A DNA stretch of 32,891 bases from a virus: the IMG/VR virus record IMGVR_UViG_3300037189_008153, positions 1 through 32,891 of that record; one strand, given 5' to 3'. The number at the start of each line of letters is the position of its first letter. Position 1 is the first letter of the stretch. Below are positions 1-32,891 of the stretch, piece after piece. The notes under the pieces are model-generated. The model did no database searches. It was given only the letters and a program-made list of their open reading frames with translations, and had not been told where the DNA came from. The position numbers and the translations under genes were made by a program.

Positions 1-32
1 AGTGCTAGACTTGCTAGAATAAACTTCTTCAT
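1..32 (-). CDS. Start of a secreted or lipoprotein gene, cut by the window edge
   Basis: Only the first ten codons are visible (MKKFILASLA), a typical start of a signal peptide: two lysines followed by hydrophobic residues. The ATG overlaps the TGA stop of the Dps gene by four bases (ATGA), so the two genes are probably translationally coupled. A GGGAAAG stretch inside the end of the Dps gene could serve as ribosome binding site. The product cannot be identified. Confidence 0.55.
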   Translation of the reverse strand, partial: MKKFILASLA

Positions 33-472
33 GACTTCTTTCCCATTGTAGCTTTAATCATCCAGTTTAGCTTAGACTGTGCTGTAATTCTGTCTTGTAG
101 ATAGTTAGAAAGACCGTATGCTTTCTGCTCTTCGGCTAGTTCATATGCTTCTGTAACAGTATTCATTAGATTCTCATTACAAGTCAATAGATTTCCTAAC
201 ATCTTTTCCGCAGTAGGTACTTTCTCATCTTCTTCGATTATAGACAATTCTTTCATTCTTGTCAATGTCTGTGGTGCAAAAGCATCTAGCTGACGGATAT
301 GTTCCGCAAGTTCATCTACAGCACCTTGATAATCTTCATATATCTTACCGAAGAAATCGTGTAATTGAGGAAAATCAGAACCGATTACGTTCCAGTGATA
401 AGCCTGTGCTTTTAGTCCAGCCGCAAAAGTTGAAGCCAGAACAACCTTCATCTTTTCAATCAGTTCTTCCAT
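29..472 (-). CDS. Dps-family ferritin-like protein
   Basis: 147 aa. Dps proteins form hollow dodecamers that oxidise and store iron and protect DNA from peroxide. The ferroxidase ligands are visible with the spacing of E. coli Dps: H26 (in AYHWNV), H38 (in QLHDFF), D53 and E57 (in DELAEH). The usual four-helix length is present, but there is no lysine-rich N-terminal tail, so direct DNA binding is less likely. The start is set by a strong AGGAGA eight bases upstream of the ATG. It lies just downstream of GMP reductase, and a one-mismatch late-promoter motif (AATAAATA, 497-504) overlaps that gene's stop codon. The role in infection is inferred, perhaps protection of phage DNA or iron control. 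Confidence 0.88.
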   Translation of the reverse strand: MEELIEKMKVVLASTFAAGLKAQAYHWNVIGSDFPQLHDFFGKIYEDYQGAVDELAEHIRQLDAFAPQTLTRMKELSIIEEDEKVPTAEKMLGNLLTCNENLMNTVTEAYELAEEQKAYGLSNYLQDRITAQSKLNWMIKATMGKKS

Positions 473-495
473 TTCAGTCTCCTATTGTTATGGTC

Positions 496-1581
496 TTATT
501 TATTGTTTTCGTAAACACCGTTATACTGCTGAGTAACACGGACAAATGTGGTGCATTTACTGAGTTGTTTTAGAGTGGAAGCACCGACATAGGTACAAGT
601 TGAGCGCAAACCACCGAGAATATCTTGAACGGTATCGGACACGCTACCTTTATATGGAATCAATACTTCACGCCCTTCTGATGCACGATAGTCTTTGAGA
701 CCACCAAAATGCTTTTCATTAGCCGCTTGTGAACTCATACCATAAAACTTCACACCAACTATGATAGGTTCATCGTCTTTGAATACAGGTTCACCACCAC
801 CTTCATCATGACCAGCTAACATACCGCCAAGCATAACAAAGTCTGCGCCAGCACCAAATGCTTTTGCTACATCACCAGAACTAGTGCAGCCGCCGTCAGC
901 AATGATGTGACCTCCAAGACCGTGGGCAGCATCGGCGCATTCGATGATTGCTGATAGTTGGGGATAGCCAACGCCAGTTTTGATGCGAGTAGTGCAAACA
1001 GAACCAGGCCCAATACCGACTTTAACAATGTCCGCACCATTGAGAATCAACTCCTCTGTCATTTCGCGTGTTACAACATTACCAGCAATGATGACAATGT
1101 TAGGAAACAGAGAACGCAGATTTCTTACAACTTCAACAAATCGTTCAGTATAACCATTGGCAACATCAACACAAACATATTTAATCTCGCCTTTTGTTCG
1201 GTACCAAACTTGATTGAACTTTTGCCAATCTTCGTTTGAAATGCCCATGCTATAAGCCCAGTAATTCTTAATGAGATTACCGCCGTAATTAATCCAATCA
1301 ATCAGTGCTTCTTCTGAATAGTTCTTAGCAAGACAGGTAAACAATCCCTGCTTATGCAAAGTTTCCGCCATTGTAAATGTGCCAACACCATCCATGTTAG
1401 CAGCCATAATAGGAATGCCATGGTAGTCGCTGACTAATGAACTATCGGGAAAAGTTGGTTCGAAGTTTCTGAAATTGAACCTACGATATAGATCCACATC
1501 TTTACGAGAGGTCAGAGTGCTTCTCTTAGGTCTAAAAAGAACATCTTTAAAGTCTAACTTGATATCATTTTCAATACGCAT
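496..1581 (-). CDS. guaC: GMP reductase
   Basis: 361 aa, close to the 347 aa of E. coli GuaC. The enzyme reduces GMP to IMP with NADPH, recycling guanine nucleotides toward adenine. The IMPDH/GMPR beta-barrel runs the whole length. The catalytic loop [11 protein letters not shown] has its cysteine at about residue 196, followed by IIADGGC and the phosphate-binding [13 protein letters not shown]. There is no CBS-domain insertion, which argues against IMP dehydrogenase. GGAGTT six bases before the ATG fixes the start. In an AT-rich phage, shifting GMP to IMP could raise the dATP supply; that is inference. It is followed closely by the Dps gene. Confidence 0.9.
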
Positions 1582-1596
1582 ATTAACTCCATAAAT

Positions 1597-1686
1597 TGGC
1601 GGAACGGGTGAGATTCGAACTCACGGAACTATTTCTAGTTCGGTCATTTAGCAAACGACTGCGATAGGCCACTCTGCCACCGCTCC
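1597..1686 (-). tRNA. tRNA-Ser(GCT)
   Basis: Acceptor GGAGCGG pairs with CCGTTCC, the discriminator is G and CCA is encoded. The anticodon loop TTGCTAA gives GCT (AGC/AGU codons). There is a long class II variable arm, and the T-arm GTGAG-TTCGAAT-CTCAC is perfect. It lies between the small Gly/aromatic-rich protein and GMP reductase, isolated from the main tRNA array. Confidence 0.93.
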
Positions 1687-1689
1687 TTA

Positions 1690-1872
1690 TTACATATACT
1701 TCTTAATCATGATTGGACCAAATCGCCAGTATTCATATGGTGCGGCACCATAAAGATAACCGCCACCATTGAATCTGAAACCACTGCCGAAAAGTTTACC
1801 TTTCCAACCAACCCAATTCACAAATACTTTACCAAATTTTTTAGCCAATGTCAACTCGCCATTCTTTAACAT
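1690..1872 (-). CDS. Small Gly/aromatic-rich protein of unknown function
   Basis: 60 aa if it starts at the ATG at 1872, which has AGGTG seven bases upstream. An upstream in-frame start at 1914 would overlap the previous gene by 74 bases, so I prefer 1872; the overlap is then 32 bases. The N-terminal half is basic (LAKKFGKVF). The C-terminal half is rich in Gly, Tyr, Phe and Trp (GGGYLYGAAPYEYWRFG). There is no transmembrane segment and I recognise no family. The stop lies three bases from tRNA-Ser. Confidence 0.55.
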   Translation of the reverse strand: MLKNGELTLAKKFGKVFVNWVGWKGKLFGSGFRFNGGGYLYGAAPYEYWRFGPIMIKKYM

Positions 1873-2359
1873 CTGTATCACCTTCACGGCGAACAGAAAC
1901 AGTGCGACCATCATTCAGCATGAAATCAACACCTGTGTTTTCATCTAATGCTCTTGAGTAATAGAAACCATCTGTTGACTGAAATCTGAAAAATGGACAA
2001 CCAACAGTAGGATTATATACCGAAGCAACCAATCCATCACCAATATTATCACCACGAGAAGTTACCTGTTGACAACGAGCATATACATCCATCTCGAACA
2101 AACTATCGATACCTTGTAGAATGTCTTGAAGCCAGTCAAGGCTAAAGCTAACATCATCAGCACCAGTCAATTCTGGGAAGTTTCTTACATCTGTATTCTT
2201 GTCGATTGTCGATGAAGTCTTAGTCTGCGGATCTGGTGTTGCCATACGAACACTATAGATTGTTGAATCTGGCCAATCTGGATTGTTACGAATGACAAGT
2301 CTCGAATCTTTTCGAAGCCATGCTGTCCATCTATTAAATAATGTGATTAATAAGTTCAT
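1841..2359 (-). CDS. Conserved-looking phage protein, unknown function
   Basis: 172 aa from the ATG at 2359, chosen because AAGGAG sits nine bases upstream and the ATG overlaps the preceding TGA (ATGA). The N-terminus is basic and amphipathic (LFNRWTAWLRK). The rest is soluble and acidic, with three cysteines and no recognisable catalytic motif. It is probably translated together with the YkuK-like gene before it. I do not recognise the family. Confidence 0.72.
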   Translation of the reverse strand: MNLLITLFNRWTAWLRKDSRLVIRNNPDWPDSTIYSVRMATPDPQTKTSSTIDKNTDVRNFPELTGADDVSFSLDWLQDILQGIDSLFEMDVYARCQQVTSRGDNIGDGLVASVYNPTVGCPFFRFQSTDGFYYSRALDENTGVDFMLNDGRTVSVRREGDTDVKEWRVDIG

Positions 2360-2841
2360 GCTACTCTCCTTGAGATAATATCTTTTAGTCTGTCTGCACA
2401 ATACGAAGCTGCCCACGCATCTGGCTTGACCATAGGCACAACATTACACATACCACGAATATAACCAGTTGCTTCCTGTATTACACAAGATGAACCATGC
2501 TTTTGATTTGGATTAATATCAAGATGGATTTCTACTTCTCTATCTTCAAGAACATCAGCTAAATCTAGATAGAGTTGTGCAGTTTTCATCACTTCATTCA
2601 TCAGTCGCATACGAGGCTTATCTTTTTGCTGGTCATAGTCTCTTTCACGTATCACTTCGCCAAAGACGCGACAGCCGCGGTTACCATCAATGTGGACAAC
2701 AACGACATTGGTATAATCAGCATGCCATACGCCATCAATACAGAGGCGTTCCGAGTCGCCGCCGATATAGATTCGAGTTGATGGGGATTGAGATTGAATG
2801 AATGATTTGACTTCATCAAGGTCTATCTTTTTTCTTTGCAT
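2356..2841 (-). CDS. YkuK-like (DUF458) RNase H-fold protein
   Basis: 161 aa from the ATG at 2841. Upstream starts (2880, GTG 2886) would only lengthen the overlap with the cytidylyltransferase gene. The protein matches the DUF458/YkuK family, a predicted RNase H-like nuclease group of unclear function. It has IYIGGDSE with the first acidic residue of the fold, the second strand YTNVVVVHIDG, then EIHLDINP and the terminal VKPDAWAASYCAD. The acidic residues (D in GGDSE, D in LDINP, D in KPDAW) are where RNase H-fold catalytic residues are expected. It could trim RNA or process RNA/DNA hybrids, but that is inference from fold only. Confidence 0.75.
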   Translation of the reverse strand: MQRKKIDLDEVKSFIQSQSPSTRIYIGGDSERLCIDGVWHADYTNVVVVHIDGNRGCRVFGEVIRERDYDQQKDKPRMRLMNEVMKTAQLYLDLADVLEDREVEIHLDINPNQKHGSSCVIQEATGYIRGMCNVVPMVKPDAWAASYCADRLKDIISRRVA

Positions 2842-3241
2842 GTTCAATGCGCTTTCGTAATTCTGAGGAACTATAACCATGGTCACGTTTGTTGAAATAA
2901 TATTCCATACTTTTTAGATGATGCCCTGTAAATGGCTTGTCTTTGTATTCAGCACCTAAGATACGAATGTCTATCGGCAACATACAAAGCAAATCAAATA
3001 GTTCACCTTCAGTATTATATATTATAATCTCATCAACATACTTACATGCACGAACCTGTAACTGTCTTTCAATGATATTTTGCACAGGTTTGTTTTTATC
3101 TGGACGGTCAATTGAAGGATCCGTTTGAATACCTACAATCAACCAATCGCATTGATTCTTGGCTTCTTCTAACATTGCAACATGCCCTGCATGGAACAAA
3201 TCGAATGTAGAACATGTGAAGCCTATAATCTTATTTTTCAT
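2816..3241 (-). CDS. TagD-like cytidylyltransferase (glycerol-3-phosphate type)
   Basis: 141 aa from the ATG at 3241, with GAGGA nine bases upstream; the in-frame extension beyond it reads through tRNA-Leu and is not coding. This is the nucleotidyltransferase fold of TagD: FTCSTFDLFHAGH carries the HxGH motif near residue 18, and GYSSSELRKRI near the C-terminus matches the family's ISSTxLR motif. TagD joins CTP and glycerol-3-phosphate to make CDP-glycerol. Related enzymes activate ethanolamine-phosphate or sugar-phosphates, so the substrate is not settled. With the PlcP-like and GDPD-like genes it may belong to a glycerophosphate theme. Confidence 0.82.
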   Translation of the reverse strand: MKNKIIGFTCSTFDLFHAGHVAMLEEAKNQCDWLIVGIQTDPSIDRPDKNKPVQNIIERQLQVRACKYVDEIIIYNTEGELFDLLCMLPIDIRILGAEYKDKPFTGHHLKSMEYYFNKRDHGYSSSELRKRIEHAKKKDRP

Positions 3242-3262
3242 TGTTAGTTTCCTCATAATAAA

Positions 3263-3339
3263 TGGTGCGCTAGGGGAGACTCGAACTCCCAAAACTTAGT
3301 TTCTAAGACTAATATGTATACCAATTCCATCACCAGCGC
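3263..3339 (-). tRNA. tRNA-Leu(TAG), with a class I-size variable loop
   Basis: 77 nt with CCA. Acceptor GCGCTGG pairs with CTAGCGC, and the discriminator is A. The anticodon stem TTAGT/ACTAA closes the loop CTTAGAA, giving TAG (reads CUA, not an amber suppressor). The D-arm looks leucine-like (GATGGAATTGGTA). The variable region is only GTTTT, whereas bacterial tRNA-Leu normally has a long class II arm. Confidence 0.85.
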
Positions 3340-3344
3340 AATAT

Positions 3345-3420
3345 TGGTAGGCGATGAGAGATTCGAACTCCCGACATCCTGCGTGTAAAGCAGGAGCAAC
3401 TACCGCTGTGCTAATCGCCC
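3345..3420 (-). tRNA. tRNA-Val(TAC)
   Basis: Acceptor GGGCGAT, CCA encoded. The anticodon stem CCTGC/GCAGG closes the loop TTTACAC or CTTTACA, giving TAC. T-arm GGGAG-TTCGAAT-CTCTC. It is five bases from tRNA-Leu and seven from tRNA-Gly, so the three are probably cut from one transcript. Confidence 0.92.
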
Positions 3421-3427
3421 GTATTAC

Positions 3428-3502
3428 TGGAGCGGAAGATGGGATTCGAACCCACGACAACTTGCTTGGCAAGCAAGGACTCTACCACTGAGCTACCTCC
3501 GC
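3428..3502 (-). tRNA. tRNA-Gly(GCC), overlapping the end of the Agt-like gene
   Basis: Acceptor GCGGAGG pairs with CTTCCGC, CCA encoded. The anticodon loop TTGCCAA is closed by CTTGC/GCAAG. T-arm GTGGG-TTCGAAT-CCCAT. The first 21 bases of the tRNA also encode the last six codons and stop of the glycosyltransferase gene upstream. Confidence 0.93.
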
Positions 3503-4498
3503 ATAATCAACAAGATTAGACTTGAATTGTTTCCAAACCGAACGCCAGTTGAATTTATCTTTGGCTATACTAGCGCACTTTTCACGGTCTGTCAAGAGTG
3601 CTTTCTGTATAGCCTTATATATGTTGTCATCCACAGCACCAAAATTATCATCAATGATATCTATTGGACCTTGAACAGGATAAGCGGCTACAGGAGTTCC
3701 GTTGCATAACGCTTCTATGATGACAAGACCATATGTATCTTTTCTGCTTGTAAAGACAAAACAATCTGCTTTATGATACTCTTTTGCTAACTTCTGCCCA
3801 TGTAATGCACCTGTAAATCTTACATGCGGATATTTCTTTTTCAAATCTTCTAGTATTGGCCCATCACCAACAAGAACCAAATCAAACTTTGTATGGTCTA
3901 ACTCACAGAATGCTTCAAGATTTTTTTCTTTCGACACTCGACCAACAGATAGCAGAACAGGTTTGTCACTTCTTTTGATATGTGTATTATGGTCGATTAT
4001 CTTTTCCACATTTACACCACGAGACAGATATTTTATCTCTGCTTTAACACCAATCTTGATTAGATAATCTGCAATAGATTTTGTTGTAACCATAACTTGA
4101 CCATGCTCGTGAAACCAACGAACATATGCTCTTGTTATCCATTTTGGAATATGTAATATATCTTTTGCAATATCATCCCACTGAGTATGATATGCAGTTG
4201 TATAAACTTCTTTTCTGAATGCTATTCTTGCTAACAGACCGAGTGGTCCTTCTGTCGCAACATGAAGATGGTCTGGATTAAAATCACGAATCATCTTAAT
4301 CATACCAAAAGGTATTGCAAGAAAGATTTCTGGATATTTTGGTGCTGATATTGTTTTGAAGAGCAATGGGTGTATAACAAGAACTTCCCAACCATCGATT
4401 TTGGCTTGCTTGACAATATTATCAAGAGTTGTTACTACACCATTAATTTGAGGAAACCATGCATCTGTTACGATGCAGAGTTTTGTTGGTTTTTCCAT
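3482..4498 (-). CDS. GT4 glycosyltransferase, Agt-like (diacylglycerol glycosyltransferase candidate)
   Basis: 338 aa, a complete GT-B enzyme. The N-terminal half starts IVTDAWFPQINGVVTTL, then LHVATEGPLGLLAR and TAYHT near residue 102. The C-terminal half has SVGRVSKEKN (184-193), LVGDGP and the donor site SRKDTYGLVIIEALCNGTP near 251-269. This block order and wording match the alphaproteobacterial family that includes Agt, which puts glucose or glucuronic acid on diacylglycerol during phosphate starvation; mannosyltransferases of the MgtA/PimB type are relatives. It overlaps the PlcP-like gene by 31 bases, and plcP and agt are also neighbours in such bacteria. The start at 4498 has GGGAAA upstream; 4513 is possible. 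The stop lies inside tRNA-Gly, so the last residues AEVAQW are read from tRNA sequence. Confidence 0.85.
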   Translation of the reverse strand: MEKPTKLCIVTDAWFPQINGVVTTLDNIVKQAKIDGWEVLVIHPLLFKTISAPKYPEIFLAIPFGMIKMIRDFNPDHLHVATEGPLGLLARIAFRKEVYTTAYHTQWDDIAKDILHIPKWITRAYVRWFHEHGQVMVTTKSIADYLIKIGVKAEIKYLSRGVNVEKIIDHNTHIKRSDKPVLLSVGRVSKEKNLEAFCELDHTKFDLVLVGDGPILEDLKKKYPHVRFTGALHGQKLAKEYHKADCFVFTSRKDTYGLVIIEALCNGTPVAAYPVQGPIDIIDDNFGAVDDNIYKAIQKALLTDREKCASIAKDKFNWRSVWKQFKSNLVDYAEVAQW

Positions 4499-5217
4499 AC
4501 TATTATTTCCCATGTACCGTCTAGATGTTCTACTAGTGCGGTGCAAGATTCAACCCAATCACCACAATTCATATAAACCACATCATCAATCTTGCGTATA
4601 TTGGCATGATGTATATGACCACAAATAATTCCATTCGCCTCTTTAGATTTAGCATAAGCTGATAGATTTTGTTCATAGTTGCCTATAAAGTTAACTGCTT
4701 CTTTGACTTTATACTTTAACCATGCACTGACTGACCAGTAAGGTAGTCCAAACCAAGACCTTATCTTTGATACGATTATGTTGAGACTTATTGACACATC
4801 ATATGCCCATGCACCAAGATGGCTGAGCCATTTTATATTATTAATGACGGCATCAAACTCGTCCCCATGCATGACGATATATTTTTTGCCGTCAACACCA
4901 ATGTGGGTGTCGTTTCTAAGTAATTCGACATTCCCAAATTGGTGTTCACCGAATGCTCGTAAAAATTCATCGTGATTGCCTGGAATATAAATGACACGAG
5001 TATTTTTACGGGCGCGGCGTAGAAACTTTTGTATTACATCATTATGGTCTTGAGGCCAATAAAAAGAACGACCGAGTGACCAGCCGTCTATGATATCACC
5101 AACAAGATACAGTTTTTCACATTCAAATGATTTTAGAAACTCAAGCAATAAATTGGCCTGAGACATTTTTGTTCCTAAATGAACGTCTGATATGAATACT
5201 GTTTTATATTGCTTCAT
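4468..5217 (-). CDS. PlcP-like metallophosphoesterase (phospholipase C type; annotated LpxH-like)
   Basis: 249 aa from the ATG at 5217. A complete calcineurin-like metal site is visible: D11 and H13 (SDVH), D41 (VGDIID), N81/H82 (GNHDE), HGDEFD near 127, and GHIHH near the C-terminus. Family blocks FYWPQDHNDVIQKFLRRAR, LPYWSVSAWLK and NCGDWVESCTALVEH match, from memory, the alphaproteobacterial PlcP group often labelled UDP-2,3-diacylglucosamine hydrolase. PlcP of Sinorhizobium cleaves phosphatidylcholine and related lipids to diacylglycerol when phosphate is scarce. The overlapping Agt-like gene would use that product. No ribosome binding site precedes the ATG; a TATAAATA motif ends five bases before it. 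A true LpxH role is the main alternative. Confidence 0.85.
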   Translation of the reverse strand: MKQYKTVFISDVHLGTKMSQANLLLEFLKSFECEKLYLVGDIIDGWSLGRSFYWPQDHNDVIQKFLRRARKNTRVIYIPGNHDEFLRAFGEHQFGNVELLRNDTHIGVDGKKYIVMHGDEFDAVINNIKWLSHLGAWAYDVSISLNIIVSKIRSWFGLPYWSVSAWLKYKVKEAVNFIGNYEQNLSAYAKSKEANGIICGHIHHANIRKIDDVVYMNCGDWVESCTALVEHLDGTWEIIVWKNQQNSAS

Positions 5218-5222
5218 GCATG

Positions 5223-5230
5223 TATTTATA
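5223..5230 (-). promoter_or_regulatory. Late-promoter motif TATAAATA before the PlcP-like gene
   Basis: Exact T4-type late promoter octamer between tRNA-Met/Ile and the PlcP-like gene. With T4 geometry the transcript would begin at 5217, the A of the start codon. No -35 element is seen. Confidence 0.5.
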
Positions 5231-5237
5231 ATCTGTA

Positions 5238-5312
5238 TGGTGCCCAAGGATGGAATCAAACCATCTACCTAATGCTTATGAGACATTCGTTCTATCAATG
5301 AACTACTTGGGC
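5238..5312 (-). tRNA. tRNA with anticodon CAT (Met or Ile2), copy 1
   Basis: Acceptor GCCCAAG pairs with CTTGGGC, CCA encoded. Anticodon stem AATGT/GCATT, loop CTCATAA. The T-loop is TTTGATT rather than TTCGAAT, with stem GATGG/CCATC. It lacks the three G-C pairs of an initiator anticodon stem, so it is elongator Met or lysidine-type Ile; the sequence alone does not decide. Confidence 0.88.
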
Positions 5313-5316
5313 AAAT

Positions 5317-5400
5317 TGGCGGAGGTACAAGGAATCGAACCATCAACCTTGCGGTGGCAGGCTTTTCAAGAGCCTTTGAGCACCTTGCTCGCATACCTCC
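5317..5400 (-). tRNA. tRNA-Ser(TGA), weak T-stem
   Basis: 84 nt. Acceptor GGAGGTA/TACCTCC, discriminator G, CCA encoded. Anticodon stem AGGCT/AGCCT with loop CTTGAAA. The class II variable arm has an ACC-GCAA-GGT hairpin. The T-stem GATGG/CCTTG has only three of five pairs. Confidence 0.87.
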
Positions 5401-5406
5401 ATAAAC

Positions 5407-5489
5407 TGGTGCTGGATGAGAGACTCGAACTCCCGATGTTTGTATCCCGCCTTACAAAAGCGGTGCAGTCGCCACTGTGCCAATCCAGC
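5407..5489 (-). tRNA. tRNA-Thr(TGT), with class II-like arms
   Basis: 83 nt. Acceptor GCTGGAT/ATCCAGC, discriminator A, CCA encoded. Anticodon stem CCGCT/GGCGG closes TTTGTAA, so TGT is the only well-paired reading. The 1-72 G-C and 2-71 C-G pairs suit ThrRS. The variable region is about 12 nt (GAT-ACAAAC-ATC) and the D-arm resembles Ser/Tyr tRNAs, unusual for Thr. Confidence 0.8.
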
Positions 5490-6184
5490 TAAATGCTATT
5501 TCTTCTTTTTCGAACAGGAATGTTTCTCTCTTTCAGTATTCTGGAAAAGTAACCATTACCAGCTCTAACTCCTACTAAACCAAAATGTTTCAGTGTCTTG
5601 TCTATAGATTTGATATTCTGATAATATATAATCATATCTTCAAGATTTTCATCAATCTTTTTTATGTTTCCATTCTTATCATTCTTTTTACATATATCAG
5701 AACAGTATATCTCTAATTTTTTTCTTTCAAAAGTTGAACCGCAAGTTTTACATTTCACATTATACAATTCAAAATTTTGTATTCGACCTTCTTTCCAACC
5801 TTCAGGTAAAGATTCGATTTTTTTTATTTTCTTATTCTTCTTTAAGTCTTTATTATGTATCCATCTAGAACCAAGATTTATATTTTTTTGATCCTCACTT
5901 CGCATGGCCGAAAACTTTCTTCTCAACCATCCATATAGTTTATTTGACGGTCTTTTAGGAATCATCATCATTGCCGCATGTATCAGTTTTTTATTGTCTG
6001 GATACATTTTGACCAATAACTGATGGGCCAAATAATGTTCTTCAGGTGTTAAATCAACTAAATTATCAGAACTATCGTCACCACCTAAACATCTTGGTAT
6101 GATATGATGCGACTCAGCATACTCAGATATATTTCTAAATTTGGCTCTTATGACCAATAATTCATAGTGCTTTTTATAATCCAT
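5489..6184 (-). CDS. HNH endonuclease with C-terminal zinc finger (free-standing homing type)
   Basis: 231 aa. The HNH core is near the N-terminus: ESHHIIPRCLGG (H26, H27), DNLVDLTPEEHYLAH (N41, H50). The middle is very basic. A treble-clef-like finger CKTCG...YCSDICKK follows, and the C-terminal part (GNGYFSRILKERNIPVRKR) may bind DNA. Such free-standing endonucleases cut related phage genomes and spread by recombination, often between tRNA genes in T4-like phages. TATAAATA 32 bases upstream suggests late expression. The TAG stop shares its last base with the first base of tRNA-Thr. The richer A/T content compared with neighbours fits a mobile gene. Confidence 0.85.
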   Translation of the reverse strand: MDYKKHYELLVIRAKFRNISEYAESHHIIPRCLGGDDSSDNLVDLTPEEHYLAHQLLVKMYPDNKKLIHAAMMMIPKRPSNKLYGWLRRKFSAMRSEDQKNINLGSRWIHNKDLKKNKKIKKIESLPEGWKEGRIQNFELYNVKCKTCGSTFERKKLEIYCSDICKKNDKNGNIKKIDENLEDMIIYYQNIKSIDKTLKHFGLVGVRAGNGYFSRILKERNIPVRKRRNSI

Positions 6185-6215
6185 TATAAACTCTTTTGTA
6201 AACTACATATACTTC

Positions 6216-6223
6216 TATTTATA
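6216..6223 (-). promoter_or_regulatory. Late promoter TATAAATA before the HNH gene
   Basis: Exact T4-type late octamer with no -35 box at the right spacing. By T4 geometry the start would be near 6210, leaving a 26-base leader to the HNH ATG. Confidence 0.65.
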
Positions 6224-6248
6224 ATTTACAAATTTTCAACGATGTTAC

Positions 6249-6285
6249 GATTCTCTGTTGCGCTTCTACGAGAGGCGTGAGAATC
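6249..6285 (-). ncRNA. Strong RNA hairpin just after tRNA-Asn
   Basis: GATTCTC (outer) pairs with GAGAATC over 7 bp. An inner stem GCGCTTCT/AGAGGCGT (8 bp with two G-U) has a three-base loop, with one four-base bulge between the stems. No U-run follows, so it is not a standard terminator. It may stop decay or mark processing of the tRNA transcript. Confidence 0.6.
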
Positions 6286-6291
6286 ATATAT

Positions 6292-6366
6292 TGGCTCCGT
6301 GGGCTGGATTCGAACCAGCGACCAATTGATTAACAGTCAACTGCGCTACCACTGCGCCACCACGGA
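6292..6366 (-). tRNA. tRNA-Asn(GTT)
   Basis: Acceptor TCCGTGG/CCACGGA, discriminator G, CCA encoded. Anticodon stem GTTGA/TCAAT with loop CTGTTAA. T-arm GCTGG-TTCGAAT-CCAGC. It follows the structured element 6377-6457 by ten bases. Confidence 0.94.
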
Positions 6367-6376
6367 ATAATTTCGT

Positions 6377-6457
6377 ATGATGAGAAGCGGAGCAATGCTC
6401 TATTAGCCTAGGGTATAAAAAGTGAGCGAATGATACCGAAGGACGCTTTCTCATCAT
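6377..6457 (-). ncRNA. Candidate structured RNA at the head of a tRNA transcript
   Basis: The ends form an inverted repeat (ATGATGAGAA-GCG against CGC-TTTCTCATCAT, 13 pairs, one bulge). Inside are GGTAT/ATACC (5 bp) and GAGC-AAT-GCTC (4 bp). The element begins about where transcription from the promoter at 6464-6492 should start and ends ten bases before tRNA-Asn. It has no tRNA T-loop and no ORF. T4 encodes comparable non-tRNA stable RNAs (species 1 and 2) in its tRNA cluster, so a stable RNA is plausible but unproven. Confidence 0.6.
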
Positions 6458-6463
6458 GTTTAT

Positions 6464-6492
6464 ATATTACTACTTATTCGCATATTTGTCAA
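6464..6492 (-). promoter_or_regulatory. Sigma70-like promoter (TTGACA, 17 nt, TAATAT)
   Basis: Perfect -35 TTGACA at 6487-6492, 17-base spacer, -10 TAATAT at 6464-6469 followed by ATA. It shares TTGACAAAT and TAATATATA with the promoter at 9823-9851. It would transcribe the structured RNA and tRNA-Asn. Confidence 0.8.
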
Positions 6493-6529
6493 GTCTTTTT
6501 ATTTCAACTTTACAAATATCTTCATTTCA

Positions 6530-6603
6530 TGGCATCAGTGCTAGGATTCGAACCCAGACAAAAGGTTTTGGAGACCTTTGTGCTACCGTTACACCACACT
6601 GAT
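6530..6603 (-). tRNA. tRNA-Trp(CCA)
   Basis: Acceptor ATCAGTG/CACTGAT, discriminator G, CCA encoded. Anticodon stem AAGGT/ACCTT with loop CTCCAAA. T-arm CTGGG-TTCGAAT-CCTAG. Confidence 0.94.
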
Positions 6604-6618
6604 AGTTTTCTATTTATT

Positions 6619-6694
6619 TGGTACCGTCTGAGGGATTCGAACCCCCGACAAAGAGATTAAGAGTCTCCTGCTCTACCAACTGAGCTAACGGTCC
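6619..6694 (-). tRNA. tRNA-Lys(CTT), overlapping the preceding gene
   Basis: Acceptor GGACCGT/ACGGTA-type pairing, CCA encoded. Anticodon stem GGAGA/TCTCT with loop CTCTTAA. T-arm GGGGG-TTCGAAT-CCCTC. Its first ten bases encode the last codons and stop of the gene at 6685-7134. An AATAAATA motif lies just downstream. Confidence 0.92.
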
Positions 6695-7134
6695 TTAACT
6701 AATCTTCCATGATAATGATGGCTGCATGTATTACGATAACCACCATCTTCTGTGGGCCAACCACAAGAAACTTGATTGAAACATTCGGGTTCATCACACA
6801 TAGAAAGAACTTTTTTCAATGCTTCAATTTTATTTTCTTTTACGATACGCTTAACTTCATCCATTTGTTCAATATCAAATTCATTTGTGATAGTCATACC
6901 GCCAGCAGAATAAAGTGGTACATATGCTTCTGGCCCAAAACCAAAACGGTCATAAATCAATGTGCGAAAAGAACCACCTTCTTGTGCATGGTCGACAATA
7001 TGTTTGATAGCCCATGCAGTAACAGCAATCTTTACATCATTAGGACATTCATCTGCTAACTGTTTCATTTCTTTATCTGCTTCTGCATATGCTTCTCTTA
7101 GTGCATCAAGGACTTCTTTAAAACTATCATTCAT
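6685..7134 (-). CDS. Unknown phage protein with putative C-terminal zinc site
   Basis: 149 aa. GGAG eight bases before the ATG supports the start. The N-terminal part is helical and acidic (LDALREAYAEADKEMKQLADEC). The C-terminal 40 residues hold four cysteines and three closely spaced histidines (CDEPECF, VSCGW, TCSHHYHG), consistent with metal binding. No family is recognised. The final codons GAC CGT TAG lie inside the 5' end of tRNA-Lys(CTT), so cutting the tRNA free would remove the stop codon. Confidence 0.75.
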   Translation of the reverse strand: MNDSFKEVLDALREAYAEADKEMKQLADECPNDVKIAVTAWAIKHIVDHAQEGGSFRTLIYDRFGFGPEAYVPLYSAGGMTITNEFDIEQMDEVKRIVKENKIEALKKVLSMCDEPECFNQVSCGWPTEDGGYRNTCSHHYHGRLVKDR

Positions 7135-7151
7135 TTCGCTTCTCCATAAAT

Positions 7152-7227
7152 TGGTAGACCCAACAGGATTTGAACCTGTAACCTCTCGGTTAAAAGCCGC
7201 TTGCTCTACCTATTGAGCTATGGGTCC
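7152..7227 (-). tRNA. tRNA-Lys(TTT), shortened anticodon stem
   Basis: Acceptor GGACCCA/TGGGTCT (first pair G-U), CCA encoded. Loop CTTTTAA gives TTT. The anticodon stem AGCGG/CCGAG keeps only three of five pairs; CCGCT would be fully paired. T-arm ACAGG-TTCAAAT-CCTGT is intact. It may be decaying or simply divergent. Confidence 0.85.
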
Positions 7228-7231
7228 ATAT

Positions 7232-7306
7232 TGGCTGGGGAAGATGGATTCGAACCACCGTTCGCTGAGTCAAAGTCAGATGTCCTACCTGTTAGACGAT
7301 TCCCCA
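7232..7306 (-). tRNA. tRNA-Gln(TTG)
   Basis: Acceptor TGGGGAA/TTCCCCA, discriminator G, CCA encoded. Anticodon stem TCTGA/TCAGC (outer pair mismatched) with loop CTTTGAC. The T-loop is TTCGAAT. Five bases from tRNA-Lys(TTT). Confidence 0.92.
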
Positions 7307-7321
7307 ATAAAATGGTTGGCA

Positions 7322-7651
7322 TTATTTTGAAATAAAACCGTGCCTGTTATTTTTTTGGTGTTGAATTAAATCTTCATTGAATGGTACTGGATTTGTAATT
7401 TCCAAATTGCGGAAATGAACTTTTCTGTGACAATGAGAACATAGTAACACGCATTTTTTTGCTTCGGCTACCAATTTTTCCCATTTTGTTATTTTAGATG
7501 CTATTCCAAAATCTTTTCCTTCTAGATGATGAAAATCATAGATGATAGCATCATCTTCTATACCACAACAAGCACACTTTGAACCAAATCCTTCAACGAG
7601 TTTGATTTTTGTGTTTTTGCGCCATTCTTTTATTCTTTCATAATTAGGCAT
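7322..7651 (-). CDS. Small HNH endonuclease
   Basis: 109 aa. It contains the zinc-coordinated HNH fold: CACCG (26-30), YDFHHLEGK (HH 41-42) and CVLLCSHCHRKVH (C71, C74, H79). The N-terminus is basic and helical (IKEWRKNTKIKLVEG) and may contact DNA. AAGGAG eight bases before the ATG gives a strong start, and an exact TATAAATA lies 31 bases upstream. Unlike the 231-aa HNH gene it has no second zinc finger. It sits between tRNA-Gln and tRNA-Ile, a typical place for a free-standing homing endonuclease; whether it is mobile is inference. Confidence 0.87.
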   Translation of the reverse strand: MPNYERIKEWRKNTKIKLVEGFGSKCACCGIEDDAIIYDFHHLEGKDFGIASKITKWEKLVAEAKKCVLLCSHCHRKVHFRNLEITNPVPFNEDLIQHQKNNRHGFISK

Positions 7652-7681
7652 TCTTTACTCCTTAGATTATCGGTTATCACC

Positions 7682-7689
7682 TATTTATA
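7682..7689 (-). promoter_or_regulatory. Late promoter TATAAATA before the small HNH gene
   Basis: Exact late octamer. There is no -35 box 17 bases upstream. Expected start near 7676, giving a leader of about 24 bases that contains the AAGGAG site. Confidence 0.65.
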
Positions 7690-7708
7690 ATCGAAAGAGT
7701 ATTTTTTC

Positions 7709-7782
7709 TGGTTGTCCTACTTGGTTACGATCCAAGGTCTACCGCTTATCAGGCGATTGCTCTCCCATTGAGCTATAGGACA
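7709..7782 (-). tRNA. tRNA-Ile(GAT), altered T-loop
   Basis: Acceptor TGTCCTA/TAGGACA, discriminator A, CCA encoded. Anticodon stem ATCGC/GCGGT with loop CTGATAA. The T-stem CTTGG/CCAAG closes ATCGTAA, so the usual T54-A58 pair is replaced by A54 and T58. Confidence 0.88.
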
Positions 7783-7789
7783 ATAAAAA

Positions 7790-7874
7790 TGGTGTGAACG
7801 GTAGGACTCGAACCTACGAAGTCATAGACGAGGGGTTTACAGCCCCTACCCTTTGCCACTCGGGTCACATTCAC
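7790..7874 (-). tRNA. tRNA-Tyr(GTA)
   Basis: 85 nt class II tRNA. Acceptor GTGAATG/CGTTCAC, CCA encoded. Anticodon stem GGGG/CCCC with loop CTGTAAA. T-arm GTAGG-TTCGAGT-CCTAC. Confidence 0.93.
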
Positions 7875-7884
7875 ATTGAATTAG

Positions 7885-7967
7885 TGAAGGTTCCCTAGCG
7901 CACTCAGGTCACCTACAACCCATCAACTCAAAAATTCTTTGAAGGTTCCACAACGAGTCACCTACAA
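7885..7967 (-). repeat. Two imperfect direct repeats in a 100-nt gap between tRNAs
   Basis: Each copy has TGAAGGTTCC and, 13 or 7 bases later, GTCACCTACAA (7885-7918 and 7940-7967, plus-strand reading). AGGT/ACCT pairing inside each copy and TCAAA/TTTGA between them could form hairpins. The gap between tRNA-Tyr and tRNA-Ala is exactly 100 bases and contains no ORF. Confidence 0.55.
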
Positions 7968-7974
7968 TCACACT

Positions 7975-8049
7975 TGGTGGACCTTCAGAGAATCGAACTC
8001 TGGCTTTCGCCGTGCAAGGGCGACATGCTACCACTATCATCAAAGGCCC
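7975..8049 (-). tRNA. tRNA-Ala(TGC)
   Basis: Acceptor GGGCCTT/AAGGTCC, discriminator A, CCA encoded. Anticodon stem TCGCC/GGCGA with loop CTTGCAC. T-arm CAGAG-TTCGATT-CTCTG. Confidence 0.93.
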
Positions 8050-8056
8050 GAACTAA

Positions 8057-8155
8057 TAAGATAAGACGCTCTCAGATTTATGTGAGATACTTAATGCCGG
8101 CATGCGATTACCGGAATGTTCTTGTGATTTCGCATATCACTACCGTCTTATCTTA
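8057..8155 (-). ncRNA. Candidate structured RNA in a tRNA slot
   Basis: A perfect 12-bp closing stem (TAAGATAAGACG with CGTCTTATCTTA) encloses three arms: GTGAT/ATCAC (5 bp, 7-nt loop), CCGG/CCGG (4 bp) and TCTCA/TGAGA (5 bp, 8-nt loop). This is a cloverleaf-like plan, but there is no T-loop, anticodon arm or CCA. It is three bases from tRNA-Pro and seven from tRNA-Ala, the same spacing the tRNAs have among themselves. No ORF fits. A stable phage RNA processed like the tRNAs is the simplest reading. Confidence 0.68.
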
Positions 8156-8158
8156 ACT

Positions 8159-8235
<77 letters not shown>

Positions 8236-8263
8236 AATAAGGAACCAACAATGTCAATCAGCC

Positions 8264-8298
8264 AAAAAGAAACCCCGAAACTTTCGCTTCGAGGTTTT
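8264..8298 (-). terminator. Rho-independent terminator after the 30-aa ORF
   Basis: A 10-bp stem AAACCTCGAA/TTTCGGGGTT (one T-G pair) with a short purine-rich loop is followed by TCTTTTT. It lies 28 bases after the first hairpin and 28 bases before tRNA-Pro, so tRNA-Pro needs either read-through or another start. Confidence 0.8.
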
Positions 8299-8310
8299 GT
8301 AAACTTAAAA

Positions 8311-8327
8311 TGTAACTTCGTGTTACA
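8311..8327 (-). terminator. Hairpin at the stop codon of the 30-aa ORF
   Basis: Perfect TGTAAC/GTTACA stem with a five-base loop, followed by ATTTTAAGTTT. It includes the TAA stop of the small ORF. It is a weak terminator or a decay-blocking hairpin ahead of the stronger terminator. Confidence 0.5.
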
Positions 8328-8415
8328 TCGTCACAAAACCCCACACATCGCCCTCCCATGATGGGTGACGTTGTGTTTTAGGCTCACTAATATTATAAAG
8401 GCACGAAGTCGTCAT
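8323..8415 (-). CDS. 30-aa small protein in its own transcription unit
   Basis: Small ORF starting MTTSCLYNISEPK and ending VWGFVTM. AGAGGA sits six bases before the ATG. A sigma70-like promoter at 8439-8469 puts the transcript start about 20 bases upstream, and two hairpins follow directly, so the ORF has promoter, ribosome site and terminator of its own. No transmembrane segment; no family recognised. It is rich in polar residues with two tryptophans. Short early proteins that modify host enzymes are common in large phages, which would fit, but function is unknown. Confidence 0.6.
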   Translation of the reverse strand: MTTSCLYNISEPKTQRHPSWEGDVWGFVTM

Positions 8416-8438
8416 TTGTTTTCCTCTTTATTGTATTC

Positions 8439-8469
8439 TATTTATAACACATTCATCGGGAATTGTCAA
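8439..8469 (-). promoter_or_regulatory. Promoter combining TTGACA/TATAAA with the late octamer TATAAATA
   Basis: -35 TTGACA at 8464-8469 lies inside the last codons of the gene at 8453-8782. The 17-base spacer leads to TATAAA (8441-8446), which is part of TATAAATA (8439-8446). It could be read by host sigma70 early and by the phage late factor later. Confidence 0.7.
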
Positions 8470-8782
8470 GTGGTTTAGATATTTTTTTCAATGTATATTT
8501 CAACCACTGCCCTGTTCTGTATGCTTCATATAGAAACTTTACACCGTGTAAGTCAGGATGCTTTCGTATCCACATACCTGTGTCGGGTTCGAACTCTTCT
8601 GCAAAGAACTTATCTAATACATCGTGTCCAGTTTTCATATTCGGATTAATCTGTCGTGATAACTCATCAAAGGTCGCATCATCAACAAGACTATCGTTTT
8701 CATATTCATAAGCATAAGCATAAAGAGAAATGGATATTCTCCGCTTACGTTCTTTCTCAACTTCACTTCCCCAATCGGACAT
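8453..8782 (-). CDS. Phage protein resembling the N-terminal helical part of NAD-dependent DNA ligase
   Basis: 109 aa from the ATG at 8782, two bases past the previous stop; the in-frame extension to 8863 only overlaps the upstream gene. The segment AYAYEYENDSLVDDATFDELSRQI resembles the LigA Ia motif (Y-x-Y-x(n)-SDAEYD-x-L) that binds NMN. It is followed by TGMWIRKHPDL, a block I associate with short phage proteins of unknown role. No adenylation lysine or other ligase motif is present, so it is not a ligase by itself. The family assignment is from memory and tentative. Confidence 0.65.
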   Translation of the reverse strand: MSDWGSEVEKERKRRISISLYAYAYEYENDSLVDDATFDELSRQINPNMKTGHDVLDKFFAEEFEPDTGMWIRKHPDLHGVKFLYEAYRTGQWLKYTLKKISKPLDNSR

Positions 8783-8783
8783 T

Positions 8784-9329
8784 TTATAACTCGTAGATAT
8801 ATTTGTAAGGTTTATACCAGCCTTTTTCTTCCAAGATATTAAACAAACCTTCTTCAACTTCAAGAACAGGTATATTTCTATATCTCAACAAGACCGCTCT
8901 GGCTTTTTTAGGATAATCAACATTGATTGTTATAGTGGGTTTATTATTCGTGCAAGTCACTGTCCCATCATTTAATGCCAAAGCAACTCTGGCCTCAGTA
9001 TAGTTATTCAATTGATATTTGTCAAGCGTCCATTTTAACTTTATATTGCTACCTGTCGAACAAGATTGTTTTACAGCGGAACTAACAACTTTTGAATTGA
9101 GAAAAAAACTACCGTTGCCGATTTGATTTTTACCATTTGCTGTCATCAGTCCTATATGTTCTTTAGCAACTTCTGGTAGAAAAGGATATGCAATGATAGG
9201 CATGATAATACCTAATGCATATATTTCTACCAAGTCATAATCAGAAAATGATTTCTGATTGTTAAGCATATTCAATCTAACATATCCATATGTCATCAAT
9301 AGAGACAACACAAGCAGAATACGAAACAT
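8784..9329 (-). CDS. Membrane-anchored or exported protein, unknown
   Basis: 181 aa starting at 9329, with GGAG six bases upstream (9332 is an alternative ATG). N-terminal hydrophobic segment FRILLVLSLLMTYGYV, then a second apolar stretch YALGIIMPIIAYPF near residue 40. The rest has two cysteines (SCSTGS, TCTNN) and a beta-rich pattern (IKLKWTLD, PTITINVDYP), reminiscent of a pilin or an outer-surface domain. I recognise no family. It is 15 bases from tRNA-Met/Ile copy 2. Confidence 0.7.
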   Translation of the reverse strand: MFRILLVLSLLMTYGYVRLNMLNNQKSFSDYDLVEIYALGIIMPIIAYPFLPEVAKEHIGLMTANGKNQIGNGSFFLNSKVVSSAVKQSCSTGSNIKLKWTLDKYQLNNYTEARVALALNDGTVTCTNNKPTITINVDYPKKARAVLLRYRNIPVLEVEEGLFNILEEKGWYKPYKYIYEL

Positions 9330-9344
9330 CATATACTCCAGTTT

Positions 9345-9420
9345 TGGTAGAGGCGGCAGGATTCGAACCTGCGGTAACACCGTTATGAGCGGCGGGCCTT
9401 AACCACTTGGCTACACCTCC
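9345..9420 (-). tRNA. tRNA with anticodon CAT (Met or Ile2), copy 2
   Basis: Acceptor GGAGGTG/CGCCTCT with a G-U first pair, discriminator A, CCA encoded. Anticodon stem CGCCG/CGGTG with loop CTCATAA. T-arm GCAGG-TTCGAAT-CCTGC. Two CAT tRNAs suggest one for Met and one for AUA Ile; which is which is open. Confidence 0.9.
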
Positions 9421-9426
9421 GAAACT

Positions 9427-9509
9427 TGGTGTCCCCTGCCAGACTCGAACTGGCACTCCGAAGAAACGAGTTTTAAGCCCGTCGCGGCTACCTATTACGC
9501 CAAGGGGAC
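9427..9509 (-). tRNA. tRNA-Leu(TAA)
   Basis: Class II. Acceptor GTCCCCT/AGGGGAC, discriminator A, CCA encoded. Anticodon stem ACGGG/CTCGT with loop CTTAAAA. T-arm GCCAG-TTCGAGT-CTGGC. It directly abuts tRNA-Arg with no spacer. Confidence 0.93.
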
Positions 9510-9586
9510 TGGCGGTCTCAGCAGGATTCGAACCTGCAACAACCCGCTTAGAAGGCGGATGCTCTATCCAGTTGAACTATGAGACC
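9510..9586 (-). tRNA. tRNA-Arg(TCT)
   Basis: Acceptor GGTCTCA/TGAGACC, discriminator G, CCA encoded. Anticodon stem CCGC/GCGG with loop CTTCTAA. T-arm GCAGG-TTCGAAT-CCTGC. Its first base follows the TAA stop of the upstream gene directly. Confidence 0.94.
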
Positions 9587-9796
9587 TTACTTGAACATCT
9601 TTTCAGGAAAGCAAACATGAGTACCATACTGACCAGCAAAAAACTGACCACCTTGCACCTCACACACTTCCTTAAGACCTGCTAATCGCTCATATTCTAC
9701 ACCAGCGGCATAGAGCGATGAGAAAACCAAATATATGAAGAATGCGACACTCGCATACCAAAAGATATTGAGAACTAAACTGACTTTATCCTGCAT
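9587..9796 (-). CDS. Small single-pass membrane protein
   Basis: 69 aa from the ATG at 9796, with GAGG seven bases upstream; the ATG at 9802 is too close to that site. One transmembrane helix (LNIFWYASVAFFIYLVFSSL) is followed by a short soluble tail with two cysteines (VCEVQGG, HVCFP) that could form a disulfide outside the cytoplasm. A strong promoter lies 27 bases upstream. The stop abuts tRNA-Arg, so mRNA and tRNAs probably share one transcript. Function unknown. Confidence 0.72.
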   Translation of the reverse strand: MQDKVSLVLNIFWYASVAFFIYLVFSSLYAAGVEYERLAGLKEVCEVQGGQFFAGQYGTHVCFPEKMFK

Positions 9797-9822
9797 AATC
9801 ATACCTCACTGACATTATCTAT

Positions 9823-9851
9823 ATATTATACTCAAACAGGCAATTTGTCAA
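9823..9851 (-). promoter_or_regulatory. Sigma70-like promoter with perfect -35
   Basis: TTGACA at 9846-9851 (overlapping the stop of the metalloprotease-like gene), then TAATAT after 17 bases or TATAAT after 15. The TAATATATA core matches the promoter at 6464-6492. It would drive the membrane protein and the Arg, Leu and Met/Ile tRNAs. Confidence 0.82.
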
Positions 9852-10333
9852 GACAGAATATATTTTTCTGCAAACTTCTTTTTATTCTGCTTCCAATTCT
9901 TGATGCCACGATACATACGATAAAGGCCGTATTCGTAACCATACGCTTCGATTTCCCATGGTTGAAGCCAATAGAAGCTGTTGGCGCTATACTTCTTTTC
10001 ATTGAACCTGACTTTATTTTGACGGCTCAAATCAGCCAACTCACCCTTTGCATATTGCTTAACATGCACCATTTCGTGAGCTAGTGTTTTCAACTGGCTG
10101 GCCTTTGACTGCTTTGTGTCCAACTCAATCAGAAACTCACGAGGTTTTACATTATATCCATCATCAACGGACATGCAGAAGCCCTTGACTTTTTTCAAAG
10201 GCGCACACTTGATATTAATCTTTAGCAACTTGACGAGACGGGGTGACATAAGCATATCGGACAGAAACTCTATATAGTCTCTGATTTCTGCTTTTGTCAA
10301 CTTTTCGTTTTGACCGCGAACGCTAATCTTCAT
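9848..10333 (-). CDS. HExxH metalloprotease-like protein (SprT-like)
   Basis: 161 aa, with AAGGA eight bases before the ATG. The zinc motif HEMVH spans residues 86-90, preceded by a hydrophobic strand (REFLIELD) and LKTLA. WEIEAYG (126-132) supplies a likely third acidic ligand, as in SprT and related minigluzincins. There is no signal peptide, so it should act in the cytoplasm. The basic C-terminus (KNWKQNKKKFAEK) could bind nucleic acid. Many phages carry such small metalloproteases of unknown target; a role in protein-DNA crosslink repair, as for SprT/Spartan, is only an analogy. Confidence 0.78.
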   Translation of the reverse strand: MKISVRGQNEKLTKAEIRDYIEFLSDMLMSPRLVKLLKINIKCAPLKKVKGFCMSVDDGYNVKPREFLIELDTKQSKASQLKTLAHEMVHVKQYAKGELADLSRQNKVRFNEKKYSANSFYWLQPWEIEAYGYEYGLYRMYRGIKNWKQNKKKFAEKYILS

Positions 10334-10379
10334 GTGCTATTCCTTCTGTTTCCATAAGCGAATAGTTCACCACATATAT

Positions 10380-10517
10380 TTAGCGTGCCAAAGTGTGGTA
10401 ACAAGTCGCCTCTGAATAAACCTTCATACATTCTTGCATACTGCCATCATCCCGAAGGGCAAATAGGATGAGGGCCGACATTACGATAACGACAATAGAT
10501 GCTATTACACCGTTCAT
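10380..10517 (-). CDS. 45-aa small membrane protein
   Basis: Begins MNGVIASIVVIVMSALILFA, one transmembrane helix, followed by RDDGSMQECMKVYSEATC and ending HTLAR. The ATG overlaps the previous TGA (ATGA) and GAGGA lies nine bases upstream. The pattern of one helix, then an acidic turn and a C-x(8)-C pair, recurs in small phage membrane proteins as far as I recall. The C-terminus would face the periplasm if the N-terminus stays inside. Function unknown. Confidence 0.72.
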   Translation of the reverse strand: MNGVIASIVVIVMSALILFALRDDGSMQECMKVYSEATCYHTLAR

Positions 10518-10669
10518 TTAATATTTTCCTCAATCTCATACAGAATATTACTAAGTTTGACTATCTTTTCCCAAAGAGCATCTGCCAAACCATATTCTTT
10601 ATTTTCACATGCCACACACCAGTTTTTCTCTAGAAAAATTAGAGCGTCACTGATTTGATTGTATGTCAT
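10514..10669 (-). CDS. 51-aa small protein, unknown
   Basis: Begins MTYNQISDALIFLEKNW and ends YEIEENIK. It is mostly helical, with two cysteines (CVACE). GAAGG lies nine bases upstream and the ATG is one base after the preceding TAA. Part of a chain of very small overlapping genes. No family recognised. Confidence 0.65.
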   Translation of the reverse strand: MTYNQISDALIFLEKNWCVACENKEYGLADALWEKIVKLSNILYEIEENIK

Positions 10670-10670
10670 A

Positions 10671-10892
10671 TTATGCAGCCTTCTGCTGTTGTTTCATCTG
10701 TTCAATCATAATGAACTTGGCTATATTGACAAACTTACGTGCCCGTTCAGGATCACGTGCCATAACTTCTTGAGCATCTGACAAGACCGATACTGCGGTC
10801 ATTGCATGACCCATTCCACGTATCATCCAATCAAACTGATTTTGTATATCATCAACCGACATACCATACATCTGCTGTTCAGCGACCGTCAT
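10671..10892 (-). CDS. Small helical protein, unknown
   Basis: 73 aa, with GGGAG nine bases upstream. It is methionine-rich and helical (QFDWMIRGMGHAMTAVSVLSDAQEVMARDPERARKF is one long amphipathic region, followed by a glutamine-rich end). There is no catalytic motif or membrane segment. The ATG is one base after the previous TAA, in the same TAATATG arrangement as its neighbours. Confidence 0.7.
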   Translation of the reverse strand: MTVAEQQMYGMSVDDIQNQFDWMIRGMGHAMTAVSVLSDAQEVMARDPERARKFVNIAKFIMIEQMKQQQKAA

Positions 10893-10893
10893 A

Positions 10894-11031
10894 TTACTTT
10901 CTCCCTACGTATTCCATAACGAATGTTTCAGACCCATCAGGGTGCTTATGCGAACGAACAATCACATAACCACGACCTTGTAAATCGCGCAACTTACGAC
11001 GAACATAATTGGGTTGACCAGTAAAGACCAT
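10894..11031 (-). CDS. 45-aa basic protein, unknown
   Basis: Begins MVFTGQPNYVRRKLRDLQ and ends FVMEYVGRK. It is basic, with alternating strand-like segments (GYVIVRSHKH, ETFVMEYV), which could be a minimal nucleic-acid-binding fold, but that is only an impression. AAAGG stands nine bases before the ATG. The junctions on both sides are TAATATG. Confidence 0.65.
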   Translation of the reverse strand: MVFTGQPNYVRRKLRDLQGRGYVIVRSHKHPDGSETFVMEYVGRK

Positions 11032-11032
11032 A

Positions 11033-11197
11033 TTACTTACCTTTCAGACCGAGTGCTTCACATTCAACAGGAAACTTCTGAAAAAGTTCCTTGATTAAGA
11101 CTTCACGAGCCTCTTGAATACCAGGAACTTCTATAATTTCACTGAGGGCATATAACTGCTCAATGTAATCTTTGAAACCCCAATCTTCTTTACGCAT
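11033..11197 (-). CDS. Small acidic protein, first gene of a micro-protein operon
   Basis: 54 aa from the ATG at 11197 (AGAGGA nine bases upstream). A second ATG at 11206 touches the ribosome site and is unlikely. The sequence is helical and charged (EDWGFKDYIEQLYALSEII, REVLIKELFQKF). A promoter ends about 30 bases upstream. No family recognised. Confidence 0.65.
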   Translation of the reverse strand: MRKEDWGFKDYIEQLYALSEIIEVPGIQEAREVLIKELFQKFPVECEALGLKGK

Positions 11198-11227
11198 CGT
11201 AATCATTCCTCTCTTCTCTATACATAT

Positions 11228-11256
11228 AATATAGTATAGGTAGGTACGGATTACAA
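11228..11256 (-). promoter_or_regulatory. Sigma70-like promoter of the micro-protein operon
   Basis: -35 TTGTAA at 11251-11256, 17-base spacer, -10 TATATT at 11228-11233. It precedes six small genes down to the metalloprotease-like gene, with no terminator seen between them. Confidence 0.68.
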
Positions 11257-11333
11257 GAGTTTTTTTCGCAACCCACCTATGCGCGGAATGCATTGCACCA
11301 CGAGAATATAGTCTTATAGATGTGATTGAAATC

Positions 11334-11579
11334 TTACGCTAAGTCAGTTGCTATTTCAAACTGAAACATATCATTAATGTCCATTGGTATCTCAACTTTA
11401 TTGAGCATGAATGCAGGCGTAAATCCATTAAACGCACCACCCTCTTCCAAGAACTCACAATACTCTTGTGCTTCATCTTCGAATATGAATGTATCGATAA
11501 TCTGGTCAGTTGACGTTTCGTGAACCACCCAACGAAAATCATTATCTTCTGTTTGAATAGCCATGTAAGAATACTTCAT
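11334..11579 (-). CDS. Small acidic protein, unknown
   Basis: 81 aa, very acidic. GGAG lies seven bases upstream, and the ATG overlaps the preceding TGA by four bases. Strand-like segments (YMAIQTEDNDFRWVVHE, IIDTFIFED) are followed by a short helix (EAQEYCEFLEEGG), a layout common in small phage proteins. No catalytic motif and no family recognised. It is the last gene of the replication transcript before the 77-base spacer with the next promoter. Confidence 0.68.
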   Translation of the reverse strand: MKYSYMAIQTEDNDFRWVVHETSTDQIIDTFIFEDEAQEYCEFLEEGGAFNGFTPAFMLNKVEIPMDINDMFQFEIATDLA

Positions 11580-12088
11580 TGAACAACTCCAATTTTGATT
11601 GCATATAGAACGTCACCAGTCAAATAGTCTTTATCTTTGATTACACACTTTGGATTATTTCGCATCTTATAATCCAATTCTTTCTTAATTGATTCTCTTA
11701 GGTCCTCAATAATTCGTGAATTAAAATCTAAAGGATCTTTTACATCTTCTATTTCTTCTTGTGTTACTCTTTTTTTGGCTGTTAGATATTCAATCTTCGA
11801 TGTATTGTCAACTATGGTAGTACCAGAAATTCCGCCAATAACAAGGTTGTGCATAACATTCGCATCTATTGTTAATGTTCCATGATTAGATAATCCACCA
11901 GCACTAATCTTACCATAAACATTTTCAGCCGGATTAGAATGTGTGTATTGCCCTCTTATTCTAACTTCAAAATCATTATCTTCAAGATACTTTGTGCAGG
12001 CTGCAATCTTTTCTTCTTTTGTTTTAGCCTTTTCAAATCTCTTGGATATTTCAATGTCTGCTAAATGTTTCTCAAAAACTTCAAGCAT
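11576..12088 (-). CDS. Phage protein with a central beta-rich region, unknown
   Basis: 170 aa from the ATG at 12088, with GGGAG eight bases upstream. The N-terminal 50 residues are helical and charged. The middle (YGKISAGGLSNHGTLTIDAN, LVIGGISGTTIV) looks like short repeating beta strands, as in beta-solenoid or coat-like domains. The C-terminal 60 residues are helical and basic (IIEDLRESIKKELDYKMR). It overlaps its neighbours by 4 and 8 bases. No family recognised. Confidence 0.68.
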   Translation of the reverse strand: MLEVFEKHLADIEISKRFEKAKTKEEKIAACTKYLEDNDFEVRIRGQYTHSNPAENVYGKISAGGLSNHGTLTIDANVMHNLVIGGISGTTIVDNTSKIEYLTAKKRVTQEEIEDVKDPLDFNSRIIEDLRESIKKELDYKMRNNPKCVIKDKDYLTGDVLYAIKIGVVQ

Positions 12089-12293
12089 TCTTTTTCTCCC
12101 ATGCACCATGAGTCACGCACCAATCGTAAATACAATTTTGCTCGGTAATCAATTCGTCGCCTTCACCATATTTGGTAATCATTCTTGCATACCAGTGGTT
12201 CCAATAATCATCAAATATTTCTTTTTCAGTTTTTTCTGTAACAATATTATAGTTTGTTTCTTCTGAATATTCATGATAGCAATATGTTTTCAT
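12081..12293 (-). CDS. Conserved small phage protein, unknown
   Basis: 70 aa. AAGGTG lies six bases upstream, and the ATG shares one base with the helicase stop (TGATG). The segments IFDDYWNHWYARMITKYGE and NCIYDWCVTHGAWE resemble a small protein found in many large phages, from memory. It is rich in aromatic residues and acidic. Its position directly after the helicase suggests a replication-linked role, but function is unknown. Confidence 0.72.
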   Translation of the reverse strand: MKTYCYHEYSEETNYNIVTEKTEKEIFDDYWNHWYARMITKYGEGDELITEQNCIYDWCVTHGAWEKKNA

Positions 12294-13687
12294 CACGACA
12301 CCTTCAATTGTTTGAACTTATCTGTTTTACTTTTATTGAAACCGTTCATTGGTTTTATCTGTGATGGTTGCCCACTATCAATCAAATCATCCTGTGCTGA
12401 TTGTTCAACATCAAATAACTTCATCTTTGCTCTATCAATACCAATAACAAATCTTTTGTTTGTTGTCGGATCATTATAACGATTCTTCAACTGTTTAATC
12501 ATAAGCTGACCCAAATCTTCAAGTTGTTCGGTCGATATCAAAGCAAACATAAAGTCGGCTGTTGCAGGCAAACCAAACGATTCAGATGTATCTGTCAAAT
12601 CAACATCTGAGTTAGAATAACCACTTCTTGTTGTCTGTGTAGCAGAAACAAGTGGCACTTCAAACTCAACTGCCAAACCACGAAGTTCTTCTGCAATAGA
12701 TTTGATATAGGTATATGAATTAACAGAACCGCCCTGTTTCACACGAGATGACATACAGATATTCAGATAATCGATAAAGATAATATCTGGCTTGAATGAC
12801 CTCTTCAAACTCAATTCATTCAACAAAGATTTGAAGTGGATTGCAGATGCACCAGCAGTAGGATATTCTTTGATAATCAGTTTGCCATTAGTCTTAGATT
12901 TGATTGTTTCTGCTTTCTTTTCATACATCATCTTAGGCAATTGCATCAAGTCATCAAATGTAATGTTCATAAGATTGGCATCGATACGCTTTGCAACTTC
13001 TTCTTCGGCTAATTCAAGAGTTATATACAAAACATTCTTGCCTTGATTGAGACAAGCGGCTGCCATATGACACATGAACAAAGACTTACCGACACCAGTG
13101 CCAGCAAGAGCGATGTTCAGTGTCTTTTTAGGTAGACCATTGTTTGTAATCTTATTAAAGAATTTCAAATCAAATGGAATCTTTTCTTGAACTCTGTGAT
13201 AATACTCATATCTATCTTCATACTGTTCAAGATAGTCATGCCCAACATTTGGGTCAAATGATACAGATAGTGCATCGGACAATAACTTTGGAATAGCACC
13301 CTTTGTCAGACCACCAGTATTATTCTTATCATTCATCACTTCAATAGATTTCATGATGGCATGATAGATGGCTTTCTCTTGACAGAACTTTTCAGTGTTG
13401 TCAGTAAGCCAATCGATGTTGGTATCTACATTATCATTCTTTAAGTCTGTGATTGTTTGCTTGATGACTTTTATTTGGTCATCTTTAATTGCAAGATTAT
13501 CGACTTCGATTTCAAGTGCATCGAATGTGGGTGGTTTATTGTATTTGAGAATAAAGTCCCGCACCTCGCGGTACAGGACTCTATCTTCTTCTGATGTGAA
13601 ATACTCATCCTTTAGAAAGGGAAGAACTTTGCGAACAAAGTTTTCATTCTTCAACAAATTCTTCAGGATCGTCTTTTCTAAGTTCAT
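12293..13687 (-). CDS. 41: Replicative DNA helicase, T4 gp41-type (DnaB family)
   Basis: 464 aa, like T4 gp41 (475). It forms the hexameric 5'-3' helicase that unwinds DNA at the fork and works with the primase. The N-terminal domain (1-150) is followed by the RecA-like ATPase: Walker A AGTGVGKS (195-202), the conserved ITLELAEEEVAKR, Walker B IIFIDYLNI, and the glutamine sensor VSATQTTRSGYS. GAGG ten bases upstream supports the start, which overlaps the gp40-position gene by 44 bases. The order UvsX, small gene, helicase is the T4 order. Confidence 0.93.
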   Translation of the reverse strand: MNLEKTILKNLLKNENFVRKVLPFLKDEYFTSEEDRVLYREVRDFILKYNKPPTFDALEIEVDNLAIKDDQIKVIKQTITDLKNDNVDTNIDWLTDNTEKFCQEKAIYHAIMKSIEVMNDKNNTGGLTKGAIPKLLSDALSVSFDPNVGHDYLEQYEDRYEYYHRVQEKIPFDLKFFNKITNNGLPKKTLNIALAGTGVGKSLFMCHMAAACLNQGKNVLYITLELAEEEVAKRIDANLMNITFDDLMQLPKMMYEKKAETIKSKTNGKLIIKEYPTAGASAIHFKSLLNELSLKRSFKPDIIFIDYLNICMSSRVKQGGSVNSYTYIKSIAEELRGLAVEFEVPLVSATQTTRSGYSNSDVDLTDTSESFGLPATADFMFALISTEQLEDLGQLMIKQLKNRYNDPTTNKRFVIGIDRAKMKLFDVEQSAQDDLIDSGQPSQIKPMNGFNKSKTDKFKQLKVS

Positions 13688-13964
13688 TATCAGGTGCCTC
13701 TATAGATTCAAGTATCATTGCATTCAATATAAGACCGGCGTGTTGCTGAAATCGTTCATCTTTTCTGAGACCGACCATAGTGTGTTCGCCAGTTTCATAT
13801 AACTCATAATCAAATTTCAGTTTAGCAGAACCGTTTTCTTGTTCCTGAATAGCAACTGTAGTGTATCTTAGTATAACGCCTTTATACGGTCCTGTCAACA
13901 TTTCGATGGGTACCGTATCTTCTTTCATGTCATCACGAAATTTAAAATCTTCACCTAAAATCAT
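13644..13964 (-). CDS. Small protein at the T4 gene 40 position
   Basis: 106 aa between UvsX and helicase, where T4 has gene 40 (114 aa, a head-vertex assembly chaperone). It contains [22 protein letters not shown], a beta-rich block, and [21 protein letters not shown] believe phages with this gene order carry similar proteins, but homology to gp40 rests on position and size. GAGGAT precedes the ATG, which overlaps the UvsX stop (ATGA). An acidic C-terminus ([11 protein letters not shown]) overlaps the helicase start. Confidence 0.65.
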
Positions 13965-15019
13965 TCTTCATCCTCCACTTCTTCATCTGCTACATTTGAT
14001 TTACCGTAGAGAAATTCTTTCTTACACGCTTCGTCAATGGCATCAAGAACATCTTGAGTGAAATACTTTTCAGGTGTTTTCTTGATTTGACTCTCAAAGG
14101 CTTTTTCACCAGTAGGAAATTCATAACGAGTAGAGACTTTCTTGATGATGCCGAACTTCTCAGCCAAATCTAACAAACCATAATATTGGTCTAGACCTTC
14201 TGCATAGTTCAGCCATGTCTCAACTTTCTTATCTTCGATTGTCAGACGAGCTTTCTTGGTATGTGCTGTAATGACTGCACCTGTGCGCCCATCATCATCA
14301 TCAAGTTGCTTGTCTTTCTTCTTTGAAAGAAACAGAATTGTTGATGCGGCATATTCAAGCCCAGAACCGCCACCCATCTTCTTTGTAGGAACATATGCGC
14401 CAACAACATCATAAACGTGATTGGTTACAATGAGAGGAACTTTAGCTTTACCAAGTTTAAGAGTGAGAACACGAAATGCACCACGAACTAATTGCGCTCG
14501 TGTCATATCACGGGTATCTTTACCATCCGCAATATCTGCCATTTCTTTATCGGTTGAAAGATTGCCGAGAGAATCAAGAACAAACATCATTGGAGGTCTA
14601 TCATCTTTACCCTCAAGATATTTGTCAAGAATTTTTACTGCTTGTGTGCGAAATTCTTGTATAGTAGCAACAGGGACAATAGCCACTCGCTTTGTATCAA
14701 CGTCCCTGTCTGTAAGCATTTGTTTCGAGATTGCTGATTCGGATTCGAAGTAGAACACAAATCCGTTTGCGTTGTCTCTGAGGAATTGTCTGACGATATT
14801 GATTGCGTAGAAGGTTTTACCTGTGCTTGGCTCACCTGCAAGTGCTGTGACTTTATTTGCAGGTATACCGCCGTAGATGCTACCACTAAGCAGAGCATTG
14901 AGAGAATAAGAACCGGTACCAATAAAGCCCGTAACGTCACCAGCTTCAATACCGTCCTCAACAATTCCTGCGTATTCATTACCTGTTTCCTTCAACAGAT
15001 TATTAAACATATTAGACAT
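13961..15019 (-). CDS. uvsX: UvsX recombinase (RecA-like)
   Basis: 352 aa. UvsX coats single-stranded DNA and drives strand exchange for recombination-dependent replication. Walker A GEPSTGKT is at 62-69, Walker [12 protein letters not shown] near 145, and [14 protein letters not shown] near 208-221 corresponds to the RecA L2/sensor region. The [12 protein letters not shown] block is typical of UvsX. A strong AAGGAG precedes the ATG. The very acidic C-terminus (DEEVEDEE) matches the regulatory tail of the family. It lies directly downstream of DNA polymerase. Confidence 0.93.
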
Positions 15020-15043
15020 AAGATTCTCCTTATTATGTGATTA

Positions 15044-15059
15044 CCAAGAATCTCCTTGG
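15044..15059 (-). promoter_or_regulatory. Leader hairpin carrying a decoy ribosome site before uvsX
   Basis: CCAAG-GAGATT-CTTGG forms a 5-bp hairpin with GAGATT in the loop, containing AAGGAG about 35 bases before the start codon. The true site AAGGAGAATCTT lies 20 bases further on and repeats the same words. It may be a translational operator, as phages use for replication genes. Confidence 0.4.
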
Positions 15060-15073
15060 CATGAGTATATATG

Positions 15074-17638
15074 TTACGAGAAAAAAGATTCCAGTGAATT
15101 TACATGTTCTGTTTTCCAACCAATACTATCAAGAATGATTTTCAACGGTTCTAGAAACGATTTGTCGAATTGTGTATTATGGTCGATGTATTGGTGCAAA
15201 TCAAACTCTTTTGGCAAAGCGTTTGGAAAAGATATGATGTTCGATTGAATTGTATTAGGCTCTTTGAGATACAAAAACTTAATCTTCTCACCTTCTTTGA
15301 TAGCTTGATATTTCTTTGAAAGTTTCTTCATCTTGAGAAGATTGTTATAGAGCAAAGCACCTCTCACATGAATAGGTGTGCCTTTACCAAAAACAGTTTT
15401 AGAATCTCCAAACTTATCTAGCCCATTTACACCACGAGGGAACGAGATTTCTTCTGCTGGAAGTTGTGAGAACTCTACACGAAAGTCGTCGATGAACTTG
15501 ATAACATCGGCTTCCATTCCGTTAAAGATAACATCGATAGACTCTTTAAGTTTGATGCGACAAGCCGCGGGTGTTGATGATTTGACCATTTCAAGACCCA
15601 TAACTTTAATTTTTGGTTTTGCATACTCAACACCTTCGTTATTATACACGTTCATGATATAGCGTTTCTTAGCTGTCCAAATTGCTTTGTCAGCCAAGGC
15701 TTCACGCTTCATTATCATTTTTTGAGTAAAAGCATTAACATATCCAGCAAGAGATTGGTAACTTTCGTCAATAACTTGTTGCAACTTATGCTCACAGACC
15801 TTGTCAAGGTAGGCGATAATTTGTTTTGTGTCAGCATCGGGATTCTGAGCAACAATAGTCTTGTTGACCAGTTTATCAAGAGTAAGGTACATCGAATCAG
15901 TATCACACGCAATTACGTAATCCTCGTTTTCAGTTTTCAGTATCTTATTTAGATACTCGTTCATGTGTTTTTCAATCCAACGAATGGATAACTGACCGGC
16001 TGTTGTGATTGCTGTTGCATGACGAATATCAAAGAAACGAAAGAACTCATTACCCAAAGCACCGTAAGCTGAGTTCAAACAAACTTTCTTAGCGAGTTGA
16101 AGGTTGTTATATCGTGAAATACGTTTTTCAATCTCAAATCTCTTATCTGGATCTGTTTCAGTTTCAAGTTCTTTCTTGGCTGCAATCGCTTTCTTCTTAT
16201 ATGCAGAACGGTCATTATACATATCTTCCATCATTTTAGGAAGAAAGCCCTGTTTCTTTGTAGAGAAGAACTGCCCGTTTGGTGTCAGTGTGTGGTCTTT
16301 CAGCCCCGATAAATCATTCCGCCTAGCAAGTAAGCTATCAACAGAGACCCGATTATGGATAATAGAATTGTGAGTATCGTCATAGTTTTCTGGTTCCAAG
16401 AAAGTTTCAGGTGAAATGTTGTATTGCATAATCAAATGTGGATACAGAGAGTTCAAGTCAAATGATGCAACCCAGTTATGCATACCAATAAGAGGGTCTT
16501 TGACAAATGCGCCCTCAAACATACTGTCTTTTCTGTTCTTGCTGTTTTGAGGAATTACGATATTGCGTTTCTTAAGTTCATTGAAGATAAGAATATCCCA
16601 CATGCGAACCTGTGTGAAAGCATCTTCATAGTTTGTCTTGCTGTCATATGCAAGAGTAAGAACCAATTCAATCAGCTTAAGTTTATCATCTAGAAATTCA
16701 ACAAGTTCAACGTCACGAATGTTATACTCAATAAACTTCTGATAATCGAGTTTATACAACTGGTGCAGATTTTCGTGTTCATCATATGACAGCTTACGTC
16801 CAACACCTTCAGCCGCACCGATGCTGTCGAGTTTATATGATTCTTGAGACTTGCCTTCTGGTGCATACTTTTTGTATAGGTCGATATAATCTAGCATCGA
16901 AATACCAAGTAGATTATATGTTTTGAACTGACGCCCCATATCAAGATTGACATTACGTTCATTGATAACACCCCAAGGCGAAAGTCTCTTCGCTTCTTGT
17001 TCGCCAAGAAGTTTTGTGATGCGATTGACAAGATATGGAATATCGAAAAGTTTTACGTTCCAACCTGTAATGATATCTGGATAATTGCTATTGCCAGACC
17101 ATTCATCAATAAATCTCTTGATGAGGTCTATCTCATCACGACACTTATAATAAGTCACATCGTTTCTGTCGTTTTGAAATATGCCACAACCAAACACTGT
17201 AAAACCCTTACGAGTCTTTACAGTGATAGCTGTGATAGGTTCATCTGCACGGTCTGGTTCAGGAAAACCATTCTCGCTACCAACTTCGATATCGATGTTT
17301 GCAACATTGATTTTTGTAATGTCCCAATCGATATCATCTGAAAAGTTTTCAGATATGAAACTGTATTCATGGCGAAGATTACCATAGATATTGAAACCTT
17401 CTACGCCTTCGTATTGATTAACAAAATCTCTAGTATCTTTGATGTTTCCTGGTTTAATCTCAGAAACATACTCGCCATGAATTGTTGTGAAGTTTGTTGG
17501 CTTCTTAGAGTTTACATACAGAGTTGGATTATAATCTATTCTTTTCTTCTCGTGTGTGCCTGTCATGTAGCCGCCTGCAATACCACGATACAAAATTCTT
17601 GAACCATAAACTTGGACGTTTGTATAAAATGCGGACAA
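15074..17638 (-). CDS. 43: DNA polymerase, T4 gp43-type (family B)
   Basis: 854 aa, one uninterrupted frame (T4 gp43 is 898). Proofreading motifs: Exo I NIDIEV (D116, E118), Exo II TGWNVKLFDIPY (D199), Exo III YNIRDVE (D309). Polymerase motifs: A SFDLNSLYP (D394), B QLAKKVCLNSAYGALGN (514-530), C CDTDS (D579, D581). The C-terminus SLESFFS is a sliding-clamp peptide like that of T4 gp43. The N-terminus MSAFYTNVQVYG aligns with T4 MKEFYISIETVG only if translation starts at a TTG codon (17638); the next in-frame ATG is 24 codons later. AGTAGG lies eight bases upstream. Slow initiation at TTG would keep polymerase levels low. Confidence 0.95.
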   Translation of the reverse strand: MSAFYTNVQVYGSRILYRGIAGGYMTGTHEKKRIDYNPTLYVNSKKPTNFTTIHGEYVSEIKPGNIKDTRDFVNQYEGVEGFNIYGNLRHEYSFISENFSDDIDWDITKINVANIDIEVGSENGFPEPDRADEPITAITVKTRKGFTVFGCGIFQNDRNDVTYYKCRDEIDLIKRFIDEWSGNSNYPDIITGWNVKLFDIPYLVNRITKLLGEQEAKRLSPWGVINERNVNLDMGRQFKTYNLLGISMLDYIDLYKKYAPEGKSQESYKLDSIGAAEGVGRKLSYDEHENLHQLYKLDYQKFIEYNIRDVELVEFLDDKLKLIELVLTLAYDSKTNYEDAFTQVRMWDILIFNELKKRNIVIPQNSKNRKDSMFEGAFVKDPLIGMHNWVASFDLNSLYPHLIMQYNISPETFLEPENYDDTHNSIIHNRVSVDSLLARRNDLSGLKDHTLTPNGQFFSTKKQGFLPKMMEDMYNDRSAYKKKAIAAKKELETETDPDKRFEIEKRISRYNNLQLAKKVCLNSAYGALGNEFFRFFDIRHATAITTAGQLSIRWIEKHMNEYLNKILKTENEDYVIACDTDSMYLTLDKLVNKTIVAQNPDADTKQIIAYLDKVCEHKLQQVIDESYQSLAGYVNAFTQKMIMKREALADKAIWTAKKRYIMNVYNNEGVEYAKPKIKVMGLEMVKSSTPAACRIKLKESIDVIFNGMEADVIKFIDDFRVEFSQLPAEEISFPRGVNGLDKFGDSKTVFGKGTPIHVRGALLYNNLLKMKKLSKKYQAIKEGEKIKFLYLKEPNTIQSNIISFPNALPKEFDLHQYIDHNTQFDKSFLEPLKIILDSIGWKTEHVNSLESFFS

Positions 17639-17670
17639 TTTCCATACCTACTGTTTGATTGGAAATACAT

Positions 17671-17699
17671 AATAGCACAACTATGAGAGAAAGTAAATA
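17671..17699 (-). promoter_or_regulatory. Sigma70-like promoter of the polymerase gene
   Basis: -35 TTTACT at 17694-17699, 17-base spacer, -10 TATTAT at 17671-17676. The leader to the TTG start is about 26 bases and contains AGTAGG. Confidence 0.6.
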
Positions 17700-17703
17700 A
17701 GAT

Positions 17704-18018
17704 TTACGATGGTAAAATAAGTTTGTTCTGAGGCACAACAATATTTGAGAACATCATATTGTATTGTTCAATGAACTCTTTGATTGGTTCAGCTTTTGCA
17801 ATGATATGTCTGCTGTCAATCGTGATATTCTTCTGAACAGAAAATTCCATCCATGGAGCAAACCCAACATTAGGTGTCTTAGGATCTAATTTATTAGGTA
17901 TTACAACAATGCGAACAGGATTCTTGATGATGATATCACCACCAATTACACTTGACACAATCTCAGCGAGAATTTCTTCGCCAGTGACAAGTTTCAAAAT
18001 ATGAATGTTATCAGTCAT
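17704..18018 (-). CDS. Sm-like-fold phage protein
   Basis: 104 aa from the ATG at 18018, with GGAG eight bases upstream; the start at 18042 lies deeper in the previous gene. HILKLVTGEEILAEIV, GGDIIIKNPVRIVV and APWMEF resemble a small Sm/LSM-like family common beside replication genes in large phages, as I recall it. Members are thought to bind RNA or act as small oligomers, but the role is unknown. It overlaps the upstream gene by eight bases and lies just before the polymerase promoter. Confidence 0.65.
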   Translation of the reverse strand: MTDNIHILKLVTGEEILAEIVSSVIGGDIIIKNPVRIVVIPNKLDPKTPNVGFAPWMEFSVQKNITIDSRHIIAKAEPIKEFIEQYNMMFSNIVVPQNKLILPS

Positions 18019-18199
18019 CTTCAATCTCCATGAGATAATCATAAACGCCTAAAGTAATCCACTTCTCAGGAACGAGAGAGACCTTTGCACCACTTTCTGT
18101 GGTGTATGTGTAAGCATTATCGTGGTCCATAATCAAACCAAGAAGTTGCCACTTGCTATCGAATGCTCGTTGTTTCAATTCAGTCTTGATAACTTTCAC
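18011..18199 (-). CDS. Small protein with GTG start, unknown
   Basis: 62 aa. I choose GTG at 18199: GGAG is seven bases upstream and the GTG overlaps the previous TGA (GTGA). A TTG two codons earlier is possible. The sequence is beta-rich (KWQLLGLIMDHDNAYTYTT, VSLVPEKWITLGV) with an acidic end (LMEIEDD). No family recognised. Confidence 0.68.
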   Translation of the reverse strand: MKVIKTELKQRAFDSKWQLLGLIMDHDNAYTYTTESGAKVSLVPEKWITLGVYDYLMEIEDD

Positions 18200-18471
18200 G
18201 ACCAAACTCCATCTTCAATCAAATCTAATTTTCCCTCATTGTTCAATTTAGTAATACATTCATCACAAATGATACCGAGGGAAAAATAGGCATCATCTCT
18301 AACGAAGTATCTACGCATATCAGCCACTCTAGAACCGTAATGACCAACAAGATAGTGGTCGCCTTCTATACTATATATTTCAGATGCACAACCGAAGGCT
18401 TGAGTTTTACTGCCTTCAAATACTTCCCATATAGCGGTGTATTCTTTTTTACAGGTATTACACTGTATCAT
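18196..18471 (-). CDS. Zinc-ribbon-like small protein, unknown
   Basis: 91 aa. CNTCKKEY at residues 4-11 and CDECITKL near 69-76 look like the two knuckles of a zinc ribbon, separated by a 60-residue insert with strand character (DHYLVGHYGSRV, RRYFVRDD). The ATG overlaps the upstream TGA by four bases. There is no clear ribosome site beyond coupling. A nucleic-acid-binding or adaptor role is possible but unproven. Confidence 0.7.
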   Translation of the reverse strand: MIQCNTCKKEYTAIWEVFEGSKTQAFGCASEIYSIEGDHYLVGHYGSRVADMRRYFVRDDAYFSLGIICDECITKLNNEGKLDLIEDGVWS

Positions 18472-18863
18472 ATCTTATTATTACCCTGCTTAATAGGATC
18501 CCAAGTGTATGATGTTGTGCTACCACCGATATTCCATTGAATATCAATTGATTTCAAATGTGGTTCTAAATCGGGTGTTGTATTATCAGCCCATACAGTT
18601 TCGTAGTTTTTTAATCCTGTAACTTTTGCAGTCGTTGGACAATTTAGACGACCACATGCATAACCTAATGGAATAAGTCTGCCGAGAGAGTCGATGAATG
18701 TTACACCGCATACGGGGCAATTCTGTTGCAATGTTGGTGTAACAGGTCTAGTAGGTACAGGAGTCACACCAGCAAGTCTCGCTTCAAGCATGGCTACACG
18801 CCCTTCAAGTAAGACTAATCTTTTTTCAAGTTGCATGATATAATCTTCTGTGTCTCTTTCCAT
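18468..18863 (-). CDS. Coiled-coil plus zinc-finger protein, unknown
   Basis: 131 aa from the ATG at 18863, which shares a base with the previous TAA (TAATG). Residues 1-32 form a coiled coil (QLEKRLVLLEGRVAMLEARL). A proline/threonine linker (VTPVPTRPVTPT) follows, then a zinc module CPVCG...YACGRLNCP. The tail is strand-rich. The coiled coil suggests oligomers presenting a metal-binding head; such proteins can be virion or host-binding parts. No family recognised. Confidence 0.7.
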   Translation of the reverse strand: MERDTEDYIMQLEKRLVLLEGRVAMLEARLAGVTPVPTRPVTPTLQQNCPVCGVTFIDSLGRLIPLGYACGRLNCPTTAKVTGLKNYETVWADNTTPDLEPHLKSIDIQWNIGGSTTSYTWDPIKQGNNKI

Positions 18864-19546
18864 TAGTCCCACAATGCCTCAAAATATTTGCCGAAAAGCA
18901 TAAATGCTTTCTGCTTGCGTTCCATGTATTTCTTGTATTTAGTTCTGTTGAATTTACCCATATTGCGATAAAACTCTTTATAGTTTTCTTCTTCTTCTTT
19001 TGTTTTATGTTCAACTGTATATACATAAGTAATTTTTTCATTTGGCTTATATGGGTCATAATAGTTTGAGCGGCCTTCATCAGGATCAACTTTCTGCTCA
19101 AACGCCCAAATCATTTCATTGATTACCCAATCCCAACGCTTGAAGTGATTATCATCTGTATCCCATTCATTCTTCTTTTTAGGTGCAGATGTTGAGCGAA
19201 GTTCTTTTGGAACATCTTTATCATCAACAAGCGGTGCACCATGCTTATCTTCTTTCAACTGCTTAAGCATAGGAAGAATGATGAGCGCAAGAGTATTATC
19301 CATTGACCATGTATCATAGTTATGAATAACAATCTTTTCTTTACGCTTCTGACCAAATTTGTTGACAGTGTTATTCAAAACAAACTGCCAACCATCAAGT
19401 GCTTTATCAACCACTTTGTCGAGACGAGTGTAATCTTTCTCGTCAACTTCCCAACCGTATTCGGTGCCATGAAGTTTCTTCAAGTACCAATTTTGAAAAC
19501 GTGCAACATTCCACCAGTTTGGATATGGCCCAAGATAGACTTTCAT
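18863..19546 (-). CDS. Conserved phage protein of unknown function
   Basis: 227 aa. The blocks [36 protein letters not shown] and [17 protein letters not shown] are, from memory, shared by a protein found in many large phages with no assigned role. It begins [12 protein letters not shown] and ends with a charged helical region ([25 protein letters not shown] is the C-terminal helix). Its ATG overlaps the upstream TGA (ATGA), and AAGG stands eleven bases before it. The His/Asp-rich core could be a metal or catalytic site. Confidence 0.8.
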
Positions 19547-20001
19547 ATTTTTATGCCTTCTTTTTCTGCTAGATTTTCAACAGCATCACGAAGAACTCTT
19601 TTCACACCTTCTGCGGCAAAGAACTGTTTCACATCTTCATCCATGTCCATGATGATGTTAGCAGAACCATCTTCGTTTTCAACTACACGAATAGTTTCAA
19701 TTTTGCCACCTTTCCAATGAATAGGTTTCTCTTCATACGCTTCATAAGTTTCTTCAAAGATATCTTTTCTGCAAGGATACAATTCACCCTTAACACCCTT
19801 GATGAGATAGTCACCCTCGTGGCCTATCATGTGACCTTCGAGAGTTTTGATTGTGATGTGCTTCTTATGAATGTCGGGAAAAATCTTATATTCAGGTTGC
19901 ATTGCATTATGAACCCAATCAGGATAGTTACCCTGATGTTGCAATTCAAGCAAATCAATCTGCCATGCATCAACTGGAATAGCTTTTTTAATATACTTCA
20001 T
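19543..20001 (-). CDS. Conserved phage protein with GDYLIKG domain, unknown
   Basis: 152 aa from the ATG at 20001, with GGAG seven bases upstream; the longer frame to 20055 lies in the previous gene. The section [19 protein letters not shown] followed by [10 protein letters not shown] matches a small domain seen in many phage and prophage proteins of unknown role, from memory. The C-terminal 70 residues ([31 protein letters not shown]) are helical and acidic and may be a separate domain. It is coupled to the next gene. Confidence 0.76.
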
Positions 20002-20003
20002 GA

Positions 20004-20237
20004 TTAAGCTCCGAAAAGAGACTTTGTGATTTCTGAACGAGGAACACCATCGCAATAGAAAAATACTTTACCGTTTGTTGTGCCAATTTCCATCTGCGCT
20101 TTGTTGGCAATTAGTTGCCCGTTTTCATTACAGCTTTTTTCAGTGTTGTATTCTGGCTTTTGTGGAAAACTTAACTGTGTGTAAACTTTGCCGTCAGCAT
20201 TAAGAATGACAAGTATTAGAACCCAAATCGTATTCAT
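20004..20237 (-). CDS. Small exported protein, unknown
   Basis: 77 aa from the ATG at 20237, with GAGG six bases upstream. The N-terminus [18 protein letters not shown] is a signal-peptide-like segment but without a lysine start. The rest is polar with two cysteines (KSCNEN, FYCDG) that could pair in the periplasm. Function unknown. The stop is two bases before the next start. Confidence 0.68.
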
Positions 20238-20253
20238 AATATACCTCAAAGAT

Positions 20254-20327
20254 TGGAGCGGGCAATCGGACTCAAACCGATATCATCAGGTTGGAAACCT
20301 GAGGCACAATCTTTATACCATACCCGC
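20254..20327 (-). tRNA. tRNA-Gly(TCC)
   Basis: Acceptor GCGGGTA/TGCCCGC (one G-U pair), discriminator T, CCA encoded. Anticodon stem CAGG/CCTG with loop TTTCCAA. T-arm TCGG-TTTGAGT-CCGA. It stands alone, 10 kb from the main tRNA array, behind the promoter at 20364-20392. Confidence 0.9.
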
Positions 20328-20363
20328 GTTTGTATTTAGTCCTTCATCGATTCAACTACAGAT

Positions 20364-20392
20364 ACTATATCATGCTTTGGTTGGAATTGCAA
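20364..20392 (-). promoter_or_regulatory. Sigma70-like promoter before tRNA-Gly
   Basis: -35 TTGCAA at 20387-20392, 17-base spacer, -10 TATAGT at 20364-20369. It lies within the epimerase remnant and would drive tRNA-Gly and the genes toward the polymerase. Confidence 0.68.
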
Positions 20393-20478
20393 GACATTTT
20401 TGGATATGTTTTCTTTAGTTGATAAGTTGCGTGGGAGCCAATGTAACCACTGGCTCCCGTAATCAAGAAAGTTTTCAC
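20365..20478 (-). pseudogene. N-terminal remnant of a sugar-nucleotide epimerase (GalE-like)
   Basis: A 37-codon frame from GTG at 20478 reads VKTFLITGASGYIGSHATYQ, the classic NAD-binding start (GxxGxxG) of GalE-type epimerases, then loses family character and stops at TAG. Nothing matching the rest of an epimerase follows in any minus-strand frame. The GTG overlaps the TGA of the lysine-rich gene (GTGA). The intact epimerase at 20839-21819 has a different motif (TGSEGSL), so this is not a copy of its present start. It is probably the residue of a gene lost when the sugar cluster was rearranged. Confidence 0.65.
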
Positions 20479-20648
20479 CTCTTAGTCTTTGGCGCAGACT
20501 TCTTTCTATTAGTAGTCTTTTTAGCAGTAGGCTTCTTTGCTTTACTAACTGGTGTTGCAGTTTTAACTACAGTTGAAACTTTGTTTGTTTCTGGCTTAGA
20601 AGGTGTAGTTCCATATACCCAATCCAAAAACTTAGTTAATATGCTCAT
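20475..20648 (-). CDS. Lysine-rich basic protein (histone H1-like tail)
   Basis: 57 aa. AAGGAG nine bases before the ATG is a strong site. The first 15 residues are hydrophobic/aromatic (MSILTKFLDWVYG). The remainder is almost only Lys, Thr, Pro, Ala and Ser with repeated KKPT/AKK units (TPVSKAKKPTAKKTT), like a bacterial histone H1 tail. It would bind DNA or RNA by charge. The opposite strand has a 78-codon open frame that mirrors it; the ribosome site and context favour the minus frame. It starts near the DUF1289 stop. Confidence 0.72.
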   Translation of the reverse strand: MSILTKFLDWVYGTTPSKPETNKVSTVVKTATPVSKAKKPTAKKTTNRKKSAPKTKR

Positions 20649-20860
20649 TGTTTAGTCTCCTTTTCACTTGTTAAACTTTTCACTGACTTACGTTCTTTAT
20701 TGCGTTTACGAATCGATTTAACGATTTCACGCTTACGCTCTTCTGATGCGTAGAACCACTCTGTAATTTCTTCTGATGTTCTTCCGCAACCTTTACATAC
20801 TTTTGGTTCTGCATTATAATCTTCATACTCACATATACTTACGCAAAATGAGCTAGACAT
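20645..20860 (-). CDS. DUF1289-family cysteine protein
   Basis: 71 aa. The first 50 residues match the DUF1289 plan: CVSICEYED...VCKGCGRTSEEITEWF followed by a helix with E-R-x-x-I (SEERKREIVKSI). The four cysteines suit a zinc or iron-sulfur site. DUF1289 proteins are widespread in Proteobacteria, often alphaproteobacteria, and have no firm function. The last 20 residues are a basic tail (RKRNKERKSVKSLTSEKE) not usual in the family. The ATG lies 22 bases inside the epimerase gene, with only a weak GGGA before it. Confidence 0.8.
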   Translation of the reverse strand: MSSSFCVSICEYEDYNAEPKVCKGCGRTSEEITEWFYASEERKREIVKSIRKRNKERKSVKSLTSEKETKQ

Positions 20861-21819
20861 TCCCGTATGCTTTCTTCAACTTTTTGTTTCGCTTCCCAAC
20901 CTAGATTTTTAGCCTTCGTCACATCAGGTAGTCGAATACGAACATCGTCTTGGTATTCTGCTACTGTTTCAAAATTAAGTTTACCCTCTGGTAGAACTTT
21001 CATTTCAACAGCAACTTTATATATCAGATTAGCCAGTTCCTTCATTGAGACAGGTTCTGGGTTACCTAGATTATATATATCATTTTTTGTGCTATCTCTG
21101 AAAGAATAATCAGCAATGGCACTAGCAACTTCATCAATCCATGTGAAGCATCGAATCTGTTCACCGTTACCAATGATAGGTAAAGGATTCATCTTCTTCT
21201 CTACAATGTTCTTGATGAAATCTGCAAACACATGAGACACACCAATCTCTTCTGTTGTGACTTTTTCATATGGTGTGATGATATTAAATGGGCGCCAGAT
21301 TGTATAGTCTAGACCGTACTGTCTCTGATAAGACTTCGATAATCTTTCACCAACCAACTTAGATAGTCCATAGTCTGTGTAAGGAACAATCGATGTATCA
21401 GGCTGAAACTCTTGAACAGCCTCATCTAACCCCTGATAACAAGTTTCATATACCATACTTGATGAAATGTAAACAACACGTTGAACTTTATTCTCAACAG
21501 AAGCCTTTAAAATATTAGAATGCAAGGCAACGTCATTACCGAGAATATCAGCGCAATGTGCATTGAAACCACCAACACCATAAATTCTGGCTGCGGCTTG
21601 AATAACATAATGTGGTCTTATCTTATCAAAAAGGCCTAAGACATAAGAGTAGTCTGACAAATCACCTTTATAGAATGTGTATCCTTGTGCATGACCAGGT
21701 CTTTTACCATATCTCACAAGATTGTCTACACCACTTACGTTATGCCCTTTAGCAATCAGTTTAGGAATAACTGATTGCATCAGACTGCCTTCTGAACCTG
21801 TAACGAGAACTCTTTTCAT
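20839..21819 (-). CDS. NAD-dependent sugar epimerase/dehydratase
   Basis: 326 aa, extended short-chain dehydrogenase. The nucleotide-binding loop is TGSEGSLMQ (7-15), a variant of GxxGxxG. DNLVRYGKR follows, and the active-site YGLSK gives Y150 and K154 with serines at 119-121 (YISSSMVYE). The C-terminal half has the substrate block WRPFNIITPYE and a CFTWIDEVASAI signature. It would change a UDP-, GDP- or dTDP-sugar; substrate unclear. The ATG overlaps the stop of the dehydrogenase gene, so the two may act in sequence. Confidence 0.88.
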   Translation of the reverse strand: MKRVLVTGSEGSLMQSVIPKLIAKGHNVSGVDNLVRYGKRPGHAQGYTFYKGDLSDYSYVLGLFDKIRPHYVIQAAARIYGVGGFNAHCADILGNDVALHSNILKASVENKVQRVVYISSSMVYETCYQGLDEAVQEFQPDTSIVPYTDYGLSKLVGERLSKSYQRQYGLDYTIWRPFNIITPYEKVTTEEIGVSHVFADFIKNIVEKKMNPLPIIGNGEQIRCFTWIDEVASAIADYSFRDSTKNDIYNLGNPEPVSMKELANLIYKVAVEMKVLPEGKLNFETVAEYQDDVRIRLPDVTKAKNLGWEAKQKVEESIRECLAHFA

Positions 21820-23054
21820 ACTAGATATATTCCACTTCTTGTATCTTTACTTCTATCTAAAAACTTCCATGCATCTGCGATAACTGTTCCACCCTCAATT
21901 CTATTCATATATGTCTCAAAGAATTTATGAAAGACTGAGTGTGGTGTCATGATAACATATGCATCATAACTATCTATATCATTTGTAGGCCACACATTAT
22001 CTGGATGTTTGATGTATGGATCGAAGAATGAATATTCAATACCATGTCTCTTGCAAATCTTGGCAAACTTGAAACTCAAACTGTTTCTCTCATCATCACA
22101 ATTAGCCTTGAATGTTGCGCCCATGATTGCAATCTTGCTAACTGTTGGATTAAGAGAAAGAATTTGCTTGAACATATATTCAGGCATACCTTCATTGATA
22201 AGAAACGAAGTCTGAATCAAATCAGCATATGGAACATCAGACAACAAGAACTTACCGTCTTTGAACAAACAAGGACCACCAACATTAGGTCCTGGCAATG
22301 GAATATTCAAACGAGGATAATCTTTGTTGGCAGCACGAATAATCTTATGAACATCAACACCCTGATCGGTGCCAATCATATAGAACTCATTAGCCAAAGC
22401 AAAGTTAACATAGCGATACATGTTTGTCATCAGCTTCGCCATTTCAGCTTCACGTGGTGTAAGCTGAATGCATTCATAAACAAACGTATCAAAAAAGTCT
22501 TTAGCCATCTGATATGACTTATCAGAGAATGCACCAATCAACTGTGGAAACTTACTACTTTCAGTGATACCAACACCTTGTGCTACACGTTCAGGAGCAA
22601 AGACAAGATAAAAATCTTTACCTTCTTTCCAGTCACGAGTTTTTTCAATTAGCTTCTTGATAACTTCTGTTGTTCCTGGTGCAACAGTGCTACGAAGGAT
22701 GATTGTTGTACCACTAACCATCTCATCACAAAGAGTGTATTCGACAAAGTGTAGAATATCATCTAGACGAGGATTGTTTTCAGAATCGACTGGTGTACCA
22801 ATCATAATGGCTACAACATTACTTTCTGAAATACAGGTCGTGTCATTTGTGAACTGTATCGTATCGTCTTTCAAAGCATTATCAAGATATGATTGCCCAT
22901 GTTCTTCGATATAAGGAAGAAAACCTTTGCGAAGTTGCTCTAGAACTTGCGTGTTGACATCCAAACCAAAAACGAAATGACCACTATTAGCAACAACCAA
23001 AGAAAAAGGGAGTCCAACATGCCCGCCTGCTCCTACAACTGTAACGAAACTCAT
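21816..23054 (-). CDS. UDP-sugar 6-dehydrogenase (UDP-glucose/UDP-ManNAc type)
   Basis: 412 aa. It oxidises the C6 hydroxyl of a UDP-sugar to the uronic acid with two NAD. Visible parts: Rossmann start VVGAGGHVGLPFSLV, LRSTVAPGTTE, FAPERVAQG near 152-160, the lysine of AEMAKLMTN (K207), and the catalytic cysteine in VGGPCLFKDGKFL (C262). The PERVAQG and GGPC spelling is nearer to the WecC/UDP-ManNAc branch than to UDP-glucose dehydrogenase, but this needs alignment. Start and stop overlap the neighbours by four bases. Confidence 0.9.
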   Translation of the reverse strand: MSFVTVVGAGGHVGLPFSLVVANSGHFVFGLDVNTQVLEQLRKGFLPYIEEHGQSYLDNALKDDTIQFTNDTTCISESNVVAIMIGTPVDSENNPRLDDILHFVEYTLCDEMVSGTTIILRSTVAPGTTEVIKKLIEKTRDWKEGKDFYLVFAPERVAQGVGITESSKFPQLIGAFSDKSYQMAKDFFDTFVYECIQLTPREAEMAKLMTNMYRYVNFALANEFYMIGTDQGVDVHKIIRAANKDYPRLNIPLPGPNVGGPCLFKDGKFLLSDVPYADLIQTSFLINEGMPEYMFKQILSLNPTVSKIAIMGATFKANCDDERNSLSFKFAKICKRHGIEYSFFDPYIKHPDNVWPTNDIDSYDAYVIMTPHSVFHKFFETYMNRIEGGTVIADAWKFLDRSKDTRSGIYLV

Positions 23055-23557
23055 AAACTATTCCTCACATCTACTGGATAGTCTGTGCAAATACCATACC
23101 ATTTTTGTAAATCAATGTTGTCGATGAAATTGACTTCAACTGTTTTTCTTTTTGGCAAAACAGCAATGCAATCTTCTGCCACAGTTTGGTCTATACTCTC
23201 AACAGCTTTAGGATGAACCCAAATGTTAAAGTTATCCAACATAATACAATCATCTATATCATGAAAGAAAGAATGTATTTTTGGATCATGATACACACTA
23301 TCTTTCATAAGCATCTGTAAAGCCAACACGTTCTTACAGTGTATATAGATGTCATTCATCTCAGACCAATCAAAGAACTTTTCGACATTGGTTTCATACT
23401 GAGGCTTATCATGTCCAAGCCAATACTTTCCTTCATTATACCAAATGTCAAACTCAACAGGAAATCCTAACTTGAGTGCTTCTTCAATTGCTTCTACGGT
23501 ATTCTCTCTTTCAGGATTAGGACCTGTAAGATTACCTCTATGACTGATTATCTTCAT
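23051..23557 (-). CDS. Glycerophosphodiester phosphodiesterase-like (GDPD) protein
   Basis: 168 aa, shorter than typical GDPDs (about 240). ISHRGN and ENTVEAIEEALKLGFPVEFDIWY carry the family's catalytic HRG and metal-binding ENT and E-x-D residues, and YWLGHDKP supplies the second histidine. The C-terminal half of the barrel is reduced. Short GDPD-like proteins occur in bacterial polysaccharide clusters, where the substrate is unknown. It might release glycerol-3-phosphate or hydrolyse a glycan phosphodiester. It overlaps the glycosyltransferase gene by 20 bases. Confidence 0.8.
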   Translation of the reverse strand: MKIISHRGNLTGPNPERENTVEAIEEALKLGFPVEFDIWYNEGKYWLGHDKPQYETNVEKFFDWSEMNDIYIHCKNVLALQMLMKDSVYHDPKIHSFFHDIDDCIMLDNFNIWVHPKAVESIDQTVAEDCIAVLPKRKTVEVNFIDNIDLQKWYGICTDYPVDVRNSL

Positions 23558-24329
23558 ATGCTGTAAATCCGTGCTTTTTGCTGAACCAAGGATACCAATC
23601 GATTTCCGATAACTGTCTATTCCAACTATCGATTACTGGACTATTATTATCTAGCAAAACACCCCATTTGTCAAGAAAATGTTTTTGACTATGTGCGAGT
23701 GTCGGATTACATTTGTTGATACGTTCAAATTCCCAGTGTTGATTCTCATAACCAGGATTTGCTGTTACCTTCGAATCCCAAGTTGTGATGATATGCTCAC
23801 TGATACCAGATACATTGTGTCTGAATCCCCAATTGTGGGAATCTTCTACAGAGATTCTGTCTTTATCCCATGTATGATAGACACGCTTGACATATTCAGC
23901 ATCACCACAATAACAACCGATATATCTTTCATCCCACCAGCCAACTTTCTTCAACACATCTTTACGAATAAAGTGCCATTGGTCACCAGCAGGTCCCCAC
24001 ATGAAGTCATACTTCTGCTTCTGTTCTTCAAACCAAGAACCAAAGTTTGGTGCAATGTCAGTATCATCCTGAATCAGAATAGCTTCATCATCTTCATCGA
24101 ATGCTTTCATAAGAATCGTATTCCATGACCGAGCGCACCAACTATTACTCTCTGATGAATTGAGTGCGTTTACCACGACTCTATCAACATAGTTCTCATA
24201 GTTTTCTTTTGTCAATTGTAATTCTGGATGATTACTAAAGATGTTTGACTTATAACCCTGTTCACCAAAATGTTGAATGAGACGATTGAGTGCGCTCGGT
24301 CTATTAAATGTTAAAATCCAAACTTGCAT
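23538..24329 (-). CDS. Glycosyltransferase-like protein (GT-A fold)
   Basis: 263 aa. The N-terminus VWILTFNRPSALNRLIQHF is the typical start of GT2-like enzymes. EAILIQDDTDIAPNF near residue 85 contains the acidic DDTD metal/nucleotide site, and FMWGPAGDQWHF with GWWDERYIGCYCGDAEY forms the acceptor-side region with the D-E pair. AGGTG six bases upstream supports the start. Donor and acceptor unknown. Part of the 14-gene sugar operon. Confidence 0.78.
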   Translation of the reverse strand: MQVWILTFNRPSALNRLIQHFGEQGYKSNIFSNHPELQLTKENYENYVDRVVVNALNSSESNSWCARSWNTILMKAFDEDDEAILIQDDTDIAPNFGSWFEEQKQKYDFMWGPAGDQWHFIRKDVLKKVGWWDERYIGCYCGDAEYVKRVYHTWDKDRISVEDSHNWGFRHNVSGISEHIITTWDSKVTANPGYENQHWEFERINKCNPTLAHSQKHFLDKWGVLLDNNSPVIDSWNRQLSEIDWYPWFSKKHGFTAYEDNQS

Positions 24330-24332
24330 ATA

Positions 24333-24938
24333 TCACCTATAGAATCTTAAATCGATTTCTGTTTGACCGGCATGTTCATATAAAGTTTCTACTTTGAATC
24401 CGCCGACTTCTTCTAGATACTTTCTTACATCTTCATGAAAGTTATCTGCACCATCATAGTAAGGAGTATTCCATGTGCATTCGCATTGCCCTTCTTTCAC
24501 ATCTTTAATTCGATTGCCTAAAGATTTGATTACGTTGAAATCGTTACCTTGTGCGTCAATATGAAGATAATCGACAGTATCGATATTCCAATTATTCATA
24601 AAAGTATCTAGTCGAATTGTCAACACTCTTTGTTTATATGCAAAAGGTACTTGAAATAATGGATGTTTACCTGCTTCTGTATTTTGCAAATCAGAATGCC
24701 ATTCATAAAGAGAACCAAATCCTTTATCACCTTGCAAAGCTACATTGAAATCTTTAACATCGTTGTGAACATCTATAGCAAATGGAAGAACTATAATTCT
24801 AGAATGGTCACGAAACTTATCTACACATTCAGCATACAAAGGCGGAGAAGGTTCGAATGTAAATAATAAACAATCTTCCTTATCCAAACCTAATGTATGT
24901 GAACCTGTGTTTGTTCCTACTTCAATTCTTGCGAGCAT
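24333..24938 (-). CDS. FkbM-family methyltransferase
   Basis: 201 aa from the ATG at 24938; upstream in-frame codons lie in the previous gene. IEVGTNTGSHTLGL is the S-adenosylmethionine loop, FTFEPSPPLYAEC follows, and VDYLHIDAQGNDFNVIKSLG is the FkbM signature with D-x-Q-G in place of D-x-E-G. FkbM enzymes methylate sugar hydroxyls. There is no ribosome site, so translation likely depends on coupling with the overlapping methyltransferase gene (17 bases). It would cap or decorate the glycan. Confidence 0.82.
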   Translation of the reverse strand: MLARIEVGTNTGSHTLGLDKEDCLLFTFEPSPPLYAECVDKFRDHSRIIVLPFAIDVHNDVKDFNVALQGDKGFGSLYEWHSDLQNTEAGKHPLFQVPFAYKQRVLTIRLDTFMNNWNIDTVDYLHIDAQGNDFNVIKSLGNRIKDVKEGQCECTWNTPYYDGADNFHEDVRKYLEEVGGFKVETLYEHAGQTEIDLRFYR

Positions 24939-25740
24939 GAATAAACAACCAGTCTTGTGCCCAATAAGGTGCGTGATACTGACCGTTAAGATTTGCATAC
25001 TTTTGGTCAACGTTAATAAACTTAAATTGAACATCAGAGAAAATCTTTTCGAGGTCTGATTTCAATGTCGGTAAATCATTTTGATTGATGACCATATCAG
25101 CATGCCCGTTTGTAGCTTTTGCATTCCAGAAATCACTATCATAAGAGGCGTGTTCTGTATCATGGCTCCAAACACCAGCAGTTAGTGTAGGATGATATGC
25201 AACTTGAATGGACATATGACCGCCAGGCTTCAAGATATTATGAATGCCCTTGAAGATGTTCTCACGAATTGTTTTACAAGGAATGTGTTGAACAGCAATT
25301 GTTGAGTAAATAATGTCATATGTATTTTCTGGTGCGCCACCAACATCGATACCAGATGAAACATAGAATGTCGATCCATCATATGTCTGTCTTGCATACT
25401 CAATTGCATATTCTGAGATATCGATACCATCAGTCTGCTTGAATAGCTTTCTTGCACGATTGACCATACGACCTGGACCACATCCGAAATCTGCAACAAC
25501 AGCTTCGCTAAAATCTACAAGTGGTTTACCATCGTTGTCAAAGAACAAACCTTCTTCGTATGGAAACTCTTCATGCCATTCATAGTTGCCTACGATATCA
25601 AGAGGCGAACGCATTGGCTTGTTCATAAAACGCTTAGCCATTTGTGCATAAGCAATCATCTGGTCAGTATAGTCATTCTTTGTGTAGAGATGATATGCAT
25701 AACCATCAACTACTTTCACATTATCTTTAAAGTTTTTCAT
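24922..25740 (-). CDS. SAM-dependent methyltransferase (class I)
   Basis: 272 aa. The cofactor loop VVADFGCGPGRMVNRARKL is near 81-99, the acidic TDGIDISEYAIEYAR follows, and YDIIYSTIAVQHI and LKPGGHMSIQV complete the Methyltransf_11/25 plan. The 80-residue N-terminal part and the aromatic C-terminus (QYHAPYWAQDWLF) may set the acceptor. AAGGG eight bases upstream, with the ATG overlapping the previous stop. It is likely to act on a sugar or a nucleotide-sugar given its neighbours. Confidence 0.86.
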   Translation of the reverse strand: MKNFKDNVKVVDGYAYHLYTKNDYTDQMIAYAQMAKRFMNKPMRSPLDIVGNYEWHEEFPYEEGLFFDNDGKPLVDFSEAVVADFGCGPGRMVNRARKLFKQTDGIDISEYAIEYARQTYDGSTFYVSSGIDVGGAPENTYDIIYSTIAVQHIPCKTIRENIFKGIHNILKPGGHMSIQVAYHPTLTAGVWSHDTEHASYDSDFWNAKATNGHADMVINQNDLPTLKSDLEKIFSDVQFKFINVDQKYANLNGQYHAPYWAQDWLFIHARKN

Positions 25741-27125
25741 ACTTCACCCTTATAGTTATCTAAGAAATAATTTAAATCTTCTGGTGTGCCGATACCCCAC
25801 ATCTTTGAGATTTCTTTCACACGAATTTTTTTACCGTCTGCAATAGCTTCATTGAAAACTGGGCAAACATAGAACTCGTTATTAACACGAATGTTCTTTG
25901 CAATCATCTGTTCAGCATACTTAACATAATCTGAACCATGTTTCCAGAAATACACACCAACTGTTGCATTATCGGAAATAACTTTCTTTTCTGCAACTTC
26001 GGATACAAAACCATTAGCATCTAGTTTTGCATATGACCACTTAGGATGTGTAGCTTTGAATGTCAAAATGCCGCCGTCAATAGAGTCAGCGTTGAAAGCA
26101 TACATGACTTCATTAGAGTTCCATTCTACGAATTGGTCAGAGTTTGCCATAACGAGAGGTTCCTCATTATTAATAAACTCTTTAGCAAGAAGTGTAGTGC
26201 AGGCTGCACCTTCTGTCAAGCCATCAACCTGAACTATTTTACAATTTGGCGCAATCAGATTGAGAAGATACTTAAGATTGTATTTCTCATAGTGTTCTTT
26301 CTGCACTATGAATATATAGTTTGCTTCCATATTCAGATTGTCTACAACAGTCTGAATCATTGGCTTACTACGAACTTCAATCAATGGTTTTGGAAAAGTA
26401 TAACCTGCTTGAGAGAAGCGAGAACCTGCACCTGCCATAGGAATCAAGACATTCAGTTTCTTGTCTCTCCACGGAATCTTCTTTTTAGATTTACCTTCAA
26501 TTTCATCCATAGCCATCTTTATTCTTTCCCATGTTACTTCATGTGTGTTTTCTACAGGCAATAATTTTGCACCACTATCGATTGCGCCCTGACGACCGAT
26601 GTGACTATCTTCTACAATGATTGTTGTTGATGGAATAGCGTTAACAGCATTCATGCAATTCCAATACATTTCTGGATATGGCTTAGAACGCTTCACATCT
26701 TCATTCGTTTGATAGTAATCAACATAGTCCATAATACCAAGACGAAGTAGTGTGACTTTAACAGTTTCACGAATACTGTTAGATGCAACAGCAATCTTAT
26801 AACCAGACATTCTCAGACTGATACAGATTTCAACTAATTTTACATCTTTCTTTAATTGATTGATGCGAATGATGGTTGCACTCTGTTTTGCTTTCCAAAC
26901 TTTATCGTGAAAAGATGCAGGAAGATTTTTCTGCTCTGAAAGCAACTTCATCTTTGACTTTGTTGGTAGTCCATCATAAGTGCTGAGATGCTCTTCACGA
27001 GAGATGACATACTGTTCACCAATATCATGTAAAGCATCATTCAATGCTTGATAGTGTAGTTCTCTACTATCAATCAAAACACCATCAAGGTCAAATATGA
27101 CCAGCTTATTGTATTCTGTCGTCAT
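25737..27125 (-). CDS. Fusion of HAD phosphatase and sugar nucleotidyltransferase
   Basis: 462 aa. Residues 1-215 are a HAD-family phosphatase of the phosphoglucomutase-like type: FDLDGVLIDS (D12, D14), VASNS, KRSKPYP and VEDSHIG. Residues 223-462 are an NTP-transferase: VLIPMAGAGSRFSQAGYTF with PKPLIEV, then VMANSDQFVEWNSN. The pair could dephosphorylate a sugar-phosphate and activate another, or hand one intermediate from site to site. This order in one chain resembles fused enzymes in capsule clusters (for example phosphatase plus guanylyl- or cytidylyltransferase). AAGGAG precedes the ATG, and the gene overlaps its upstream neighbour by 20 bases. Confidence 0.88.
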   Translation of the reverse strand: MTTEYNKLVIFDLDGVLIDSRELHYQALNDALHDIGEQYVISREEHLSTYDGLPTKSKMKLLSEQKNLPASFHDKVWKAKQSATIIRINQLKKDVKLVEICISLRMSGYKIAVASNSIRETVKVTLLRLGIMDYVDYYQTNEDVKRSKPYPEMYWNCMNAVNAIPSTTIIVEDSHIGRQGAIDSGAKLLPVENTHEVTWERIKMAMDEIEGKSKKKIPWRDKKLNVLIPMAGAGSRFSQAGYTFPKPLIEVRSKPMIQTVVDNLNMEANYIFIVQKEHYEKYNLKYLLNLIAPNCKIVQVDGLTEGAACTTLLAKEFINNEEPLVMANSDQFVEWNSNEVMYAFNADSIDGGILTFKATHPKWSYAKLDANGFVSEVAEKKVISDNATVGVYFWKHGSDYVKYAEQMIAKNIRVNNEFYVCPVFNEAIADGKKIRVKEISKMWGIGTPEDLNYFLDNYKGEV

Positions 27126-27900
27126 CAGGAAACATCTCCTTCAAATAGTTCACACATTTATCATTCATCTGATATACAAGCCATTTGGCTGGCTTCTGAA
27201 GGAAAACATCTGAGAATGGATTGAAATTGAATCTATAACCATTATCAATAACTTCTTCACTCCAAATAATATCTTCGGCTGCTTCACCCCAACCATACTT
27301 TTCATCGAAAGGAATTTCTTCAATAATTTTCTTTCTTGTTAGTATATAGCCACCGCTGATATACTGTATGTGACTCAATTCTGATTCAGAGTATGGTAAT
27401 GCACAAACCCATCTTGGACCATTGTTTTCTTTTGGAGCAATATCCATAAGTTCTTTACCAAGTTCAGGATGTTTTTGTAACACCTGATCCATATACTTCT
27501 GATTCACAACCCAATCAGCATGTCTGTTTCCTTCAAATCTATGAACTCGATTAGACAACACATTCCAATTAGGAGTTTTAGAGTTATAGTATTTGAGACC
27601 ACTATACCAATTATTTCCTAAAAAGTAATAGTCATGAAGTATGCAGACTATATCATATCTGGAGTATTTTGCAAGCAAATTCTTTTTGCGAGTAATCCAC
27701 GCTCTCTTCACGCTTTCATCAAAATCGACGAACATGACATTCATAACGCCAGTAACATCGATATCACCTTTGTTCTGACCTATAAAAATAATTTCATATT
27801 CCGCATCACCGAACTCTTGACTCTTGATGCTGTTGACTAAGCTCTGAACCCAGTTGACGTTATAATCACTTGATAAACAAATGCCAAAAGAAACATTCAT
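27106..27900 (-). CDS. Glycosyltransferase family 2-like protein
   Basis: 264 aa. SFGICLSSDYNVNWVQSLVNSI begins the GT-A fold, YEIIFIGQN is the second strand, and IVCILHDYYFLGNNWY holds the metal-binding acidic site in the form HDYYF (more usually DDD or DxD). The segment GWGEAAEDIIWSEEV matches the acceptor-binding E-D pair of GT2 enzymes. The ATG shares a base with the previous TAA. The sugar is unknown. Confidence 0.78.
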   Translation of the reverse strand: MNVSFGICLSSDYNVNWVQSLVNSIKSQEFGDAEYEIIFIGQNKGDIDVTGVMNVMFVDFDESVKRAWITRKKNLLAKYSRYDIVCILHDYYFLGNNWYSGLKYYNSKTPNWNVLSNRVHRFEGNRHADWVVNQKYMDQVLQKHPELGKELMDIAPKENNGPRWVCALPYSESELSHIQYISGGYILTRKKIIEEIPFDEKYGWGEAAEDIIWSEEVIDNGYRFNFNPFSDVFLQKPAKWLVYQMNDKCVNYLKEMFPDDDRIQ

Positions 27901-28835
27901 TAGACTTCTCTCAATATATCTTCAATATCATTTACGGTTTGTTTGATTGTATGATTAGTCATGGTATAGTTATACGCACTTTGAACTTTTGCGTCTAATG
28001 TATCCATTGTTTCTAGGTAATACATCAATTGTTCTTCTGTCTCATATGTATATCCATATTCAGCCATATCTTTTGCACCAGCAATGTTTCGAGCAAACCA
28101 TGGTGTATGATTCATCATGGCTTCAAGCAAAACAAGACCGAAACCCTCTTCATATGAGTTCATGATGTATGCTTTTGCATTGTTAATAGCAATCATCACA
28201 TCTGGTTTTGATTTACCAAAAAAGACTTTAACACGGTCTGTTTCTTTTGGCATAGGACCTTCACCGTATCCATAGAGATGAAGTTCATTCTTTATGTTTG
28301 AACGTTCCCATGCTTCTGCTAAAGGAATCATAGCTTTGTGTGAATAGAAACCGCCCGCAGAAACATAAAATGTTTTATCATATGGTAATGCAGGAACAAT
28401 TGTGCTATCGGGAACAATACCATGACGAACACGACGAGCCTTAGAAAGATAACCATGCTTCTTGATATGTTCAATGTCCATAGAAGTCGAATATGCAATG
28501 AAACGATGATGCTTCATTCCATTCAAACAAATATCAGACTCACTAGGTTTGATGAGCATATAGACGACAGGAGACTTTAAATTAAACGCATTGTAGTGAA
28601 CGATATTCTGTGAAATAACATCACCACCATGAACGATAATCAAATCCCAATTTTGTGCGAGTATGTTATAATCATTAGTGACTTTTACGCCGTTCTGGTC
28701 ACCCTTATGTTCATGTGCAAGAACTGTTACATCATGCCCGCGAGCAAGACTTTCCTCTGCCATATCACGAACGTAGTATTCAGAGCCGCCAGGAAACGGC
28801 ACGTAGCGATGTACCACATAAAGAAGTTTAGACAT
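27900..28835 (-). CDS. Glycosyltransferase family 4-like (GT-B)
   Basis: 311 aa. LLYVVHRYVPFPGGSEYYVRD opens the fold as in GT4 enzymes. FYVSAGGFYSHKAMIPLAEAW is the start of the donor domain, LYGYGEG the turn, and YIMNSYEEGFGLVLLEAMMNH carries the E-x7-E donor motif. It is shorter than usual because the N-terminal domain is compact. GAGGG precedes the ATG. It likely adds a hexose to the glycan made by this operon. Confidence 0.86.
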   Translation of the reverse strand: MSKLLYVVHRYVPFPGGSEYYVRDMAEESLARGHDVTVLAHEHKGDQNGVKVTNDYNILAQNWDLIIVHGGDVISQNIVHYNAFNLKSPVVYMLIKPSESDICLNGMKHHRFIAYSTSMDIEHIKKHGYLSKARRVRHGIVPDSTIVPALPYDKTFYVSAGGFYSHKAMIPLAEAWERSNIKNELHLYGYGEGPMPKETDRVKVFFGKSKPDVMIAINNAKAYIMNSYEEGFGLVLLEAMMNHTPWFARNIAGAKDMAEYGYTYETEEQLMYYLETMDTLDAKVQSAYNYTMTNHTIKQTVNDIEDILREV

Positions 28836-29711
28836 TTAGCCCTCATAAACGAAAGTGTCGAACCAATTAAGAAATGAATTGAGATTGGTCCATTCATTGG
28901 GTATGTTATTATTGAATGCAGGTCGTGTCAGCATGTCAAGATAAGCATTCTTGTTTTTAGCAAGCTCTCTCATGTATGTTAACAACTCAGAGAAGTTTCT
29001 AAATTGTGACGCATCAATGAACGATTCAGGATTAAAATCTCTTGCTACTGTAGAAGAACCCCAATAAACAGGAATCGTATTTGCATAATAACTGTCAAGC
29101 AACTTCTCAGTTACATAGCCGGGATATGAACCATTTTCAAATGCAATACCAAACTTACTTCCGTTGAAGAAATCTATCTTCAATTTTCTGTCACGAGGTA
29201 TGACTCGACCCATAGTGTTTAAATGTGGTCCGCCACTATCAACAGAATTTTCTTGTATTAAAAATTCTACAAACTTTGTTCTCGGCGCACAATTTGGATT
29301 ACTCTGAACATATGAACAGAATCTATTTTTAGAATCCCATTCTCTTTCAGCATCGATTCTTTTATTCGCAAGATAATGAAAGTCTTTTGTCAATTCTGGT
29401 GTATCTTGTGTTATTGCCCACATCTCAAGAACATAGAGAGGTAAACGATAATGTTTTGAACTATTTTCATGGTCAAACGTTATTGCATGGTCATATGTGT
29501 GATATATGGGTCGAACATTCTCACCAGTAAAGAAAATCTTCTTTGCTTTCTTGTAGCGATAATGTGTTTCGCCAAAGTTTGAATCTCCAAATATGAGATA
29601 GTCAGGATTCTCATCATCTCTGACCACATCATATTTTCTACTCAGAACGTCAGTGAAAAACTTCTTCGCATTATCATATGTATCAGCAAAGCCAAGTTTT
29701 AACTTCTTCAT
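28836..29711 (-). CDS. GT10 fucosyltransferase-like enzyme
   Basis: 291 aa. GT10 enzymes move fucose from GDP-fucose in alpha-1,3/4 linkage. The diagnostic donor block is plain: FGIAFENGSYPGYVTEKLL followed by DSYYANTIPVYWGSS and FNPESFIDASQF near residues 187-237. The N-terminal half binds the acceptor and is variable. The ATG overlaps the stop of the upstream methyltransferase (ATGA). No GDP-fucose synthesis genes are seen here, so the donor would be host-made or another GDP-sugar. Confidence 0.9.
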   Translation of the reverse strand: MKKLKLGFADTYDNAKKFFTDVLSRKYDVVRDDENPDYLIFGDSNFGETHYRYKKAKKIFFTGENVRPIYHTYDHAITFDHENSSKHYRLPLYVLEMWAITQDTPELTKDFHYLANKRIDAEREWDSKNRFCSYVQSNPNCAPRTKFVEFLIQENSVDSGGPHLNTMGRVIPRDRKLKIDFFNGSKFGIAFENGSYPGYVTEKLLDSYYANTIPVYWGSSTVARDFNPESFIDASQFRNFSELLTYMRELAKNKNAYLDMLTRPAFNNNIPNEWTNLNSFLNWFDTFVYEG

Positions 29712-30307
29712 ACTTTATACCAGAACGAAATGCTAGGACCAATCAACTGAATAGGAATACGAACTTTCTTTTCATCTCTGAATCTCTTAAGCCCTTCTCT
29801 GACCATATTGAGATTAGTATCATGAACCGCAAAGATTCCACCAACTTTTAGTTTAGGATAATAGTTGTCACAATCTTTTTTAACTTGTTCTGCACTATGG
29901 TTACCATCAATAAAGATGAAGTCCATGCTGTTATCTTCAAACATTGAGACTGCATCATCAGATGATTTTTTTACAAGTTCTGCTCTACTACCAAACTCAG
30001 AAAGATTTGTTTTAGCAATCTCTTCAAATTTTTCTTGATACTTCTGTTCGATGACACCAACCCAGTCCATATATTCTTTGAACGGATCGATTGTGTATAG
30101 TTTGTTTAACTTCGAACATTTCTCAAGAAGAAGATAAGAACCTTCGCCACGACCAGTTCCAATTTCAATGCCTTTCAAATCTTCACTTCTGATTCGATTG
30201 ATGTAAGGCACTAAACCTTTCGTTGTTGTGTATTCAAGTGGCCATCCAACTTCTTGAGCGACCTGTTTAACTGTCATAAAATCTTCGTCATTATAAATGA
30301 TTGCCAT
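29708..30307 (-). CDS. SAM-dependent methyltransferase (Methyltransf_24 type)
   Basis: 199 aa. LKGIEIGTGRGEGSYLLLEKC is the cofactor loop near 44-64. LYTIDPFKEYMDW follows, and MDFIFIDGNHSAEQVKKDC is the signature of the cephalosporin-hydroxylase/Methyltransf_24 group found with sugar clusters. GAGGG precedes the ATG, one base after the previous stop. Probably a sugar O-methyltransferase; acceptor unknown. Confidence 0.86.
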   Translation of the reverse strand: MAIIYNDEDFMTVKQVAQEVGWPLEYTTTKGLVPYINRIRSEDLKGIEIGTGRGEGSYLLLEKCSKLNKLYTIDPFKEYMDWVGVIEQKYQEKFEEIAKTNLSEFGSRAELVKKSSDDAVSMFEDNSMDFIFIDGNHSAEQVKKDCDNYYPKLKVGGIFAVHDTNLNMVREGLKRFRDEKKVRIPIQLIGPSISFWYKV

Positions 30308-30308
30308 A

Positions 30309-31220
30309 TCACCCTCTATGTTTCTTGTCGATTATTGATGCCCATTGATTGACTCTATCGTATTGATGAAGTATTGCATATGGTTCGCCGAAACCATTTA
30401 CGACAACATCGCCATTAAGCACAGGGTCATTACCAATCATATTCTTTTCAAAGCTATTTAGTGATGATGGATTACGCATGTACTCTTCACCGATAGCACC
30501 TTTACCACAAAGAATTGCTGGCATAGTTGTACCAGCATGAACTACCCAACTTTCATCGGTTGTGCAGAACTTTGTTATGCTCTTATATGGTTCAAGCGAA
30601 AGCAAAATGTTCAACGCAGCCTGGTCTGGACCACCGCCACCTGGAATCTCTGGTGAAGAACCTCTACACAACATAAAGATGTTTAGAAACAAATCAATGA
30701 CTGCTTGTTTCTCACCTGCAATAACACCAGCACAGTTGATAGCATTCTCTTTGATTGTCTCATACAACATTGGACCAAAACTCAACATAAGATTGTTTTT
30801 GCCCCAAGGTTCGTCCTTGTATCTAAAGTTCTCTGAACCGACGACAATCTTATGTTTTACGGTATACATGTTTCTCTTTAACCACTCACTAGGATTGGTC
30901 TGAAAGACAACATCTCTCACATCTGTCCAAATAACATTATCAATCTTATCTTCGATTTTTGATATGAAATACCATGCATGAATGAATCTTTCAACCATGA
31001 TACTAAAGTCTGTTTTGTATGAGAAGTTGCCTTCCGAATCTTTGTTGAATCCAAATAGTGTGAAGTCTTTATCAATTAGCTTCTTGGCTACATCAGCTTC
31101 CATATCATATACGATTAAAGCCTTCTTGCCTGTAAAGCCAGACTTCTCAATTGAGTTGACCCATGGTTCAATCTTATCATATGAGTATTTCGTTACTGCA
31201 CCAATAATCAAATCAGTCAT
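30309..31220 (-). CDS. Glycosyltransferase-like protein (GT-A fold)
   Basis: 303 aa from the ATG at 31220, with AAGGC ten bases upstream; the frame further upstream lies in the FkbM gene. LIIGAVTKYSYDKIEPWVNSI opens a nucleotide-diphospho-sugar transferase fold. VIWTDVRDVVFQTNP holds the D-x-x-D site, and VVGSENFRYKDEPWG with GGGGPDQAALNILL form the acceptor side. The layout resembles plant and bacterial glycan enzymes with a TDVRDV motif. Assignment is by motif only. Confidence 0.75.
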   Translation of the reverse strand: MTDLIIGAVTKYSYDKIEPWVNSIEKSGFTGKKALIVYDMEADVAKKLIDKDFTLFGFNKDSEGNFSYKTDFSIMVERFIHAWYFISKIEDKIDNVIWTDVRDVVFQTNPSEWLKRNMYTVKHKIVVGSENFRYKDEPWGKNNLMLSFGPMLYETIKENAINCAGVIAGEKQAVIDLFLNIFMLCRGSSPEIPGGGGPDQAALNILLSLEPYKSITKFCTTDESWVVHAGTTMPAILCGKGAIGEEYMRNPSSLNSFEKNMIGNDPVLNGDVVVNGFGEPYAILHQYDRVNQWASIIDKKHRG

Positions 31221-31965
31221 TTGGTTTTGCCTTTGTATAAAAATCATCCCATCTTGAGAACTCGGTAAACTTTCTGTGATATCCGTTTCGAGTTAACAAG
31301 TCATATAGTTTCTGACGATATTCTGTATTGTAGTTATGTTCTACAGTGATGTTATAGATTTCGTATGGATTATCCTTAACATCAAAGAAAGTTTTCAGAA
31401 TATCATATTCACTTCCTTCTGTATCGATGGAAAGATAATCAACGAAGAATGGTGACTGATAATCCTTTAGCAAATCAAAGAGAGTTGTTGTTTCAACAAA
31501 GATTTCTTTTCCATTCTTTCTCTTTTCAGCATGTTCATCATCGTTACCGAAACCGCTGATTGTTGAAAGGTCAGCTTCTTCTGCAATAATAAAGCCGATA
31601 TAATCACCGCTCTTATCAAAGACACACTTTTTTGATATGATAGTATTGGGTCTATTCTTTTCTAAATCTCCATGACATGCAGGATTAGGTTCTGATAGAA
31701 TACCTGTCCAACCATAATTCTTTTCTAGTAGAAGTGTATTGCTTCCATCTTTACCGTTTGTTGCACCGAACTCAACAAAGTATCCGCCAACACGATAACC
31801 GCTTTCAAATAAAGCCCATACGTCCTGAAAGTTTTGAGAGTTTGTTTCTTTGAGATTTTGGAGACATGCACCAATGAATCTGATACCTTCACTATCTTTT
31901 AGTGATTTATATTCTGGAACATCTCTGATAAGATATGCAATTTTTGTTAAGTCTACTTCACTCAT
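31213..31965 (-). CDS. FkbM-family methyltransferase
   Basis: 250 aa. QNFQDVWALFESGYRVGGYFVEFGATNG is the start of the domain, GWTGILSEPNPA gives the acidic cofactor site, and VDYLSIDTEGSEYDILKTF is the complete FkbM signature (D-T-E-G-S-E). It is 30% longer than the other FkbM copy at 24333 and not a close duplicate. It is coupled to the upstream glycosyltransferase by a four-base overlap. It likely methylates a glycan hydroxyl. Confidence 0.9.
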   Translation of the reverse strand: MSEVDLTKIAYLIRDVPEYKSLKDSEGIRFIGACLQNLKETNSQNFQDVWALFESGYRVGGYFVEFGATNGKDGSNTLLLEKNYGWTGILSEPNPACHGDLEKNRPNTIISKKCVFDKSGDYIGFIIAEEADLSTISGFGNDDEHAEKRKNGKEIFVETTTLFDLLKDYQSPFFVDYLSIDTEGSEYDILKTFFDVKDNPYEIYNITVEHNYNTEYRQKLYDLLTRNGYHRKFTEFSRWDDFYTKAKPND

Positions 31966-32687
31966 TGTTTAATCCATGGAAATTGGTTGTTGTAATGTTT
32001 CTTTTGCAGTTCATTGCCTTGTATGAAAAATTCTTCTGTTACCGAGTTGTTGTTGCCTTCTAATCGATAGCAAAGTGTATGCTTACCGTTTGTATCATAC
32101 TTCGCATTATCTTTAACAGAATAGAAGTAACGACGGTCACCGCCCCAACCAGAATGCCAGAGATGTGATGTCTGAACCAAGAAATCTGTTCTGAAGGCAA
32201 ACGATGATGTATCGATTAGATACTGAGGATCATTGTGTGTGAAATAGATAGGCCATTTACCAAGACTTTCACAATTGTCATAACACAAGAATTGTTTTTG
32301 AGGTGTATAGATTTTACGGAGAGAATAGGCAAAATTATTACCTTGCTCTAGTGTCTCAACAAGTGTTTCAATATGATTTGGTGCATACCAGTTATCTTCA
32401 TCAAGAAAGAAGATATAATCGGAATTGATTAGGTGTGGATATGCGGCATAGATGCGATGCCCATAGAAGCCATTCGCACCAGTATTTTCTGGTGTTACTA
32501 TAATCTGTCTTTTGCTATTAGATGTTACTTCGCTAGTTCTACCTTCATATTGCGGACCATCAACAACAATAAGATGTTTTATGTTTGAATAGGTTTGATT
32601 TTCTACACTACTTACAGCATCCATTAGTTTTTCAGAACCAATAGTTGGTGTAATAATGGTAACTGATTTTTCAATACGAAGTTTCAT
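31962..32687 (-). CDS. Glycosyltransferase family 2, first gene of the sugar operon
   Basis: 241 aa. VTIITPTIGSEKLMDAVSSV, KHLIVVDGPQ, GANGFYGHRIYAAYPHL and IFFLDEDNWYAPNHIETL show a full GT2 domain with DEDN as the metal site. The C-terminal WGGDRRYFYSV is the acceptor loop. GAGGA seven bases before the ATG and a promoter about 30 bases further up make it the leading gene of the 12-kb operon. Donor and acceptor unknown. Confidence 0.88.
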   Translation of the reverse strand: MKLRIEKSVTIITPTIGSEKLMDAVSSVENQTYSNIKHLIVVDGPQYEGRTSEVTSNSKRQIIVTPENTGANGFYGHRIYAAYPHLINSDYIFFLDEDNWYAPNHIETLVETLEQGNNFAYSLRKIYTPQKQFLCYDNCESLGKWPIYFTHNDPQYLIDTSSFAFRTDFLVQTSHLWHSGWGGDRRYFYSVKDNAKYDTNGKHTLCYRLEGNNNSVTEEFFIQGNELQKKHYNNQFPWIKQ

Positions 32688-32715
32688 GTAATCCTCACAA
32701 GAACATAATCATACA

Positions 32716-32743
32716 ATTATATATGTTACACCATAAAAGTCAA
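32716..32743 (-). promoter_or_regulatory. Sigma70-like promoter of the sugar operon
   Basis: -35 TTGACT at 32738-32743, 16-base spacer, consensus -10 TATAAT at 32716-32721. The -35 touches the 3' arm of the terminator hairpin, so termination and initiation are packed together. Confidence 0.78.
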
Positions 32744-32762
32744 GAGGGGATTTCTCCCCTCT
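32743..32762 (-). terminator. Terminator closing the DUF1127 transcript
   Basis: Perfect 7-bp stem AGAGGGG/CCCCTCT with a six-base loop, followed by TGACTTTT. It is moderately strong. It is shared in place with the next promoter. Confidence 0.72.
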
Positions 32763-32767
32763 CGTTA

Positions 32768-32821
32768 TTATTTACAACCTGTGTTGATAAAGACTAGTTC
32801 ATCATCTGTATATGGCCACAT
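32768..32821 (-). CDS. 17-codon ORF coupled to the DUF1127 gene
   Basis: MWPYTDDELVFINTGCK, starting in a TAATG overlap with the DUF1127 stop. No ribosome site of its own, but coupling is possible. The terminator follows after five bases. The tryptophan, acidic patch and terminal cysteine are not what random AT-rich sequence usually gives, but evidence for translation is slight. Confidence 0.35.
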   Translation of the reverse strand: MWPYTDDELVFINTGCK

Positions 32822-32891
32822 TATCTGTTACCATGTTTTGCAACATAAGGAATATCACCACGGGCGATACCCATATCAGCCAAGTCTCTAT
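32821..32891 (-). CDS. C-terminus of a DUF1127 protein, cut by the window edge
   Basis: The visible end reads RDLADMGIARGDIPYVAK and then HGNR before TAA, matching the arginine-rich DUF1127 C-terminal pattern (R-x-L-x-D-x-G-I-x-R-x-x-I). These short proteins are abundant in alphaproteobacteria. Members have been linked to phosphate and carbon metabolism in Agrobacterium and to RNA turnover in Rhodobacter. A phage copy could act on the host through the same route. The start is outside the window. Confidence 0.75.
   Translation of the reverse strand, partial: RDLADMGIARGDIPYVAKHGNR

Follow-up and report, generated by a model that had tools for sequence, protein, structure and literature searches.

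The plcP-agt operon of bacteria and the products of the SAR11 Agt are established: PlcP converts phospholipid to diacylglycerol, and Agt converts the diacylglycerol to glycolipid (PMC4796936, PMC8231724, PMC9239053). Control by PhoB through a Pho box is usual for the bacterial genes, though it is not found in every member. In Phaeobacter MED193 or a similar laboratory strain, complementation of a plcP deletion has served as a test of SAR11 PlcP (PMC4796936). Phage DNA contains much phosphorus, many waters hold little phosphate, and the known phage phosphate genes aid its import. The DNA analysed here, referred to as the window, is a stretch of 32,891 nucleotides from a virus (IMG/VR record IMGVR_UViG_3300037189_008153). 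An earlier reading of its letters, the first-pass annotation, had proposed that it carries a PlcP-like phosphodiesterase gene overlapping a gene for an Agt-like glycosyltransferase. Its account of the bacterial pair, in which phospholipids are exchanged for glycolipids under phosphate starvation, agrees with the three papers cited above.

The locus is similar to the plcP-agt operon of SAR11, Agrobacterium, Methylosinus and other Proteobacteria in its gene order, in the overlap or abutment of the two genes, and in the active-site residues of PlcP and Agt. The proteins belong to the same subfamilies in trees, and phosphate genes lie close by in some members. Unlike the bacterial operon, the module is carried by T4-like phages; its PlcP sequences form clades made up of viruses only, and its Agt branches are for the most part exclusively viral. 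The window pair has no Pho box and is part of a tRNA array, and other phages swap Agt for a GT2 enzyme. Cyanophages and other phages also carry auxiliary metabolic genes for phosphate (pstS, phoA, phoH and phoU), which resemble the module in being phage-borne, host-like and related to phosphorus supply, and some contigs show physical linkage of pstS and phoH to plcP-agt. However, these genes act on phosphate from outside the cell, by import or scavenging, whereas plcP-agt would draw phosphorus from the host membrane and replace the lipid. With LpxH (UDP-2,3-diacylglucosamine diphosphatase), the window PlcP shares the calcineurin-like fold and the metal site, and the nearest solved structures are those of LpxH. 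In contrast to LpxH, it falls in a separate clade and lacks the LpxH-type residues.

PlcP homologues are present in the Pelagibacter phage Mosig EXVC030M (Mosig_00120, MT647606 94129-94866; 49% identical to the window protein) and in the Synechococcus phage S-SRM01 (QPX48289, MW015081 210536-211240; 34% identical). Unlike the window gene, neither has an adjoining Agt, and they are annotated as UDP-2,3-diacylglucosamine hydrolase or diphosphatase. The S-SRM01 homologue occurs in a phage of Synechococcus; the bacterial lipid-remodelling literature reports that cyanobacteria largely lack PlcP. No paper on a phage plcP-agt module was found in the open-access literature searched, with subscription journals and preprints outside the scope of the search, and the first-pass statement that no such phage system had been described held within that literature. 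In two virome papers lpxH is named as a viral metabolic gene, and whether those genes correspond to plcP is undetermined. The enzymes are already known in bacteria; the new part is the carriage of a lipid-remodelling module by phages.

Organization of the gene pair

The plcP-like gene (4468..5217, minus strand) probably starts at ATG 5217, and its 249-aa product is a metallophosphoesterase that belongs to the PlcP family of phospholipases C. The mechanical ORF (4468-5259) opens at a TTG within tRNA-Met, and ATG 5217 is the start common to the relatives. The agt-like gene (3482..4513, minus strand) encodes a 343-aa GT4 diacylglycerol glycosyltransferase of the Agt subfamily. Its mechanical ORF (3482-4546) begins at TTG 4546, and the start is likely to be ATG 4513, which is kept in locus L020 (MGN..ME). 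With these starts, the two genes overlap by 46 nt (4468..4513, minus strand), and overlapping or abutting plcP and agt genes were also observed in many relatives. As expected of a plcP-agt operon, agt follows plcP immediately and on the same strand; the overlap is consistent with co-transcription and translational coupling, both of which are inferred.

The pair is placed inside the phage tRNA array, between tRNA-Met (5238..5312, minus strand) just upstream of plcP and tRNA-Gly (3428..3502, minus strand) just downstream of agt. The last 21 nt of the agt ORF (3482-3502) are shared with the 5′ end of tRNA-Gly on the same strand, and processing of this tRNA would cut the tail of the agt mRNA. The first-pass annotation had described two intact-looking enzymes at 3482-5230, in the order and with the overlap of a plcP-agt operon. 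All of this held, with a slight correction to the start codons of the mechanical ORFs, now set at the two ATGs given above.

The phosphoesterase belongs to the PlcP family

The plcP ORF matched Metallophos/Metallophos_2 in Pfam above the gathering cut-offs (E 2e-13). A maximum-likelihood tree was built from 38 viral and 19 bacterial sequences and 5 LpxH outgroup sequences, with the bacterial comparators being orthologues from Rhizobiales, Pelagibacteraceae and others and not the characterised proteins themselves. In this tree LpxH was split from the phage and bacterial PlcPs at 100/100, and two genomes (L077 and L090) had a PlcP within the tree and their own LpxH in the outgroup. The window protein was located in a virus-only clade of 15 (94/90), while a second virus-only clade of 22 (87/91) held most other viral sequences and Mosig.

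All seven metal-ligand positions, as inferred from LpxH, are present in the window protein (D11, H13, D41, N81, H117, H201 and H203), and these ligands are near-invariant across 148 viral and 80 bacterial PlcPs. At four positions that discriminate LpxH, the window protein has the PlcP-type residue (H82 versus R, E84 versus F, D122 versus R, and N217 versus V), and the phage proteins carry the PlcP residues H, E/D, D and N at the same positions. The LpxH model TIGR01854 scored 43 bits on the window protein and did not meet its cut-off of 190.

The nearest solved structures were those of LpxH both by sequence and by fold, probably because the PDB matches contain no PlcP structure. The AlphaFold model had a good core and a helical middle of low confidence, and its match to LpxH does not separate PlcP from the LpxH family. 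An LpxH identity for the window phosphoesterase was rejected on the basis of the tree, the residues and the sub-cut-off model score. The tree and the residues support its assignment to the PlcP family with an intact metal site; the Mn2+-dependent release of diacylglycerol from phospholipids is inferred.

The glycosyltransferase belongs to the Agt subfamily

The agt ORF matched Glycos_transf_1/Glyco_transf_4 in Pfam above the gathering cut-offs (E 2e-20). A profile of the viral glycosyltransferases detected an Agt orthologue at 350-397 bits in 9 of 10 PlcP-bearing bacterial genomes, with the next GT4s at 65 bits or less. The same profile detected no Agt orthologue in the remaining genome, that of Ensifer. 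Sinorhizobium is known to use PlcP for betaine lipids, and the absence of Agt from the Ensifer genome fits this published use. In the tree, the viral glycosyltransferases and bacterial Agt formed one clade against the other GT4s (91/85).

The SAR11 Agt (GTcp), whose dyad is His104-Asp256, is known from purification and mutagenesis (PMC8231724); the dyad aspartate corresponds to D270 in the numbering of the window ORF. The Pelagibacteraceae orthologue L093 agreed with the SAR11 Agt numbering at all 14 of the mutated positions checked. Twelve of the 14 mutated positions are unchanged in the window protein (H104, D256, G16, G82, G85, R163, R190, K195, T257, G259, E264 and W320), and the substitutions at the other two, T162S and F258Y, are conservative and also found in bacterial Agts. 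The AlphaFold model was confident (pLDDT 89.8) and matched GT4 structures, including MshA, in keeping with the GT-B fold required of an Agt. A generic GT4 reading was ruled out by the score gap and the tree. Together with the active-site residues, they support an intact GT4 enzyme of the Agt subfamily, for which the synthesis of glycosyl-diacylglycerol from a UDP-sugar is inferred.

The earlier claims about the two enzymes fared well. The presence of all PlcP metal ligands was confirmed (7/7), the GT4 donor site was found to be intact, with the two conservative substitutions relative to SAR11 Agt, and the Agt-like identity held in the phylogeny, where the protein shares the 91/85 clade with bacterial Agt. 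Clustering of the phosphoesterase with LpxH, which had been set beforehand as a refutation, did not occur, as the tree places it with PlcP at 100/100.

The window is derived from a T4-like phage

A second, longer contig of 59.6 kb is 99.9% identical to the window over 30.8 kb and encodes gp23 (E 1e-146), the gp21 prohead protease, a UvsW-like helicase, a clamp loader and RegA. The window itself carries T4-type replication genes that are markers of T4-like phages, namely those for a DnaB-like helicase, UvsX and a family B DNA polymerase (12293..17638, minus strand). The DNA polymerase is 52% identical to those of T4-like cyanophages, and the major capsid protein is 70% identical to that of the pelagiphage Mosig and 67% identical to that of the Methylophilales phage Melnitz. 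The T4 core genes of the window and of the 99.9% identical contig show that the window contig is a genuine T4-like phage. A false viral contig was ruled out for the window by gp23 and the other core genes. The host is unresolved, with only hints provided by the GC content (37.7%) and by the capsid kinship to pelagiphages and Methylophilales phages.

Several other features of the window were observed. Twenty tRNA genes are present (1597-9586 and 20254-20327), nineteen of which form one array that has small genes and the plcP-agt pair mixed in. A Dps/ferritin-like protein is encoded at 29-472. The gene at 496-1581 encodes a GMP reductase, an enzyme uncommon in phages, that scored above both NCBIfam equivalog cut-offs and has relatives in the jumbo phages XacN1 and RAS14 and in the Caulobacter phage Cr30. 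A long sugar cluster (20839-31965, minus strand) encodes an NAD-dependent epimerase, a UDP-glucose/GDP-mannose dehydrogenase family protein, a HAD-nucleotidyltransferase fusion, an FkbM methyltransferase, a GT4 and a GT10 fucosyltransferase. It is possible that the dehydrogenase of this cluster feeds Agt, if UDP-glucuronic acid is its product; the dehydrogenase subtype is undetermined.

Distribution of the module among viruses

Profile scans of viral contigs with PlcP and with the glycosyltransferase each yielded more than 570 confirmed candidates, a number that is a lower bound, and the best 80 of each were examined. When the glycosyltransferase alone was used for the scan, PlcP was located upstream on the same strand in 69 of the 70 viral loci with room, mostly within about 150 nt. 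This fraction is biased upward somewhat, as the glycosyltransferase profile was first built from paired genes. Agt was located downstream in 41 of the 92 viral PlcP loci with room and in 39 of 77 bacterial PlcP loci. The two scans together gave 148 distinct viral PlcP loci: 98 with Agt, 22 with a GT2 family enzyme instead, 28 with neither within the DNA read at those loci, and none with both. The 28 loci without an adjoining Agt or GT2 indicate that the pair is not obligatory, and the conserved gene order in many independent viral contigs indicates that it is not due to chance.

Purifying selection was evident in 97 distinct viral pairs, with a median dN/dS of 0.064 for PlcP and 0.11 for the glycosyltransferase. 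The PlcP and glycosyltransferase distances were correlated (Mantel r 0.75, n = 97, p 0.001), which reflects joint retention and not direct interaction, because shared phage phylogeny would give the same result. The active sites were retained across 148 viral PlcP and 105 viral glycosyltransferase sequences. Either gp23 or the large terminase was found on 15 of 50 paired viral contigs, most of the contigs longer than 100 kb among them; the rest are fragments that do not allow a verdict. A match to an 'Acinetobacter phage' record lies among bacterial genes and was excluded as phage evidence. Our data support the view that plcP-agt is a widespread phage module, present in the T4-like window phage and in dozens of other viral contigs, and the scope of the first-pass annotation is corrected in this respect, as the pair is not peculiar to the window contig.

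Two further observations concern the neighbours of plcP. A GT2 glycosyltransferase was often located directly upstream or downstream of Agt-less viral plcP genes (L120-L138 and L158-L185), and this partner may possibly be an alternative lipid glycosyltransferase. A RimK-like ATP-grasp ligase, whose role is unexplained, was observed in nine contigs, either between plcP and agt (L165, L180, L183, L227, L231, L232 and L250) or after agt (L007 and L111).

Links to phosphate

The pstS gene was located close to viral plcP in ten contigs, with three copies scanned and all scoring above the PstS equivalog cut-off, and phoH was located near viral plcP in six. In Mosig, a PstS-family gene divergently adjoins plcP. 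Pho-box-like sites, defined as YTGTMAT-N4-YTGTMAT with at least 13 of 14 positions matched, preceded 13 of 144 viral plcP genes (against an expectation of 0.06), 5 of 10 viral pstS genes and 1 of 646 control genes. When related loci were counted once, the numbers were 7 of 77 versus 1 of 330. These counts are suggestive only, as the consensus was relaxed after the first matches and near-identical contigs inflate the raw counts. Pho-box periodicity was also assessed with an unbiased direct-repeat test, in which no clear peak appeared at 11 nt, so that the motif scan is the only support for the Pho boxes. At four loci (L156, L211, L219 and L261), the Pho-box-like sites are followed by TAAATA-type sequences just before the plcP start codon, and these sequences resemble T4-type late promoters.

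No Pho box was found upstream of the window pair (best match 9/14). Because the pair lacks this site and lies inside the tRNA array, phosphate control is not shown for the window phage. In the relatives, the pstS and phoH neighbours and the Pho-box-like sites support a phosphate linkage of the module, the Pho-box-like sites being only suggestive.

Discussion

The window pair is likely to be a phage-borne plcP-agt lipid-remodelling module that yields phosphorus from the host membrane. The identity of the genes, their intact active sites, their residence in a phage, the recurrent pairing, the purifying selection and the phosphate-gene neighbours in relatives are shown. In the proposed mechanism, PlcP would act during infection as a metal-dependent phospholipase C that cuts the head groups off host glycerophospholipids (PE and PG); diacylglycerol would stay behind in the membrane, and phospho-head-groups would be set free. 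In the next step, Agt would use a UDP-sugar to attach a hexose or a hexuronic acid to the diacylglycerol, and a bilayer-forming glycolipid would be restored, so that membrane volume and charge would be maintained until lysis. Because PlcP frees phospho-head-groups and not free phosphate, extra enzymes are needed, and host phosphatases are predicted to convert the freed phospho-alcohols to phosphate for phage DNA synthesis. By our own rough estimate, a small aquatic cell has a few million phospholipids in its membranes, and the phosphate needed for a burst of about twenty 170-kb genomes is of similar magnitude.

The module is without biochemical or lipidomic support, and the catalytic activity, the substrates and the timing of expression are inferred. 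The first-pass annotation had reasoned that a phage with both enzymes could take phosphate from host membranes while keeping the membrane intact; this logic survived the available tests, with activity, sugar, phosphate release and phage benefit remaining inferences.

Other explanations may be considered. The first is that PlcP and Agt are correctly identified, but that the benefit is something other than phosphorus, such as an altered surface charge, a block to superinfection, resistance to host or environmental attack on the membrane, or the tuning of lysis. The large sugar and surface cluster in the window (UDP-sugar dehydrogenase family protein, epimerase, fucosyltransferase and FkbM methyltransferase) and the lack of a Pho box at the window pair are in its favour. 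However, the pstS and phoH neighbours and the Pho-box-like sites of the relatives indicate phosphate, and the bacterial operon is a phosphate-starvation trait, and this explanation is considered unlikely.

Under a second explanation, which is very unlikely, the phosphoesterase would be a lipid A enzyme of the LpxH type or a general phosphodiesterase, and the glycosyltransferase would modify LPS or some other surface glycan. The solved-structure matches are to LpxH by sequence and fold, and the database entries of phage homologues bear the name UDP-2,3-diacylglucosamine hydrolase, but the 100/100 split in the tree, the PlcP-type residues, an LpxH model score far under the cut-off and the position of the glycosyltransferase in the Agt clade argue against it. 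It is likewise very improbable that the two are host genes caught by chance in the tRNA array and carried without function: the pair does sit between tRNA genes, a common insertion point, but the relatives have dN/dS values far below 1, retained active sites, recurrent pairing and virus-only clades.

The phage-borne module for phosphorus and lipid remodelling thus remains the preferred reading. A bolder version of it, which in our judgement could as easily fail as hold, is that a modular and partly PhoB-controlled phosphate-mining cassette (pstS, plcP and an Agt- or GT2-type lipid glycosyltransferase) is shared by many phages that are only distantly related to one another, most of them T4-like and some with genomes larger than 300 kb. 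With this cassette, the phages would dismantle host phospholipids during infection and replace them with glycolipids, resulting in lipid-remodelled virocells.

If the module acts as proposed, it would represent a different route to phosphorus, in which the host membrane is mined and repaired with sugar lipids, and infected cells would be a natural source of glycolipids. Viral genes that are catalogued as K03269 lpxH under LPS biosynthesis may be phosphate-acquisition genes.
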